The notes below the pieces were generated by a model. The model had not been told where the DNA came from and did not search any database. It saw nothing but the letters and a program-made list of their open reading frames with translations. DNA of 64,000 bases from Rheinheimera riviphila (lineage in GTDB: Bacteria; Pseudomonadota; Gammaproteobacteria; Enterobacterales; Alteromonadaceae). Of this stretch, positions 1 to 64,000 are shown piece by piece; position 1 is the first letter of the stretch; each line of letters starts with the position of its first letter. The stretch is taken from the NCBI RefSeq assembly GCF_004005945.1, contig NZ_SACS01000005.1:124001-188000 (forward strand), read 5' to 3'. Both the position numbers and the translations under genes were made by a program.

Positions 1-1
1 A

Positions 2-874
2 ACAGCCTATGCCGAAGAACTGCAACTGCCGGATTATGTCAGGCCGCTGACTCTTGCCGATACGCAGTTGCTGGCACCTAATCAGTTTATTGCGCAGCAG
101 TTGCCGCTTGAGGGCGGTGCCAGCGTCAGTATTGAAGCCGACAAATACCGGTTCAGTGCACCTGAACCGGTGGTGGTTCGCTTAAAAGCGCAGAATATCG
201 AGCTATCGCAAGTGCAGGTGCTCCTCAAGAACGAACTCAGCGGTGAGCTGCTGGTTACAGAAACTCTTTCAGGTAGTCGCGGCGAGTATGTTGCAACGTT
301 GCCAGCCGAAAAACATTGGGATGGCCCGTTGATTGTCGAATTCCAGTTTAGCGGGGCAGGGCAAACCCAGAGTGTGCAGACCGGTATTGAATATAGTCAG
401 CCGGTTGCGATCATCACCGCCGTGAAGCCGCTGTTGGCTCGGGGCAGCGATATGGTGATCCCGGTGCAAATTCAGGTGGAATTGGCCGGCACGTATCGGC
501 TGCGGGCAAACTTAATGACCGCGGACGGTCAGCCTGTGGCGCAGCTGACGGCAAGTGCAGACCTGGCAGAAGGCACACAAACACTGGATTTAAAGGCGCA
601 TAAACTGGTCTTACAAGGCGCGCCACGTGATTCAACAAGCACCAGGCAGGATGCATTTCATTCGGACCCGGCGGATCACTATCTGTTAACGACTTTCCAG
701 TTAGAACGACGTTCGCCATCGCCGTTTGAACCGGCGCGTTATGGTCGTAGCGCGCAACCTGAATTCGCCTTAGGGGATTTTGACCCGGCACAGCTGACCG
801 ATGCTGTAGCCGAGCCAAGCGCTGAGGATCGACAGCGCTTAGAGTTTTTACAAAAAATGGCGGGCAGTGAATAA
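2..874 (+). CDS. Exported or periplasmic protein, C-terminal part (possible DUF4785 family)
   Basis: The reading frame is open from the first bases of the window with no stop or convincing start, so this is the C-terminal ~290 residues of a longer protein. The visible part is rich in beta-strand-like patterns (alternating hydrophobics, short Gly/Pro turns), as in immunoglobulin-like extracytoplasmic domains. It has no membrane helix. Near the end is a conserved-looking stretch (HYLLTTFQLERRSPSPFEPA) followed by an acidic tail. I tentatively associate it with the DUF4785 proteins of marine gammaproteobacteria, from memory and without a search. No enzyme motif is visible. It converges with ntrC, and a hairpin lies between the two stop codons. 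Function unknown. Confidence 0.6.
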   Translation, partial: TAYAEELQLPDYVRPLTLADTQLLAPNQFIAQQLPLEGGASVSIEADKYRFSAPEPVVVRLKAQNIELSQVQVLLKNELSGELLVTETLSGSRGEYVATLPAEKHWDGPLIVEFQFSGAGQTQSVQTGIEYSQPVAIITAVKPLLARGSDMVIPVQIQVELAGTYRLRANLMTADGQPVAQLTASADLAEGTQTLDLKAHKLVLQGAPRDSTSTRQDAFHSDPADHYLLTTFQLERRSPSPFEPARYGRSAQPEFALGDFDPAQLTDAVAEPSAEDRQRLEFLQKMAGSE

Positions 875-895
875 CGGTTTAATGAAGACGTGATG

Positions 896-925
896 TTGGG
901 TTGCGCTATAACTGCGACAACCCAA
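896..925. terminator. Hairpin between the convergent first gene and ntrC
   Basis: TTGGGTTGCGC and GCG-A-CAACCCAA form a stem around a short loop between the two convergent stop codons. The plus-strand side is followed by a weak T-containing stretch (CCTTTATT). It probably ends transcription from one or both sides. The T-tract is poor, so strength is uncertain. Confidence 0.4.
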
Positions 926-929
926 ACCT

Positions 930-2339
930 TTATTCCATATCCAGTTCTTTTAACTTCCGGGTCAGGGTATTTCGTCCCCAGCCTAACCGTTTTGCCGCAT
1001 CCTGTTTATGACCATGGGTAAATTGCAGCGCCTGTTTCAGCACAATGCGCTCAAACTCCGGGCCTGCTTCGGACAAAATATCTTCTTCACCGGCAGTCAG
1101 TTTTTGCTGTACCCAGGCGGCCAGTAAATCTTGCCAGCTGTGATGCTGTTCACCGCCAAGCGGGCTGAACACTTTTGGTGCAGCGGTCAGTTCCGGCGGT
1201 AAATCCGACAGCAATACTTGTTTGCCGCTGGCCATCACCGTTAACCAACGACAGGTATTTTCCAGCTGCCGTACGTTGCCGGGCCAGTCCAGTTGCGCCA
1301 GATACTTTTCAGTATCCAAAGCTAAACTTTTCGCTTCAACATTCAGCTCTTTCGCTGCTTGTTGCAGGAAATGCTGCGCCAGTTTTGGAATATCCTGTTT
1401 GCGATCTTTCAGCGCCGGAATATGAATGCGAATGACGTTTAAGCGGTGGAATAAGTCTTCGCGGAATTTACCTTCCGCTACCAGTTGTTCCAGGTTTTGA
1501 TGCGTCGCTGCGATGATCCGCACATCAACGTTCACACCCTGATGGCCACCAACCCGGTAAAACTGGCCGTCGGCGAGCACGCGCAGCAACCGGGTTTGCA
1601 CATCGAGCGGCATATCGCCAATTTCATCCAGAAATAAAGTGCCGCCATCGGCCTGCTCAAAACGGCCTTTACGCAAATTTGCCGCGCCGGTAAATGCGCC
1701 TTTTTCGTGGCCAAACAGTTCAGATTCAATCAAATCTTTTGGTATTGCCGCCATGTTCAAAGCGATAAACGGCTGTTCAGAACGCGGGCTGTGTTTATGC
1801 AGCGCCTGCGCCACCAGCTCTTTACCGGTACCGCTTTGACCGTTAATCAGCACACTGATACTGGAACGTGATAAACGACCAATGGCGCGAAACACTTCTT
1901 GCATCGCCGGTGCTTCACCAATAATTTCAGTCAGTTGTGACGTGGGTGCTGGCTGCGCTTTGGGCTTTTTCGCCATCGCGTGTTCCAGCGCGCGGCTAAT
2001 TAGGCCAACCGCTTCATTGATATCAAAAGGTTTGGGTAAATACTCAAAAGCGCCGCGTTTAAAGGCGTTCACCGCACTGTCTAAGTCTGAGTGCGCGGTC
2101 ATGATAATCACCGGTAGTTCCGGCGCCAGTTCCTGTAATTTCGATAACAACGCCATGCCATCGGTGCCGGGCATCCTAATATCAGAAACCACTACCGCAG
2201 GTTGGTCGTATTCCAGCCGCTGCAGCATTAAATCGGCGGAGGCGTAACTTTCACAGACAATACCAGCGCGTGATAACGCTTTTTCTAACACCCAGCGGAT
2301 GGAGTTGTCATCATCAATAATCCAGACATCCTGATGCAT
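930..2339 (-). CDS. ntrC: Nitrogen regulation response regulator NtrC (NRI)
   Basis: This is a sigma54-dependent activator of nitrogen assimilation genes, 469 residues, the length of E. coli GlnG. The receiver domain (about 1-120) carries the acidic pocket D9-D11 and the phosphoacceptor D53 (SDIRMPGTDG). The AAA+ domain (about 140-370) has Walker A GQSGTGKE and the sigma54-contacting GAFTGA loop. The C-terminal Fis-type helix-turn-helix ends the protein (AAKRLGWGRNTLTRKLKEL). A 20-codon in-frame upstream extension was rejected. The ATG at 2339 follows AAGGGG at good spacing, gives the family N-terminus (MHQDVWIIDDD), and lies 2 bp after the ntrB stop, so ntrB and ntrC are translationally coupled. 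Confidence 0.97.
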   Translation of the reverse strand: MHQDVWIIDDDNSIRWVLEKALSRAGIVCESYASADLMLQRLEYDQPAVVVSDIRMPGTDGMALLSKLQELAPELPVIIMTAHSDLDSAVNAFKRGAFEYLPKPFDINEAVGLISRALEHAMAKKPKAQPAPTSQLTEIIGEAPAMQEVFRAIGRLSRSSISVLINGQSGTGKELVAQALHKHSPRSEQPFIALNMAAIPKDLIESELFGHEKGAFTGAANLRKGRFEQADGGTLFLDEIGDMPLDVQTRLLRVLADGQFYRVGGHQGVNVDVRIIAATHQNLEQLVAEGKFREDLFHRLNVIRIHIPALKDRKQDIPKLAQHFLQQAAKELNVEAKSLALDTEKYLAQLDWPGNVRQLENTCRWLTVMASGKQVLLSDLPPELTAAPKVFSPLGGEQHHSWQDLLAAWVQQKLTAGEEDILSEAGPEFERIVLKQALQFTHGHKQDAAKRLGWGRNTLTRKLKELDME

Positions 2340-2341
2340 GC

Positions 2342-3412
2342 TTAAGCCCCTTGCGAGTTGATGGGTAAATACAGAGTAAATTCGGTACGGCCGGGCCAAC
2401 TTTCACAGTCAATCCAGCCATCGTGTTGATGGATAAGGGTTTGTGCAATCGATAAACCCAGGCCAGTGCCACCAGGTTTACCGCTGACCATCGGGTAAAA
2501 CAAAGTGTCTTTGATATCCGCCGGAATGCCGGGACCGTTATCAATCACTTTGATGGTTGCTACTAAACGGTGGCGACGACCATGAATGGTGTGCTGATGT
2601 AAAATTCGGCTTTGCAATACAATCTGGCCACCGTTTGGTAACACTTGCTGGGCGTTGCGGACTATATTCAACAGCGACTGTTCAATCAGCTCCGGGTCGA
2701 GTAAAAAGTCCGGAATGCTCGGGTCATAATCCCGCACAAACTGCACGCCGGAAGGGTTATCCATTTGTGCTAGTTGGCTGACCCGTTCGATGATCTGGTG
2801 CATGTTGGACACCAGCCGCTGCGGTGGTTTGTAAGGACCGAGTAACCGGTCGACCAGATTTCGCAGCCGATCGGCCTGGGCGATAATCAGCTGGGTATAT
2901 TCTTTTTGCTCTTCATTCAGCGTTTCTTCCAGCAATTGTGCTGCACCACGCAAGCCACCCAGGGGGTTTTTAATTTCATGCGCCAGACCACGAATAAGTT
3001 CACGCGCCGCCAAATGCTGATGTTGCTGCAGGCTTTCCATACTGATTTTACGTTGCTGGTCGACCTGGCGTAGTTCAATCAATAATGCCGGTAATTCGGT
3101 TTCCAGGGCGCTGGCGGTAATGTCGATCAGAATATGGCGGCCATCCGGCAGCACACAATTGACATCGCTGACGCCAAACCCCTGCTTCGTCGTGAGGGTG
3201 CTGACGAGATGGCTGGCATGTAAATCGCTGAATTGGAACAGAGCTGGAAAGTAATGATTTTGCAGGCGTTTTTCGCCGATGCTTAATAAAGCACAACAGG
3301 CGGTATTAAAATGCTGTACCTGTAGTTGTGCATCCAACACCATGATGGCTGTGGTCAGGTGATTGGCGTAGTCGATGCCGGTTAAATCCAGCGACTTTGG
3401 GGTCTGCGTCAC
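2342..3412 (-). CDS. ntrB: Nitrogen regulation sensor kinase/phosphatase NtrB (NRII)
   Basis: This cytoplasmic histidine kinase phosphorylates and dephosphorylates NtrC in response to PII. It has 356 residues and no membrane segment. A PAS domain occupies about 12-120. The H box with the phosphorylated histidine H145 is GLAHEIKNPLGG, followed by the dimerisation helix. The HATPase domain has an N box (NIVRNAQQVL), G1 (DNGPGI) and G2 (GGTGLGLSIA). It is the first gene of the ntrBC pair and lies downstream of the DUF4124 gene. Two NtrC-like sites lie directly upstream, one of them only 15 bp before the start, which suggests autogenous control. Confidence 0.96.
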   Translation of the reverse strand: MTQTPKSLDLTGIDYANHLTTAIMVLDAQLQVQHFNTACCALLSIGEKRLQNHYFPALFQFSDLHASHLVSTLTTKQGFGVSDVNCVLPDGRHILIDITASALETELPALLIELRQVDQQRKISMESLQQHQHLAARELIRGLAHEIKNPLGGLRGAAQLLEETLNEEQKEYTQLIIAQADRLRNLVDRLLGPYKPPQRLVSNMHQIIERVSQLAQMDNPSGVQFVRDYDPSIPDFLLDPELIEQSLLNIVRNAQQVLPNGGQIVLQSRILHQHTIHGRRHRLVATIKVIDNGPGIPADIKDTLFYPMVSGKPGGTGLGLSIAQTLIHQHDGWIDCESWPGRTEFTLYLPINSQGA

Positions 3413-3426
3413 AGTGTTGATTCCTC

Positions 3427-3443
3427 TGCACCACTTTAGTGCA
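3427..3443. promoter_or_regulatory. NtrC-binding site upstream of ntrB
   Basis: TGCACC-ACTTT-AGTGCA matches the NtrC/NRI dyad consensus TGCACC-N5-GGTGCA at 11 of 12 positions. It ends 15 bp before the ntrB start codon, a position suited to repressing the ntrBC promoter. Confidence 0.75.
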
Positions 3444-3489
3444 TCCTAATCTCCAGTGTAACTGGTGATGGCTGAGAATTCAGCCGCGA

Positions 3490-3506
3490 TGCACTATTTT
3501 GGTGAA
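3490..3506. promoter_or_regulatory. Second NtrC-like site, overlapping the end of the DUF4124 gene
   Basis: TGCACT-ATTTT-GGTGAA matches the NtrC dyad at 10 of 12 positions. It overlaps the stop codon of the DUF4124 gene. Its centre is 63 bp, six helical turns, from the centre of the site at 3427-3443, so the two sites lie on the same DNA face. This supports cooperative binding. Confidence 0.55.
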
Positions 3507-4006
3507 ATAGCCGAAGCTCTATGCAAATAGAAGGTCGTTACCGGACTGGTTGCAATAATCTTGCCGCTTTGATCAAGCAGTTCGAGGGTCAGTTGATGTT
3601 CGCCGCGATCGACGTTGTGGAGGATAAAATTGGCGTTACCGGTCGGGCCGGCCACTTGTTTGCCATCGAGATACAGTTTCACCCGCAGGCCTTGGGCGAA
3701 CATGGGTTTAATTTGGCCAGACACATAGACGGTGCCGCTGTTTTCACGGACAGTGCCTTGTTGTTCAGGTTTGGAGATGGCGACTTCGAATTTAGTACTT
3801 TCCTGCACCACTGACGTTGACACACCAGGTGTCGTAGGAACCATTTGCGTCGCAGTATCTTTCACGGTGACTTGGGTAGCGCCAGGGCTTGGGCTGTCAG
3901 AAAACACCAGATTGTTATTTTTGTCGACGGTGACAAAAACTTTCTTATCGTCTGCTGCTGTTGCAGCAAGGCATGTGAGTAATAACAACCACAGTGCTTT
4001 TTTCAT
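3494..4006 (-). CDS. Exported DUF4124-type protein between glnA and ntrB
   Basis: A 170-residue protein with a cleavable signal peptide (MKKALWLLLLTCLAATAA). The mature N-terminus (KKVFVTVDKNNNLVFSDSP) resembles the DUF4124 pattern in which a short beta-hairpin precedes FSD.P. The rest (about 70-165) looks like a small beta-sandwich with YVSGQIKPMFAQGLRVKLYLDG and repeated HQLTLELLD-type strands. Its place between glnA and ntrB recurs in related gammaproteobacteria as I recall. A terminator separates it from glnA, and ntrB follows after about 80 bp. Its role is unknown, and the context only suggests co-occurrence with nitrogen control. Confidence 0.75.
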   Translation of the reverse strand: MKKALWLLLLTCLAATAADDKKVFVTVDKNNNLVFSDSPSPGATQVTVKDTATQMVPTTPGVSTSVVQESTKFEVAISKPEQQGTVRENSGTVYVSGQIKPMFAQGLRVKLYLDGKQVAGPTGNANFILHNVDRGEHQLTLELLDQSGKIIATSPVTTFYLHRASAISPK

Positions 4007-4086
4007 TGGATACCTATTTTCACAACAATAGCTGTTTGGTAATTATTTGTTTACTCTATCGCGCTTTGTTTGATTTGACCAGAACA

Positions 4087-4112
4087 AAAAGCCCGCAGTT
4101 GCGGGCTTTTTC
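4087..4112. terminator. Rho-independent terminator downstream of glnA
   Basis: AAAAAGCCCGC-AGTT-GCGGGCTTTTT is a perfect GC stem with A and T tracts on either side, so it can work in both directions. It lies between glnA and the DUF4124 gene and should limit glnA read-through into ntrBC. Confidence 0.9.
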
Positions 4113-4187
4113 ACTAAAAAGTTATATGTTTGAAAATCAATTGATTAACGCTGGTTTTAGCAGCCTAATCTGTTCAAACGCTGTTGT

Positions 4188-5597
4188 TTATACGCTGTAA
4201 TACAGATCGTATTCCAGTGGGTGAACAGCCATCGAAACTTTTTTCGCTTCAGCACGTTTCAGTGCGATATAAGCATCGATCATTTCGTCTGACATCACGC
4301 CGCCTTTGGTGAAGATAGCGCGAGATTTGTCCAGGTTGTCCAGTGCTTCATCTAAAGAACCACAGACCTGAGGGATCAACGCTTCTTCTTCTGGTGGCAG
4401 ATCGTACAAGTCTTTATCCATCGCATCGCCTGGGTGGATCTTGTTCTGGATACCATCCAGACCAGCCATCATCTGCGCCACGAATGCCAGATACGGGTTC
4501 GCCGCTGGATCCGGGAAACGCACTTCGATCCGACGTGCTTTTGCACTTGGTACCAGTGGAATACGCACAGAAGCAGAACGGTTACGGGCTGAATAAGCCA
4601 GCATCACCGGCGCTTCATAATGTGGCACCAGACGCTTGTACGAGTTGGTTGACGGGTTGGTGAAAGCGTTGATGGCTTTCGCATGCTTGATGATACCGCC
4701 GATGTAATACAAAGCCAGTTCTGACAGGCCAGCGTACTTGTCGCCGGCAAACAGGTTGACGCCGTCTTTGGCTAACGACTGGTGACAGTGCATACCTGAA
4801 CCGTTGTCACCAACGATTGGTTTTGGCATGAAAGTCGCAGTTTTGCCGTACATGTGCGCCACATTGTGGACCACATATTTCAGGATCTGTGTTTCGTCAG
4901 CTTTTAAGGTTAAAGTGTTGAAACGAGTAGCGATTTCGTTCTGACCTGCAGTCGCAACTTCATGGTGATGCGCTTCAACGGTCTGACCCATTTCTTCCAG
5001 CACCATACACATAGCGCTACGGATATCGTGGTGTTGATCTACTGGTGGTACCGGGAAATAACCACCTTTTACGCCAGGACGGTGGCCTTTGTTGCCGCCT
5101 TCATAGACAGCGTCTGAGTTCCAGGCCGCTTCTTCTGAGTTTAATTTGTAGAATGAACCTGACATGTCAGTTTTGAAACGGACTTCATCAAACATGAACC
5201 ATTCTGGCTCAGGTCCGAATAAGACGGTGTCAGCGATGCCGGTTGATTTTAAGTATTCTTCCGCACGTTTAGCGATAGAACGTGGGCAACGATCGTAACC
5301 TTGCATTGTGCTTGGTTCGATGACATCACAAGTGATATTTAACGTGGTTTCTTCGAAGAATGGATCCAGTTTCATCGACGCTGGTTCAGGCATTAAAATC
5401 ATGTCTGAATCGTTGATGCCTTTCCAGCCAGCGATTGAAGAACCGTCAAACATTTTACCGTTTTCAAAGAAATCTTCATTGATCTGGTTGGCAGGGATAG
5501 TCACATGTTGCTCTTTACCCTTGGTATCAGTAAAACGTAAATCAACAAACTTCACGTCGTTTTCTTTCATAAAGCTCAGAACGTTCGATGCAGACAT
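4188..5597 (-). CDS. glnA: Glutamine synthetase type I
   Basis: Makes glutamine from glutamate, ammonia and ATP as a cytoplasmic dodecamer. At 469 residues it has exactly the E. coli length. Visible family motifs include the beta-grasp N-domain ending in [11 protein letters not shown], the metal and ATP site region ([21 protein letters not shown]), the [11 protein letters not shown] segment with NRSASVRIP, and the adenylylation region LYDLPPEE whose tyrosine is modified by GlnE. This is therefore a GSI-beta enzyme. The start at 5597 follows TCCGGAGGA; an 11-codon upstream extension was rejected. A sigma54-type promoter and NtrC-like sites precede it. Confidence 0.98.
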
Positions 5598-5675
5598 GCA
5601 ATCCTCCGGATTATTCCTGTTAATACTCAAACTGTACTTGAAGATATCGGTTCAACCGACAAGTTGCGCTTACTA

Positions 5676-5692
5676 AGCTAATAGTATGCCAA
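5676..5692 (-). promoter_or_regulatory. Sigma54 (RpoN) promoter for glnA
   Basis: On the minus strand the sequence reads TTGGCATACTATTAGCT. It carries GG and GC at the exact -24/-12 spacing of the sigma54 consensus TGGCAC-N5-TTGC, with weaker matches at two flanking bases. It lies about 80 bp upstream of the glnA start and downstream of NtrC-like sites, the expected geometry for glnAp2. Confidence 0.7.
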
Positions 5693-5754
5693 TTATATAA
5701 GTTGTTGATTTTAATTGATTCAGCCAACAAACCTTCCACACACCCTCAGTGCCG

Positions 5755-5771
5755 TGCATCAATTTGGTGCG
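5755..5771. promoter_or_regulatory. NtrC-like enhancer site upstream of glnA
   Basis: TGCATC-AATTT-GGTGCG agrees with the NtrC dyad at 10 of 12 positions. It lies about 80 bp upstream of the sigma54 element, a normal distance for an enhancer. Confidence 0.65.
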
Positions 5772-5806
5772 CGAACGCCTTGTTATGGTGCGTTGCAGCC
5801 TACTGT

Positions 5807-5824
5807 TGCACCACTTTGGATGCA
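5807..5824. promoter_or_regulatory. Second NtrC-like site upstream of glnA
   Basis: TGCACC-ACTTT-GGATGCA has one perfect half-site, with the second half displaced by one base. It lies about 52 bp from the site at 5755-5771. Paired sites are usual for NtrC enhancers; this is the weaker of the two. Confidence 0.45.
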
Positions 5825-6104
5825 GCGCTAACCATAGCAAGTTTTTGGGTGATGTTGCGCAGACCGTGCAATTTTTTCACTGGATTGTGTCAGGTGACAG
5901 GTCGCTACGAAAAAAATCGATCAATAGCGTGGAATAAGAGGCAGAAAATAGCGAATTCAGTTGCAGCTGAAAAATGCTGCAAACAGATAAATTTCCCTCC
6001 GACCCACAAAGCAGGTAAAATGCGCGCACGAATTTTTCGGGTACTTGCTGTGATTTGATACATGCGGGTACACATTAACACTTCACTAAGCGAGCACCAC
6101 ATAC
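5825..6104. other. Rest of the glnA-typA divergent spacer
   Basis: The whole glnA-typA spacer is 507 bp. Its glnA-proximal half holds the sigma54 and NtrC-like elements. In the typA-proximal half I see no gene, repeat or strong hairpin. It is AT-rich and must contain the typA promoter, but no -35/-10 pair stands out enough to call. Confidence 0.5.
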
Positions 6105-7925
6105 ATGTCTTATGATCTCAGCAAGTTGCGCAATATAGCCATCATCGCGCACGTTGACCACGGTAAAACTACACTTGTTGACAAATTACTGCAACAATCC
6201 GGCACTTTCGATGCCCGCGCGAAGTTACAAGAACGGATGATGGATTCAAATGCGCAGGAGTCTGAGCGCGGAATTACCATCCTGGCCAAAAACACTTCAG
6301 TTCGCTGGAACGGTTACCACATCAACATCCTGGACACACCAGGCCACGCCGATTTCGGTGGTGAAGTTGAGCGCGTACTGTCAATGGCAGACTCAGTATT
6401 ACTGTTAGTTGACGCTGTTGAAGGCCCAATGCCACAAACACGTTTCGTGACGCAAAAAGCGTTCGCCCACGGTTTAAAACCAATCGTTGTCGTGAACAAA
6501 ATTGACCGTCCAGGCGCACGTCCGGATTGGGTTATTGACCAGGTATTCGACCTGTTTGACAACTTAGGCGCGACTGACGAGCAGTTAGATTTCCCAATCG
6601 TTTACGCATCAGCCATCAACGGCTGGGCGACACTTGATTACAACGAACCAAAAACTGACATCAACGACCTGTTCGCAGCGATTGTGGAGCACGTTGCACC
6701 ACCAAAAGTTGAACTGAACGGCGACACGCAGATCCAGGTTTCTCAGTTAGATTATTCCAGCTACCTTGGCATCATCGGTATCGGCCGCATCAAACGTGGT
6801 TCGTTAAAAGTGAACCAGCAAGTTACTGTATTAGGTGCTGATGGTTCAAAACGTAACGGTAAAGTGGGTCAGGTCTTCAGCTATTTAGGTCTGGAGCGGA
6901 TTGAAACTCAAGAAGCAAACGCTGGTGACATCATTGCATTCACTGGTTTAGGCGAACTGAAAATTTCTGACACTATTTGTGCCACCACCAACCTTGAAGC
7001 CTTACCACCATTACAAGTAGATGAGCCAACAGTGACCATGACCTTCCAGGTCAACACTTCGCCATTTGCTGGTAAAGAAGGTAAGTACGTGACTTCACGT
7101 CAGATTTTAGAGCGTTTAACCAACGAGCTGAAACACAACGTGGCACTGCGTGTTGAAGAAACTGAAGACGGTGACAAGTTCAAAGTGTCTGGCCGTGGTG
7201 AATTGCACTTAGGCGTTTTGATCGAAAACATGCGCCGTGAAGGTTTTGAACTGGCTGTTTCTCGTCCGGAAGTGATCATGAAAGTGGTTGACGGCGCGAA
7301 AATGGAACCCATCGAAAACGTCACCATTGACGTGGAAGAGCAGCACCAGGGCTCGATCATGGAGAAAATGGGCGAGCGTAAAGCTGAAATGACCAACATG
7401 CAGCCAGACGGTAAAGGCCGTATCCGGATGGATTTCCAGATGCCAAGCCGTGGTCTGATTGGTTTCCGTACTGAGTTTATGACGTTAACTTCAGGCACCG
7501 GCCTGATGTACAACAGCTTCGACCACTACGGCCCGTACAAAGGCGGTTCAATCGGTCTGCGGATGAACGGCGTGCTGATTTCTAACGCCATGGGTAAAGC
7601 CGCTGGTTACGCGATTTTCTCTTTGCAGGAACGTGGTCGTATGTTCATCGGTCATGCTGATGAAGTGTATGAAGGTCAGGTTATCGGTATTCACAGCCGT
7701 AGCAACGACTTAACTGTAAACTGCTTAAAAGGCAAACAGTTAACCAACGTCCGTGCATCAGGTACCGATGAAGCGATCAACTTAGTGCCGCCAATCCGCT
7801 ACACGCTGGAACAGGCACTGGAGTTTATCGACGACGACGAACTGGTAGAAGTAACACCACTGTCAATCCGTATTCGTAAACGTCACCTGACAGAAAACGA
7901 CCGTAAACGCGCCAGCCGTAGCTAA
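6105..7925 (+). CDS. typA: Ribosome-associated translational GTPase TypA/BipA
   Basis: A 606-residue member of the EF-G-like GTPases, which bind the ribosome and support growth under cold and other stresses. The G domain shows G1 (AHVDHGKTT), G3 ([11 protein letters not shown]) and G4 ([10 protein letters not shown]). Domain II, EF-G-like domains III and V, and the TypA-specific C-terminal domain ([11 protein letters not shown], ending in basic [15 protein letters not shown]) follow in order. Length matches the family (about 605). It is divergent from glnA, as in E. coli. Confidence 0.98.
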
Positions 7926-7935
7926 TAGCTCAGCG

Positions 7936-7965
7936 ATACCCCGAATCTTCAAGGATGAAGGGTAT
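7936..7965. repeat. Dispersed palindromic repeat, copy 1 (downstream of typA)
   Basis: The unit starts ATACCCCGAATCTTC and ends GATGAAGGGTAT. Its centre folds as CTTCA-AGGA-TGAAG with ATACCC/GGGTAT outer arms. Related copies are at 17964-17989 and 18059-18085 (the two ends of a composite element), 39642-39672 and 40966-40994. Confidence 0.75.
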
Positions 7966-7987
7966 CAGCGATTTCGGAAGTTTAACC

Positions 7988-8012
7988 AAAGGTCAGCAGC
8001 TGCTGGCCTTTT
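7988..8012. terminator. Terminator downstream of typA
   Basis: AAAGGTCAGCAG-CTGCTGGCCTTT forms a long, nearly perfect stem ending in TTTTG. It lies after the repeat copy and before the convergent lipoprotein gene, and probably ends typA transcription. Confidence 0.7.
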
Positions 8013-8050
8013 GCATTTATGGTTCTGATGTCGCAGGCCGTCCGCTTAAA

Positions 8051-9115
8051 TCAACGATAGGGGCACGAATCAAGTGGTTGTTGCTGCTGTTGTAATGCGG
8101 TTAATTGCTCGCTGATCGCCGTGAGTTGAGGTTGTAGTTGCTGCTGCTGTGCAATGGCGGCATGGATCGCGGCGACTGACTGATGGGTGTGTTGCACAAA
8201 CTGCTGACATTGATTGTACAGACGTTGTGGTGCGGCGATGATCTGCTGAACTTCAGCTTGCCAAGCCAGTTTAGGGCCAAAATGTTGCTGCACAAAATCG
8301 TCGGTACATTGCAGAGCATTTTCCAGTTTGACGGCATAACCAACGCCTTTGAGCACGATCCCAAAGAATTGTTCAAACCCCGATTCACTTTGGATCATCT
8401 GATTCGCGATATCGTCGGCATAGCCCGCCAGTGCATCGACGACGGCTTGATCCAGTTGATATTTTTCACCCGCCAATTCGGCGGCCATGGCAGAACAGCC
8501 CGGATTTGATAGCAACCCAGGAATTTGCAGTTGCTGAGCGGCAATACCACAACCTTCGTTTCCTAACAGTAGACTGAAACAGATAGCGCCCCCTTCACTG
8601 CGGCATTCCGGTTCGGATTGACATTTGGTGAACGGCTCCGCCGGTAATACTTGCTGTGGCGGTACCTGGCAGCTGTTTTCGGCGAATGCCGGGTGCTGTG
8701 CTAATGCCTGCATCGTGTTGGTATGAAACTGTCGCGAGTGAAGTTCGGCGTCAATCGCCGCTTGTAGCTCCTGTTCTACCTGCATTCTACGCATCGACAA
8801 ATCGCGGTATTGTGCCACCAGCGACAGCATGAAATACGGTGGTTCGGCCAGTGACTGTTGTTGCTGCAAGCTCTGCACACTAAAACACTGATCGACAACC
8901 AGCTGCGGCGGTAACGCAAAGATCAATTGGTCGCCCGATACGGTGGCCTGGCTAACCAGTTGATCCATCTGATCAACGAGCACATAACTGTCTTGCGGTG
9001 TTCCGGACATAGTAACGCGCACACTTTGGTAATCTTGTTGCAGAGTCAGCGGACGTACAGAGCAACCGCTCAGAATGACGACGGACAACAGCAGTAGCGG
9101 GAATATCCATTTCAT
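8051..9115 (-). CDS. Predicted lipoprotein with cysteine-rich centre, unknown function
   Basis: A 354-residue protein with a lipoprotein signal peptide (hydrophobic segment then lipobox LSGC at about residue 18), so probably membrane-anchored in the envelope. The middle (about 165-235) has many cysteines (TKCQSEPECRSEGGAICFS, then NEGCGI and NPGCS), suggesting disulfides in the periplasm. The C-terminal ~80 residues are Gln-rich and probably coiled coil (QQQQLQPQLTAISEQLTALQ). I do not recognise a family. It is convergent with typA and has no operon partner. Confidence 0.65.
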   Translation of the reverse strand: MKWIFPLLLLSVVILSGCSVRPLTLQQDYQSVRVTMSGTPQDSYVLVDQMDQLVSQATVSGDQLIFALPPQLVVDQCFSVQSLQQQQSLAEPPYFMLSLVAQYRDLSMRRMQVEQELQAAIDAELHSRQFHTNTMQALAQHPAFAENSCQVPPQQVLPAEPFTKCQSEPECRSEGGAICFSLLLGNEGCGIAAQQLQIPGLLSNPGCSAMAAELAGEKYQLDQAVVDALAGYADDIANQMIQSESGFEQFFGIVLKGVGYAVKLENALQCTDDFVQQHFGPKLAWQAEVQQIIAAPQRLYNQCQQFVQHTHQSVAAIHAAIAQQQQLQPQLTAISEQLTALQQQQQPLDSCPYR

Positions 9116-9353
9116 TGAAGATCCTTGTTCAATTATTGGCCATTGACACCCTTCATCGCAGCTGAGGTAGGGCTGATGCAGACTGACATCGAGGCTAGGT
9201 TAAGGCGGTACGACGTCCTGATGACTCAGACGGTGCCGCAAAATAAGCATGGTCCAGAAAATGAAAATTGTAAAAATTATGGCCAGCAGCAGCAGAGCTG
9301 TGTATTGTTCCGCTGTCTGAATTAACGGGAAGAATGGTAGTGCAGGAGCAGGC

Positions 9354-10964
9354 ATGACATCGCGACGCGCATTCTACAAAACTAAAACCGTGCTCGTGGT
9401 TGATGATTCTGATCAAATTCGCAGCTACCTGAAAAGTATGTTGCTGCTGATTGGTTTTGATGACGCGATATTGGCTCGTGATGCCGAGATGGCGCTGGGT
9501 CATTGTCGCCGGATGCCGTTTGATTTTGTGTTGTGCGATTTTCATTTAGGCCAGGGCCGTGATGGCTATCAGCTGTTTGAAGTGCTGCGCAGTGAGCAAC
9601 TGCTCAAGCCCGACTGTTGTTTTCTGGTGATCAGCGCCGAACGCCAACGTCAGGCCGTGCACGGCATGGTCGAATTCCAACCTGCTGACTATTTACTAAA
9701 ACCCTTCAGTTATGCCGAACTGGAACGCCGGATATCCCGTGCTTACCATATCCGTCAGGCGTTGCAGCTGGCCTATCAGGCGATCAATCGTAAAAATTAC
9801 GAAGAAGCGGTGCAGGCTTGCGACCATATTGTTGATCACAAAAGCCAGTACGCCATGCATGCGACGCGCTTAAAAGCCGAATTGTTGATTAAACTCGACC
9901 GTTATGACGAAGCAGAGCATTTATATACCTGGGCGCTCACCGTACGGGAGTTCGGCTGGGCTCGGCTTGGCCTGGCAGTGACTTACGGTTATCAGGGGCG
10001 GCAGGATGAAGCGGAAGCGTTATTGCAGGAGCTTTCTGGTATTGCTGAAACCAAGACCGAAGCTTTAGATTGGTTGACCCGGTTGTACATCAGTCAGAAC
10101 CGGCCGGCTGAAGCACTCACCGCCGTGGAACAAGTGGCGCGGCATTCCCCGAAAAATTATCTGCGTCAGCATGTATTGGCAACATTATCCACCATCGACA
10201 ATCAAAAGCAGCAGGCGGTACAGGTGTATCAGCGGCTGCTAACCGCGTCGCGTTATTCGATGTATGACACCGCCGACAATATGCTGAATTACGCCAGAGC
10301 CATGGTCGAAGTGGCCAAAGATCAGCAAGAAAAAGATCGCAATGACACTTTTACCCGCATCGACGCCTTTGTCACCACCATCAAAAAACGGTTTCATCCG
10401 GCGAGCTTTGAGCATGATCGGATGGTGCTGGATGCCCGGATCTTATTACTGCAGGGCAAAACCGCAAAGGCGTTGGAGCTGCTACAAAACAGTGAAGAGC
10501 TGACCCTGGAAAAACCGCTGTCGCCATCCGGCATGCTGGACCGCGCCCGCGCCTATTATGAAGCCGGTAATTTACCGATGTGTGATCACTATATGGCGGC
10601 GCTGAGTACCGTGGCGCAGGATGATGATTTGTACTGCAGCGCGCTGAATCTGATGATGCAGCACGAGCAGGTGAAACATCAGCAATTGCGGCAACAGCTG
10701 ATGCAGCAAAATGCGGCCGGGATGGATGCTTTTGGTAGTGGTCAGTATTCAATTGCGATTGAGTATTTTCGTAAAGCGCTGGAAACCATGCCGGCCAACG
10801 TTAATATTGCGTTGAATTTGCTGCAGGCGATTAGTATGCGTGAACGTCTGACCGTCGATTTACGGGCTTTGGCGCAACATTGTGTTGAGGTGATCACCGA
10901 AGGACGTTTGCCGATGGAGCAGGAAAAACGTTACCAAGTGATCCTCGGACATCTTGATTTGTAA
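9354..10964 (+). CDS. Response regulator fused to a TPR-repeat domain
   Basis: A 536-residue protein. The N-terminal CheY-like receiver (about 10-135) has the acidic pair in VVDDSD, phosphoacceptor D62 (LCDFHLG) and the conserved lysine in LLKPFSY. The rest (about 140-530) is helical and consists of degenerate tetratricopeptide repeats (NRKNYEEAVQACDHIV, LDRYDEAEHLYTWAL, GSGQYSIAIEYFRKALE). There is no DNA-binding or enzyme output domain, so signalling is probably by protein contact. No kinase gene adjoins it. The ATG follows GGAGCAGG. The receiver-TPR architecture is known in Vibrio and Shewanella relatives; the partner is unknown. Confidence 0.85.
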   Translation: MTSRRAFYKTKTVLVVDDSDQIRSYLKSMLLLIGFDDAILARDAEMALGHCRRMPFDFVLCDFHLGQGRDGYQLFEVLRSEQLLKPDCCFLVISAERQRQAVHGMVEFQPADYLLKPFSYAELERRISRAYHIRQALQLAYQAINRKNYEEAVQACDHIVDHKSQYAMHATRLKAELLIKLDRYDEAEHLYTWALTVREFGWARLGLAVTYGYQGRQDEAEALLQELSGIAETKTEALDWLTRLYISQNRPAEALTAVEQVARHSPKNYLRQHVLATLSTIDNQKQQAVQVYQRLLTASRYSMYDTADNMLNYARAMVEVAKDQQEKDRNDTFTRIDAFVTTIKKRFHPASFEHDRMVLDARILLLQGKTAKALELLQNSEELTLEKPLSPSGMLDRARAYYEAGNLPMCDHYMAALSTVAQDDDLYCSALNLMMQHEQVKHQQLRQQLMQQNAAGMDAFGSGQYSIAIEYFRKALETMPANVNIALNLLQAISMRERLTVDLRALAQHCVEVITEGRLPMEQEKRYQVILGHLDL

Positions 10965-11112
10965 ACAAACCGAAGGTAAATCATTGTTCGGTCGTGATTT
11001 TTTTGAAGTGCGTTGTCACTTAGACGTGCTGGTGAAAATCAGCGGGGTAGTTTACTGGCAATTGTGGCGGGGCTTTTGTAAACTGCCGCAGAGTTAAATA
11101 CGGGGGATTTCA

Positions 11113-12144
11113 ATGATGTGGGCTATTTCAAAGCGGTTGACTACCGTGTTGTGTTGTTGTGCCATTGGTGTTGGCTGCACCCCAGCCGATCCGTTAAAGA
11201 AGTTCAGTGGCCCGGCGCAGGGTGCAACTTACAATATCAGTTACTGGAGCGATCAACCTGTTGATCAGGCCGCCTTGCAGCAACAAATCACCGCCGAGCT
11301 GGAACGGATTGATCTGGCAATGTCGAATTACCGTCCCGATTCCACCATAGAAAAATTTAATCAGTTGCAGACGATGGAGCCGGTGGAAGTTGGCACTGAA
11401 CTGGTGCAACTGGTGGCGCAAGCCCGTTTTGTCTCATCGCAAAGCCAGGGTTGTTATGATTTGACCGTCAAACCGTTGTTTGATTTATGGGGCTTTAAAG
11501 CCGATCAGTTTCATCACCCGACACCAGAGCAACTGGAGCAGACCATGCAGTCCATCGGGATGGCGAAAATTCATGAATCCGGCGCCGGGATGTTAGCAAA
11601 ACAGTTGCCACAGTTGCGTCTTGATGTATCTTCGATCGCACAAGGCTGGACCGTTGGCCAGTTGGCGAAAATTGTCGAACAAGCGGGCATTGAAAATTAT
11701 CTGGTCGAAGTCGGTGGTGAATTGTTAGTTCGCGGGAAAAAACCGGAACAACAGGATTGGCGCGTAGCGATAGAGAAACCGCTGCCAGGAGCCCAAACCT
11801 TGCAAAAAATAATTACCGTCAAACAAAATGAACCTCTCGCGGTAATGACGTCCGGCACCTATCGCCATTATTTTGATGCGGATGGTGTGCGCTACAGTCA
11901 TGTACTGGACGCCCGTACCGGTTCACCGGTGAAACATCAAACAGTCTCCACCACGGTATTGATTGAAGATCCTACGTTGGGTGATGCCTGGTCGACCGCC
12001 TTTTTATGTTTAGGCAGTAAAGATGGTAAACCGGTCGCCGATCGGTTGGGTCTCAAAGTGTTATTTATTGATCAACAGGCCGACGAGCTGATTGAAATCA
12101 GCAGCGATGCACTGCATAAAAGTCAGGCAGTGTCATTGCAATAA
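11113..12144 (+). CDS. apbE: FAD:protein FMN transferase (ApbE family lipoprotein)
   Basis: A 343-residue ApbE-family flavin transferase, which attaches FMN to threonines of target proteins such as Na+-NQR and RNF subunits in the periplasm. It has a lipoprotein signal with Cys in GVGCTPAD. Family motifs are M-S-N-Y-R-P-D-S-T, the FDLWGF region, DVSSIAQGWTVG, the VEVGGELLVRG strand, AVMTSGTYRHYF and YSHVLDARTGSPV. Neither an NQR nor an RNF operon is in the window, so its substrate is not local. GGGGG precedes the start at normal spacing. Confidence 0.93.
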   Translation: MMWAISKRLTTVLCCCAIGVGCTPADPLKKFSGPAQGATYNISYWSDQPVDQAALQQQITAELERIDLAMSNYRPDSTIEKFNQLQTMEPVEVGTELVQLVAQARFVSSQSQGCYDLTVKPLFDLWGFKADQFHHPTPEQLEQTMQSIGMAKIHESGAGMLAKQLPQLRLDVSSIAQGWTVGQLAKIVEQAGIENYLVEVGGELLVRGKKPEQQDWRVAIEKPLPGAQTLQKIITVKQNEPLAVMTSGTYRHYFDADGVRYSHVLDARTGSPVKHQTVSTTVLIEDPTLGDAWSTAFLCLGSKDGKPVADRLGLKVLFIDQQADELIEISSDALHKSQAVSLQ

Positions 12145-12198
12145 CTGGTTGCAACGGTGTCAGACGGAAGATGCCGTCTTGCTTCGCTGGTTGTTGAT

Positions 12199-12240
12199 AG
12201 CAGGTAGCAGGTAGCAGGTAGTAGGTCGCAGGTCGCTTGT
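12199..12240. repeat. 7-bp tandem repeat (AGCAGGT)
   Basis: Three exact AGCAGGT units are followed by AGTAGGT, CGCAGGT and a diverged CGCTTGT. The array lies in the 133-bp spacer between apbE and the YihY-family gene. It is intergenic, so copy-number changes would not alter a protein but could change the spacing in front of the downstream gene. Confidence 0.8.
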
Positions 12241-12277
12241 TAACCAGAGCAGGGAACAGCATTGATGGAACGATATT

Positions 12278-13183
12278 GTGGTTAAAACCTTAGAATGGCT
12301 AAAGCAACAGCTGCAACACGGACTGCAGATCACCAGTTTGTATTTGCAGCGCTGTCAGCGCGATCAGGTCGGCATGATCAGCGGTTACCTGGCCTATATC
12401 TCGTTACTGTCGCTGGTGCCGCTGGTGGCCGTGGCGTTTTCAGTACTGAATGCTTTTCCGATGTTTTCCAGTCTGCGACAGGATATCGAAGCTTTTGTGT
12501 ATGCCAATGTGGTGCCATCGCGTGGTGATGAGCTGCAAACTTATATCAATGGTTTTGTTGAAAATATCGGCCAAATGACCACAGTCGGCGTGCTGTTTTT
12601 GCTGGTGGTGGCATTGATGCTGATGCACAACATCGACAAAACGCTGAATAAAATCTGGCGGGTGCAAAAGCGTCCCCGATTAATGATTTCGTTATCTATT
12701 TATTGGATGATCTTAACGCTCGGCCCAATTTTACTCGGCGCCTCGATTGCGATGACTTCCTATCTGGCGGCGTTAACCCATCTCGCGGACAGTTACACCC
12801 CGATTTTATCGACGCTGTTTCTGACCGTCGCGCCTTATGTGGTGAGCCTGCTGGCATTCTTTATTTTGTATCAGCTGGTGCCCAATACCAGGGTGCGCTA
12901 TCGCTACGCCTTTTGGGGCGCGTTATTCAGCTCGGTGTTGTTTGAAATGCTGAAACAAGCCTTTGCCCTTTATATTCACCATTTTCCGACTTATCAGGCG
13001 ATTTACGGTGCACTGGCATTGGTACCGATTTTGTTTGTTTGGGTGTATTTATGCTGGGTTGTGGTATTGCTGGGTGCTGAATTAACGGCTTTGCTGCAGG
13101 AACTACATCAGCGTCAGCTTGAAGTTGAAGCTGAAACAGCAGCTGAAGCTGCCAAAGCGGAGGCACTGGATGTATCACCCTGA
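12278..13183 (+). CDS. yihY: YihY/BrkB-family inner membrane protein
   Basis: A 301-residue polytopic membrane protein of the YihY/virulence factor BrkB family (function not established; once misassigned as RNase BN). About six helices are visible (LAYISLLSLVPLVAVAFSVL; TVGVLFLLVVALMLMH; the SIYWMILTLGPILL region; VAPYVVSLLAFFILYQLV; AFWGALFSSVLFE; ALALVPILFVWVYLCWVVVLLGAEL), with family motifs IDKTLNKIWRV and YQAIYGAL. The C-terminal tail is Glu/Ala-rich. The start is GTG. It opens a cluster with pip and dtd, and the yihY-dtd-yiiD order matches E. coli. Confidence 0.9.
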   Translation: MVKTLEWLKQQLQHGLQITSLYLQRCQRDQVGMISGYLAYISLLSLVPLVAVAFSVLNAFPMFSSLRQDIEAFVYANVVPSRGDELQTYINGFVENIGQMTTVGVLFLLVVALMLMHNIDKTLNKIWRVQKRPRLMISLSIYWMILTLGPILLGASIAMTSYLAALTHLADSYTPILSTLFLTVAPYVVSLLAFFILYQLVPNTRVRYRYAFWGALFSSVLFEMLKQAFALYIHHFPTYQAIYGALALVPILFVWVYLCWVVVLLGAELTALLQELHQRQLEVEAETAAEAAKAEALDVSP

Positions 13184-14156
13184 ACCGGTCGAAAGTTACC
13201 AGACGTTGATGCTGGATCGCCCGCATCAACAGCAGATTTACGTTGAGCAAAGTGGCAACCCAGCCGGGATCCCCGTGCTGATGTGCCATGGTGGTCCAGG
13301 CGGCGGCAGTTCACCGTTTCAGCGCACTTTATTTGATGCCAAACGCTATCGGATTATTTTGTTTGATCAACGCGGCTGTGGGCATTCCACGCCTTTTGCC
13401 AGCCTGGACCACAACAATACCGCACAGCTGTTGGCTGATATGGAAGCGATTCGCCAGCAGTTGCAGATTGAGCAATGGGTGGTTGCCGGTGGTTCCTGGG
13501 GCAGCACGCTGGCGCTGGCATATGCACAAATGTATCCGGATCGTTGTCTGGGTCTGATTTTGCGTGGCATTTTCCTGGCCCGGCCGGAAGATATTGATTG
13601 GCTATACCGGCCCGGCGGCGGTGCCAGTCAGTTGTTTCCGGACTATTTTGCTGACTTTTTAGCGCCGATTGCTGCGATGCCGGGAGTCGACGTGCTGGTG
13701 GCTTATCAGCAGTTATTGCAGCATGTTGATTTGCAAGTTCAAACGGTCGCAGCGCAGGCCTGGAGCCTGTGGGAAGCAAGGGTTGCCAGCTTATTACCCA
13801 ATCCGGCGATGCGCCAAGGCGCAGTGGAGCCTGAATCGGCGCTGCCGTTGGCGCGGATTGAAAATCACTATTTCCTGCATCATTGTTTTCTGGCACCTCA
13901 GCAACTGTTACGGGATTTGCATAAAGTACAGCATCTGCCTTGTTACATCGTGCATGGTCGTTATGACATTGTTTGTAAAATGGAAAACGCCTGGACCTTG
14001 GCTCAGCAGTGGCCAGGCGCTGTGCTGAAAATCGTCAACGATGCCGGTCATTCGGCCAGTGAAACTGGCATCAGCCGCGGTTTGTATGAGATGTCGGTGC
14101 TGTTGGCGGATCGGCTGTTGGCGGATCAGTTAAGCTCAGCGGGGAATACCGCGTGA
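13170..14156 (+). CDS. pip: Prolyl aminopeptidase (proline iminopeptidase)
   Basis: A 328-residue alpha/beta hydrolase of peptidase family S33 that releases N-terminal proline from peptides in the cytoplasm. It shows the oxyanion HGGPGGG motif, the nucleophile elbow GGSWGS (S109), the catalytic aspartate in HGRYDIVC and the histidine in AGHSASE. The start is the ATG after GCGGAGG, which overlaps the yihY end by 14 bp; 17 codons of upstream frame were rejected. Its stop overlaps the dtd start. It is inserted between yihY and dtd relative to E. coli. Confidence 0.94.
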
Positions 14157-14590
14157 TTGCGTTATTACAGCGGGTACGCCGTGCAGAAGTGCAGGTCGAC
14201 GATCAGGTGGTCGGCAAAATCGGACCCGGGCTGTTGGTATTGCTTGGGGTGGAAGCCACTGATCAACCGGCGATGCTGAAAAAGCTGGCCGACAAAGTAC
14301 TGAATTATCGGCTGTTTAACGACGAAAACGGCAAAATGAACCTGAATTTACAGCAAGTTGGCGGTGAGCTGTTGGTGGTGTCGCAATTTACGCTGGCGGC
14401 GGATACCAATTCCGGTTTACGACCAAGCTTTACCCCAGCGGCGTTACCGGCGGTGGCTGAGCCTTTGTATCAGCAATTTGTGCAGTATTGCAAAACACAG
14501 GGCGTGGCCGTGGCGACCGGGCAATTTGGTGCCGATATGCAAGTCAGTCTGGTCAACGATGGGCCTGTGACTTTTTGGCTGCAGGTCTGA
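14153..14590 (+). CDS. dtd: D-aminoacyl-tRNA deacylase
   Basis: A 145-residue enzyme that hydrolyses D-aminoacyl-tRNAs, protecting translation. Length is the family norm. Motifs are the N-terminal [15 protein letters not shown], the SQFTLAAD active-site segment and the C-terminal [11 protein letters not shown] with the Gly-Pro motif. The start is GTG overlapping the pip stop (GTGA), so translation is coupled. Confidence 0.97.
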
Positions 14591-14605
14591 GTTTTTTTCG
14601 GATAT

Positions 14606-15238
14606 TTACCCGCCAAGCCATAACTGATTCAGGTAACCTGGCACCTTGTAACAGACCAGTTTAACTGGCTGCTGCTGCCAGAATTGTTGCCATTGCGCTG
14701 GCGGTTCGCCCGGCAGATTGATACAAAACCAACCCTTTTCAGCCCGCAGTTGCAGGAGCGCCAGCATCAGCGCTTGCCAGTTTTCCGGCCATGGATAAAT
14801 ATCGACAAAAATCACTTCAAATCGCTCTGGTTTAACCAGTGCGTCGCAGGCAAAACTCGCGGCGTCGGCGCAGATTAAGCTTTCGTTCGGATGCGGCTGT
14901 GGCCGGAAAAATTGCTGATAAGCCTCGATGATCAGTGGCTGTTGTTCCACAGTCACCACCTGACGCTCTGGCCAGCGCGCCGCCAACACCCGATTAAATT
15001 CACCGCCGCCTAAGCCAATCTGCAATAAACGTTGCCAGGGTTTGTCGGCCAGCCAGTCCAGTAACTGCAGCAAATGCGGGTAGCTCGGACTTGCCGGTTG
15101 GTGTAGCTGCATCTGACTTTGCCGCTGGCCATTGAGCACCAAATACCGCCGCTGTTCGTCCTGCTCCACGCGCAAGTCAACCGTTGCTGTGCGTTGCCAG
15201 CTGAGAATGGCTTGAGTTCTGTTGTCGCTTTGTTCCAC
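14606..15238 (-). CDS. Spermidine-synthase-like methyltransferase-fold protein
   Basis: About 210 residues with a Rossmann fold of the spermidine synthase type: a glycine-rich loop LLQIGLGGGEFNRVLAARWP, an acidic strand end VVTVEQQPLIIEAYQQFF, and ICADAASFACDAL followed by FEVIFVDIYPWPENW. It lacks the N-terminal beta-barrel of genuine SpeE, so substrate and reaction cannot be assigned. I chose the GTG at 15238 because GAGGG stands just upstream. A longer TTG start at 15298 would leave only 2 bp to the divergent gene at 15301. Confidence 0.75.
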   Translation of the reverse strand: MEQSDNRTQAILSWQRTATVDLRVEQDEQRRYLVLNGQRQSQMQLHQPASPSYPHLLQLLDWLADKPWQRLLQIGLGGGEFNRVLAARWPERQVVTVEQQPLIIEAYQQFFRPQPHPNESLICADAASFACDALVKPERFEVIFVDIYPWPENWQALMLALLQLRAEKGWFCINLPGEPPAQWQQFWQQQPVKLVCYKVPGYLNQLWLGG

Positions 15239-15300
15239 AATGCCCTCAATTTTTATCGCTGCTGCAATCCATACTGCAGTGCTGAACCCAAGGATCAACG

Positions 15301-16221
15301 ATGAAGTGGCAGCTTATTACGCCTTCAACAGAAGCTCAATGGCAGGGCTATTATCAACTTCGCTATCAAGTGTTACGGGCACCGTGGCAACAACCACCCG
15401 GATCTGAGCGTGATGAGCTCGAAGCAGAGGCGCAGCATCGGATGATCGTGGATGCGGCAGGCGAAGTACTGGCGGTTGGCCGCTTGCATTTAGTGGATGC
15501 GGACACCGCGCAAGTACGATATATGGCGGTAGCCGAGGCCGCTCGGGGCACTGGTTTAGGCGCAGTAATGCTACAGGCGCTAGAGGAACAGGCCGTGATC
15601 ATTGGTGCAAAGCGCGTCATTTTAAATGCCCGCGACAGCGCAGTGGTTTTTTACAAAAAGTCCGGTTATCAGCTGGGTGCCGAACAATCGCCGCTATTTG
15701 GTATTGCACACTGGCAAATGCATAAAGCCCTGTATCTGGCAGGTTCTGCTGCAGAAAGGCAAAGCTGGGTGCAGGCATTAACGCTGACCTGGCAACAAGG
15801 CATTCCACTTTCTGAGTTTATGCAGTTACAGGTGCAGAGTTTTGATGGCCATCAGCTGCAATGTAAAGCGCCGCTGGCACCGAATAAAAACCCACATCAA
15901 ACCATGTTTGCCGGCAGTATTTACAGCATGGCGACCTTAACCGGTTGGGGCATGGTGTTTCTGCAAATGAAAGCTCTGGGATTACAAGGGGATATCGTGC
16001 TGGCGGATGCGCAGATCCGTTATCTGGCACCGCTGCAGCAGACACCCTCCGCCAAAGTCGACTTGCTGCAACTCAAAGGTGATTTAACGCCGCTGGCGCG
16101 TGGCCTCAAAGTGCGGCAGCACCTTAAAGTACAGATTATGGATGGCGACAATCAAGTGGCTGAATTTGAAGGGCGTTTTGTGGTGTTGCCACTACAGCCA
16201 GCACAAGGACATGGACATTGA
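15301..16221 (+). CDS. yiiD: GNAT acetyltransferase-thioesterase fusion (YiiD/FabY-like)
   Basis: A 306-residue two-domain protein. Residues about 1-140 are a GNAT fold with the acetyl-CoA loop region ARGTGLGAVMLQALEEQA and the VFYKKSGYQ strand. Residues about 150-300 match the hot-dog-like YiiD C-terminal domain (NKNPHQTMFAGSIYSMATLTGWG). E. coli YiiD/FabY has the same fusion and has been linked to initiation of fatty acid synthesis. Genomic order after yihY and dtd is the same. The next gene begins at its stop codon (TGATG). Confidence 0.85.
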   Translation: MKWQLITPSTEAQWQGYYQLRYQVLRAPWQQPPGSERDELEAEAQHRMIVDAAGEVLAVGRLHLVDADTAQVRYMAVAEAARGTGLGAVMLQALEEQAVIIGAKRVILNARDSAVVFYKKSGYQLGAEQSPLFGIAHWQMHKALYLAGSAAERQSWVQALTLTWQQGIPLSEFMQLQVQSFDGHQLQCKAPLAPNKNPHQTMFAGSIYSMATLTGWGMVFLQMKALGLQGDIVLADAQIRYLAPLQQTPSAKVDLLQLKGDLTPLARGLKVRQHLKVQIMDGDNQVAEFEGRFVVLPLQPAQGHGH

Positions 16222-17108
16222 TGCAAAAGATTCAAAACACGCAAAAAGTGGTGATTATTGGTTGCGGCTGGTTAGGGCAGCAGCTTGGAACTTTGTTGGC
16301 GGCACAAGGTTTTTTGGTGTATGGCAGTCGGCAAAGTAGTGCTGGCCTGGCGGAGTTACCCGCTGAAATTCAGCCGTTATTATTGCAGTTACCACTGCAT
16401 GTGCTGGAACTTGAACTGACGGGCATATTAAAAGACAGTTGGCTGATTTGTGCCATTCCACCTGCGGCGCGCCAGCAAAGCGCCGCAGATTATGCGCAGC
16501 AGCTACAAAGTCTGGTCGAAGTGGCGACCGTTGCCGGCGTACGTGGTGCGATCCATTGCTCCAGTACCGGGGTTTATCAGGGGCTGTCTGGCGATGTTGA
16601 TGAACAAAGCTTGCTGCCAAATTTGGAGCAAAGCGAGCTGCAAAGTATGGAACAAAGCCCTGCAGGGAACACAAAACCCCAGAACTGCCGAGCCGCCGCA
16701 CTGCTCGAAGCTGAGCAGATCCTGCAACAAATCCCGAACTGCTTTACATTAAGGCTGGCCGGACTAATTGGCCCGGGTCGCAATCCGGCGCGGTTTGGCC
16801 AGGGGCGAACCTTATCCGGACCCCAACTGCCGGTGAATCTGGTGCATGCTGCTGATATTGGTCGCTTTGTGCTGAATTTACTGACCACGACAGTGGCGCC
16901 ACACCATCAGCTGTTTAATTTGTGTTGTCCGGAGCATCCGCTCAAAGCCGATTTTTACCATACAGCAGCGGTACAAGCTGGGTTACCGCCAGTGAGTTTC
17001 AGTGCAGCGGATGAACCAGCGCGGCGGATTTTATCGCGACGTAGTCAACAACAACCTGGTTTTGAGTATCAGTTTCTATCACCATTACAGGCATTAACGT
17101 CCTGTTAA
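16221..17108 (+). CDS. NAD(P)-binding SDR-type protein (YeeZ-like)
   Basis: 295 residues. The N-terminal nucleotide-binding loop is VVIIGCGWLGQQLG, a GxGxxG variant. Other features typical of atypical extended SDR or YeeZ-like proteins are AIPPAARQ, the CSSTGVYQG strand at the position of the active-site serine/tyrosine, LRLAGLIGPGRNP, and NLVHAADIGRFVL near the C-terminus. Substrate is unknown. The ATG overlaps the upstream stop (TGATG); a TTG one codon earlier is possible but less likely. Confidence 0.8.
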   Translation: MQKIQNTQKVVIIGCGWLGQQLGTLLAAQGFLVYGSRQSSAGLAELPAEIQPLLLQLPLHVLELELTGILKDSWLICAIPPAARQQSAADYAQQLQSLVEVATVAGVRGAIHCSSTGVYQGLSGDVDEQSLLPNLEQSELQSMEQSPAGNTKPQNCRAAALLEAEQILQQIPNCFTLRLAGLIGPGRNPARFGQGRTLSGPQLPVNLVHAADIGRFVLNLLTTTVAPHHQLFNLCCPEHPLKADFYHTAAVQAGLPPVSFSAADEPARRILSRRSQQQPGFEYQFLSPLQALTSC

Positions 17109-17215
17109 ATGAGCAGATCCTGCACCGGGATTTATCAGATTTTTATCACAGCTCAATTAAGTTTCGAAATCCGAACCGGCAGATAATCTGCGGCAACTTC
17201 ACACAAGGTTGCCGT

Positions 17216-17803
17216 ATGACAAACAAATGGATCCTGGGTTCAGCTTTAAGTACTTTGGCTGGTATTGTAGCGGCAGCAGTTTATCTGGTGTTGCTGCAGC
17301 CGATACATGAGCCTCGCGAACTGCCGAATTATCATGCGGAATGGTTGTTGTGGTTTTTTCTGGCGATGGTGCTGGTGTCGATGCTGGTCAATTTGTCGGT
17401 GTTGATTGCGCCCCCAGCCAGCTGGCTGAAGTTGTTGCCAAGGATAGCTTCGAATCAGCACAGTCATAAACAGCAATTAAATCAATATCAACAGCAGCTG
17501 CAATTGTTTTTGCAGCTGCACCAGTCCCAGCTGCAACGGTTAACCAGTCAGGCAGATATTTATTTGTGGGGGTTGCCACCGCAGCCGGTGTTATTACAAA
17601 TTGCCGTGAACGGAACACAGCAGGCGGGTATAGAAGAAATGCGACAGTTGTTTCGCTGGATGTTGACCCATCAATGCCGGCAAGGATTTTATCTGTCGCC
17701 CCAACCCCCCGATCTGCAAGCCGAAATTTTCGCCAGAGAAGCCGGCATCGACATCGTTGATCTGCAGACACTGCAAAAACTGCATTTAGCAGTGAATGGA
17801 TAA
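17216..17803 (+). CDS. Small membrane protein with possible nuclease-fold C-terminus
   Basis: A 195-residue protein with two N-terminal helices (ILGSALSTLAGIVAAAVYLV; WLLWFFLAMVLVSMLVNLSV), then a Gln-rich coiled segment (about 80-110), and a soluble C-terminal domain (about 110-190). The end, GFYLSPQPPDLQAEIFAREA then GIDIVDLQTLQKL, resembles the last strands and helices of Mrr-like endonuclease-fold domains, where a strand, an 'A..FA' helix and '.IDL..L' follow each other. The catalytic D-ExK motif is not evident, so activity is doubtful. Family not recognised; the fold idea is inference. Confidence 0.6.
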   Translation: MTNKWILGSALSTLAGIVAAAVYLVLLQPIHEPRELPNYHAEWLLWFFLAMVLVSMLVNLSVLIAPPASWLKLLPRIASNQHSHKQQLNQYQQQLQLFLQLHQSQLQRLTSQADIYLWGLPPQPVLLQIAVNGTQQAGIEEMRQLFRWMLTHQCRQGFYLSPQPPDLQAEIFAREAGIDIVDLQTLQKLHLAVNG

Positions 17804-17936
17804 ATTCCTTCGCAAATCAATGATAATATCAAGTTTTCATAAGGTTTTTCTTGTCTCTGTTTTGGCAATATGGAATGGCTTTAACTGAGAAAGGAACAAC
17901 ATAAATCCAAGGTTGGATACCAAACGCTCCCTGCCT

Positions 17937-17960
17937 GGCTGGACTTAGTCCAGCCTTTTT
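17937..17960 (+). terminator. Rho-independent terminator
   Basis: GGCTGGAC-TTA-GTCCAGCC followed by TTTTT is a perfect 8-bp stem with a three-base loop. It ends the plus-strand cluster about 130 bp after the small membrane protein gene. Confidence 0.9.
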
Positions 17961-17963
17961 CTT

Positions 17964-18085
17964 ATACCCGTCATCCTTGAAGATTCGGGGTTGTTGCCTT
18001 CGCTCGCCTCAGTCACATAGGACAACTATGCTCCTGAGGTCTCGCTCGTTCGTCGCCTACCCGAATCATCAATGATTTTGGGTAT
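17964..18085. repeat. 122-bp composite palindromic element
   Basis: The two ends are divergent, inverted copies of the dispersed repeat: ACCCGTCATCCTTGAAGATT on the left and ACCCGAATCATCAATGATTT ending GGGTAT on the right. Between them a central hairpin is visible: CTCAG...CTGAG enclosing CATAG-GACAA-CTATG. The pattern is that of a small non-coding mobile palindromic element (MITE-like). It fills most of the 328-bp spacer between the membrane protein and chemoreceptor genes; the terminator is the only other feature there. Confidence 0.65.
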
Positions 18086-18131
18086 GGACTGGTAACCTAT
18101 CGAAAGTGAGCTAGCGAAAAATGTGGGGATG

Positions 18132-20156
18132 CTAAACCTTAAACATATGAATTGATTGCTGCAGCTGCTCGGCACTTTGTGCCACGGCATCGCTATGTTG
18201 CAGGGTACGGCTGGCTTTGTCGCTGCTTTGCTCGGCCAGTGTCACCATTGTGCTCATATTTTCGGTAATCGCCTGACCCAGACCCAACTGGTTCTGCGTG
18301 GCATCGGCGATGGCGGCGCTAATCTGCTGCATCTGGCTAATCGCCTGATTGATATTGCCAAGCGACTGCACCAGTTCAGCGGTGTGGCCAACACAGGTAT
18401 CGGCATCGGCTTTACCGCGGGTGATAGCGCTGACGGCGGCGGTACTTTGCTGCTGCAGATTTTGGATCATCTGGCGGATTTCATCGGTGGCACTTTGACT
18501 GCGCACGGCCAGCGAACGCACCTCGTCAGCGACCACTGCAAAACCCCGGCCTTGTTCGCCCGCCCGTGCTGCTTCGATTGCTGCGTTTAACGCCAGTAAA
18601 TTGGTTTGTTCGGCGATACCACGAATGGTCGCCAGAATGCTGCCGATGTTGTTCGATTGGTCATTTACTTTCAGCATAATCTCGGCGGTGCTGCTGAGCT
18701 GACTGGCCAAACCGGTAATCAGCAGATTGTTTTCGTTCGAGATGGTATCAATTTGCTCACTTTGCGTGCGGGCATGGTTCATTTCGTTTACTGCCTGATG
18801 GGCCTGCCCGGCAATCAGATTGGTATTTTCGGCCAGTTGGACTGTGGTGTCGTTGACCGCCGCAATTTGTTGCTGTTGTTGCTCCAGTGCCCGGTTAATT
18901 TCACCCACTTCGCCGCGTGAAAACTCGGCGCTTTGTTGCAGTTCAGTGGCGTTTTCGGCGATACCGCGAATGAGTTGGCTGAGCGCCTGGATCAGACTAT
19001 TCACTTTGGCCGACAGTGCGCCAAATTCGTCATCATTTTCAATAATAAGCTGCCGGCTCAGATCGCCGGCGGCGACTTGTCCCAGCACTTTGTTGATACT
19101 GCCAAGTGGCCGTAACATAGCGTTGATGGTGAAATAGGCCGCACCACCAGCTAAAGCAATTAACACCAACATCAGGATGAACGTGCGGACAGTGCCAAAA
19201 CTTAAGGTATCCGACATGTCATTTTGCAAACTGGAAAACTGTTGATCGGCACCGCTAACGACTGAATCTAAAGCGGTGACGGCCTGCGAAATGGCCTGCT
19301 CTGATGCGGTTAATTGCTGCCGGGCCTGCTGCAGCGCAGTCAGTTGTTGTAGTTTTTTCGCGACCAGGCCATTTTGATCGGCCACTTTTGCCTTCAGTGC
19401 AGCGAGCTGTTCATTAAAAGATGCCCACAAATCTTCTGCCCCAACTTCCGGCACCAGATTACCGACGTAATCGAGGTTACCTTGCATGTCGCTCAATGCA
19501 AATTCGATATTTTGCTGACTTTCCGTCAGTTGACTGACGTCGGTAAATGCGCCGGTTTCCCGCACCGTCTGCATCATTGCCAATAACTGGCCATCCACGC
19601 GACCGGCAGCACCCGCTATCAGCTCAAGCTGTTGTTGTTTGCCCGGAGTTTCCAGATAAGAAATATCGACAAGCGTCGCACCGGCATCGTCGATTAATTG
19701 CACCAGGGTCGTCAGTTCGGTTGCGGCAGCTGCGCCAGCAGTTACTGTGGTCAGTTTTGCTTCAAACATAGCCTTTACGGCAGTGACATAATCCTGATAG
19801 TGCTTAGCAGCTTCTTTTAATGGTTTATTTAAGGTGGTGTCGGCGGAGAGCAGCGCTTGTAATTGCTGCATATTTTGCTGATACAAAGCTTCGGCGCTGG
19901 CAAAATCGGTTTGATATTGCTGAATATCTTTGGTTTGTTCGGCGGTGAAACCTAAAGCCGATAATTTAGCCAGTTTCAGTAATTGAATTTGCGCTTTGTT
20001 GCTTTGTTGCTGCGCCGGTACTGCAACTTCGTTCACTCTGTTACTAGAGTCGGAAACGACGGCAAAACTCCACAAGGAGGATAGGCTGGCGATCAGCAGC
20101 AAAATTGCGATAAAGCCAAAGCCGATGATCACTTTGTGAGCAACAGTTAATTTCAT
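18132..20156 (-). CDS. Methyl-accepting chemotaxis protein beside the hut genes
   Basis: A 674-residue transmembrane chemoreceptor. TM1 is near 8-30 and a large, mostly helical Gln/Ala-rich periplasmic domain spans about 31-320. TM2 ([17 protein letters not shown]) follows, then HAMP ([20 protein letters not shown]). The cytoplasmic signalling tip is the invariant [20 protein letters not shown] with [12 protein letters not shown]. The sensor domain has no Cache or PAS signature I can name; its helical character suggests a four-helix-bundle type. Position next to hutH hints at histidine or urocanate sensing, which is inference only. Confidence 0.92.
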
Positions 20157-20178
20157 GTCTAACCCTATTGTCGGTTGT

Positions 20179-20192
20179 CTTGTATGCAGAAG
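20179..20192. promoter_or_regulatory. Possible HutC-like site upstream of the chemoreceptor
   Basis: CTTGTATGCAGAAG matches the HutC-type operator pattern CTTGTATGTACAAG (recalled from Pseudomonas) at 12 of 14 positions. It starts 23 bp before the chemoreceptor start codon. The dyad is imperfect, so this is a weak call. Confidence 0.3.
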
Positions 20193-20432
20193 TCATTGCA
20201 ACTGCTGTAGTTATTATTGACACTCCTGTTCGAAGGTCAAAGACCTGCACGAAGTTAGCAGAGTTCAAATGGCTGGTCTAGCCAGTTGTTCAGAAATAAT
20301 GCAATTACGAAGACGGAAGCGAATTTCGGGGAACAGACGGGAAAAGTGGCAGAACCGTTGAGATAAATAGAACACAAAGTGTCAAACACTGCTGCCGCCG
20401 CGATGAAACCGGCGACAGCAGTGGCTGATCAA

Positions 20433-21971
20433 TTAGTTTTGGCTTGGCAACATCGCTGCAGGCAACAACGCCGTTAACCTGCCATCGCGCAGCAGGTTGG
20501 CTGCGTCTTCGATATCCGGCGCAAAATAACGATCTTCCGCATAAAACGGCACTTGCGCGCGCAAAATGGCTTTCGCTTGTTCCACTTTGGCTGAAGCTTT
20601 TAATGGTGCACGGAAGTCGAGGCCTTGTACCGAAGCCAGATATTCCACTGCCAATACGCCTAAGGTATTTTCGGCCATTTCAGCTAAACGACGGGCGGCA
20701 AAAGTGGCCATTGATACATGGTCTTCCTGGTTGGCAGAGGTTGGCAGACTATCCACCGAAGCAGGATGCGCCAGTGATTTATTCTCAGAAGCAAGGGCTG
20801 CCGCTGTCACTTGCGCAATCATAAAGCCTGAATTGACGCCGCCATTGTTGACTAAAAATGCCGGTAATTTCGACAGGTGCGAGTCAATCAACAGCGCCAT
20901 CCGACGTTCTGACAAAGAGCCAATTTCCGCAATCGCTAATGCCAGATTGTCCGCCGCCATTGCCACCGGCTCTGCGTGGAAATTACCACCAGAAATAATG
21001 TCGTTTTCGGCGGCAAATACTAATGGATTGTCGGTGACGCCATTGGCTTCAATCAGTAACGTCACTGCTGAGTTACGAATTTGGGTTAAACAGGCGCCCA
21101 TCACTTGTGGTTGGCAACGCAAGCTGTATGGGTCTTGCACTTTTTCACAGTTTTTATGCGAATCAGCGATTTCTGACGAATCCTCTAACAATGCGCGATA
21201 AATCACCGCGGCATCAATCTGACCTGGTTGACCGCGTACCGCATGAATACGCGCATCAAACGGCGAGCGGCTGCCCATCGCAGCTTCAACGCTAATGGCA
21301 CCAATGACTGAAGCAGCAGCATATAAATCTTCTGCGCGGAACAAGCCTTCCAGCGCCAGCGCAGTCGAAGCTTGGGTGCCGTTAAGCAGCGCCAGACCTT
21401 CTTTGGCGGCCAGTACAATAGGCGCTAAACCGGCAATGGCTAAACCTTCTTTGGCGCTGTAAATCTGACCTGCGATGGTCACTTCACCTTCACCAATCAG
21501 CGGCAGCACCATATGCGATAACGGCGCTAAGTCGCCGGAAGCGCCGACTGAGCCTTTTTTCGGAATACATGGATAAACTTCGGCGTTCACCAGTGCGATC
21601 AAAGCGTTAATGACTAAAGGCCGCACACCAGAATAACCACGGGCCAAGCTATTGATTTTTAATACCATCATCAGGCGAACTGTGCTGTCGTCCATCAAGT
21701 CGCCAAAACCGGCGGCGTGCGATAACACGATCGAGCGCTGCAATAATTCCAGCTGATCTTTATTAATTTTGGTGTTAGCCAACAAGCCAAAACCAGTGTT
21801 GATACCATAGACGGTGCGATCTTCAGCGATAATATTGGCAACCGTTTGCGCTGAAGCTTCGATACCTGGTAAGGCGGATGCATCGAGCGTCAGCTGCACT
21901 GCGCCTTGTTGCACTTGACGCAGTTGGGGCAGGGTTAATTCACCTGGCACGATATTCAATTGATAAGTCAT
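20433..21971 (-). CDS. hutH: Histidine ammonia-lyase
   Basis: Deaminates histidine to trans-urocanate, the first step of the hut pathway, in the cytoplasm. It has 512 residues, the usual length. The MIO prosthetic group forms from the Ala-Ser-Gly triad at 144-146 ([15 protein letters not shown]). Other family marks are the N-terminal VYGINTGFG with the catalytic tyrosine, [11 protein letters not shown], and [14 protein letters not shown] (here [12 protein letters not shown]). It lies 99 bp after hutU on the same strand, probably in the hutC-hutU-hutH operon. Confidence 0.98.
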
Positions 21972-22070
21972 TTATTACCCTTATTTGTTTGGATCGGCCG
22001 CTGGCAATGGCGGCCTATCGGAATTTTTGGCAGCGGTGGTTTGCCGCACGCCAGCTGTTGGTTGTGTCCG

Positions 22071-23765
22071 TTATTTTTTACCGTTGGCGCCCGGCACCAT
22101 TGGTAAATCCAGCCCTTGTGCCACAGCGCAATTTTTGGCGATATCGTAACCAGCGTCGGCGTGACGCATCACACCAGTGCCCGGGTCATTCCACAGCACG
22201 CGGCCTAAACGTGCGGCTGCGGCATCGGTACCGTCGGCTAAAATCACCACACCAGAATGCTGGCTGTAACCCATGCCGACGCCACCACCATGGTGCAGCG
22301 ACACCCAGGTCGCGCCACCGGCGGTATTGAGCAAGGCGTTCAGCAGTGGCCAGTCAGAAACAGCGTCTGAACCATCCAGCATCGCTTCGGTTTCGCGGTT
22401 TGGCGAAGCGACTGAGCCAGAATCTAAATGGTCACGGCCGATAATAATTGGCGCGGACAACTCGCCATTTTTCACCATTTCGTTAAAGGCCAAAGCAATC
22501 CGGGCACGGTCTTTTAAGCCGATCCAGCAAATCCGTGCCGGTAAACCCTGGAATTTAATCCGCTCACGCGCCATATCGAGCCAGTTATGCAGGTGAGGAT
22601 TGTCCGGGATCAGCTCTTTGACTTTGGCGTCCGTTTTATAGATATCTTCCGGGTCACCCGACAGCGCCACCCAGCGGAACGGGCCAATACCTTCACAGAA
22701 CAGCGGACGGATATAAGCTGGTACAAAACCAGGGTAATCAAAGGCGTTTTCCACGCCAACGTCTTTCGCCATCTGGCGGATGTTGTTGCCATAATCGACA
22801 GCAACGGCGCCACGGGTTTGCATTTCAAGCGTTGCCAGTACCTGCACTGCCATGGCTTTTTTCGCTTCGGTCACCACATGGGCTTCGTCTTTTAAGCGCT
22901 CAGCTTTGGCTTGTTCCATGCTCCAGCCTTGTGGCAGGTAGCCGTTGAGTGGATCGTGGGCCGAAGTCTGGTCAGTGACGACATCCGGGATAATATTGCG
23001 TGCGACGAGCTCGGCGAAAATATCGGCCGCATTGCCGAGCAGGCCAATCGACGTTGGTTTGCCAGCAGCTTTGGCAGCTTCGAGCTGCGCTAATGCTTCG
23101 TCGAGTGAAAAGGCTTTTTGGTCGACATAACCGGTGCGCAGGCGAAAATCGATACGAGACTCATCGACTTCACAGGCAATCATATGGAAACCAGCCATGG
23201 TGCCAGCGAGTGGCTGCGCGCCACCCATGCCACCTAAACCGCCGGTTAAAATCCACTTACCGGCCGGTTTACCATCAAAATGTTGTTTGGCGATGGCGAC
23301 AAAAGTCTCGTAAGTGCCTTGCACAATGCCCTGGGTACCGATGTAAATCCAGGAGCCGGCAGTCATCTGGCCGTACATCGCCAGGCCTTGTTTATCGAGC
23401 TCGTTAAAATGCTCCCAGGTCGCCCAGTGTGGCACTAAGTTCGAGTTCGCCAGTAACACCCGTGGTGCGTCCGGATGGGTTGGAAACACGCCAACCGGTT
23501 TACCGCTTTGAATAAGCAACGTCTGGTTGTCTTCTAACCGGTCCAGCACTTCAACAATTTTGTCGTAGCTCGCCCAATCGCGCGCGGCACGGCCGATGCC
23601 GCCGTACACCACTAAGGAAGTTGGGTGTTCGGCCACGTCCGGATCGAGGTTGTTCATCAACATCCGTTTGGCGGCTTCGGTCTGCCAACTCTTGGCGGTG
23701 ATTTGGCTGCCGCGGGCGGCGCGGATCACCCGGCTAGGGTCAAGTCTGGAATTGTTGTTGCTCAT
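22071..23765 (-). CDS. hutU: Urocanate hydratase (urocanase)
   Basis: Converts urocanate to 4-imidazolone-5-propionate using tightly bound NAD. It has 564 residues (family about 555-560). Conserved segments include [14 protein letters not shown] in the NAD-binding region, [18 protein letters not shown], the [16 protein letters not shown] motif with the catalytic cysteine region, and [17 protein letters not shown]. It starts 7 bp after the hutC stop, so it is cotranscribed with its repressor. Confidence 0.98.
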
Positions 23766-23772
23766 AGGATTC

Positions 23773-24498
23773 TCACTTTTTGCTCGAGGTGTTGATATTC
23801 AGATGACCGCCAAGCCGGTAGCGGCTGCCAGCGGAAGTTAAATAGGCAAAACTGACGGCGCCTTCGCGGCTAAAAGTACGGCGGGTTAACCGCAGGCAAG
23901 GCTCGGTTTTATTAATTTTCAGATATTTACAGGTAAATTCGTCCGGCAGAATGGCTTCCACCACGTGGTCGGCTTCGGTTAACGGCGCCACTGCACTTAA
24001 ATATTCATGAGGAGTTTGCTGCACAAAATCCTGCTGCAAATAAGCCGGAATTTGTTTTGGATTGACAAAACGGGCTTCGAGTTGCAGCGGTTGTTGATTG
24101 TCGTAATGCACGATGAGCGAAAAAAACACCGGTTCATTACGCTGTAAACCCAAAGCGCCGGCCACGATTGTCGGGCAGGGCAACTCAGTCAGCTGCACCA
24201 GTTCGGCCGAATGAAAATGGCCCCGCGCCTGAATTTCATCGGCGATATTGCGAATTTCCAGCAGCGCAGATTGCGACTTGGCGCTCGCGACAAAACTGCC
24301 GACACCTTGGGTGCGATACAACACACCTTGTTCGGTCAGCTCTTGCAGCGCACGGCGGGCGGTCATCCGGCTAACGGCAAATTGCTCGCACAATTCATTT
24401 TCTGACGGCACCCGGCTATGTTCGGGCCAATTGCCAGATTCAATCTGACTGAAAATAAATTCTTTAATGGCGGCAAATTTGGGGGTGCTGCTGGTCAT
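23773..24498 (-). CDS. hutC: Histidine utilisation repressor HutC (GntR/HutC family)
   Basis: A 241-residue GntR-type repressor of the hut genes. The N-terminal winged helix (about 8-75) has [20 protein letters not shown] and [20 protein letters not shown]. The C-terminal UTRA effector-binding domain (about 95-235) probably senses urocanate, as in known HutC proteins. The ATG at 24498 gives the family N-terminus ([13 protein letters not shown]); 22 codons of upstream frame were rejected. A palindromic operator lies 46-57 bp upstream, consistent with autorepression. Confidence 0.94.
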
Positions 24499-24543
24499 GG
24501 GACAATCCAAAAGCTGTGATGGCGGAAAAATAGCTGAATCTGG

Positions 24544-24555
24544 TTGTATATACAA
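24544..24555. promoter_or_regulatory. HutC operator in the hutC-hutI divergent region
   Basis: TTGTATATACAA is a perfect 12-bp palindrome, and with the flanking bases it reads GTTGTATATACAAGC. It matches the operator type known for HutC of pseudomonads. It lies between hutC and hutI, so it could repress both directions. Confidence 0.75.
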
Positions 24556-24718
24556 GCGGATCAAGTAGAATTATTTACAGCGCCGACCAGTGTGAATTGA
24601 CGCAAATTGGCAACTCCACTGGCCAGTTTGCTCTGGTGTTGGTGCTAACATATTCATCATGCTGTTGTTTTTGGTTTGGCTGTTTTTGATTTAGTTGTTT
24701 TTCAGCTTTGGAGCTTTC

Positions 24719-25957
24719 ATGTCTACGATCCAGCAATTCGACGCCATTTGGCACAATGTTCACTTGGCGACGATGACCAATAATGGCCAGCCGTATGGCG
24801 CTATCCGCGATGGTGCGCTGGCGGTGAAAGACGGCTTGATTGCCTGGTGTGGCCCCAAAGCGGAACTGCCGCCTTGTGATTTATTAGCGACCCCTTTGTT
24901 TGACGGTCAGGGCCAGTGGTTAATCCCGGGCCTGATCGACTGCCACACCCACCTGGTGTATGCCGGTAGTCGCGCCAATGAATTCGAAATGCGCTTAAAT
25001 GGCGCCAGTTATCAGGATATCGCGGCGGCTGGCGGTGGTATAAAATCGACCGTCGCGGCCACCCGCGCAGCTTCGCATGAAGAGTTATTTGTACTGGGCA
25101 AAGACCGCTTAAATGCGCTGCTCAGCCAGGGTGTGACCACAGTGGAGATTAAATCCGGTTATGGTCTGAACCTGGAAACCGAGCAAAAAATTCTGGAAGT
25201 GGCAAAAATCCTCGACGAAAACCATCCCATTCAGATCGAAAAAACCTTTTTAGGTGCCCATGCTTTGCCAGCTGAATTCGCTAACGACAGCGAGGGTTAT
25301 ATTGACTTGGTCGTGGACACCATGTTGCCAGCCTTGCATGCCCAAGGTCTGGTCGATGCGGTGGATGTATTTTGTGAAGGCATTGGTTTTTCAGTGGCAC
25401 AAAGCCGGCGCTTGTTTGAAAAAGCCCGCGCACTGGGCTTGCCGGTGAAAGCTCATGCCGAGCAATTATCGGCGCTGGGTGGTGCTTCGCTGGTGGCGGA
25501 ATTTGGCGGTTTGTCGGCCGATCATATTGAATATCTGACCGAAACCGATGTGCAGGCGATGGCAAAAGCGGGTACTGTCGCAGTGCTGTTGCCGGGCGCT
25601 TATTACTTTTTACGCGAAACCAAAATGCCGCCAATCGATTTATTGCGCCAATATCAGGTGCCCATCGCGGTATCCACCGACTTAAACCCAGGGACTTCGC
25701 CGCTCTGTAATCTGCCATTGATGCTGAATATGGCTTGTACCTTGTTCCGCTTAACGCCGGAAGAAGCTTTGCAAGGTGTGACCATCAACGCTGCCAAAGC
25801 GCTGGGTAAAACCGACCGCGGTAGCTTGCAGGCCGGTCACCGAGCCGATTTTGGCTTGTATGCCATCAGCCAACCGGCCGAGCTTTGTTATCAGTTTGGG
25901 GTTAGTCAGCTTAAGCAATTGATAATTAATGGAAAAGAAGTGAATGTTCGCCGCTGA
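24719..25957 (+). CDS. hutI: Imidazolonepropionase
   Basis: Hydrolyses 4-imidazolone-5-propionate to N-formimidoyl-L-glutamate, the third step of histidine degradation. It has 412 residues, the family length. It is an amidohydrolase with metal ligands in [23 protein letters not shown] and KAHAEQLS, and the DLNPGTSP motif carrying the final aspartate. The ATG at 24719 follows GGAG at good spacing; eight upstream codons were rejected. It is divergent from hutC and followed in the same direction by a GGDEF/EAL gene. Confidence 0.98.
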
Positions 25958-26024
25958 GGCTGACTTTACAAAATAATGAAAAAGAGTAAGCTCAGCAGTA
26001 TCTGTCCAAAGCCGGATTACAGCA

Positions 26025-27551
26025 GTGAAAAAAGTAGTTTTGCTGATCAGCGTCAGCGCTTGGCCTGTCTATGCTTTGTCGCATTTAGTGGAGCAAGCCA
26101 ATTGGTTGCTGCCGTTGTTGTTGATTGGTGTGCTGGTGGTGGCTGGCTTGTGGCAACGCTCCGAGCGGCAACGCCAGAAGCTGCAACAACAACTGGATTT
26201 ACAACCGCTGACGCCGGACAGTTTTCGGTTATTGCACGACGAAATTACCGGTTATCCCAACAAATTGGCGCTGGAACAGCAGCTTGAAGTGCTGCTGCGG
26301 CGTCAGCCTTCGCAGCATTTTTCGCTATTGCTGCTGAAAATCAAAGACTTCGAACAAATCAATAAAGTGCTGGGTCACAGCAACAGCAACTTATTGCTGA
26401 CGCAAATCGCCTCCCGGATTAATCAGCATTTAATCAGCGAACCCGATGTGCTGCAGCTGGAATGGCAAGGGCAATACGCCTCCGTGGTGCATTTGGGCGG
26501 TGTCGATTTTGCCGCCTGGGTCAATGCCAGTCGTAAACAGCATCTGGCCGAATATCTGGCGCAGCGCATTGAGCATGAAGTGCCGGAACCTTTGTTAATC
26601 CATGGTTGTGGTATTGAATACCGTATCGCCAGTGGTGTGGCGCATTATCCGCAGCACGGTACTTTACTCAATGACTTACTGGATAAAGCCCATCAGGCGC
26701 TGCAACAACATTTGTGGCGTTATAGCGATACCCAGGTATTTTCCGAAGAGATGCAAAGCTACACCGACGACAAGCTGACGATGATGTCGCAGCTGAGCGT
26801 CGCCATTTCACAGCGGCAGTTGCAACTGGACGTGCAGCCGCAGATCCAGCTGCTTGACCAGCAAGTGCTGGCGGCCGAAGTGCTGCTACGTTGGCAACAT
26901 CCAGAGCGGGGTTTATTGGCACCCAAAGATTTTCTGCCGCTGGCGGAATCCATCGGCATGATTTATCCGCTGACACAGTGGGTGCTGCAACAAAGCATTC
27001 AGATCATGCAGCAGTTAAAACAAGATGGCTTTTCGATTGCGCTGGCGGTGAATCTGGCTAGCCGTGATTTGATGCAGGTTGAATTGGTCGAGCAATTACA
27101 ACAAATGCTGGAAGACGCTGATGTTGACCCTAAGTTACTGATCCTGGAAATCAAAGAAGATGCCTTGCTGATTGAACCTGGCAAAGCACTGAATGTGTTG
27201 AACCGGCTCAATCAGCTCGGCGTGCAGCTTGCGCTGGATGATTTTGGCACCGGCTTTTCGTCGTTAGGTTATCTGCGTCAATTGCCCATTCAGCAAGTGA
27301 AAGTGGATTGCTCTTTTATCGCCGGTTTACATCGGTCAGATACGCAGGCGGCAGTCACCGGCGCTATTTTGGATGTGGCGCGAAACTTACAGCTTACTGT
27401 GGTTGCCGAGGGGATTGAAGAGCAGGCCGTGGCCGACAAATTAAAACTCATGGGTTGCCATCGTGGCCAGGGTTTTTTGTATTCCAGACCTTTTGCGCTG
27501 CATGGTTTACCGGCCTGGATTAAACAGTATCAGTATCATCAAAAGCGTTAA
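26025..27551 (+). CDS. EAL-domain c-di-GMP protein with degenerate GGDEF, inside the hut locus
   Basis: 508 residues. An N-terminal signal/anchor has two short hydrophobic stretches (about 3-18 and 28-42). A GGDEF-like domain follows (about 65-230) in which the active-site loop reads HLGGVDFAAW, so it is not expected to make c-di-GMP. The EAL domain (about 245-500) reads AAEVLLRW at the signature and keeps the key residues: N in NLASRD, E in LEIKED, DD in LALDDFGTGFSSLGYL, K in VKVD, E in AEGIEEQ and Q in RGQGFLYSRP. It may therefore be an active phosphodiesterase. The start is GTG. It lies between hutI and the opposite-facing hutG. Confidence 0.88.
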   Translation: MKKVVLLISVSAWPVYALSHLVEQANWLLPLLLIGVLVVAGLWQRSERQRQKLQQQLDLQPLTPDSFRLLHDEITGYPNKLALEQQLEVLLRRQPSQHFSLLLLKIKDFEQINKVLGHSNSNLLLTQIASRINQHLISEPDVLQLEWQGQYASVVHLGGVDFAAWVNASRKQHLAEYLAQRIEHEVPEPLLIHGCGIEYRIASGVAHYPQHGTLLNDLLDKAHQALQQHLWRYSDTQVFSEEMQSYTDDKLTMMSQLSVAISQRQLQLDVQPQIQLLDQQVLAAEVLLRWQHPERGLLAPKDFLPLAESIGMIYPLTQWVLQQSIQIMQQLKQDGFSIALAVNLASRDLMQVELVEQLQQMLEDADVDPKLLILEIKEDALLIEPGKALNVLNRLNQLGVQLALDDFGTGFSSLGYLRQLPIQQVKVDCSFIAGLHRSDTQAAVTGAILDVARNLQLTVVAEGIEEQAVADKLKLMGCHRGQGFLYSRPFALHGLPAWIKQYQYHQKR

Positions 27552-27617
27552 ACATGACACCTTGCTGCCAACATCTGGCGACAAGGTGCTGTATTTGAAC
27601 GTCAAAGTGTTTAATCG

Positions 27618-28712
27618 CTAACCCGCAGTTTTAGCCTGAATAAACGCCAATACCAATGCAGTTAATACCTGACCAGCTTCCGACATCCCCGCCGCTAAAC
27701 CGGCCGGATGTTGCGACGGCGCCGCTTCGGCCAGATGCAAATAACGGCTTTGTGGCAAGCTGGCAAAATAGTACACATAACGCTCAGCGCTTGCGACAGT
27801 CACCCCACAATTGGTAAAAGCACTAACCGGCATCATGCTGATACTGTCGGTATCAAGCTCAATGCCCAGTGGGGTTGAAGAGTTGTGTGTTGGAATGCTG
27901 GGTTTTGAACCGTTTGGCTGGTCAGCTTCGAAATAATCCCATGCTAACTGCAGCGACTGTTCAAAACTGTAGTGTTGTCGCAAATACATATCCTGATAAC
28001 TGCAAAATCCAACTCCTGCCTGCTGCATCTGTACCAAGGCAGCCGCTGAATTTTTCAGCTCGTGCAAGCCGACCACAAAATAACGGTCCAGCCACTGCTG
28101 CGCCTTGGCGTAACTAAAGCCATTACCGCTGTGGCGTCCTTCTAACAATCGAAAATCACAATGCGGGTCGAGATTAACAGCGTTCACCGCAGCACCGGTC
28201 TGCTTTGCCAGCGCCTGTAAAATGGGCAGTGCATTGTTGTGGCCACCGCCAATCACAATCGGTAATAGCCCGGCGGCGAAAATGGCCTGCACCACCGGTG
28301 TTACACGCTCGTCGACTTGTGCACAAAGCGCCCGTAATAAAGTCAGCTGCGCCGGGTCTTTTACCTCCAGACTCTGACTTTGTTGTTGCAAATCAGCGCA
28401 GTGGATTTCGCCAGCAATCCAGATTTTTGCACCATCCACAAAAGGATTGGCTTGTAAGTTCAGGAAACGTTTTAAAAAAGCCAGAAAACCAAGATCAGCG
28501 CCACCGTTGCCAAGATTGGCTCTGGGGCCGATATCTTCCGGAATGCCGAGGATCACAAAACGCACACCAGCGGTTTTAGCTTGTTGCAGGGCAGGGGTGA
28601 AATCGCTATCAGACTCAGGCCAGAACAAGGTTTCACCCAGTCTGGTTTCGCCGCTGCGCAGTTGTTGAAAGGCCGCCAAAGTGGCGGCCTGATAAGATTG
28701 AATCTGATGCAT
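27618..28712 (-). CDS. hutG: Formimidoylglutamase / ureohydrolase-family enzyme HutG
   Basis: A 364-residue arginase-superfamily enzyme expected to hydrolyse N-formimidoyl-glutamate to glutamate and formamide, the last hut step. Mn2+ ligands are visible in IGGGHNNALP (histidine), NLDPHCDFR (DxHxD) and IELDTDSI (DxD). The inserted segment around QPNGSKPSIPTHNSSTP is longer than in typical family members. It is encoded opposite to hutI with the c-di-GMP gene between them. It lies 36 bp downstream of rraA on the same strand and may be cotranscribed with it. Confidence 0.92.
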   Translation of the reverse strand: MHQIQSYQAATLAAFQQLRSGETRLGETLFWPESDSDFTPALQQAKTAGVRFVILGIPEDIGPRANLGNGGADLGFLAFLKRFLNLQANPFVDGAKIWIAGEIHCADLQQQSQSLEVKDPAQLTLLRALCAQVDERVTPVVQAIFAAGLLPIVIGGGHNNALPILQALAKQTGAAVNAVNLDPHCDFRLLEGRHSGNGFSYAKAQQWLDRYFVVGLHELKNSAAALVQMQQAGVGFCSYQDMYLRQHYSFEQSLQLAWDYFEADQPNGSKPSIPTHNSSTPLGIELDTDSISMMPVSAFTNCGVTVASAERYVYYFASLPQSRYLHLAEAAPSQHPAGLAAGMSEAGQVLTALVLAFIQAKTAG

Positions 28713-28748
28713 AGAGTTGCGTGTTATCAGTTGGTTAAAATAGTTGGT

Positions 28749-29234
28749 TTATTCAATATCCAGCGCATCGGCAGATAAAATAATGCCGGTGCTGTCGGCA
28801 TATAAATGATCGTCAGGCAGGAAAGTCACACCGGCAAAACAAACCGGCACATCCGTTTCGCCAAAGCCTTGATCATCAGCGCCAACCGGAATGGCGTTAA
28901 CCGCCTGAATACCAATATCAAAGTCTTCCAGCGTATCCACATCACGCACACTGCCGTAAACCACAATGCCTTCCCAGCCATTCTCGGCCGCCATGGTTGC
29001 AAGCTCGGCGTCGATTAAGGCACGACGGGCAGAACCACCACCATCAATCAACAACACTTTACCAACGCCCGGCTCAGCCAGCATTTGCCGTACCAGGCCA
29101 TTGTCTTCAAAACATTTAACGGTATGGATTTTGCCCCCGAAAGAGCGACGACCACCATAATTGGCAAACAGTGGCTCCACCACATCGATCATGTCTGCAT
29201 ACAAATCACATAATTCAGAAGTATTGTATTGCAT
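28749..29234 (-). CDS. rraA: Regulator of RNase E activity RraA
   Basis: A 161-residue protein, the length of E. coli RraA, which binds RNase E and inhibits RNA degradation. Characteristic segments are the N-terminal [53 protein letters not shown] and [11 protein letters not shown]. RraA proteins resemble the HMG aldolase fold, and a metal-dependent aldolase role cannot be excluded. It lies upstream of hutG on the same strand. Confidence 0.95.
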
Positions 29235-29398
29235 CTGTCAGTCCACCTGATAAGTCATTGATCCAGAGCACAGTATAAACTTATCCTCGTTAAGCTCAAG
29301 CTGGGTTTTTCGAAGGTCAATTTAGCGGGGCAAAGTGCAAATATCTGATGAGTGTGTTAATTTTTACATTCATCCCTTCTTAATTTAGGAAAAGTTGC

Positions 29399-31396
29399 TT
29401 GACTACAGAACTCATCCTGGCCCGATTGTCTTTGTTCCTGATCCAAGCTGGGCTGGCCTTAGTGTTGAGTCTGGTGTTATGGCACTTTTACCGAATTTAT
29501 CAACGTCATTATTTAAAATCCTGGTCAGTAGCCTTTTTGGTGTTTGCTGCGTACGTGATTTGTCTGACCGGCTACAGTACGATTGGCAGCAATAATCAGG
29601 ATTGGCGCGTGCTGCGGCTGGCCTTTGAATTCAGTTATATTTTCAGTTGTTATGCCTTTGCTATCTGGGTGCTGGTCGGGGTGCGGGAGGCGGTGACGAC
29701 CGAGCGGATCCCATCAAGAACCGTCAATCAACTGCTGTGGCTGGTGGGTTTGATTGCGTTGTTTTCAGTGGCAGTGTTTGCTTTTGACAGCCAGGAAAAT
29801 CCGTGGAAACTCTATCTGCAAATTAACCTACGGCTGTTGTTTATCGGCTCCGCTTTATTGGTCGCCGGGATCTGGTTGTTTTCGCTACAGAATAAAATTT
29901 TTGTCACCAAACTAGTTGCGAGCAGCGTGCTGCTGTGGGGCGCGCAATTTATCCTGGTGGCGCTGGTCTCGGTGTGGCTTGGCACGGGTGAAACCTTTGA
30001 TCGGGTGGTGATTGTCAGCAAACATCTGGAACTGTTCTGCCAAACGATTCTTGGCTTGGGGTTGATCATCTGGCTGCAGGAAGATGAGCGTACTGCCAAC
30101 ATGCAGCTAACCGCCAAAACCCGTTATCTGGACAGCCACGACCATCTCACCGGTGCACTGAACCGGGATGCCTTGTTGCAGGATTTGAATCAGTTGATGT
30201 TGCATCATCCAGAGCCTTTGCTATTGATCATGATCGGGCTCGACCGCTTTAAAACCATTAACGAATCGGTCGGTTTAAAGCAAGGCGACCGTATTTTGCG
30301 GGAAGTTACCCGGCGGTTTGAAGCCAGTATCTTAAAACCAATTTTTATCGCCCGTACCGGCGGTGATATTTTTGCGTTGGTGCTGTCGGATGTCCAAACC
30401 GACAAACAACGGCAATTCAGCCTGCAACATATTGAACAACAAATAGAAAAACCTTTTAGTTTTGAATCGTCATTGCTGAAGCTGACGGCCAGCATGGGCG
30501 TGGCGATGAGCCCGGAACACGCCAACAATGCCGAAACTTTATTGCAAAAAGCCAATATCGCCTTTCATCAGGCCAAACGGCAGCAGCAACGCTGGGTGCA
30601 GTATCACAGCGGCATGGAAGAAGAATCAGCGCGGCTGTTGTTACTGGAAAAAGAGCTGATTACCGCCATCGAACAGGATCAGTTTGTGCTGTATTTCCAG
30701 CCGCAATTTAATCTGCGGGAACAGCGGATTGATGCCTTTGAAGCCTTGGTGCGCTGGCAACATCCACAACGCGGGCTGCAAATGCCGGGGCAATTTTTAC
30801 CGGCAGTGGCGCAGCTTGGATTGAGTCAAAGGTTGGATCTGGCAATTCTGGATAAAGCGGTGGCCACTTTAGGACGCTGGAAAAGCCAGAATATTCTGAC
30901 GCCGGTCGCGGTGAATATGTCACCGATCCATTTTGAACAAGATGGCCTGAAACAGAATATTCAAATGCTGCTGCAGAAATATCAGGTGCCTTCCACCATG
31001 CTCGAACTGGAAATTACTGAAAATACCGCGATGGGCGATATGGAAAAAGGCAGCAACTTTGTCACCGAATTGCAGCAGATGGGGATCCGGGTGTCGATTG
31101 ACGATTTTGGCACCGGCTATTCGTCGTTGGGTTATTTGCGCAAAATGCCGATTGATAAAATTAAAATTGACCGCAGTTTTATCACCGATATGGCCAGCAG
31201 CGATTCCGATATGATGATTGTCAAAACCATGATTACGCTGGCGCATGGCCTTGGCAAACGTATTCTGGCCGAAGGGGTGGAAGATGAAAATCAGCTGGGC
31301 TTGCTGCGGCATATGGCCTGTGATGCGGTGCAAGGTTATCTGATCGCCAGACCAGTGCCGGAATTACAGGCTTTAGCACTGCTAAAGAATAATTAG
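29399..31396 (+). CDS. Membrane-bound GGDEF-EAL protein (degenerate GGDEF)
   Basis: 665 residues. The N-terminal ~215 residues contain about seven hydrophobic helices, an integral membrane sensor of no named family. The GGDEF domain (about 235-395) has the loop RTGGDIFALV, lacking the catalytic glutamate, so cyclase activity is unlikely although substrate binding may remain. The EAL domain (about 410-660) reads FEALVRW with the DDFGTGYSSLGYLRKM and KIKIDRSF motifs, AEGVEDENQ and VQGYLIARP, consistent with an active phosphodiesterase. The start is TTG with AGGA upstream, so expression may be low. Confidence 0.9.
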   Translation: MTTELILARLSLFLIQAGLALVLSLVLWHFYRIYQRHYLKSWSVAFLVFAAYVICLTGYSTIGSNNQDWRVLRLAFEFSYIFSCYAFAIWVLVGVREAVTTERIPSRTVNQLLWLVGLIALFSVAVFAFDSQENPWKLYLQINLRLLFIGSALLVAGIWLFSLQNKIFVTKLVASSVLLWGAQFILVALVSVWLGTGETFDRVVIVSKHLELFCQTILGLGLIIWLQEDERTANMQLTAKTRYLDSHDHLTGALNRDALLQDLNQLMLHHPEPLLLIMIGLDRFKTINESVGLKQGDRILREVTRRFEASILKPIFIARTGGDIFALVLSDVQTDKQRQFSLQHIEQQIEKPFSFESSLLKLTASMGVAMSPEHANNAETLLQKANIAFHQAKRQQQRWVQYHSGMEEESARLLLLEKELITAIEQDQFVLYFQPQFNLREQRIDAFEALVRWQHPQRGLQMPGQFLPAVAQLGLSQRLDLAILDKAVATLGRWKSQNILTPVAVNMSPIHFEQDGLKQNIQMLLQKYQVPSTMLELEITENTAMGDMEKGSNFVTELQQMGIRVSIDDFGTGYSSLGYLRKMPIDKIKIDRSFITDMASSDSDMMIVKTMITLAHGLGKRILAEGVEDENQLGLLRHMACDAVQGYLIARPVPELQALALLKNN

Positions 31397-31522
31397 CTGG
31401 ATTAGACTGAGTTCCCTGGATCGGGAATTCAGACTATCGAAGGTATTTTCACAGCGCTCTGTTCGCCATTTCATTATTTATTTCCTATGCTTAACGCTCA
31501 TATCGGTTAATTGGGCTTGGTT

Positions 31523-33373
31523 ATGTTACGAAATTTTTCCATCAAACAGCGGCTGTTAATTAATGCCATTGCGGTTGGGGTGGCGATGTTGATCATGTTG
31601 TTGCTGCTGATTTACCAAAGCAGTCAACAAAGCAGTTTATCGGCGCTTCGCCTAGATATAGCAGCTCTGCAAACCGATGTCCTTACCCTGCGACGCCACG
31701 AAAAAGACTTTTTGATGCGCCGCGAATTGTCCTACCAGGAAAAGTACCACCAGGTATTTAAAGAATTACAAAGCCATATCAGTCACTTAAAACAAGGTTT
31801 GCAAGACGCTGATATCGATACCACGCCGCTGGACGATTTCGCCCGGCAAACCGAAGTGTATCAGCAGCAGTTTGATCAGGCTGTCAGCCTGTGGCAACAA
31901 GTTGGGCTGGATCCGCAATCTGGCCTGTATGGTGGTTTACGCAAGGCTGCACACGAGCTGGAACAACAATTTAAGCAGGTGCAAAATGACGCCATGATGG
32001 TGAGTTTGCTGCAACTGCGCCGCGCCGAAAAAGATTTTATGTTGCGGCTCGACTTAAAATACCTTGATGCCTCTCAGGAAGAATTCTCCCGCTTTCATGG
32101 CATGCTAGAGCAAGGTGCGTTGCAGCAAGCCGCCACGTCCTATCAGCAGGCTTTTGTCGCATTGGTGCAAGGGCAGCAGGCGATAGGGCTGACACAGGAA
32201 CAAGGCGTGATGAAGCAAATGCGCGCTGCCATTCATGAAACTGAGCAAAGTATGCAGCGGATGGCAAAAGACGCTGAACAAGCGGTTGATAGTGCGGCAC
32301 AAATGACCCAAAACATCGCCTTTGCTTTATTTGTGCTGGTACTAGTGTCGGTCCTGATCCTGGTGATGCTAACCAGTCGCAGTATCGTGCAGCCCATTGC
32401 CAATGTTTGTCGGACCATTGGTTTGATCCGCGCCGACAACGATTTCCGGCAAAGAGTGGACGTGCAGGGCAATGATGAAATGACCGCCCTTGCCACCGAT
32501 TTTAACTATATGCTCAGTGACTTTCAGGATTTAGTCAGAAGCGTCAATCAGGCGCTGGAAATGCTGGATGTGGCTACGGCTGAACTTGCAAAATCGACAG
32601 CTGATACCAGCCGCGGCATGGGTCAACAACAAATGGAAAGTGATATGGTGGCGACGGCGGTGACCGAAATGGGTGCCACCATCGACGAAATTGCCAATAA
32701 TACTGAAAACACCGCCAACAAAGCCGAAGCGACCAATCGCAATGCCACTCATGGCATGAAAGAAGTTGAGCAAACGGTGGCCAGGATCAGTAGTTTATCC
32801 AATGACTTACAACAAGCCGCTTTGGTGATGGGAGAGCTGGAAAAAGACAGCACCACCATCGGCTCGGTGCTGGATGTGATTCGCGGTATCGCCGAACAAA
32901 CCAACTTACTGGCCCTGAATGCCGCAATCGAAGCAGCGCGGGCCGGTGAACAAGGCCGGGGTTTTGCGGTGGTGGCCGACGAAGTGCGGAGTCTGGCACA
33001 GCGCACCGCTGAATCAACGCGGCAGATTGAACAAATCATTACCGGCTTACAAAGTCGTACCAAAGCCATAGTGCAGTCGATGAATAGCTGCCGTGAACAA
33101 GGGACCAGCAGTGTCGAACAGGCCGGCATGGCCAGTAAATTGTTGTCAGCGATTACGCTCGATGTCAGCACTATTATGGATATGACCACGCAAATTGCGA
33201 CGGCAATTGAAGAGCAAAGCCATGTTGCTTCTGAAGTAAATAAAAACGTAGTGCGTATCCGCGATATTTCGCAGGAGTCGTTAGTGATTGCGCAGCACAA
33301 TGCGCAAATCAGCGAAGAAGTGGCTGCGCAGGCAGCGCGGTTACATCACACTGTGGATCGGTTTAAGGCTTAA
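31523..33373 (+). CDS. Methyl-accepting chemotaxis protein with HBM-type sensor domain
   Basis: 616 residues. TM1 is near 12-34 (INAIAVGVAMLIMLLLLIYQ) and TM2 near 260-282 (IAFALFVLVLVSVLILVMLT). The periplasmic domain holds two matching helix motifs, LRRHEKDFLMRRELSYQEKY and LRRAEKDFMLRLDLKYL. This is the internal repeat of the helical bimodular (HBM) sensor, whose known members bind TCA intermediates or acetate; the ligand here is unknown. HAMP and the signalling tip ([20 protein letters not shown]) follow. I chose the ATG at 31523; four earlier codons starting TTG are possible. Confidence 0.92.
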   Translation: MLRNFSIKQRLLINAIAVGVAMLIMLLLLIYQSSQQSSLSALRLDIAALQTDVLTLRRHEKDFLMRRELSYQEKYHQVFKELQSHISHLKQGLQDADIDTTPLDDFARQTEVYQQQFDQAVSLWQQVGLDPQSGLYGGLRKAAHELEQQFKQVQNDAMMVSLLQLRRAEKDFMLRLDLKYLDASQEEFSRFHGMLEQGALQQAATSYQQAFVALVQGQQAIGLTQEQGVMKQMRAAIHETEQSMQRMAKDAEQAVDSAAQMTQNIAFALFVLVLVSVLILVMLTSRSIVQPIANVCRTIGLIRADNDFRQRVDVQGNDEMTALATDFNYMLSDFQDLVRSVNQALEMLDVATAELAKSTADTSRGMGQQQMESDMVATAVTEMGATIDEIANNTENTANKAEATNRNATHGMKEVEQTVARISSLSNDLQQAALVMGELEKDSTTIGSVLDVIRGIAEQTNLLALNAAIEAARAGEQGRGFAVVADEVRSLAQRTAESTRQIEQIITGLQSRTKAIVQSMNSCREQGTSSVEQAGMASKLLSAITLDVSTIMDMTTQIATAIEEQSHVASEVNKNVVRIRDISQESLVIAQHNAQISEEVAAQAARLHHTVDRFKA

Positions 33374-33405
33374 TCTAAAACCTTTATCCGGCTACGCATA
33401 TGAAA

Positions 33406-33436
33406 CAAAAAGCCCCGCTACGTTGCGGGGCTTTTA
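33406..33436. terminator. Bidirectional terminator between the chemoreceptor and the DUF971 gene
   Basis: AAAAAGCCCCGC-TACGTT-GCGGGGCTTTT is a perfect GC stem with A and T tracts on either side. It serves both convergent transcripts. Confidence 0.92.
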
Positions 33437-33441
33437 GCTTT

Positions 33442-33810
33442 TTAAAGCTGCTTAAAACTCAAAGTCGCTTCGCGATTGCTGTTAGCCGCTTGCAGCCGCT
33501 CCAGATAATCCTGCCATAAGGTTTCCCGGTTTTCATGCAACTGGCGTAAATAGGGCCAACTGTAAATGCCGGTATTGTGGCCATCATCAAACACCAGTTT
33601 CACCGCATATAAACCCACCGGCAAAATCTGTTTGATGCCAACATCACGTTTATGGCTGACCAGCACCGGTTTGCCATGGCCGCGCACTTCTGCTGATGGC
33701 GACAACACCCTGAGTATTTCGGCACTAAAACTGGCGCTGATGTCATCGTTAAACAGCACATCCAGCAGTTTGGATTTTTGGTGGTAATGCAGTTTGGTAA
33801 CCTGATGCAT
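33442..33810 (-). CDS. DUF971 protein (gamma-butyrobetaine hydroxylase-like N-terminal domain)
   Basis: A 122-residue single-domain protein. The pattern LLDVLFNDDISASFSAEILRV, then LPVGLYAVKLVFDDGHNTGIYSWPYLRQL, is the DUF971 signature found at the N-terminus of gamma-butyrobetaine hydroxylases and as a stand-alone protein. In related bacteria it often accompanies hslVU. Some DUF971 proteins are tied to iron-sulfur or metal handling, but no function is fixed. It is the last gene of the ftsN-hslV-hslU run, 42 bp after hslU, with a terminator behind it. Confidence 0.9.
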   Translation of the reverse strand: MHQVTKLHYHQKSKLLDVLFNDDISASFSAEILRVLSPSAEVRGHGKPVLVSHKRDVGIKQILPVGLYAVKLVFDDGHNTGIYSWPYLRQLHENRETLWQDYLERLQAANSNREATLSFKQL

Positions 33811-33852
33811 CAGCTTAATCCTTGTAGTTGTACTTTTAAGCAGAATGCCGGA

Positions 33853-35184
33853 TCACAGAATAAACCGGCTTAGATCTTCATCCTGCACCAGTGCATCCAG
33901 ATGACTGTCGACATAGTCAGCATCAACCACCACCTGTTGACCAGCGTGATCCGAAGCTTCAAACGACACTTGCTCCAGTAACCGTTCCATCACCGTATAT
34001 AAACGCCGGGCGCCGATATTTTCAGTTTTTTCATTCACTTGCCAGGCGGCGCGGGCAATCCGCGAAATACCATCGGCGGTAAAAGACAACACCACGCCTT
34101 CGGTGGCCAGCAAGGCACGGGTTTGTTCAGTCAACGATGCTTTTGGCTCGGTTAAAATCCGTTCAAAATCAGCGGCGGTCAGCGCCTGCAGTTCGACGCG
34201 GATCGGCAAGCGGCCTTGCAGCTCCGGCACTAAATCTGATGGTTTTGACATCTGAAAAGCACCGGATGCAATAAACAAAATATGGTCGGTTTTCACCATG
34301 CCGTGTTTGGTACTCACGGTACAACCTTCAATCAGCGGCAGTAAGTCACGTTGTACGCCTTCGCGCGACACGTCCGGGCCTGAGGTTTCGCCACGTTTAC
34401 AGATTTTGTCGATTTCATCGATAAACACGATGCCATTTTGCTCGACGGCTTCCAGCGCTTTGGCTTTCAGCTCTTCCGGATTGACCAGCTTACCGGCTTC
34501 TTCGTCCACCAATTGCTTCAGTGCATCTTTGATTTTCAGTTTGCGCTTTTTGGTCTTTTCCGAGCCCATGTTCTGAAACATGCTTTGCAGCTGCTGGGTC
34601 ATTTCTTCCATGCCCGGCGGCGCCATAATTTCGACGCCCATCGCCTGCATGGCTAAATCGAGTTCGATTTCTTTGTCATCAAGCTGACCTTCGCGTAATT
34701 TTTTACGGAAAATCTGCCGGGTGTGGTTGTCGGTGTCGGAAGTCTCGCTTTCGCCCCAGCTGTTTTTAGCACGTGGCAACAGCACGTCTAAAATGCGTTC
34801 TTCAGCGGCTTCTTCCGCGCGAAAACGGTTTTTCGCCACTTCAGTTTCGCGCACCATTTTCACCGCGCTGTCGGTTAAGTCGCGGATAATACTTTCCACT
34901 TCCTTGCCGACATAACCCACTTCTGTGAACTTGGTGGCTTCCACTTTAATAAAAGGTGCATGGGCCAGTTTTGCTAAACGGCGGGCAATTTCAGTTTTGC
35001 CAACACCGGTCGGGCCAATCATCAGAATATTTTTTGGGGTGACTTCCTGGCGTAAGGCCGGATCGAGCTGCATCCGGCGCCAGCGGTTACGCAGCGCAAT
35101 GGCCACCGCACGTTTGGCATCTTGCTGCCCGATAATATGGCGGTCCAGTTCGTGGACGATTTCTCTTGGCGTCATTTCAGACAT
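33853..35184 (-). CDS. hslU: ATP-dependent protease ATPase subunit HslU (ClpY)
   Basis: A 443-residue AAA+ unfoldase that feeds substrates to HslV in the cytoplasm. The N-terminus [20 protein letters not shown] is the family start. Walker A is [11 protein letters not shown], Walker B is GIVFIDEID, the pore motif is in [14 protein letters not shown], the inserted I-domain is about 110-240, and the sensor region is [14 protein letters not shown]. The C-terminus (DEDLSRFIL) is the tail that docks into HslV. It lies 11 bp after hslV. Confidence 0.98.
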
Positions 35185-35195
35185 AACGGACCTTC

Positions 35196-35714
35196 TTATA
35201 AATCTTCAATAGTGTGCTGTTGATTGGTGTAAATGCAGATATCACCAGCAATGGTTAAGCTTTTTTCGACAATGTCGCGCGCACTGAGTTCGGAGTTTTG
35301 CAACAGCGCCGTTGCTGCCGCCTGGGCAAAAGGGCCACCAGAGCCAATCGCGATTAAATCCTGCTCCGGCTGGATCACGTCGCCATTACCGGTAATGATC
35401 AGCGAACAATTGGCATCGGCGACAGCCAGCAAAGCTTCCAGTTTTCGAAGCATGCGGTCAGTGCGCCAGTCTTTGGCCAGTTCCACCGCGGCGCGCATCA
35501 AATGCCCCTGGTGTAATTCCAGCTTGGCTTCAAATCGTTCAAATAAGGTAAAAGCATCAGCGGTACCGCCGGCAAACCCGGCCAGTACTTTGCCGTGATA
35601 CAAACGACGCACTTTGCGGGCATTGCCTTTCATCACGGTATTGCCAAGGGTGACCTGACCATCACCGCCTAAAGCGACATGGCCATTGCGGCGGACAGAT
35701 ACGATTGTAGTCAT
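35196..35714 (-). CDS. hslV: ATP-dependent protease proteolytic subunit HslV (ClpQ)
   Basis: A 172-residue proteasome-like peptidase. After Met removal the N-terminal threonine of [10 protein letters not shown] is the nucleophile. Other family marks are [38 protein letters not shown] and [12 protein letters not shown]. Length is the E. coli HslV norm (176). It precedes hslU in the operon. A sigma32-like promoter is located about 95-120 bp upstream and a 13-bp triple repeat lies in the leader. Confidence 0.98.
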
Positions 35715-35721
35715 GACATCT

Positions 35722-35760
35722 CTTTATCAGAAAGCTTTATCAAAAAGCTCTATCAGAAAA
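35722..35760. repeat. 13-bp tandem repeat (three copies) in the hslV leader
   Basis: On the plus strand: CTTTATCAGAAAG, CTTTATCAAAAAG and CTCTATCAGAAAA in direct succession, starting 8 bp upstream of the hslV start codon. In the mRNA this gives repeated CUUUnUGAUAAAG-type units immediately before the ribosome site. Confidence 0.75.
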
Positions 35761-35807
35761 CGCCAGGCTGGCAATCCAGTTGGCGTATGCGGAACACTGC
35801 TATCTGA

Positions 35808-35835
35808 AATAAGGGTGCCGGGGAGGATTTTCAAG
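35808..35835 (-). promoter_or_regulatory. Sigma32 heat-shock promoter for hslVU
   Basis: On the minus strand: CTTGAAA, 13 bases, then CCCTTATT. This fits the sigma32 consensus CTTGAAA-N11-16-CCCCATNT closely (-35 perfect, -10 with one or two differences). It lies about 95 bp upstream of hslV, and hslVU is a known sigma32 operon in E. coli. Confidence 0.75.
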
Positions 35836-35853
35836 TTTGCGCGAGCGAATGAC

Positions 35854-36384
35854 TTACAAAGGCATCCAACAATCAGCCACTTTGCTGCGTTTGAGCTTAT
35901 TCCGATCATTCTGCGCCTGGCGTCGACTGGTGTAAGGCCCAACGACAACCCGGTGTTTGCCGGAAGACTCTTTGATGGTTGAGGTGATCCCGACAAAAGC
36001 AATTTTCGCTTTTAGCTGCTGGGCGCTGCTCAGATCTTTAAAAGCACCGCAGTACAAAGTTGCTGGCTTTTTCGCATCTAATTCGTCAGCGGTCACCTGA
36101 ATTTCTTTGGTTTCCAGCTCTTTGATGTAGGTATAGGGCTCTTTTGAAGGTTTGTCTGGCAATGCATCTTGCACTGCTGCCGGCGCTGGTTGTGCCGCTT
36201 TGGCTTGTGCTGCTAAAGCTTCAGCACCTGGCTGATGGGAGATATGCCACAAGAAATAACCAAAAATGATCAGTAACACCGACACTGCAGCAATCAATAA
36301 TTTCGGGATTGGCGCTGGTGCCTTGGCTTTGGTGCGGGAGCGGGGCGCCGGGCGGGCGGCTTTGACATAATCTTGCTGCGGCAT
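35854..36384 (-). CDS. ftsN: Cell division protein FtsN (SPOR-domain protein)
   Basis: 176 residues, bitopic. A short basic cytoplasmic N-terminus (MPQQDYVKAARPAPRSRTKA) precedes one membrane helix (LLIAAVSVLLIIFGYFLW, about 29-46). A periplasmic Ala/Pro linker follows, and a C-terminal SPOR domain (about 105-176) has the pattern LYCGAFKDLSSAQQLKAKI and HRVVVGPYTSRRQAQNDRNK. SPOR domains bind denuded glycan at the septum. It is shorter than E. coli FtsN (319). The priA-ftsN-hslVU context supports the name. Confidence 0.88.
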   Translation of the reverse strand: MPQQDYVKAARPAPRSRTKAKAPAPIPKLLIAAVSVLLIIFGYFLWHISHQPGAEALAAQAKAAQPAPAAVQDALPDKPSKEPYTYIKELETKEIQVTADELDAKKPATLYCGAFKDLSSAQQLKAKIAFVGITSTIKESSGKHRVVVGPYTSRRQAQNDRNKLKRSKVADCWMPL

Positions 36385-36504
36385 AACGGAGTTTTAAATC
36401 ACACTTTTTAACAGGTCATACCGCATTCTACTGAAAACTTCCCGAAATGACACCCTTAACCTTGGGCTAATTGCAGCGAAGGTGCGACCGAATTTGTAAT
36501 TCAA

Positions 36505-38694
36505 TCAGCTTAAATCAAGCGGATCCACATCCAGCTGCCATTTCACTTTACGGCTGAGCGCAGAACTCTGAATGAGCTGCATCAGCGCTGCTAATAACTG
36601 ATGCAAGGCTTTGCGATCCGGACTAAATAGCTGTAGTTGCCAGCGAAACTTGCCAGCTTTTTTCTCCAGTGGCGCTTTGACTGGCCCCAGCCATTGCAGC
36701 GGTGCTTGTTGCGCCAGCAGCGCTGTGTGCTGTTGCAGTAACGCCAGCCACTGCTCACAGACGGCAGAATCCAGCGCTTCGGCGCGGAACATCGCCATAT
36801 ACTGATAAGGCGGCAAGCGGGTTTGCTGGCGCTCGAGTAAGGCACTTCTGGCAAAAGAGTGGTAACCGTTTTGGATCACGTCCTGCAGGAGCGGGTGACC
36901 CGGATAATGCGTTTGCAGCAACACTTTACCAGCGACATCGCCGCGGCCAGCTCTGCCCGAGACTTGAGTCAACAACTGCGCCAGTTGTTCCGATGCGCGA
37001 AAATCGCTGCTATATAAAGCGCCGTCGACATCGACCACCACCACTAAGCTCACCGCCGGAAAATGGTGCCCTTTGGCCAGCATTTGGGTGCCGATAATCA
37101 GTTGTGGCGTGCCACTGTGAATAGTTTCCAGATGCGCTTCCAGACTGCCTTTGCGCCTTGTGCTATCGCGGTCCAGGCGGGTAATTGGAAACTCTGGGAT
37201 CAGTCGGCCCAGCTGTTCTTCTAACTGCTCGGTGCCCTGGCCAACCGGCGCCAGTTGGGTGCTGCCACAGTTGCCACATTGGTGTGGTACTGGTCTGGTG
37301 GCGGCGCAGTGGTGACAAATCAGCTGGCGGCTTTGTTTGTGGTAGGTGGTAAAAGCGCTGCAGTGCAGGCATTCGGTTAGCCAGCCGCATTCATGGCAAA
37401 TCAGCGCCGGGGCAAAACCACGACGGTTGAGAAACAACATCACCTGCTGGCCGCGTTTTAAGGTCTGCCGAATTTGCGCCAAGGTACCGTCAGCCAGGCC
37501 GTTTTTCAGCACTTGCTGTTTCAAATCAAGCAGTTCAATTTTGGGTACTTGCTGACTGGTAGCGCGTTCCGGCAGCTGCAGATGGATAAATTTCTGTTGC
37601 TGTACGTTGTACAAAGACTCGAGACTGGGTGTGGCTGAGCCGAGCAAAATCGGGCACTGCTCTAAACTGGCGCGTTTTACTGCAAGGTCGCGCGCATGGT
37701 AACGAAAACCATCTTGTTGTTTCAGCGACTGATCATGCTCTTCATCAATAATCAGCAAGCCTAAATTGCGAAACGGCAAAAACAGTGCCGAGCGGGTGCC
37801 GATCACAATAGCCGCATCGCCGCTTTGGCTGCGTTGCCAGCAGCGTAACCGTTCATGGTCAGTCATATTGGAATGCCAGGTCAGCATTGGCACGGCAAAA
37901 CGTTTTTCAAAACGGGCCAAGGTTTGTGGCGTCAGGCCGATTTCCGGCACCAGTACCAACACTTGTTGGCCTTTGGCCAGCACTGGCTGAATAGCCTGCA
38001 AATACACTTCAGTTTTGCCAGAGCCGGTCACACCTTCGAGTAAAAACCGTTCAAAACGCCCAAGCGCCTGCACCACAGCGGTCACCGACAGTGCTTGTGC
38101 CGGGTTTAATGGCAAAGGTTTTTGTTTTTCCGGCAGATATTCAAAAGGCGTAAAAGGTTGGCTGATGAGTTCGGCGATGCCTTTGTCGATCAGTTGTTGC
38201 ATGGTCGCGCGACTAAATTCGCTGACAGCAACTGTTTCTGTGAATGCCGTTTGCTTTAGTTGTAGCCAGAGCGCGAGTTGTTTGGCTGAGCGTTTAAACA
38301 ATATATCGCTACAAGATTGACCTTCAGCAGTTAATTGCAGCAGTTTTTGCTTCTCGTTATTGAGTAACCGGCCTTCCCGCAACAAGGCGGGCAGGGCGCT
38401 GGTTAGCACATCCCCGAGCGGATGATGGTAATAATCGGCGGCGAAGCTGAGTAAATCACGTAGCATCGGGCCTAATACCGGCACCGGGTCCAGCAATTGG
38501 GTGATGGGTTTCAGCACTGCATCGGTAAAACTGTCCGACGGGTCAATCTGCCAGACCACACCGACCAACTGTCGTTTACCAAAGGGCACTAGTACCCGCG
38601 AACCTATGCTGACGCTGATATTTTCATCAGTTTCCATTTGATAATCAAAATGTTGGCGCAAAGGCACTGGTAAGGCGACACGAAGAATTGGCAC
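36505..38694 (-). CDS. priA: Primosomal helicase PriA
   Basis: A 729-residue 3'-5' DNA helicase that restarts stalled replication forks (E. coli 732). The N-terminal 3'-DNA-binding domain begins ILRVALPVPLRQHFDY. The helicase core has Walker A GVTGSGKTEVYLQ and DEEH. The zinc-binding segment shows pairs CHECGW, CLHC, CHHC and CGNCGS. I chose the GTG at 38694 because it reproduces the family N-terminus and GGAA lies about 8 bp upstream. The frame continues 17 codons further to a TTG. It is divergent from rpmE. Confidence 0.96.
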   Translation of the reverse strand: MPILRVALPVPLRQHFDYQMETDENISVSIGSRVLVPFGKRQLVGVVWQIDPSDSFTDAVLKPITQLLDPVPVLGPMLRDLLSFAADYYHHPLGDVLTSALPALLREGRLLNNEKQKLLQLTAEGQSCSDILFKRSAKQLALWLQLKQTAFTETVAVSEFSRATMQQLIDKGIAELISQPFTPFEYLPEKQKPLPLNPAQALSVTAVVQALGRFERFLLEGVTGSGKTEVYLQAIQPVLAKGQQVLVLVPEIGLTPQTLARFEKRFAVPMLTWHSNMTDHERLRCWQRSQSGDAAIVIGTRSALFLPFRNLGLLIIDEEHDQSLKQQDGFRYHARDLAVKRASLEQCPILLGSATPSLESLYNVQQQKFIHLQLPERATSQQVPKIELLDLKQQVLKNGLADGTLAQIRQTLKRGQQVMLFLNRRGFAPALICHECGWLTECLHCSAFTTYHKQSRQLICHHCAATRPVPHQCGNCGSTQLAPVGQGTEQLEEQLGRLIPEFPITRLDRDSTRRKGSLEAHLETIHSGTPQLIIGTQMLAKGHHFPAVSLVVVVDVDGALYSSDFRASEQLAQLLTQVSGRAGRGDVAGKVLLQTHYPGHPLLQDVIQNGYHSFARSALLERQQTRLPPYQYMAMFRAEALDSAVCEQWLALLQQHTALLAQQAPLQWLGPVKAPLEKKAGKFRWQLQLFSPDRKALHQLLAALMQLIQSSALSRKVKWQLDVDPLDLS

Positions 38695-38921
38695 TGGTAT
38701 ATTCCGGCAGTAAACTGGCTTCAGTGTACAAATTCGATCCTGCAAAGAACAGGAGTATTTCCATCAAGGCTCAGGCGTTGCAGCGCTTTACTGGCTTGGC
38801 GATCTTTTTGTTGAATAAGCCAAACTTATCTATTAAACTTCGCGCCCTAAATTAACTGAAATACGTATGGTGTTTGACAGCAGGACTGATCAGATTGCGA
38901 TACGGCCCAACGAGGTAAGCC

Positions 38922-39134
38922 ATGAAACCAGGTATCCACCCGGAATACAAAGAAATCACTGCAACCTGTACTTGCGGTAATGCTTTCAAAACTAGTTCAG
39001 CACTGTGCAAAGACATCCACTTGGACGTATGCTCAGCTTGCCACCCGTTCTACACTGGTAAGCAAAAAGTTCTGGACGTAGGTGGTCGTGTTGACCGCTT
39101 CAAAAAACGTTTTGCAGTACTGGGCGCCAAATAA
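38922..39134 (+). CDS. rpmE: 50S ribosomal protein L31 (zinc-binding type)
   Basis: 70 residues, the length of E. coli L31. The zinc ligands are cysteines in CTCG and [10 protein letters not shown], so this is the C+ form rather than the zinc-free paralogue. The segment [20 protein letters not shown] is the family hallmark. GAGGTAA precedes the ATG. Confidence 0.98.
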
Positions 39135-39158
39135 TCCGGCTTCCGTCGTAAGACAGTT

Positions 39159-39184
39159 AAAAAGGCACCTTGGGTGCCTTTTTT
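39159..39184 (+). terminator. rpmE terminator
   Basis: AAAAAGGCACC-TTGG-GTGCCTTTTTT is a good stem-loop with a T run, 25 bp after the rpmE stop. Confidence 0.9.
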
Positions 39185-39712
39185 GCATTCTGGCTTTACA
39201 AAATCTGCCGCTCGTCATGGTTCAAAATTGAAACTTATCGCTATCTGCTAAAATTATTTTCATTGCATAATCGCTTTTGTAGATATGCATTATTTTTACT
39301 GCCGTGTTGGGTCGATAACCACTTCATTCATATCACTTTTACCAAAACAACCTGCAATGCCCTGCTGCATAATTTCTTGTTTGAGCTGGCTGGATATCTA
39401 ACCGGCTATTCAGTTTTATTGCATCATTATCAGCTAGCGGACTATCTGGTCTGATGAGTGGCGTGTTAGGGGATTGGCGCGCTGCAGAAAACTTGTTATA
39501 ACAGGACTGCGCAAACTTCCACCAGCCGCTGCGGTGATGCCGCTTCGACACAGTGGTACGATCAGCAAGTTATTGATTTGCATAGCGCGCTCTGCTCTTT
39601 AGAATGAGCGGCTTTTCGCCCTACAGCGCAAAGATTGGCAAATACACCCCGAATCTTCAAGGATGAAGGGTACAACAAAAGCCCACAGGGCTCAGCGTCA
39701 GGACCTCTTACC
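39185..39712. other. rpmE-maeB intergenic region
   Basis: Over 500 bp with no supported gene. It is AT-rich in the first half. The only recognisable element is a copy of the dispersed palindromic repeat near its end. Short open frames here lack ribosome sites and family features. Confidence 0.5.
39642..39672. repeat. Dispersed palindromic repeat, copy upstream of the malic enzyme gene
   Basis: The sequence runs ACCCCGAATCTTC then AAGGATGAAGGGTAC, nearly identical to the copy after typA. It lies 40 bp upstream of the malic enzyme start, and an in-frame upstream extension of that gene would read through it. Confidence 0.75.
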
Positions 39713-40954
39713 ATGTCAGATTTCAGAGAACAAGCACTGCGGTATCATGCCGAACCTAAGCCAGGCAAAATCAGTATTGAGATCAGTAAGCCCGCCGAAA
39801 CCGTCAAAGACTTAGCGCTGGCGTACAGCCCTGGCGTGGCCGAGCCGGTGCGCGAAATTGCTGCCAATCCGGACGATGTTTACAAATACACCGCCAAAGG
39901 CAATTTGGTGGCGGTCATTACCAACGGTACCGCGATTTTAGGTTTGGGCAATTTAGGCCCTATGGCTTCTAAGCCGGTGATGGAAGGTAAGGCTTTGTTA
40001 TTTAAACGCTTTGCCAATCTGGACTCGATTGATATTGAAGTCACCCATCGCACCACCGAAGATTTTATTAATACCGTCGCCAATATTGCAGACACTTTTG
40101 GCGGCATTAACCTCGAAGATATTAAATCGCCAGAATGTTTTGAAATTGAAAAAGAGCTGATTAAACGCTGCAATATTCCGGTATTTCACGACGACCAGCA
40201 CGGTACAGCAATTGTCACTGCCGCGGGTCTTCTGAATGCTCTGGAAATTCAGGGCAAAGACATTGGTAAAGTCACCATCGTTTGTATGGGGGCGGGTGCT
40301 GCCGCTATTGCCTGTATGGAGCTGCTGATTAAATGTGGCGCCAAACGTGAATACATTTATATGCTTGATACCAAAGGCGTTATTCACACCCGTCGTGACG
40401 ATTTAAACAAATACAAAACCTTATTCGCCAATAATACCGATAAACGCACCTTAGAAGATGCGCTGGATGGTGCCGATGTGTTTGTGGGGGTGTCCGGGCC
40501 TGATGTATTACCGCCGGAAGCTTTAAAGTTAATGGCTGATAAACCAGTGATTTTTGCCTGTTCTAACCCGGATCCGGAAATCAAACCTGCATTAGCGCAT
40601 GCGGTACGTTCGGATTTAATCATGGCAACCGGCCGTTCGGATTATCCGAATCAGGTGAATAACGTGTTGTGTTTCCCGTTTATTTTCCGTGGTGCTTTAG
40701 ATGTACGCGCCAGCGTGATCAACGACGAAATGAAAGTGGCTGCGGTACACGCCATTCGTAGCATCGCCAAAGAGCCAGTGCCGGAGTCAGTGCTTATTGC
40801 CTCTCAGGTTGCCAGTCTGGAATTTGGCAAAGAATACATTATTCCAAAACCTATGGATCCACGCTTGTTACCACGGGTCGCCAAAGCAGTGGCCGATGCG
40901 GCAGTAGCTTCGGGTGTAGCACGGATTGAAATGCCTGCGAATTACATGCAGTAG
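39713..40954 (+). CDS. maeB: Malic enzyme, short form (malate dehydrogenase, oxaloacetate-decarboxylating)
   Basis: 413 residues. Converts malate to pyruvate and CO2 with NAD(P)+. Motifs are the catalytic region AYSPGVAEPV, the metal/substrate site PVFHDDQHGTAIV, and the dinucleotide-binding loop VCMGAGAAAIACMELL with downstream VSGPDVL and FACSNPDPEI. It lacks the C-terminal phosphotransacetylase-like domain of the 759-residue E. coli MaeB, so the symbol refers to the catalytic part only. I chose the ATG at 39713; 26 upstream in-frame codons include the palindromic repeat and are not family-like. Confidence 0.93.
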   Translation: MSDFREQALRYHAEPKPGKISIEISKPAETVKDLALAYSPGVAEPVREIAANPDDVYKYTAKGNLVAVITNGTAILGLGNLGPMASKPVMEGKALLFKRFANLDSIDIEVTHRTTEDFINTVANIADTFGGINLEDIKSPECFEIEKELIKRCNIPVFHDDQHGTAIVTAAGLLNALEIQGKDIGKVTIVCMGAGAAAIACMELLIKCGAKREYIYMLDTKGVIHTRRDDLNKYKTLFANNTDKRTLEDALDGADVFVGVSGPDVLPPEALKLMADKPVIFACSNPDPEIKPALAHAVRSDLIMATGRSDYPNQVNNVLCFPFIFRGALDVRASVINDEMKVAAVHAIRSIAKEPVPESVLIASQVASLEFGKEYIIPKPMDPRLLPRVAKAVADAAVASGVARIEMPANYMQ

Positions 40955-40965
40955 TTTTTATAGTT

Positions 40966-40994
40966 ATACCCGCATCTTCAACGATGAAGGGATA
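40966..40994. repeat. Dispersed palindromic repeat, copy downstream of the malic enzyme gene
   Basis: ATACCCGCATCTTCA then ACGATGAAGGGATA, a diverged copy 11 bp after the stop codon. With the copy upstream, the gene is bracketed by two members of the family in the same orientation. Confidence 0.7.
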
Positions 40995-40996
40995 AT

Positions 40997-41022
40997 AAAA
41001 AAACCCGCCAATTGGCGGGTAT
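40997..41022. terminator. Terminator between the convergent malic enzyme and metJ genes
   Basis: AAAAAACCCGCC-AATT-GGCGGGTATT is a perfect 7-bp GC-rich stem. The A-tract makes it a strong terminator for the minus strand (metJ); it is weaker for the plus strand. Confidence 0.8.
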
Positions 41023-41102
41023 TGCGTACTGTTGATTTGTCATTATTTTTTTAATAGAACTGACGCTTTAAATACAACATCTACTACTTTAAGTGCGACA
41101 GT

Positions 41103-41438
41103 TTACTCCTCGTCGGAGTCGGCTTCCTGGATCACTGGAATAGGTTTGCCCATGCTGGTCAGAATGTTACGTACTTCGACCGGGATTTGATGCGGGTTAT
41201 CTTTACGCAAATCTTCATCGGCTGGCAGTGGCTGACCGGTAAATGCATGCAGGAAAGCTTCACATAATAATTCGCTGTTGGTGGCATGACGTAAGTTATT
41301 GACTTGACGACGAGTTCTTTCATCGGTCAGCACTTTTAATACATTCAGCGGGATAGAAACGGTGATTTTTTTCACCTGTTCTGATTTTTTGCCATGTTCT
41401 GCATACGGATGAACGTATTCACCATTCCACTTAGCCAT
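41103..41438 (-). CDS. metJ: Methionine repressor MetJ
   Basis: A 111-residue ribbon-helix-helix repressor that uses S-adenosylmethionine as corepressor. The DNA-contacting ribbon and following helices ([40 protein letters not shown]) are almost identical to E. coli MetJ. The C-terminus is about 6 residues longer and acidic (EADSDEE). It is divergent from metB, with Met boxes between. Confidence 0.98.
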
Positions 41439-41540
41439 AGTTGTACCTTGATTTGTTTTTAGTTGCGTAGCGCATTTTGGGCCGGAATTTTACTTCTTTA
41501 TACGATGGGACACAAACAATGCGCAAGAAATAATCACTAC

Positions 41541-41594
41541 AGACGTCTAAATGTTTTGACTTCTTATTTTTCGGAAGTATACTTTTAGACGTCT
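41541..41594. promoter_or_regulatory. Met boxes between metJ and metB
   Basis: Two perfect AGACGTCT sites, at 41541-41548 and 41587-41594. Each is followed by a diverged half-match 8-mer (AAATGTTT and AAACGCCT), giving the tandem 8-bp array that MetJ dimers bind cooperatively. The second lies about 28 bp before the metB start. Confidence 0.92.
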
Positions 41595-41622
41595 AAACGC
41601 CTATATAAGCCCGAGGTTAATT

Positions 41623-42954
41623 ATGTCGACCCGCCATTCTGCCACTATTACTGCCCGCGCTGGCATTGCTCAGGACCCGGCCTATGGTTCGGTGACGCCA
41701 CCTTTGTATTTAACTTCGACTTACGAACTGAAGGCTTTTAAGCAGCCCGGCAAATATGATTATTCGCGTTCGAATAACCCAACCCGTGATTTACTCGGTG
41801 ATGCGTTAGCTGAATTAGAAGGCGGCGCCAAAGGTTTAGTCACCAGCACCGGCATGTCCGCTTGTGTGCTGGCGCTGCAACTATTAACACCAGCCGATAC
41901 GCTGGTGATCCCACATGATTGTTATGGCGGCAGCTATCGGTTGTTCGTCAATCTGGCCAATCGCAAACAAGCTTTTAAAGTGGTCATCGTGAATTTTCAG
42001 CAAGATAACTGGGCGGAATTGGTCGCAAACGCCAAACCAAAAATGATCTGGCTGGAAACGCCAAGTAACCCGTTACTGCAAATTACTGATATCAAAGCAG
42101 TCTGTGAGTTGGCGAAAACATTGGCGGCGCTGGTCGTGGTCGACAACACCTTTTTATCGCCGGTACTGCAGCAACCGTTGCAGCTTGGTGCCGACATTGT
42201 GGTGCACTCCACTACTAAGTATTTGAATGGCCACAGCGATATCGTCGGCGGTGCTTTGATCACCAAAGATCAGGCCACCGGCGATGAACTGAAATGGTGG
42301 GCCAACTGTTTAGGCCTGACCGGCGGCGCTTTTGACGCGCATCTGGTGCTGCGCGGTATCCGCACTTTATTACCGCGGATGAGAGCGCATCTGGAAAACA
42401 CCACGCTGATTGTGGATTTTTTACAGCAGCAAAAACTGGTGGCGAAAACTTATTATCCGGGGCTGAAAGATCACCCGGGTCATGCCATTGCGAAGGCGCA
42501 GCAAAACGGTTTTGGCGCTATGGTCAGCTTTGATTTAGCCGCTGACGAAGCTTATTTGCCGGTATTTTTTAATGCACTGCAATGTTTCACGCTGGCGCAA
42601 TCTTTGGGCGGTATTGAAAGTCTTATTTGTCACCCTGGGACTATGACCCACGCCTCGATGGATGCAGCAGCGCAAAAAGCTGCTGGCATGGGGCCAACGC
42701 TTATTCGTTTATCGGTGGGCATTGAAGATAGTCGCGATTTGCTGGCGGACTTAGCCCAGGCTTTTGCGGCCGTTGAGCAGGCGATGTTGGCCGATGATGT
42801 GAAGCCGGTGTCCACGGCTCCTGAAGCTGTCGCTCCGGCAGCAACTTTCGTTCAGGAAGCAACTCGCGCTCCGGCCACGTCAAATAAGGTTGCTACGGAC
42901 GCGCAGTCGCAACAAGAATTTCGTTTAAACCCGGCTTTAGCCGCTTTTTGGTGA
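41623..42954 (+). CDS. metB: Cystathionine gamma-synthase with a C-terminal extension
   Basis: A PLP enzyme joining O-succinylhomoserine and cysteine to cystathionine. The core (1-389) matches E. coli MetB (386 residues): the phosphate/PLP residues in STGMSACVLAL, LETPSNPLLQ, VVDNTFLSP and the Schiff-base lysine K199 in HSTTKYLNGHSD. Residues about 390-443 are an added Ala/Pro/Thr-rich tail ending RLNPALAAFW. A cystathionine gamma-lyase or O-acetylhomoserine role is less likely given metJ and metL. The last codons overlap or abut metL. Confidence 0.93.
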   Translation: MSTRHSATITARAGIAQDPAYGSVTPPLYLTSTYELKAFKQPGKYDYSRSNNPTRDLLGDALAELEGGAKGLVTSTGMSACVLALQLLTPADTLVIPHDCYGGSYRLFVNLANRKQAFKVVIVNFQQDNWAELVANAKPKMIWLETPSNPLLQITDIKAVCELAKTLAALVVVDNTFLSPVLQQPLQLGADIVVHSTTKYLNGHSDIVGGALITKDQATGDELKWWANCLGLTGGAFDAHLVLRGIRTLLPRMRAHLENTTLIVDFLQQQKLVAKTYYPGLKDHPGHAIAKAQQNGFGAMVSFDLAADEAYLPVFFNALQCFTLAQSLGGIESLICHPGTMTHASMDAAAQKAAGMGPTLIRLSVGIEDSRDLLADLAQAFAAVEQAMLADDVKPVSTAPEAVAPAATFVQEATRAPATSNKVATDAQSQQEFRLNPALAAFW

Positions 42955-42959
42955 GTGTG

Positions 42960-45404
42960 ATGGCAGTACAATTTTCAACAGCTTTTAATGCAACGACCTT
43001 TTCTGCAACAACTGTGGCCTCTGCGCTGGTGGTGCATAAATTTGGTGGCAGCAGCTTAGCTTCGGCCGAACGTTTTCATGCAGTAGCGGATATTTTATTA
43101 GCGCAGCCGCAAGCTTCAGCCTGGGTCGTGGTGTCAGCACCAGGTGATACCACTGACGCGCTATTAGCCTTGCTGGATGCCGCCGCCGACCAAACCGCGC
43201 TGGAGCAACATTGGCAGGCACTGTCACAGCAATTGCGCTTGTTGGTGACCCGTACTTTATCAGTGGCGACAGCGCCTTTGGTGCTGAATCAACTGAACAG
43301 CTGGCTGGCCGATGTGCCGGTGGCAGCGCAGGCCGGTCGGCACAATGATGTGTTGGCGATTGGCGAAAAACTCTCAACGCTGCTGCTCAGTCATTTACTG
43401 CAGGATCGTGGTCAGCAGGCTACGGCGATTGATGCCCGTGATTTCCTGCGCCTCGATGGTCAGCAAGTGCAGTGGCAGCAATCAGCGGAGTTATTGCAGC
43501 AACTAGTACAGCCAGGTTTTAACGTGGTAACCGGTTTTATTGCCCGCACTGTTGATGGTAAAAGTATCACCCTTGGCCGCAATGGCAGCGACTACTCGGC
43601 GACCATTGTCGGCCGTTTGGTGCTGGCGCAAAGCATTAATATCTGGACTGATGTTGATGCCATTTACAGCGCCGACCCACGCAAGGTGCCGTCCGCCCGC
43701 GCTTATCGGCAAGTGCCGTTTGCACAGGCCCGCACTTTAGCGCAACTCGGAAATCCGGTATTACATGCCAAAACCTTAAGCCCGCTGGCAGATTTTAATG
43801 CCGAATTGGTGGTACGCAGCAGTTACGAGCCAGAGCAACCCGGTTGTCGGGTCAGCCGCCAGGCCGCAATTGAAGTGCAGTTTGTGACCGATTTAGCCGA
43901 TGTGGTGCTGGTGACTTTCCCAAAAAGCCAGCAAGTAACGGCTGAACAAGCGGCGGCTGCGCTGCAAAGCACGGTGTTTGCCGTGCCGGGTGATGTCAAA
44001 AGCTGGGTGGTCGAGCAAAAAAATCTCGATGCACTGCTGAGCTTTTTAGGCCAACAACAGATTTACCCGCGCGTGAGTAGCGCCCAGTATCAGGCGATTG
44101 CCTGGGTCAAACCGGCCGCCAAACAACAGCAGCAATTATCGCTGCAGGCGGCGCATTGGCTGGAGCGACAACAACCGGCTTTTAGCTTTGAAAATGCTGA
44201 ACTGGCGTTATGGCTCTTTCAGCCGCCGTTGTCAGCGCGCGAACTGACGGAATTCCATCAATTATTATTGCCATCACAAGTGCGGTTGAACGTAGTAGTG
44301 GCCGGTACCGGTAATGTCGGTTCAGAATTTCTGGCGCTACTTGGCAAGCAACAACAAGCTTTTACCGGGCAAATCGAGCTGAAACTGGCCGGGGTGTTTA
44401 ATTCCCGCCAAGCCTGTTTTAGTGATGATTTAACGGTACAAAACTGGCCACAGCAGTTAGCGACAGCGCCGGCTTATCAGAAACAGGAACTCCTGGATTA
44501 TTTAGCAGCGCTGCCAAGCCCGAAAGTGCTGGTGGATATCACGCCAAGCAAAGCTTTTGCTGAAGGGTATGGCGATTTTGTGCAAACCGGTTGTCACTTG
44601 ATTAGCGCCAATAAACAAGGCGTGACCTTGCCGCTGGCGCAATATCAGCAAATCAGTGCTTTAGTGGCTGAGCAGCAAGTCAGCTGGCTGGCCAATACCA
44701 CAGTTGGCGCCGGATTACCGGTACAACGGATTTTGCAGGAGCTGCAAAGCTCAGGCGATCATATTCAGCAAATCAGCGGTATTTTTTCCGGTACTTTGTC
44801 CTGGTTATTGTGTAAATACGACGGTAGTGCACCGTTTTCAGAATTTGTCACGAAGGCCCAGGCCGAAGGTTTGACTGAACCGGATCCACGTGATGATTTA
44901 TCTGGTAAAGACGTGCAGCGTAAATTGCTGGTGTTAGCACGGGAACTTGGTTTAACCCTGGATATCAACGATATCGAATTGACGCCCTTATTGCCGGAAG
45001 GTCTGGAGCAGGGCAGCTGGGACGAGTTTTGGTTAAAACGCGATGAGCTGGACAGTGCAGTCGCAGCGACTTTTGCCACAGCTAAAGCCGCTGGGCAAGT
45101 GCTGCGTTATGTTGCGACTTTAACCGTGACTGCTGAAGGTCCAAAGGCCAATGTGCAGCTGTTAAGTGTGGCGCCGGATCATCCGCTGGCTGCAATTCAG
45201 GCCTGTGACAACGTGTTTGTGATTGAGTCTGACTGGTATCAGGCCAATCCGTTGGTGCTCAAAGGTCCTGGCGCAGGCCGGTTGGTGACGGCTGGTGGTA
45301 TTCATGCGGATTTGGCTATTTTAGCCCGTCAACAAATGGCTGCTGCCAAAGCTGCTCGCCATTCACAAGCACAAGCTGCTGCCTGGGCCAACGAGCGCGC
45401 GTAA
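42960..45404 (+). CDS. metL: Bifunctional aspartokinase II / homoserine dehydrogenase II
   Basis: About 814 residues. The N-terminal aspartokinase (about 20-290) has KFGGSSLASAERF and NGSDYSATI. A degenerate regulatory segment follows. The homoserine dehydrogenase (about 455-800) has the NAD-binding GTGNVGSEFLALLG, SGTLSWLL and the catalytic region DPRDDLSGKDVQRKLLVLAR. The metJ-metBL arrangement and Met boxes identify the methionine-repressed isozyme. The ATG at 42960 is 5 bp after the metB stop; GTG at 42957 is an alternative. Confidence 0.94.
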   Translation: MAVQFSTAFNATTFSATTVASALVVHKFGGSSLASAERFHAVADILLAQPQASAWVVVSAPGDTTDALLALLDAAADQTALEQHWQALSQQLRLLVTRTLSVATAPLVLNQLNSWLADVPVAAQAGRHNDVLAIGEKLSTLLLSHLLQDRGQQATAIDARDFLRLDGQQVQWQQSAELLQQLVQPGFNVVTGFIARTVDGKSITLGRNGSDYSATIVGRLVLAQSINIWTDVDAIYSADPRKVPSARAYRQVPFAQARTLAQLGNPVLHAKTLSPLADFNAELVVRSSYEPEQPGCRVSRQAAIEVQFVTDLADVVLVTFPKSQQVTAEQAAAALQSTVFAVPGDVKSWVVEQKNLDALLSFLGQQQIYPRVSSAQYQAIAWVKPAAKQQQQLSLQAAHWLERQQPAFSFENAELALWLFQPPLSARELTEFHQLLLPSQVRLNVVVAGTGNVGSEFLALLGKQQQAFTGQIELKLAGVFNSRQACFSDDLTVQNWPQQLATAPAYQKQELLDYLAALPSPKVLVDITPSKAFAEGYGDFVQTGCHLISANKQGVTLPLAQYQQISALVAEQQVSWLANTTVGAGLPVQRILQELQSSGDHIQQISGIFSGTLSWLLCKYDGSAPFSEFVTKAQAEGLTEPDPRDDLSGKDVQRKLLVLARELGLTLDINDIELTPLLPEGLEQGSWDEFWLKRDELDSAVAATFATAKAAGQVLRYVATLTVTAEGPKANVQLLSVAPDHPLAAIQACDNVFVIESDWYQANPLVLKGPGAGRLVTAGGIHADLAILARQQMAAAKAARHSQAQAAAWANERA

Positions 45405-45413
45405 TACCTCAAG

Positions 45414-45445
45414 GTCAGAGTCAATGCTTTAGCATTGGCTCTGAC
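45414..45445 (+). terminator. Strong hairpin downstream of metL
   Basis: GTCAGAGTCAATGC-TTTA-GCATTGGCTCTGAC forms a 14-bp stem with a single G-T pair, 10 bp after the metL stop. There is no T-tract, so it may be an mRNA-stabilising or Rho-assisted end rather than a classical terminator. Confidence 0.55.
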
Positions 45446-45496
45446 TTCGTACACCTGCGATCTTACCCCGAGCCTTGCTCTCAAAAGATTGACTCT

Positions 45497-45590
45497 CAAA
45501 AAATGAGCCTCAAAGCATATGCATCCAAAACATGTGCTTCCAAAGCATATGCTCCCAAAACATATGCTTCCAAAACACCGGCTGTCAAAA
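45497..45590. repeat. 15-bp tandem repeat array
   Basis: Five clear units begin at 45511, 45526, 45541, 45556 and 45571. The pattern is CAAAgCATATGCttC with a CAAAa variant; a truncated leading unit starts at 45497. Because the period is a multiple of three, all frames show pentapeptide repeats; the plus frame from 45503 reads KAYAS, KTCAS, KAYAP, KTYAS, KTPAV. Confidence 0.85.
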
Positions 45591-45769
45591 ATTTGGCAGT
45601 TCGAACAGCTCGCGGTCCATCTCACGAAATACAAGGTCTTGACGCAAGATCGTCAGCAATCTGCGTTCCGATTGCCGCAACGACATTTTCTTCCGCTCGA
45701 TCGGCAGATGCTTGCCGCCAGCACGAGATTTGGGGCGGCGCAAAGTACAGAGCTGTCGGCCTGAAATAG
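45503..45769 (+). other. Doubtful repeat-containing open frame
   Basis: An 88-codon frame starts ATGAGCC and spans the 15-bp repeat array. It encodes pentapeptide repeats followed by a Ser/Ala-rich stretch with no recognised domain. No ribosome site precedes the start, and another plus-strand frame and an antisense frame are equally open, so the openness follows from the repeat. Listed because this otherwise gene-free 655-bp region has no better candidate; a decayed gene is also possible. Confidence 0.2.
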
Positions 45770-45875
45770 ATGCTGCCGATGACGGCCAAAATATCTACGC
45801 CATTATATTTTCATATAATTCATATGGATAGTCAGAATTTCTTTGAGTGTTTCGACAAAGTGCGCCACGGATCCC

Positions 45876-46012
45876 AGGCGTAGCCTCCCAGCTATTTGTT
45901 GTTTTCAGGCATAAATGGCGGCCAAGAAATTGGCATTTATTGTTGGCCTGATAGTTGCTCTATCACATTGTAAGGATTACTGACCCTGCCTCAGGAACGG
46001 GCGCGATGTGAT
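45876..46012 (+). ncRNA. Structured 5' leader upstream of the double-glycine peptide gene
   Basis: A nested stem is visible: CAGCTAT (45889-45895) with ATAGTTG (45951-45957), CAGGC (45906-45910) with GCCTG (45946-45950), ATAAAT (45911-45916) with ATTTAT (45935-45940), and GCCAA-GAAA-TTGGC (45921-45934) closing on a GAAA tetraloop. A competing hairpin TGATAG-TTGCT-CTATCA (45949-45965) uses the 3' strand. A further pair is ATCACAT (45962-45968) with ATGTGAT (46006-46012). A small AGGC-GTA-GCCT hairpin lies upstream. The strand is inferred from the downstream gene. It fits no riboswitch class I can name. Confidence 0.5.
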
Positions 46013-46059
46013 GACAATAAAAAAACAGACAAATAAACTTACAAATTAGGGATTTACTC

Positions 46060-46242
46060 ATGAAGTTATTCAATGCACAATCGAACGATACACAAGTCAA
46101 CCAGATCAAAGCCGCTGTTGCGACAATTGACACTTTAGAGTCTAAAGTGTTGGTATCAAAAGATTTATTAGCTACGGTTGCGGGTGGTGTTAATGAAGTT
46201 GTGCGCCCTTGGCCACCAACAGATCTGGGTTCAAACTTATAG
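46060..46242 (+). CDS. Putative double-glycine-leader peptide precursor (bacteriocin- or RiPP-like)
   Basis: A 60-residue peptide. The leader ends VSKDLLATVAGG with Gly42-Gly43. Relative to the cleavage point, V-12, S-11, L-7, V-4, G-2 and G-1 fit the double-glycine leader consensus processed by C39 peptidase/ABC exporters. The predicted core is 17 residues, VNEVVRPWPPTDLGSNL, with an RPWPP motif and no cysteine, so no lanthionine or disulfide is expected. TAGGG lies 8 bp before the ATG. No exporter or modification enzyme is nearby. A membrane protein gene starts 6 bp after the stop. Identity and activity are inference. Confidence 0.65.
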   Translation: MKLFNAQSNDTQVNQIKAAVATIDTLESKVLVSKDLLATVAGGVNEVVRPWPPTDLGSNL

Positions 46243-46248
46243 GCAAGA

Positions 46249-46854
46249 GTGAACAGAGCAAAAAATACCGCTAAAGATTTATTGTGCCTGACAGTTTGTA
46301 CATTGTCTTTGGCGGCTATTTTTTACTTCGGGAATACCTTATACAACTATCTTGCAACGACTATTGCCATCCTGACCGTTGGCTTTTTTAGTTTATCCCG
46401 CCGCGAAAATTTGCCGATCTTACTGTTTGTGATTGGCATACAGCTTCTTGAATTTACCCTGGGCACGATGTTAGAACGGGTCCAATTATTACAATTAACC
46501 GCCGCTTCATTGCTTGACCTCTTATTGGCATTTTGTATCGTGCACTACCATAACGACCCAGCACTTCGCAGACTATTTAAAATCAATGAACCGGTAAAAC
46601 GAGTGCCGCAAGTGTATCTAATATCACTGGTGCTGGCATTTTCGTCGTTATTTTCGTTTTTGATGGCAGGCGAAGTGATGTTTTATTACATCGATAAGAA
46701 CATCTTTAATGGTGAGGTGCCGCTTTTTTATAGCATCAGTGGTTCGGTAAAACTGACGATTAAAGTGTTGTTTGATTTAGCAATTTGGTCGTTGTTACTG
46801 ACCCCGGGCCACTGGAAATTTTTACGTCGCATCGAACAGCGATTTGATCTGTAA
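46249..46854 (+). CDS. Six-helix membrane protein coupled to the peptide gene, possible immunity or handling protein
   Basis: 201 residues. About six hydrophobic helices are visible (LLCLTVCTLSLAAIFYFG; YLATTIAILTVGFFSL; LPILLFVIGIQLLEF; LLQLTAASLLDLLLAFCIV; YLISLVLAFSSLFSFLMAG; IKVLFDLAIWSLLL), with short loops and a basic C-terminus (RRIEQRFDL). It has no CPBP-protease or transporter signature I can see. The start is GTG, 6 bp after the peptide gene stop with AGGCAAG as ribosome site, which implies translational coupling. The stretch looks more AT-rich than its neighbours. An immunity role is inferred from context only. Confidence 0.6.
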   Translation: MNRAKNTAKDLLCLTVCTLSLAAIFYFGNTLYNYLATTIAILTVGFFSLSRRENLPILLFVIGIQLLEFTLGTMLERVQLLQLTAASLLDLLLAFCIVHYHNDPALRRLFKINEPVKRVPQVYLISLVLAFSSLFSFLMAGEVMFYYIDKNIFNGEVPLFYSISGSVKLTIKVLFDLAIWSLLLTPGHWKFLRRIEQRFDL

Positions 46855-46962
46855 CCAACTTCGTTCATCGCAAACCGACTCGAATCGGTGGTGAATTCCA
46901 CAGAAGCACGCCCTTTCTACGTTATGCTAACAATCTGAAATCCAAAGTCTTCCGGGAGTTGC

Positions 46963-48735
46963 ATGTCTCATCGCGCTTATCTGTTTTCATTGCGGATTGC
47001 CCATGCCCTGCGGGAAACGGCCGCTGAAGGTTATCACCGGCAGCAACTCTATAAAGATGTGATGGCTGGGATCCGCGTGGGCATTATCGCCATTCCTTTG
47101 GCGATGGCGTTGGCGATTGCCAGTGGGGTGCCGCCGCAATATGGCTTGTACACTGCGATTATCGCCGGTTTTATCATTCCGTTGTGTGGTGGTTCCAGAT
47201 ACAGCGTGTCCGGCCCGACCGCCGCTTTTGTGGTGATTTTATATCCGGTGGCGCAAAAATATGGCCTCGGCGGTTTGTTACTGGCAACCATGCTGTCAGG
47301 TGGTTTGCTGGTGCTGATGGCCACTTTGCGACTTGGGCGCTTTATTGAATACATCCCGGAAGCCGTCACCTTAGGTTTCACTGCAGGTATTGCCGTGGTG
47401 ATTGCCACTTTGCAAATCAAAGACTTATTTGGCTTACAGCTCGCCAATATGCCCGAGCATTACATCGAAAAACTGCATGCGCTGATGCTGGCGGCAGATA
47501 CCGCTCACTGGCCTAGTCTGGTCGTTGCCGCTGTCACTTTGTTGACGATGCTGAAATGGCCGAAACTCAATACCGCTATTCCCGCCCATTTACCTGCGGT
47601 GTTAGCCGGTACGCTCGCGGCACTGCTGCTCGGCTGGTTTAATTTTCCGGTTGAAACCATTGGCAGTCGTTTTCAGTACACCGATCTCAACGGTGCGATA
47701 GCTGCTGGTATTCCCGATATGCTGCCTAGTTTTATCTGGCCCTGGCAGCAAGCTGGCGCCGATGGTGGTGCGCTGATCTGGAGTTCGCAGATGGTGAAAG
47801 ACTTGTTAGCTGCGGCCTTTGCGATGGCGATGTTAGGCGCTATTGAATCTTTACTTTGCGCAGTGGTACTGGATGGCATGACTGGCCGCCGCCATAGTGC
47901 CAACAGTGAATTGCTGGGGCAGGGCATTGGCAATCTGCTGACGCCGTTTTTTGGCGGTATTACCGCAACGGCTGCGATTGCGCGTTCGTCCGCCAATGTG
48001 AAAGCTGGGGCGCAGTCGCCGTTGGCGGCGATGATCCATGCTTTGGTCGTATTGCTGGCGCTGTTGGTATTGTCAAAATGGCTGGCTTATTTGCCGATGG
48101 CAGCAATGGCAGCGCTGCTGTTAATGGTGGCGTGGAATATGAGTGATGCCGCTAAAGCGCTGCATCTCATCAATACTGCACCGCGCAGTGATATCTGGGT
48201 GTTTAGTGTATGTTTTTCTTTTACCGTGCTGTTTGACATGGTGGTGGCGATTACCTGCGGCATTATCTTTGCGGCCTTGTTGTTTGTGCGGGAAGTGGCT
48301 GAAATGACCAAGGTTTCCGATGTCACTGACAGCCCAAAGCTGGTACCGGATAAGCTGGCAGATGGGATTAAAGTATTTCGCATTAGTGGCCCATTGTTTT
48401 TTGCAGCGGCAGACCGGGTTTTTGCGGAACTGTTAGCACTTTGCAAAGGTCAGCATTCGGTAGTGCTGGTGATGGATGGTGTTTCAGTCCTGGATGCCGG
48501 TGGCTTAGTCGCTTTGGATAAATTTATCAGCGCTTGTGATCATGCCAACTGCCAGATCTTGCTCGCCGATTTGCAATTTCAGCCGCTGAAAACTTTGGCC
48601 AAAGCGAAAATCCGGCCGGTGGAAGGCTTGCTGGCGTTTTATCCGACGTTGACCGAAGCGCTGAAAGTTCTGCCGACCAAAGAGCAGCAATGGCAGGACG
48701 CTGAACAAAATACCTTACATGATTCCGGGCTTTAA
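46963..48735 (+). CDS. dauA: SulP-family anion transporter with STAS domain (DauA-like)
   Basis: 590 residues. It has 10-12 or more membrane helices with the SulP signature region GIRVGIIAIPLAMALAIASG and QYGLYTAIIAGFIIPL, then GPTAAFVV and the TATAAIARSSANVKAGAQSP segment. The C-terminal cytoplasmic STAS domain (about 465-565) has VFRISGPLFFAAADRV and VLVMDGVSVLDAGGLVAL. E. coli DauA (YchM, 559 residues) takes up C4-dicarboxylates; sulfate or bicarbonate are alternatives. The gene stands alone before the arg operon. Confidence 0.88.
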   Translation: MSHRAYLFSLRIAHALRETAAEGYHRQQLYKDVMAGIRVGIIAIPLAMALAIASGVPPQYGLYTAIIAGFIIPLCGGSRYSVSGPTAAFVVILYPVAQKYGLGGLLLATMLSGGLLVLMATLRLGRFIEYIPEAVTLGFTAGIAVVIATLQIKDLFGLQLANMPEHYIEKLHALMLAADTAHWPSLVVAAVTLLTMLKWPKLNTAIPAHLPAVLAGTLAALLLGWFNFPVETIGSRFQYTDLNGAIAAGIPDMLPSFIWPWQQAGADGGALIWSSQMVKDLLAAAFAMAMLGAIESLLCAVVLDGMTGRRHSANSELLGQGIGNLLTPFFGGITATAAIARSSANVKAGAQSPLAAMIHALVVLLALLVLSKWLAYLPMAAMAALLLMVAWNMSDAAKALHLINTAPRSDIWVFSVCFSFTVLFDMVVAITCGIIFAALLFVREVAEMTKVSDVTDSPKLVPDKLADGIKVFRISGPLFFAAADRVFAELLALCKGQHSVVLVMDGVSVLDAGGLVALDKFISACDHANCQILLADLQFQPLKTLAKAKIRPVEGLLAFYPTLTEALKVLPTKEQQWQDAEQNTLHDSGL

Positions 48736-48908
48736 GTAGCCTTTGCGACTCGTCAAGCGGCAAAGGCTATTAGCGAGCCAAACGAATCACTCTTTGTTAC
48801 TTTTACTTCTGCATAGAGTCATCGAAAAAGTCACTGTTTTCGGCTAGCCTTAGCAGCAACGAAGCATGGATCATGTCCTATGTTGCATTTTGATGCGATA
48901 AGTATTAA

Positions 48909-48943
48909 TTAATATTAATTCAAAAAAACAGCATAAAAATTCT
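48909..48943. promoter_or_regulatory. Double ARG box (ArgR operator) upstream of argC
   Basis: Box 1 core TTAATATTAATTCA (48909-48922) and box 2 core AGCATAAAAATTCT (48930-48943) both resemble TGAATNNNNATTCA. Their centres are 21 bp apart, the exact spacing of paired 18-bp ARG boxes separated by 3 bp. They lie about 85-120 bp upstream of argC. Confidence 0.8.
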
Positions 48944-49029
48944 TGAAAGTGCATGAGCTACCCATTACACTGGCCGCATCTGTTCTGGCGTGGCCATTTT
49001 GATTATTTGTTTTTGGAGATCGACCGCTA

Positions 49030-50085
49030 ATGTCGTCTGAGTTGCCAACCCAAACCCCAACATCTTTAGTAAAAGCCGCTGTTTTAGGTGCGGCCGGTTA
49101 TAGCGGCGCTGAATTGTGCGCTTTATTAACCAGAAACCCTCACTTTGAGCTCTGCTTTGCCTATGCCTCTGCCGGGCGCAAAGCAGAGCCTTTTTCTTCG
49201 CTCTACCCACGCTTCCAGCAGCAAGTGGATGTGTTAGTTGAACCCTGGACAGACGACGAAATCGCCCGGATCAAAGGTAAAGTTGATGTGGCCTTTTTAG
49301 CGCTGCCGCATGAAGCCAGTGAAGAAGTGGCGCCAAAACTGATGGCTGCCGGCATCGTCGTCGTCGATTTATCCGGTGCTTTTCGCTTAAAACAGGCCGA
49401 CCTTTATCCAAAATTTTATGGTTATGAGCATCAGCATCCGGCGTTACTCAACGAAGCGGTTTATTCACTGATGGAATGGTTGGACAAGCCATTACCACAG
49501 CTGATTTCAGTGCCGGGTTGTTATCCAACTGCTTGTACTTTGGCGTTGTTACCTTTGTTAAAAGCCGGACTGGTCGCGGATAACTGTATTCCGGTGATTA
49601 ATGCCACCAGCGGCGTTTCGGGCGCCGGTCGTAAAGCGGCGCTCAATACCTCTTTTTGCGAAGTGGGTCTGAATGCTTATGGCTTTTTCAAACACCGGCA
49701 CCGGCCTGAAATTGAACAGAATTTAGGCCGTAAAGTGGTGTTCACGCCACATTTAGGTAACTTTAAACGCGGTATTCTGGCCACCAGCGTGGTGACATTA
49801 AAAGCCGGCGTCACCGCTGAACAGGTGAAAGCTGCTTTTCACCATGCTTATGCCAATAAACCACTGGTACGGTTAACGGCAACCTCGCCGAATGTGGCGG
49901 ATGTCGATGGCACACCGTTTTGCGATATTTTCTGGCAGCAAGATGGCGAGCAATTAGTGGTGGTTTCGGCGATTGATAATTTGCTGAAAGGTGCAGCGGC
50001 GCAGGCGATGCAGGCGGCCAACGTCAAATTTGGCAAAGCTGAAACGGCGGGTTTATTCGCTTTTGCTAAAGCAGGAGTGCTGTGA
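49030..50085 (+). CDS. argC: N-acetyl-gamma-glutamyl-phosphate reductase
   Basis: The third enzyme of arginine biosynthesis, NADPH-dependent, 351 residues. The nucleotide-binding start is AVLGAAGYSGAELCALL. The catalytic cysteine is in VPGCYPTACTLALLPLL, followed by SGVSGAGRKA and the PHLGNFKRGI substrate segment. First gene of argCBFGH behind the ARG boxes; its stop overlaps the argB start by one base. A leading stretch of about 15 residues is longer than in some homologues, and the ATG at 49030 follows GGAGA. Confidence 0.97.
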   Translation: MSSELPTQTPTSLVKAAVLGAAGYSGAELCALLTRNPHFELCFAYASAGRKAEPFSSLYPRFQQQVDVLVEPWTDDEIARIKGKVDVAFLALPHEASEEVAPKLMAAGIVVVDLSGAFRLKQADLYPKFYGYEHQHPALLNEAVYSLMEWLDKPLPQLISVPGCYPTACTLALLPLLKAGLVADNCIPVINATSGVSGAGRKAALNTSFCEVGLNAYGFFKHRHRPEIEQNLGRKVVFTPHLGNFKRGILATSVVTLKAGVTAEQVKAAFHHAYANKPLVRLTATSPNVADVDGTPFCDIFWQQDGEQLVVVSAIDNLLKGAAAQAMQAANVKFGKAETAGLFAFAKAGVL

Positions 50086-50876
50086 TGAGCCAACACACCC
50101 AAGCAAACCCAAAAACGCCTTTAGTGTTAAAAATGGGCGGCCGGTTATTACAAGACAATCACGCGCTGGACGCACTACTCAAAGTAGTGGCTGAGCTTTC
50201 AACCCAATACCCGATTGTGCTGGTGCACGGCGGTGGGGATCAGGTTGACAGCTGGCTGGCAACTTTTGGTTTCAGCACGCAGAAAATTGATGGTCAGCGG
50301 GTATCACCAAAAGAACAAATGCCGGTGATCACGGGTGCTTTGGCCGGTGCAGTCAATAGCCTGATGGTGTCGCGAGCACAGCTGCAGGGTTTAAAAGCGG
50401 TAGGTTTAACTTTAGCCGCCGGTAAAAGTCTGAAGTTTGAAGTGAATACTAAACTGGGGGCAGTCGGCATCGCTAAAGCCAACGATGGCACCTTAGTCAA
50501 CACCTTATTGCAAAGCGGTTTTGTGCCGGTATTTAGCTCGATTGGCCAAAGCGATGCAGGCGATTTACTCAATGTAAACGCAGACTTAGCCGCAGCCGCC
50601 ATTTGCCAATTGGTACAAGGTCAGCTGGTATTGCTGACCGATGTGCCGGGTATTCTGGACGCCGAAGGCAAGCTCATCAGCACACTAGATGGTAAAGGCG
50701 CACAGGCATTGGTCGAGAGTGGCGTGATTAAAGGCGGCATGAAAGTGAAGTTAGATGCGGCGCTGGAAACTGCGGCGGCGCTACGACGATCGATCGTTGT
50801 TGCCGGTTGGCAGCAACCCAATGATTTATTAAAACTGATGCAACAACAAGCAGTCGGAACTTGCATCAGTGAATAA
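50085..50876 (+). CDS. argB: Acetylglutamate kinase
   Basis: Phosphorylates N-acetylglutamate. 263 residues; an amino acid kinase fold with LVLKMGGRLLQD, VLVHGGGDQVDSWL, the substrate loop VTGALAGAVNSL (here ITGALAG) and DVPGILDAEGKLI. The lysine in the terminal VIKGGMKVKLDAALE is the family catalytic region. The ATG overlaps the argC stop (TGATG). The frame downstream of its stop codon stays open for a further 54 codons, noted as a finding. Confidence 0.96.
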   Translation: MSQHTQANPKTPLVLKMGGRLLQDNHALDALLKVVAELSTQYPIVLVHGGGDQVDSWLATFGFSTQKIDGQRVSPKEQMPVITGALAGAVNSLMVSRAQLQGLKAVGLTLAAGKSLKFEVNTKLGAVGIAKANDGTLVNTLLQSGFVPVFSSIGQSDAGDLLNVNADLAAAAICQLVQGQLVLLTDVPGILDAEGKLISTLDGKGAQALVESGVIKGGMKVKLDAALETAAALRRSIVVAGWQQPNDLLKLMQQQAVGTCISE

Positions 50877-51006
50877 GGGGGCGTTTCGAAGTACCGGGAA
50901 ACCCTCAACCCCACTGAAATCCGCTATCACGAAGGTCTGACGCTGTTAGACCGTCGGGCCGATTTCCCCAATAAGGAAGCCGCAGCGCGGTCGAGCAGTG
51001 TGAGTT
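50877..51006. other. argB-argF spacer
   Basis: 130 bp with no hairpin or repeat and no ARG-box-like palindrome. It is GC-rich and non-stop in the argB frame. Genes on either side are cotranscribed in appearance. Confidence 0.4.
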
Positions 51007-51921
51007 ATGAGTCAATTAAAACAGCTGTTATGTTTAGCTGAACTGGATCAACAACAATTGGCGGGCTTGCTGGATTTAGCCCTGGAAATTAAACAACACC
51101 CAAACAACTACAGTACTGCACTCAAAGGTAAAAGTATTGCGCTGTTGTTTGAGAAACCATCGCTACGTACCCGGGTCAGCTTTGATGTTGGCATCAACAA
51201 ACTGGGTGGGCACAGCGTGTACCTGGATCAGCAAAATGGTGCCATGGGTGTACGCGAATCGGTGGAAGATTTCGGTAGCAATTTAGCCTGTTGGACCGAT
51301 GCGATTGTGGCGCGGGTGTATTCGCAGCAAAGCCTGATCAAACTGGCGCAAAGTAGCAAAAAGCCGGTGATTAACGCCCTGAGCGACTTGTACCATCCAT
51401 GTCAGGCGCTGGCCGATTTGCTGACGCTCAAAGAGCAATTTGGTGATTTATCCAAAGTGCATCTGGCTTTTGTCGGTGATGGCAACAATGTCTGTCATTC
51501 GCTGATGTTAGGTGCTGCCATTATGGGGATGACTTTAACAGTGGTGACGCCACCTGGTTTTGGCCCTGATGCACATGTGCTGTTAAAAGCGCAGGCTTTA
51601 GGCCAGGAAAGTGGTGCCAAGCTGACGCTGAGTCAGCATGTGTCGTCCGCCTCCGGTGCGGATGCCATTTATACCGACACCTGGATGTCGATGGGGAACA
51701 AAGCGGATCCGGCGCAAGTCGAAAGAGTTTTTGCCCCTTATCAGATTAATACCGCCGTGATGCAGCGGCTGGCAGTGAAAAACTTTATGCACTGTTTGCC
51801 GGCCCATCGTGGCCATGAAGTGACCAGCGAAGTGCTGGACAGTGATTATTCCCTGGTGCTGCAGCAAGCGGAAAACCGTATGCATGCGCAAAATGCCGTT
51901 TTAGTAAGTTTATTTGCCTGA
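51007..51921 (+). CDS. argF: Ornithine carbamoyltransferase
   Basis: 304 residues. Carbamoylates ornithine to citrulline. The carbamoyl phosphate loop reads [15 protein letters not shown], with Leu in place of the usual Thr of STRTR, a variant I recall in Shewanella-type enzymes. Other sites are [16 protein letters not shown], the ornithine region DTWMSMG and the cysteine loop [11 protein letters not shown]. The start has a weak ribosome site. It is inserted between argB and argG relative to the E. coli argCBH layout. Confidence 0.96.
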
Positions 51922-51929
51922 GGCCGAAC

Positions 51930-53147
51930 ATGAGTGATGTAAAACAAAACGTGAAAAAAGTGGTACTGGCGTATTCCGGTGGTTTGGATACTTCGGCCAT
52001 CGTGCCTTGGTTAAAAGACAACTATGACTGTGAAGTCATTGCGTTTGTTGCCGATGTTGGTCAGGGCGCTGAAGACTTGGCTGGCGTCGAAGAAAAAGCG
52101 ATTAAATCCGGTGCCAGCAGCTGCTACATCGTTGATTTACGCGAACAGTTTGTCAAAGAAGTGATTTACCCGACACTCAAAGCTGGCGCAGTGTACGAAG
52201 GCCAATATTTGCTCGGCACGTCGATGGCGCGGCCAATTATCGCCCGGGCGCAGGTTGAGCTGGCGCTGAAACTGGGTGCTGATGCGTTATGCCACGGTTG
52301 TACCGGTAAAGGTAACGATCAGGTACGGTTTGAAGGCGCATTTGCCGCTTTAGCACCACAGCTGAAAATCATTGCGCCATGGCGTGAGTGGGAATTTAAT
52401 TCCCGCCAGTCTTTGCTGAATTACCTGGCCGAGAAAAACGTGCCGACCACAGCAACCGCGACCAAAATTTATAGCCGTGACGCCAACTTATTCCATATTT
52501 CGCACGAAGGTGGCGAGCTGGAAAATCCGTGGAACGAGCCTTCTGATCAAGTCTGGATGTGGACCAAATCACCAGAGCAAGCGCCGGATAAAGCTGAATA
52601 TTTACAGCTGAGTTTCGAAAAAGGCGAACTGACGGCCATTAACGGCAATGCCGTTGGCGCAATTGAAGCCATTGAACAGCTGAACGCCATTGGCTCTGAG
52701 CATGGCGTGGGCCGCATAGATATTGTTGAAAACCGCCTTGTCGGCATGAAATCGCGTGGTTGTTATGAAACACCGGGCGGCACTATTATCGTGGCTGGTC
52801 TGCGTGCGCTGGAATCCTTGGTCTACGACCGTACTTCATTGAAATACCGCGAAGAAGTCGGCTTAGAAGTAGCGCAATTGGTGTATGACGGCCGTTGGTT
52901 TACGCCACTGAAAGACGCCTTATTTGCCGCTTCAAACTCGCTGGCCGAACAGCTTACTGGTGATATTGTGGTGAAGCTTTACAAAGGTCAGGTCACTGTG
53001 GCGAAACGCCGTTCACCAAACAGCCTGTACTCAGAAGCTTTTGCCACTTTTGACGGTGACGAAGTGTATAACCAGAAAGATGCCGCCGGTTTTATCCGTC
53101 TGTATTCACTGGCCAGCCGCATTCGGGCGCTGCACGCCAAAGGTTAA
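51930..53147 (+). CDS. argG: Argininosuccinate synthase
   Basis: 405 residues. Condenses citrulline and aspartate with ATP. The P-loop pyrophosphatase motif is [18 protein letters not shown]. Other marks are [22 protein letters not shown] and [10 protein letters not shown]-type (here [19 protein letters not shown]). It starts 8 bp after argF with GAGG as ribosome site. Confidence 0.98.
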
Positions 53148-53206
53148 ACTGTAGCTGTGACTGGCATGCCAAACAGCAAGCCGGTCAGCGAGCGGATTAG
53201 ATCCAG

Positions 53207-53229
53207 CAGCGGTTTCGGCCGCTGTTTTT
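53207..53229 (+). terminator. Terminator-like hairpin between argG and argH
   Basis: CAGCGG-TTTCGG-CCGCTG followed by TTTTT forms a 6-bp GC stem with a T-tract, 26 bp upstream of the argH start. It may attenuate transcription into argH. Confidence 0.65.
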
Positions 53230-53254
53230 ATATTTAGTATCGGAGACTTTTATC

Positions 53255-54643
53255 ATGGCCATGTGGGGCGGACGTTTTCAGGAAGCCAGTCTGGATGAAT
53301 TCCGGGCTTTTAATGATTCATTAGCCTTTGACTATTTATTGGCGCAACAAGATATTGCGGCATCGCGCAGCTGGGCCATTGGTCTGGCCGAAGCGGGCAT
53401 TATCACGGCGGAAGAAGCGGCCTTATTAGACGGCGCATTGGCCGAACTCGCTACGGAAGTCGAAGCTAATCCAGAGCTGCCGCTGCAAACCAAAGAAGAA
53501 GATATTCATAGTTGGGTCGAAGCCAAGCTTGGCGAAAAAATCGGTCATGCTGCGAAAAAGCTCCATACCGGCCGCTCGCGCAATGATCTGGTAGCCACTG
53601 ATTTGCGGCTATGGAGCAAACTGAATGCCGGTTTAGTGCGCGATGCGCTGCAATCTGCCATCGGTGCATTACTCACTTTTGCCCGCAGTCATTATGGTTT
53701 GGTGATGCCTGGTTTTACCCATCTACAACGGGCGCAACCGGTGTTGGTCAGTCACTGGGCTTTGGCTTATGTCGAAATGTTCCGCCGTGATCTGAGCCGG
53801 ATTGATGATGCCTTAGCACGGATGGATGTTTGTCCACTGGGCTGTGGCGCTTTAGCTGGCACTGGTGTGTTATTGGACCGGGTTACCGTGGCCGAACGTT
53901 TAGGTTTTGCCGCTGCAGCGCGCAATAGCCTCGATGCCGTATCAGATCGCGATTACGTGGTGGAGCTTTCTGCTGCTGCCAGTCTGTGTTTAACCCATTT
54001 ATCGCGGTTATCCGAAGATGTAATTTTCTTCTGCTCTGGCGAAGCGGGCTTTTTTAAACTGGGCGACGCGATTTCATCAGGCTCTTCGTTGATGCCACAG
54101 AAGAAAAACCCGGATGTATTTGAATTGCTGCGCGGGAAAACCGGTCGGGTGCTGGGCCATTTAGTCAGTATTTTGCATGTGCTCAAAGGCCTGCCGCTGG
54201 CGTACAACAAAGATATGCAGGAAGACAAACAAGGCTTTTTTGATTTGATGGCCACCTGGCAACAGTGTTTGTTGGTGCTTGCCACAGTGCTACCGCATTT
54301 GTCGGTCAATGCCGGGCAATGTCGTCGTGCCGCTGAACTTGGCTACAGCAACGCCACCGATTTAGCCGATTATCTGGTTGGCAAAGGTGTGGCATTTCGT
54401 GATGCGCATGAGTTATCGGGCGAACTGGTGCTGAAAGCTTCAGCCCAGCAAAAACCGCTGGAAGCGTTGTCGTTGACCGAGCTCAAAGCCGTATCGCCGC
54501 TGATTAGCGATGATGTCTATGCTGCACTCACCATCGAAGCAGGTTTAGCCAAACGTGCAGCCTTGGGTGGGACTTCGCCAGAGCAGGTCGGCAGTGCGCT
54601 CACTGCGGCTGAGCAGTGGTTTGCTAAGCTGTCTGGTCAATAA
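53255..54643 (+). CDS. argH: Argininosuccinate lyase
   Basis: 462 residues, last step to arginine with release of fumarate. The N-terminus MWGGRF is the family start (ATG at 53255, CGGAGA upstream). Motifs are LHTGRSRNDLVATDLRLW, PGFTHLQRAQPVLVSHWA and the lyase signature GSSLMPQKKNPD with the catalytic serine loop. Last gene of the arg cluster. argE is absent from the window; in E. coli it is the divergent neighbour. Confidence 0.98.
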   Translation: MAMWGGRFQEASLDEFRAFNDSLAFDYLLAQQDIAASRSWAIGLAEAGIITAEEAALLDGALAELATEVEANPELPLQTKEEDIHSWVEAKLGEKIGHAAKKLHTGRSRNDLVATDLRLWSKLNAGLVRDALQSAIGALLTFARSHYGLVMPGFTHLQRAQPVLVSHWALAYVEMFRRDLSRIDDALARMDVCPLGCGALAGTGVLLDRVTVAERLGFAAAARNSLDAVSDRDYVVELSAAASLCLTHLSRLSEDVIFFCSGEAGFFKLGDAISSGSSLMPQKKNPDVFELLRGKTGRVLGHLVSILHVLKGLPLAYNKDMQEDKQGFFDLMATWQQCLLVLATVLPHLSVNAGQCRRAAELGYSNATDLADYLVGKGVAFRDAHELSGELVLKASAQQKPLEALSLTELKAVSPLISDDVYAALTIEAGLAKRAALGGTSPEQVGSALTAAEQWFAKLSGQ

Positions 54644-54690
54644 ACGGATCCGACCGCTACCCGCCAGATCCCAAACACGTTGCCTTACGG

Positions 54691-54731
54691 AAAAATGCTG
54701 AGGTAGTATTCAAAGACCTCAGCATTTTTTT
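54691..54731 (+). terminator. Terminator after argH
   Basis: TGCTGAGGT and ACCTCAGCA pair around an 11-base loop and are followed by seven T. It ends the arg operon and lies just before the next gene. Confidence 0.88.
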
Positions 54732-54745
54732 CACAGGGAATCAGT

Positions 54746-55801
54746 GTGATATACGCAAAAAACTTTATCAAAGGCCTCGGTAAACTACTGCTGGTGTTGC
54801 TGGCATTCGCCATTAGTTTGTACTTGTTGTTATGGGCGATTAACCTGAAGGATGAAGCACCTTCGGCGGAAAGTGTGCAATTACAGCAGATCCTGCAGGC
54901 GCAAGTGCCGGCACCGGAGCAGGATAATAGTTTTATCTACTATACAAAACATCTTGCACAGCCGCTAAATTTACCCGATGCGCTGCGGACGTTGCTGCAG
55001 TGTCAGCCAGAACAATGTCTGATTGAACTGCAAGCAGCACAAGCTGCATTGCCGGCTCAACTTACTCAGCAGCAGGGTGTATTGAATTCTTATCAAAAGT
55101 TACTGGCGTTTCCGGTCTGGCAATCTCCGGTACTTGAGGTCAGCACCGAACCCGTTGCGCTTAGTCCGCTGAGTGAAATGCAGCAGTTGTATTTATTGGA
55201 TGTCTGGTTAAAAACTCAGTCGGGTGAACTGGCAACCGCCAAAACGAGGTTACAGCAAGATGTGAGTTTCTGGCGTAAACAGCTGGTCACCAGCAATAAC
55301 CCACTCTCCAAATTGCTTGTGGTTGCTGGAGTCCGCCGGCATTTTATGTTTGCAGAGATGCTGAAACAAACTCTGCCAGCGGAGCAATATCAACAATTAA
55401 TGCCTGATCTTTGGCAACAGCCACTGACTGCCGATGAATCGTCGTTGCTGCTGGCGATGGCGGGTGAATGGAGCTTTGCGAACAGTGCCATCGCCAGCGT
55501 TGTTCAGGTCAGTCCGGAAGAGCAAAGTCTACTTGACCGATGGCTAACGACGTTGCTGTGGCGGCCTTTTCTTAAACTTCAGGCCGTTAGCAATGCATTT
55601 GCCCGGCTGCATCTGGCCTGTGCAGAGCAAAAGTCGGCCGACGTTTCCGAAACTTATCCTTGGTATAGCTGGCCGTACAATCCAATTGGTAAAATCCTGA
55701 CCCAGGTATCTGGCACTGATAGTTGCATGAGGCAACACAAAGCTTTAGCCGAATTGGAACAACAACGGCAGCAGCTGAACCCCGGCGCCGTGGTTTTGTA
55801 A
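54746..55801 (+). CDS. Membrane-anchored protein of unknown function
   Basis: 351 residues with one N-terminal helix (LGKLLLVLLAFAISLYLLLWAI, about 10-31), so a bitopic inner-membrane protein with a large helical periplasmic part. Two cysteines close together (CQPEQC) and LYLLDVWLKTQSGELATAKTRL suggest a repeat-like helical domain. No family recognised. The start is GTG with GGGAA upstream. It is alone, between argH and the convergent mrcA. Confidence 0.6.
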   Translation: MIYAKNFIKGLGKLLLVLLAFAISLYLLLWAINLKDEAPSAESVQLQQILQAQVPAPEQDNSFIYYTKHLAQPLNLPDALRTLLQCQPEQCLIELQAAQAALPAQLTQQQGVLNSYQKLLAFPVWQSPVLEVSTEPVALSPLSEMQQLYLLDVWLKTQSGELATAKTRLQQDVSFWRKQLVTSNNPLSKLLVVAGVRRHFMFAEMLKQTLPAEQYQQLMPDLWQQPLTADESSLLLAMAGEWSFANSAIASVVQVSPEEQSLLDRWLTTLLWRPFLKLQAVSNAFARLHLACAEQKSADVSETYPWYSWPYNPIGKILTQVSGTDSCMRQHKALAELEQQRQQLNPGAVVL

Positions 55802-55893
55802 TGACAGGGTTTTGTAACTATGGGGCAATAGGTTTGAAGAATGCCCTGAAGTTGCAGCAATGGCTGCTACAACTTCAGGCTTAAACAGTTCGC

Positions 55894-58464
55894 TTAGCGG
55901 AAAATATCGATTTCTTCCTGCTTTTGCTGATGTTCCGGCAAATCCGGATTATTCGGACTGGCGTACTGCGTTGGCTCAGTGCCTTGCTGGAAAAACTCAA
56001 AACTGCTGCTGTTATCCGTTGCCTGCGTGAGCAAACCGGTTTTGTTGTCAATCCGCACCGAAACGATACCGACCGGAGCTGGCGGAAATTTTTCCGGTAA
56101 ATCAGCCAGCGCCGCTGCAGCATAAATTTGCCACGGCGGCAGAGCAGTGCGGGCGCCAGATTCGCCACCAGAAACCTGTTCAACACCCAGATTGTTATTC
56201 CAGGCAGTTTTGCCCAGCACACTTTCAGCATCATCAAAACCAACCCAGCTGGTGATCACCAGATCGGGTGTAAAACCAGAGAACCAGGTGTCTTTGACAT
56301 CGTTGGTGGTGCCGGTTTTGCCGGATAAATCCCGTCGTTTTAATGCTTTCAGGTTCTTGGCGGTACCGTCCCATCCATCACCACCCCAAACTGCACTTTT
56401 CATCGCTTCGGCAATTAAAAAGGCGTTTTGCGGTGAAATCACCCGTGGTGCGAAGGTTTCAGCTGGTGTTGTTTCGATGGCCGCCGGTTCAGCTTCGCTA
56501 ACTTGGGTGCTATCCGCGTCCGCAACGGCTGCTGGTTGCTCAGCAGCGACCACGTCCGTTGGCGCCAAAGTTGGCTGACAATCCTGACAAACCTTGATTG
56601 GCTGATGTTCAAAAATCACATTGTTCTGATCATCAAGGATTTTGGTAATCACATAAGGTTTCACCAAATAACCACCGTTGGCAAACACCGCATAACCAGT
56701 TGCCAGCTCCAGCGGTGTTAACGAAGCAGAACCCAGCGCCAGCGTTTGGTTCCGCGGTAAATCGTTTTTATGAAAGCCAAATTTGGCTAAGTGATTGATA
56801 GTATGATCAATGCCAACACCACTAATCAACCGCACCGACACCACGTTTTTCGATTTAGCCAAAGCTTCACGCAAGCGGATCGGGCCGTCATAGACATCAG
56901 GCGAGTTTTTCGGCCGCCAGGCGGTACCAGAACCAGCGTCCCATTCATGAATAGGCGCATCATTCAGCACCGAAGCCAGCGTATAGCCATGCTCTAAGGC
57001 AGCAGAGTAAATAAAAGGTTTGATGTTCGAGCCGACCTGACGGTTGGCCTGGGTCACCCGGTTAAACTGAGTCAGACCAAAGCTGTAACCACCGACCAGC
57101 GCCCGCACCGCGCCATCGGTTGGATCCAGCGCCACCAGCGCACTGCTGGCTTGGGGTAACTGACTTAACCGCCATTCGCCTTGCTGTTCCCGCACATAAA
57201 TGTGCATGCCTGGCGCCAGAATTTGGGTGGCAGACTTTGGCGGATTGGCTTGACGCTCGTGGCTGATAAAAGTCCGCGCCCATTTCAGCCCGTCCCAGCC
57301 CAGTTGCACCTTACGACCGCCGGCAATCATCACTTCAGCGCTGCGGTTTTCGACCAGCGTCACCACGGCCGGTGTCAGCTTTTCGATCGCGTCCTGTTGG
57401 TCGAGGTAGGCCAGAATGGCTTCGTCGGAAAAACGTTTGTCTTCGACAAAACTTACCGAGCCGTCAGCATTTTCCTGGCGGGTTGCCGGCCATACCATAG
57501 CGACCGGCCCGCGGAAACCATGGCGTTCGTCATAATTGTGCAGATTTTGTTGCAGCGCCTGCACGGCGGTGGTTTGCTGCGCTGAATGCACAGTGGTAAA
57601 AACCTGGAAACCCTTGGAATAAGCTTCATCTTCACCATAGGTATCGACGATTTCTTTGCGGACCATTTCTGCCAGATATGGCGCCGACGCGGTAATTTGG
57701 GCGCCATGTAATTTGGAAACGATCGGCGCCTGAATGGCTTCATCGTATTGCTGCTGGGTGATATAACCAACGGTCAACATCCGTCCCAGGACGATATTCC
57801 GTCGCGCACGCGCTCTGCTTGGTGAGCGTACCGGATTTAATACCGAAGGTGCTTGCGGCAGACCGGCAATAATCGCCATTTCCGATAACGTCAGGTCTTG
57901 AATATTCTTGCCAAAATAGACTTGTGCGGCAGCACCAACCCCAAATGCCCTTTGTCCCAATTCAATCCGATTCAGGTACAACTCGAGAATTTCATCTTTG
58001 GTCAGCAGCTCTTCAATATGAAAGGCCAAAAAGGCTTCTTTTATTTTGCGGATGATTTTCTTTTCGCGGCTAAGGAAAAATAATCGGGCAAGCTGCTGGG
58101 TAATGGTGCTGGCACCTTGCGAATAATCGCCGGTGGTGGCGACGACTGTGGCCGCCCGGAACACGCCGATGACATCAATGCCCGGATGTTCGTAAAAACG
58201 TGCATCTTCGGTGGCAAGCACCGCCTGGATCAATAAAGGTGGTATTTCATTGATCTTCAGAGGGATCCGGCGCTTCTCTCCAAATTGTGAAATAAGCTCG
58301 CCATCCTGACTAAATACGCGCATCGGCGTCTGTAATCGGACATCCTTCAGCGTCTCTACACTAGGCAGGTCATCTTTCAGATACAGGTAGCTGCCAAATA
58401 TCACAGTCAGACCTGCAATAAAGCAACTTAGGGTAATAATTACCAGTTTTTTAAGCCAAGACAC
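55894..58464 (-). CDS. mrcA: Penicillin-binding protein 1A (bifunctional)
   Basis: 856 residues (E. coli PBP1A 850). It makes glycan and crosslinks peptidoglycan. One N-terminal membrane helix. Transglycosylase motifs (GT51) are ATEDARFYEHPG, GASTITQQLARLFFL and RIELGQRAFGVGAAA. The transpeptidase has SxxK in VGSNIKPFIY, SxN in SKNVVSVRL and KTG in SGKTGTTNDVKDTWF. The C-terminal half carries an acidic Ala-rich insertion around QPAAVADADSTQVSEAEPA. It is divergent from pilM, the usual arrangement. Confidence 0.97.
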   Translation of the reverse strand: MSWLKKLVIITLSCFIAGLTVIFGSYLYLKDDLPSVETLKDVRLQTPMRVFSQDGELISQFGEKRRIPLKINEIPPLLIQAVLATEDARFYEHPGIDVIGVFRAATVVATTGDYSQGASTITQQLARLFFLSREKKIIRKIKEAFLAFHIEELLTKDEILELYLNRIELGQRAFGVGAAAQVYFGKNIQDLTLSEMAIIAGLPQAPSVLNPVRSPSRARARRNIVLGRMLTVGYITQQQYDEAIQAPIVSKLHGAQITASAPYLAEMVRKEIVDTYGEDEAYSKGFQVFTTVHSAQQTTAVQALQQNLHNYDERHGFRGPVAMVWPATRQENADGSVSFVEDKRFSDEAILAYLDQQDAIEKLTPAVVTLVENRSAEVMIAGGRKVQLGWDGLKWARTFISHERQANPPKSATQILAPGMHIYVREQQGEWRLSQLPQASSALVALDPTDGAVRALVGGYSFGLTQFNRVTQANRQVGSNIKPFIYSAALEHGYTLASVLNDAPIHEWDAGSGTAWRPKNSPDVYDGPIRLREALAKSKNVVSVRLISGVGIDHTINHLAKFGFHKNDLPRNQTLALGSASLTPLELATGYAVFANGGYLVKPYVITKILDDQNNVIFEHQPIKVCQDCQPTLAPTDVVAAEQPAAVADADSTQVSEAEPAAIETTPAETFAPRVISPQNAFLIAEAMKSAVWGGDGWDGTAKNLKALKRRDLSGKTGTTNDVKDTWFSGFTPDLVITSWVGFDDAESVLGKTAWNNNLGVEQVSGGESGARTALPPWQIYAAAALADLPEKFPPAPVGIVSVRIDNKTGLLTQATDNSSSFEFFQQGTEPTQYASPNNPDLPEHQQKQEEIDIFR

Positions 58465-58616
58465 TGAATCGCCCCAATTTTTACTCCCATTTACTAAAAT
58501 AGGCTGCTAGTATAAATTTATTAGCAGTCGTTAAAGCTCTTTAGTTGTGTGTTAAAACGGCTAAGCTAAAAATCAAAACCATAATAATCATAAATTTGAT
58601 ACGGCCGCAGGAAGCT

Positions 58617-59696
58617 ATGATAAATCGCCTGTTTCAGACAAAAAACCCTTTAATCCTAGGGGTAGATATCGGTGCTCACACTGTGAAGGCTGTGTTGCTC
58701 AGTCAGCATGGCGGGCATTATAAAGTAGAAGCCTTTGCAATAGAACCCATGATTAAGGGCTCAATGAACGAGCGTGAGATCCAGGACATTGAAGCCGTTG
58801 GTAATGTCATCGGTAAAATCCGCAAAAAAATTCCTAAAACTGTGAAGTTCGCCGCTGCAGCCGTCTCCGGTTCGACCGTGATTAGCAAAGTGATTTTCAT
58901 GGATGCCGCCCTGACCGATGCCGAACTTGCCAGTCAGATTGAAGTTGAAGCCGACAGTTTAATCCCTTATCCGCTGAGTGAAGTCAGCCTGGATTTTGAA
59001 AAACAAGATCTGAACAGCAACGACCCGTCCAAAGTGAATGTGTTATTGAGTGCCGCCCGCACTGAAAGCGTGCAAACGCGGGTCAGTGCGCTGGATCAAG
59101 GTGGTTTTGCTGCCCGCGTCATCGACGTCGAAAGTTATGCCCTCAGCCGCGCTGCAGAACTGTGTGCCAGACAACTACCGTCAGATGCCAAATCGAAATT
59201 AGTCGCGGTGGTTGATATCGGCGCCACCATGACTTTACTCAGTATTCTGGAAGATGGCAAAACCCTGTACACCCGCGACCAGGTGTTTGGCGGTGAGCAA
59301 TATACCCGCAGTATTGTCTCTTATTATGCCAAAACTTATGAAGAGGCAGAGACAGCGAAAGTCACCAATGATTTACCGCCGAATTATACCTTTGAAGTGT
59401 TGGCGCCTTTTCAGACCATGTTATTACAGCAGGTGCGCCGCGGTATCCAGATGTATCTGACCACCTCAGGTCGCGACAATATTGATTACTTGCTGATTTC
59501 CGGTGGCACCAGTCTCATCGAAGGTGTCGACAAACTGTTGACCGACGAACTCGGTATTCATACCGTAGTGGCGAATCCATTTTTGCATATGGAAACTGCC
59601 GCGTCCGTTGACCGCGAATTGCTCAATCAGGTTGCTCCCCAGTTAATGGTGGCAAGTGGCCTGGCGTTACGGAGTTTCTCAACATGGCATATATAA
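58617..59696 (+). CDS. pilM: Type IV pilus assembly protein PilM
   Basis: 359-residue actin-like (FtsA-type) cytoplasmic ATPase of the type IV pilus. It shows the phosphate loop ILGVDIGAHTVKAVLL and phosphate-2 VAVVDIGATMTLLSI, with SGGTSLIEGVDKLL near the end. The start at 58617 follows AGGA; 24 upstream codons were rejected. First gene of pilMNOPQ, divergent from mrcA, overlapping pilN by 13 bp. Confidence 0.97.
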   Translation: MINRLFQTKNPLILGVDIGAHTVKAVLLSQHGGHYKVEAFAIEPMIKGSMNEREIQDIEAVGNVIGKIRKKIPKTVKFAAAAVSGSTVISKVIFMDAALTDAELASQIEVEADSLIPYPLSEVSLDFEKQDLNSNDPSKVNVLLSAARTESVQTRVSALDQGGFAARVIDVESYALSRAAELCARQLPSDAKSKLVAVVDIGATMTLLSILEDGKTLYTRDQVFGGEQYTRSIVSYYAKTYEEAETAKVTNDLPPNYTFEVLAPFQTMLLQQVRRGIQMYLTTSGRDNIDYLLISGGTSLIEGVDKLLTDELGIHTVVANPFLHMETAASVDRELLNQVAPQLMVASGLALRSFSTWHI

Positions 59697-60292
59697 ATTT
59701 ATTGCCGTGGCGTGAAGCGCAGCGGAAACAACAACAAACCCAGTTTATGACTGTCCTCAGCGCGGCAGGGATTTTAAGTTTTGGTGCTATTTTCGGTTTA
59801 AGCGCGGTTTATACCGCAAAAATCGAAGGTCAGAATAGCCGCAATACCTACCTGCAAGGTGAGATTACCATCCTGGAACAACGGATTGTCGAAATCAAAG
59901 AATTGGACGAGAAAAAGAAAAACCTGCAAAAACGGATGGAGCTGATCAGTCAGCTGCAAAGTAGTCGAAACCTGGGTACTCAGATCATGGATCAGATTGC
60001 TTCGGTGGTTCCGGCGGGTGTGTATTTATCCAACTTACAAAAACAAGGACCGTCTTTGTTGCTCGTGGGTAAAAGTGAATCAAATAACCGGCTGTCGAAT
60101 ATGATCCGCTCGGTTGAAAGCTCCGAACTGCTCAAAGATCCACTGCTGGAGTTTATCGAAGCGGGTAAAGATCAGACTCAATTGCTCAGCGATTTCAAAA
60201 TCCACTTAACCGTGAAAGGTTTTGAAGCCGTGCAGGGGGCCACCACCGGCACACCGAAGCCGGCCAAGCCAGTACCGGGAGCCGCCAAATGA
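59684..60292 (+). CDS. pilN: Type IV pilus assembly protein PilN
   Basis: 202 residues. The N-terminal INLLPWREAQRK motif binds PilM in the cytoplasm. One membrane helix (about 22-46) is followed by a coiled periplasmic region and a ferredoxin-like fold that pairs with PilO. The C-terminal extension is Pro/Thr-rich. It overlaps both pilM and pilO. Confidence 0.96.
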   Translation: MAYINLLPWREAQRKQQQTQFMTVLSAAGILSFGAIFGLSAVYTAKIEGQNSRNTYLQGEITILEQRIVEIKELDEKKKNLQKRMELISQLQSSRNLGTQIMDQIASVVPAGVYLSNLQKQGPSLLLVGKSESNNRLSNMIRSVESSELLKDPLLEFIEAGKDQTQLLSDFKIHLTVKGFEAVQGATTGTPKPAKPVPGAAK

Positions 60293-60879
60293 GCATGAAT
60301 TTTAATCTAGAAGAACTCAACAATCTTGATATGTCCGATATGGGGTCATGGCCCATTGCAGCCAAAGCAATGGTGGTGGCGATATTGGTCTTGATGATTG
60401 GCGTATTAACCTTTTTCTTACTGGTTGATGATCAAATAACGCAACTGGAGATCTCAGAAGCAAAAGAGCAGGAGCTGCGTCAGATTTATCGGGTGAAGTA
60501 TGCTTCGGCGGTAAACCTTGAGCTATACAAGGCACAGATGGTTGAGATGGAAGAAACGTTCTCCTATCTGTTAAAACAGTTGCCAGCGACCCACGAAACA
60601 CCGGGTTTGCTGGACGACATTACGTACGCCGGAACGTCGACCGGTTTAACCTTTGTTAAAATCAACTGGTTACCGGAAATCGAAAAAGACTTTTACACCG
60701 AACTGCCGATTAAAATCGACGTCGTCGGCGACTACCATCAATTTGGTAACTTCGTCAGCGAGGTCGCCAAATTACCGCGGATCGTTTCATTACACGATTT
60801 CTCGGTTACGACTGATAAAGATGAACGCTTAGTCTTTAACGTCGTTGCAAAAACCTACCGGTATAAGGAGGCTCAATAA
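60289..60879 (+). CDS. pilO: Type IV pilus assembly protein PilO
   Basis: 196 residues. One helix (AMVVAILVLMIGVLTFFLLV, about 26-45), a short coiled coil, and a periplasmic domain with LPATHETPGLLDDITYAGTS and GDYHQFGNFVSEVAKLPRIV, typical of PilO. It partners PilN. It overlaps pilN (ATGA) and its stop shares one base with the pilP start. Confidence 0.96.
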   Translation: MSMNFNLEELNNLDMSDMGSWPIAAKAMVVAILVLMIGVLTFFLLVDDQITQLEISEAKEQELRQIYRVKYASAVNLELYKAQMVEMEETFSYLLKQLPATHETPGLLDDITYAGTSTGLTFVKINWLPEIEKDFYTELPIKIDVVGDYHQFGNFVSEVAKLPRIVSLHDFSVTTDKDERLVFNVVAKTYRYKEAQ

Positions 60880-61418
60880 TGAAGCGTTCTTTACCTGTGG
60901 TTTGTGTCAGTTTGTTGTTACTGCAAGGCTGTTACGACGATTTAACCGAAATTCAGCAGTTTATGAATACGGTGAAAGCCAGTACGCCGGCGAAAATTCC
61001 GCCGCTGCCGGAAGTCAAAGAATTCGTGCATATTAGCTATAAATCAGCGCAGTCGCGCAGTCCGTTTAGTGCGCCACGCCCGGAAGCCGTGCAAGAAAAA
61101 TATGCACAAATTCAGGACTGTCTGAGCCCTGATCCGGCCCGGCGCAAAGAGCCGCTGGAGAAGTACGCACTGGATAACCTGAAGATGCGCGGCACTTTAG
61201 GTGACGAAAATGATATTTGGGCGCTGGTTGAAGCGTCAGACAAGACCTTACACCGGATCAGTAAAAACAATTACATTGGCTTGTTTCATGGCCGTGTGAT
61301 TAACGTTGATCCGGCTCAAGTGGAATTACTGGAACTCATTCCTGATGGTGCAGGTTGTTGGAAAGAACGAACCACAGTACTGCCAATGGCTGAACCAGCA
61401 GCTGTAGCCAGCAAATAA
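60879..61418 (+). CDS. pilP: Type IV pilus lipoprotein PilP
   Basis: 179 residues. Lipoprotein signal with Cys in LLLLQGCYDD. The middle has the conserved PARRKEPLEKYALDNLKMRG motif of PilP, then the beta-barrel-like C-terminal domain (WALVEASDKTLHRI, GRVINVDPAQVELLEL). It links PilNO to PilQ. Confidence 0.96.
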   Translation: MKRSLPVVCVSLLLLQGCYDDLTEIQQFMNTVKASTPAKIPPLPEVKEFVHISYKSAQSRSPFSAPRPEAVQEKYAQIQDCLSPDPARRKEPLEKYALDNLKMRGTLGDENDIWALVEASDKTLHRISKNNYIGLFHGRVINVDPAQVELLELIPDGAGCWKERTTVLPMAEPAAVASK

Positions 61419-61434
61419 GGTGTGCGAGAGAAGC

Positions 61435-63501
61435 ATGGAAAATACAACTAAAACAATCAAAAAATTACCGGTGAGCCGTCGTCTGCTGCTCGGGATCCTG
61501 TTGCTGTCTGCTGCGCCTGCGATGGCAGTGCCGTTACTTTACGATGTACGGTATAACCCGCTGAGTACTGGCGAAACCGAAATTGAATTTGTCTTTGATG
61601 AAGATTTACAGGCTGAGCCGACGGTTCAGGTACTGAACGAACCTTCCCGGATTGAATTGACTTTTGCTGAAGCTGACTATGAAGAAAAGCTGGCGGATGT
61701 TGAGATTGATAAAGCCGGTGTGCAACGCGCCAAATCTGAATTCTTTAATGAAGGTTTTAAAACCTCAATTTATCTGGACCATCTGAAGCTTTATCGCACC
61801 AGGGTTAAAGGCAACGTGTTTTACTTGCAAATTTCCGACAACCCGACGGAAACGACACCAGGACAAACCGCCGATGTCACGCCAACTTATATCAACAAAG
61901 TAAACGCCATCGATTTTCGCCGTGGTGAAAAAGGTGAAGCGCGGGTGTTGGTATTCTTAAAAGAAAATACCGCAGCGGTGGATGTGTCGGAAAAACTCGG
62001 CAAGATCATCGTGGAATTCCACAATACCGATATTCTGGAAGAACTGTTGTATCAGTTAGATGTGGTGGACTTTGGTACTGTAGTCAAAGGTATTGAAACC
62101 TTTAAAGAAGGCGCTTTAACCCGTATCGTGATTGAACCGACCTCTGCTTTTAAGTTTAACTACCAGCAAATTGATAATATTTTCAGCTTGTCGGTAGAAA
62201 AAGATGCGTCAGCCGTTGGCTTTATGGCCGGTGGTAAAGAATATAAAGGCCGTGCTATCTCATTAAACTTCCAGGATATTCCGGTACGGACCGTACTGCA
62301 GATTATCGCGGACTACAACGGCTTCAATTTAGTTACGAGCGACTCTGTGGTCGGTAATATCACGTTGCGTCTGGACGGCACGCCTTGGGATCAGGCACTG
62401 GATATCGTGTTAAAAGTACGGGGTCTGGATAAACGGATGGACGGCAACATTCTGATGATTGCACCGACCGACGAGCTGGCGGAACGTGAAGCTAAAGAGT
62501 TACAAGCGCGGAATAAAGTGGAAGAACTGGAAGCGCTGTACTCCGAGTTTATCGCGATTAACTACGCCAAAGCTGCTGATATTGCGAAGTTATTAAGCAA
62601 TAAAGACGCTTCGTTACTGACTGCCCGTGGTGTGGCATCGGTGGATGATCGCACCAACACCATTCTGCTCAAAGACACTGCCAAAGCCATCGAGAACGTC
62701 CGTCGGTTAGTTGAACGGTTAGACGTACCGGTGAAGCAGGTGCTCATTGAATCGCGGATGGTGACGGTTAAAGACAGCGTTGCTGATGAACTGGGTATTC
62801 GTTGGGGTTTTAATGATCAGCAAAATACCAAAGGTGTGGGTGGGTCGCTGGAAGCTGCAAACTCCTTGGCCAATGGTCAGATCCCAGCGCTGGTCAATAG
62901 TAATGGACGCTACAACGTCAATCTGCCGTTAAGCAGCACCTCTGCTGGCCGTATTGGTTTCCATATCGCCAAATTAGGTGACGGTACGCTGATTGACTTA
63001 GAACTGTCAGCCCTGGAAGAAGAAAACAAGGCTGAGATTGTTGCTTCACCAAGAATTTCAACCGCCAATCAGAAACAAGCGCGGATTGAACAAGGTGTGG
63101 AAATTCCATATGTGCAGTCTGCATCAAGCGGCGCCACCACTGTTGAATTCAAAAAAGCGGTACTGAGTCTGGAAGTAACACCACAGGTGACCCCGGATAA
63201 TAAGATTATTCTGGACTTAATCGTCACCCAGGATACCGAAGGTAAAATTGTACCAACAGCAACGGGTAATGCGGTCGCCATTGATACCCAGCGTATTCAA
63301 ACGCAGGTGTTAGTCGACAATGGTGAGACCATAGTTCTGGGCGGTATTTATCAGCAACAAACGATCAATACTGTGCAAAAAGTGCCATTCTTCGGCGATA
63401 TCCCTTATGTTGGCGCAATGTTCCGCCGTTCATTGGATAAGACCGAGAAGAAAGAATTATTGATTTTTGTCACGCCAAAAATCCTGACTGAAGGTCAGTA
63501 G
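61435..63501 (+). CDS. pilQ: Type IV pilus secretin PilQ
   Basis: 688 residues. Outer membrane secretin with a signal peptide (LLLGILLLSAAPAMA). Two AMIN-like domains (about 30-270), a secretin N0 and N1 region (about 275-420: ISLNFQDIPVRTVLQIIAD; FIAINYAKAADIAKLL) and the secretin core (about 440-680) ending KELLIFVTPKILTEGQ. The ATG at 61435 follows GAGAG; five earlier codons starting GTG were rejected. Confidence 0.96.
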   Translation: MENTTKTIKKLPVSRRLLLGILLLSAAPAMAVPLLYDVRYNPLSTGETEIEFVFDEDLQAEPTVQVLNEPSRIELTFAEADYEEKLADVEIDKAGVQRAKSEFFNEGFKTSIYLDHLKLYRTRVKGNVFYLQISDNPTETTPGQTADVTPTYINKVNAIDFRRGEKGEARVLVFLKENTAAVDVSEKLGKIIVEFHNTDILEELLYQLDVVDFGTVVKGIETFKEGALTRIVIEPTSAFKFNYQQIDNIFSLSVEKDASAVGFMAGGKEYKGRAISLNFQDIPVRTVLQIIADYNGFNLVTSDSVVGNITLRLDGTPWDQALDIVLKVRGLDKRMDGNILMIAPTDELAEREAKELQARNKVEELEALYSEFIAINYAKAADIAKLLSNKDASLLTARGVASVDDRTNTILLKDTAKAIENVRRLVERLDVPVKQVLIESRMVTVKDSVADELGIRWGFNDQQNTKGVGGSLEAANSLANGQIPALVNSNGRYNVNLPLSSTSAGRIGFHIAKLGDGTLIDLELSALEEENKAEIVASPRISTANQKQARIEQGVEIPYVQSASSGATTVEFKKAVLSLEVTPQVTPDNKIILDLIVTQDTEGKIVPTATGNAVAIDTQRIQTQVLVDNGETIVLGGIYQQQTINTVQKVPFFGDIPYVGAMFRRSLDKTEKKELLIFVTPKILTEGQ

Positions 63502-63518
63502 CCATTCTGCTCAAAGCT

Positions 63519-63548
63519 GTCAGGGCCTGTCCGGGCCCTGACAAATTT
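63519..63548 (+). terminator. Possible terminator after pilQ
   Basis: GTCAGGGCC-TGTCC-GGGCCCTGAC forms a GC-rich stem 16 bp after the pilQ stop, followed by AAATTTA. The T-tract is weak. Confidence 0.5.
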
Positions 63549-63660
63549 AGCTTGCTAAGCTGTCGGCAAAACTGACATAATTCAGCGCTTCAAATTTTCG
63601 TGGGAGCTTTTAGGTCCTGACATCAACCCTCATTTAGTTAGCTGATTAGCATTACGACAT

Positions 63661-64000
63661 ATGGCAGAGAAACGCAATATCTTCCTTGTTGGCCCTATGG
63701 GCGCAGGAAAAAGTACCATTGGCCGTCATTTAGCAGAAATGCTGCATCTCGACTTCTACGATTCAGATCAGGAAATTGAGCGCCGTACTGGTGCTGACAT
63801 CGCCTGGGTCTTTGATCTGGAAGGAGAAGAAGGCTTTCGGGTACGTGAAGAAAACGTCATTGAAGATTTAACTGAACTCCAGGGCATCGTACTTGCCACA
63901 GGCGGTGGTTCAGTGATTAGCAAAGAAACCCGCAATCGTTTGTCAGCACGTGGCATCGTGGTGTATCTGGAAACTCCAATTGAGAAACAGGTCGCCCGCA
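63661..64000 (+). CDS. aroK: Shikimate kinase AroK (5' part)
   Basis: 113 codons are visible; the gene runs off the window. Walker [16 protein letters not shown], the shikimate-binding [13 protein letters not shown] and the ATGGGSVI motif identify shikimate kinase, which phosphorylates shikimate in aromatic amino acid biosynthesis. The pilQ-aroK order is conserved. Confidence 0.97.

Follow-up and report, generated by a model that had tools for sequence, protein, structure and literature searches.

A double-glycine-leader peptide and a six-helix membrane protein form a cassette in Rheinheimera that apparently belongs to a wider family of secreted-peptide systems

Much is known of how Gram-positive bacteria communicate and fight with double-glycine-leader peptides, and little of how Gram-negative bacteria do so. 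In streptococci, HdrRM-type membrane-inhibitor regulatory pairs place the gene of a DNA-binding protein beside that of a polytopic membrane protein; the loci described below, in which an XRE-type gene accompanies a six-helix protein in relatives of a Rheinheimera cassette, resemble those pairs in this respect only, the protein families being different. The mcbABCI operon of Moraxella catarrhalis and the nap island of Neisseria gonorrhoeae each join double-glycine peptides to partner genes and local processing genes, with roles in killing or autolysis (PMC2761928, PMC11798529). Like the Rheinheimera cassette, mcbABCI pairs a Gram-negative double-glycine peptide with an adjacent partner gene; unlike it, it holds its exporter genes within the operon, and McbI, at 74 amino acids, is a tested immunity factor (PMC2761928). 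The nap island resembles the loci described here in having a regulator, double-glycine peptides and a partner gene in one locus and short mature peptides of 16-36 amino acids, and differs in its cationic peptides, its local C39 peptidase and its autolysis role (PMC11798529). Class II microcins share with our cassette a GG or GA leader, a C39-ABC transporter, a membrane fusion protein and an adjacent small membrane protein, whereas here the exporter is unlinked, the core is far shorter and free of cysteine, and relatives have XRE genes and multi-core precursors (PMC9746304).

The cassette lies on the forward strand of the window, by which we mean the whole 64,000-nucleotide stretch of Rheinheimera riviphila DNA that was analysed (contig NZ_SACS01000005.1). 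The peptide precursor frame (46060-46242; ATG at 46060, stop at 46240-46242) has 60 amino acids, and AGGG stands 8 nt 5' of its ATG. Its leader of 43 codons (46060..46188) ends in ATVAGG and was aligned with the leaders of the ten carriers in the genus; the leader end, VSKDLLATVAGG, has V at -12, S at -11, L at -7, V at -4 and G at -2 and -1. Cleavage after GG would release a predicted mature core of 17 residues, VNEVVRPWPPTDLGSNL (46189..46239), which lacks cysteine, has a charge of -1 and contains RPWPP. A GTG at 46249, 6 nt after the peptide stop, opens the frame of a 201-amino-acid membrane protein (46249..46854), the candidate cognate partner of the peptide, as receptor or immunity protein. 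The sequence-only reading had described both frames, the 60-residue one with its leader and cysteine-free core and the GTG-started one 6 nt beyond it, and both stood. Upstream of the peptide, the non-coding stretch at 45930..46059 (forward strand) is closely similar in G012 when the alignment is inspected by eye and may hold the promoter; a promoter scan there was not above chance. Rfam gave two matches, both of them under the gathering score. The preceding gene, which we take to be metL-like, ends at 45404, and short near-repeats like CCAAAACATATGCTT can be seen by eye in the non-coding stretch behind it (45490-45600). Downstream, a gene for a SulP-type transporter (46963..48735, forward strand) is a constant neighbour, outside the system.

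Among 351 window open reading frames of 40-90 amino acids, four matched a loose double-glycine pattern and one, this peptide, matched a strict leader pattern that had been written with the peptide already known; 40 second-order Markov windows gave means of 1.5 loose and 0.0 strict matches. Curated NCBIfam models of double-glycine leaders did not match the window peptide, and three peptides from the genus gave weak, sub-threshold matches to TIGR04497 that were confined to the leader. The changes that separate the frame from its counterparts in close relatives are mostly synonymous, which we consider better evidence for a real gene than any motif. From these comparisons, the 60-codon leader frame and the six-helix protein are confirmed as a real two-gene cassette.

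The cassette recurs within the genus. We found the membrane protein in 10/22 genomes (E <= 0.01), at one place before sulP, with a peptide frame directly before the membrane gene in all ten; sulP follows in nine, and the contig of G012 stops short of it. The seven loci in named genomes belong to six Rheinheimera and one unclassified gammaproteobacterium; Rheinheimera texasensis DSM 17496 is a culturable carrier among the named genomes. A peptide profile, built from nine rows representing the ten carriers' own peptides, retrieved the same carriers at E <= 5.3e-10; in the other 12 genomes no E value was below 0.045. The leaders have M(K/Q)..NA(Q/K)S in common and the cores vary widely. Recurrence of the pair in related genomes, which the sequence-only reading had set as a check, is thus borne out, and the frameshifts, stops or loss of the leader that would have spoken against it did not appear: 10/10 frames are intact and nine end in GG, the tenth (G010) having GK. 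Genomes with and without the pair seem to fall into separate clades, so co-occurrence does not count as independent evidence.

Within clades the peptide frame is under purifying selection. In G007, G015 and G018 the core is identical at 18/18 positions with dS of 0.08-0.75, and of the changes in the leader 8-13 are synonymous and 0-3 are not. Between G000, the window's own genome, and G012 the core gives dN 1.02 and dS 0.61 (14 codons) and the leader 0.30 and 0.73. Some pairs show a cassette far more diverged than the neighbouring transporter gene: G009 and G021 have dS 0.16 and dN 0.003 over 300 codons of sulP, while leader dS is 0.63 and the membrane protein is saturated in dS with dN 0.30; G000 and G006 are identical at 285/300 SulP residues, and their membrane proteins are 48% identical. 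This disparity suggests that some lineages have exchanged cassettes or diversified strongly. Not every pair has the faster cassette: in G007 and G015 leader dS (0.28) is below that of sulP (0.43), and their peptide has no sign of either process.

A fast-changing core, a cassette that outruns sulP and a patchy distribution would all suit a class II microcin-like bacteriocin with its immunity protein, the exported peptide harming relatives without the cognate membrane protein. Such a function is quite possible, if short of probable. The GG or GA leader agrees with it, as do the C39-ABC and HlyD genes that the genome carries and the size of the neighbouring protein, which at 201 amino acids falls within the 51-216 given for known class II microcin immunity proteins (PMC9746304). 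The stable core of G007, G015 and G018 argues against it.

The membrane protein itself resembles nothing named in the family libraries searched. AlphaFold2 predicted six membrane-length helices both from 11 sequences (pLDDT 81.0) and from 42 (pLDDT 89.2, pTM 0.83), and D90 and E142 are near-invariant among those 42 family members. The window protein had no match in Pfam, NCBIfam, PADLOC or PHROGs; the 42 members gave only weak matches, by single members, in Pfam and NCBIfam and none in PADLOC and PHROGs. The suggestion that this may be a new type is accordingly in keeping with the databases, none of which names the protein. Neither predicted model matched the PDB in Foldseek at E <= 0.001, and the protein found nothing among PDB sequences at E <= 1. 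The best VIA scores, Z 9.3 to proteorhodopsin for one model (rmsd 4.3 over 173 residues) and Z 10.5 to a designed bundle for the other (rmsd 3.9 over 132), do not amount to a convincing fold match because helical bundles can reach such values without kinship. The R. riviphila assembly (4.75 Mb, 114 contigs) has a second copy of the protein at the end of contig C20 (L014 / L068). Its upstream part is lost at the contig boundary, beyond which any peptide would lie, and the short frame beside it resembles a transposon accessory gene.

What would export the peptide? The sequence-only reading had placed the exporter elsewhere on the chromosome, and on contig C26 of the same genome we found a C39-ABC protein, its catalytic Cys, His and Asp in place by eye, with an HlyD partner (HlyD_3 and related Pfam matches), near purL. 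That expectation holds for the window's genome and fails to extend to all carriers, since three of the ten have no PF03412 match and one of these three has GK. Full-length orthologues of both exporter proteins occur in six of the ten (G000, G006, G009, G012, G016 and G021), beside purL in G006, G012 and G021; in G009, whose purL contig is cut, a different contig carries the exporter. The exporter stretches of G006, G012 and G021 held no lanthipeptide genes and no convincing local double-glycine peptide. No exporter directly follows purL in G007, G010, G015 or G018; the C39 exporter of G018 is a different one (40% identity), accompanied by a cysteine-containing double-glycine peptide of its own. 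In 11/12 non-carriers another gene follows purL, and G008 cannot be judged; one non-carrier, G013, has a similar exporter (C39 62%, HlyD 46%). PF03412 was found in 19/22 genomes of the genus, those without it (G007, G010 and G015) all being carriers. With orthologues in six carriers only, export in trans by the C39/HlyD pair fits those six well and not all ten.

Two other possibilities in the same genome were rejected. A C39-like ABC protein on C21, which has an RTX-type neighbour, was ruled out as the exporter because its catalytic residues are missing by eye; its locus (L067, G000:C21:51000-69000, at 8401-18001) combines this ABC exporter and its degenerate C39-like domain with an HlyD-sized gene and a very large downstream frame, an arrangement like that of RTX-type secretion loci. 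The peptide was rejected as a lanthipeptide, its core having no cysteine and LanB, LanC and a cysteine-rich double-glycine precursor being at C26, not at the cassette. There, on the minus strand, they form a class I lanthipeptide-like cluster adjoining the HlyD/C39-ABC exporter (L066, G000:C26:201000-219000, about 7248-15594).

The retention of an intact frame in three carriers without a PF03412 match, together with GK in G010 and precursors elsewhere that have no GG (L194, L197 and L208, below), would suit a peptide that acts inside the cell, for example as a small partner of the membrane protein or as its regulator, with GG a by-product of a helix end. We consider this improbable: in other genera GG or GA frames stand upstream of the membrane gene far more often than upstream of control frames, some precursors hold several GG-core units, and three loci (L185, L199 and L204) have leaders that look Sec-like by eye.

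Those relatives were reached by profile searches. The genus profile (A1) had two weak matches in another genus, in G041 (E about 3e-5), and both loci have an XRE-type gene, a short peptide (one GG, one GS) and the membrane gene. Adding G041 (A3) led to a match in G039, whose protein led to G365, with the same gene order in both; at E <= 0.02 the resulting A4 profile matched 37/395 family genomes, those of genus g14 giving five to six matches apiece and G041 giving five. A3 searches of the order and the class found 8/394 and 2/369 genomes at E <= 0.01, nearly all short stretches when outside the genus. In hhalign the genus proteins (A1) aligned with 26 relatives (A7) over their length at a probability of 95.9, against 0.4 when the relatives were reversed; A1 against A8 (G041) gave 96.3, and A8 against A7 only 67.4. 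By these searches the membrane protein has relatives elsewhere in the family, in Pseudoalteromonas and other genera. One G041 peptide passes the TIGR01847 and NF033456 cut-offs. A plasmid search was negative with the window protein, L208 and L195 DNA, and with relatives returned three Pseudoalteromonas records; a phage search with the L191 protein and a viral contig search with the L189 protein found nothing. In L214 and L215, both from Pseudoalteromonas, the XRE gene comes first, then a double-glycine peptide and last the membrane protein, and in L214 (NZ_CP072685.1, Pseudoalteromonas sp. SCSIO 43201) the unit sits on a plasmid among contractile phage-tail-like genes. The gene table of L214, incomplete by its own description, lists the XRE and membrane genes and not the peptide, so such peptides may be missed.

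We compared 41 of the A4 matches, from 40 fetched stretches and including weak ones (E up to 0.0027). The usual order is XRE regulator, short peptide, six-helix protein. An XRE-type gene lies upstream in 38/41 loci, eight of which were model seeds, against 0/10 in Rheinheimera, and it still precedes the membrane gene where no upstream peptide was seen, which argues against a bacteriocin. If the system were nevertheless a microcin, the XRE protein would regulate its production and carriers without an exporter would be immune non-producers. GG or GA was present in 31/41 loci, and by a pattern written after the members had been seen a GG/GA frame stands just upstream in 29/41, against 4/119 control long open reading frames. 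L202, with its three-core precursor, is counted apart from these 29. L206 has a GG that the pattern missed, and L208 has GS. In L194 and L197 there is no GG but a related motif at the C-terminus, and the GG peptide of L211 follows its membrane gene. Downstream frames with leaders that look Sec-like by eye were found in L185, followed by GTKTPDPK, in L199, followed by two SGGTKGDPI units, and in L204 (G161:C12), where four near-identical small frames in tandem have VGGKLPPD; the GG pattern also fits an overlapping frame downstream in L185. No peptide was found in L203, L212 or L213. None of these 40 stretches had a relative of the C39-ABC or HlyD protein of the window's genome.

Many cores of these relatives share a motif that the window core lacks. 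The motif GSGxxxxGxxP[KR] or close forms, again written after the members were seen, occurs in 19/29 peptides (some shortened to an inner start; L179, L196, L200, L202, L205, L211 and the Sec-like ones left out) against 1.5% of shuffles, and is absent from the window core. In 16 examined, cores have 13-36 residues, a charge of -3 to +2 and no hydrophobic character; such short, hydrophilic, non-cationic peptides, like the 17-residue one in the window, again count against a microcin. So do the several similar cores in single precursors, three in L202 and four in L216 (Pseudoalteromonas piscicida); repeated units, not always with GG, occur also in L182, L187, L189, L190 and L198. The same loci bear on whether the frame might be a translational leader peptide whose proline-rich end stalls ribosomes and so controls the downstream membrane gene. 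RPWPP near the end of the frame and the 6-nt gap invite that idea, which we nonetheless regard as very improbable indeed: the gap in relatives ranges from an overlap to about 300 nt, the L211 peptide lies on the wrong side of its partner, and neither the conservation of the leader end nor the multi-core forms would be explained. A VTLSxEA-like stretch is common to L194, L197, G007, G010, G015 and G018. G007 (L092, G007:C26, about 1405-2220) has in addition a second VTLSAEA-type, proline-rich frame of 84 amino acids, followed by a 179-amino-acid polytopic protein with no detectable kinship to the six-helix protein.

Taken as a whole, the comparisons make an exported peptide with a cognate membrane partner likely. 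The C39 transporter with its HlyD partner, encoded near purL, would cut after GG and export the 17 residues beyond it, which the membrane protein would recognise. As to its role, we tentatively place cell-cell or self signalling, at a little under an even chance, only just ahead of a microcin with its immunity protein; in signalling the membrane protein would be a receptor or an inhibitor, working in most relatives with the XRE regulator whose gene precedes the unit. Signalling is favoured by the XRE neighbour, the several cores per precursor, the short hydrophilic cores and the Sec-like and other leaders, about as much as toxin and immunity. Against it we count the lack of an XRE gene at 10/10 Rheinheimera loci and of the relatives' motif in the window core, the three carriers that keep the peptide under selection without PF03412, the restriction of the exporter orthologue to 6/10, and the cassette exchange and fast core change, which also suit bacteriocins. 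With no XRE gene at the Rheinheimera loci, the role of the window copy is less certain than that of its relatives.

It is conceivable, though on balance doubtful, that these loci make up an undescribed Gram-negative signalling family of XRE regulator, six-helix receptor and short secreted peptide, in which the leader has been exchanged (double-glycine, Sec-like, VTLSxEA) while receptor and regulator stayed constant, and of which Rheinheimera would be a fast-diverging branch without a regulator gene at the locus. Our literature search, beyond whose reach most subscription papers lay, found no title describing this family, and the cassette apparently belongs to a wider family of secreted-peptide systems that is not yet described. 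The family is a compact unit in harmless aquatic bacteria that can be cultured, and its cores are short enough for synthesis; whether it is a new family of signals or a set of very short microcins would be directly testable.
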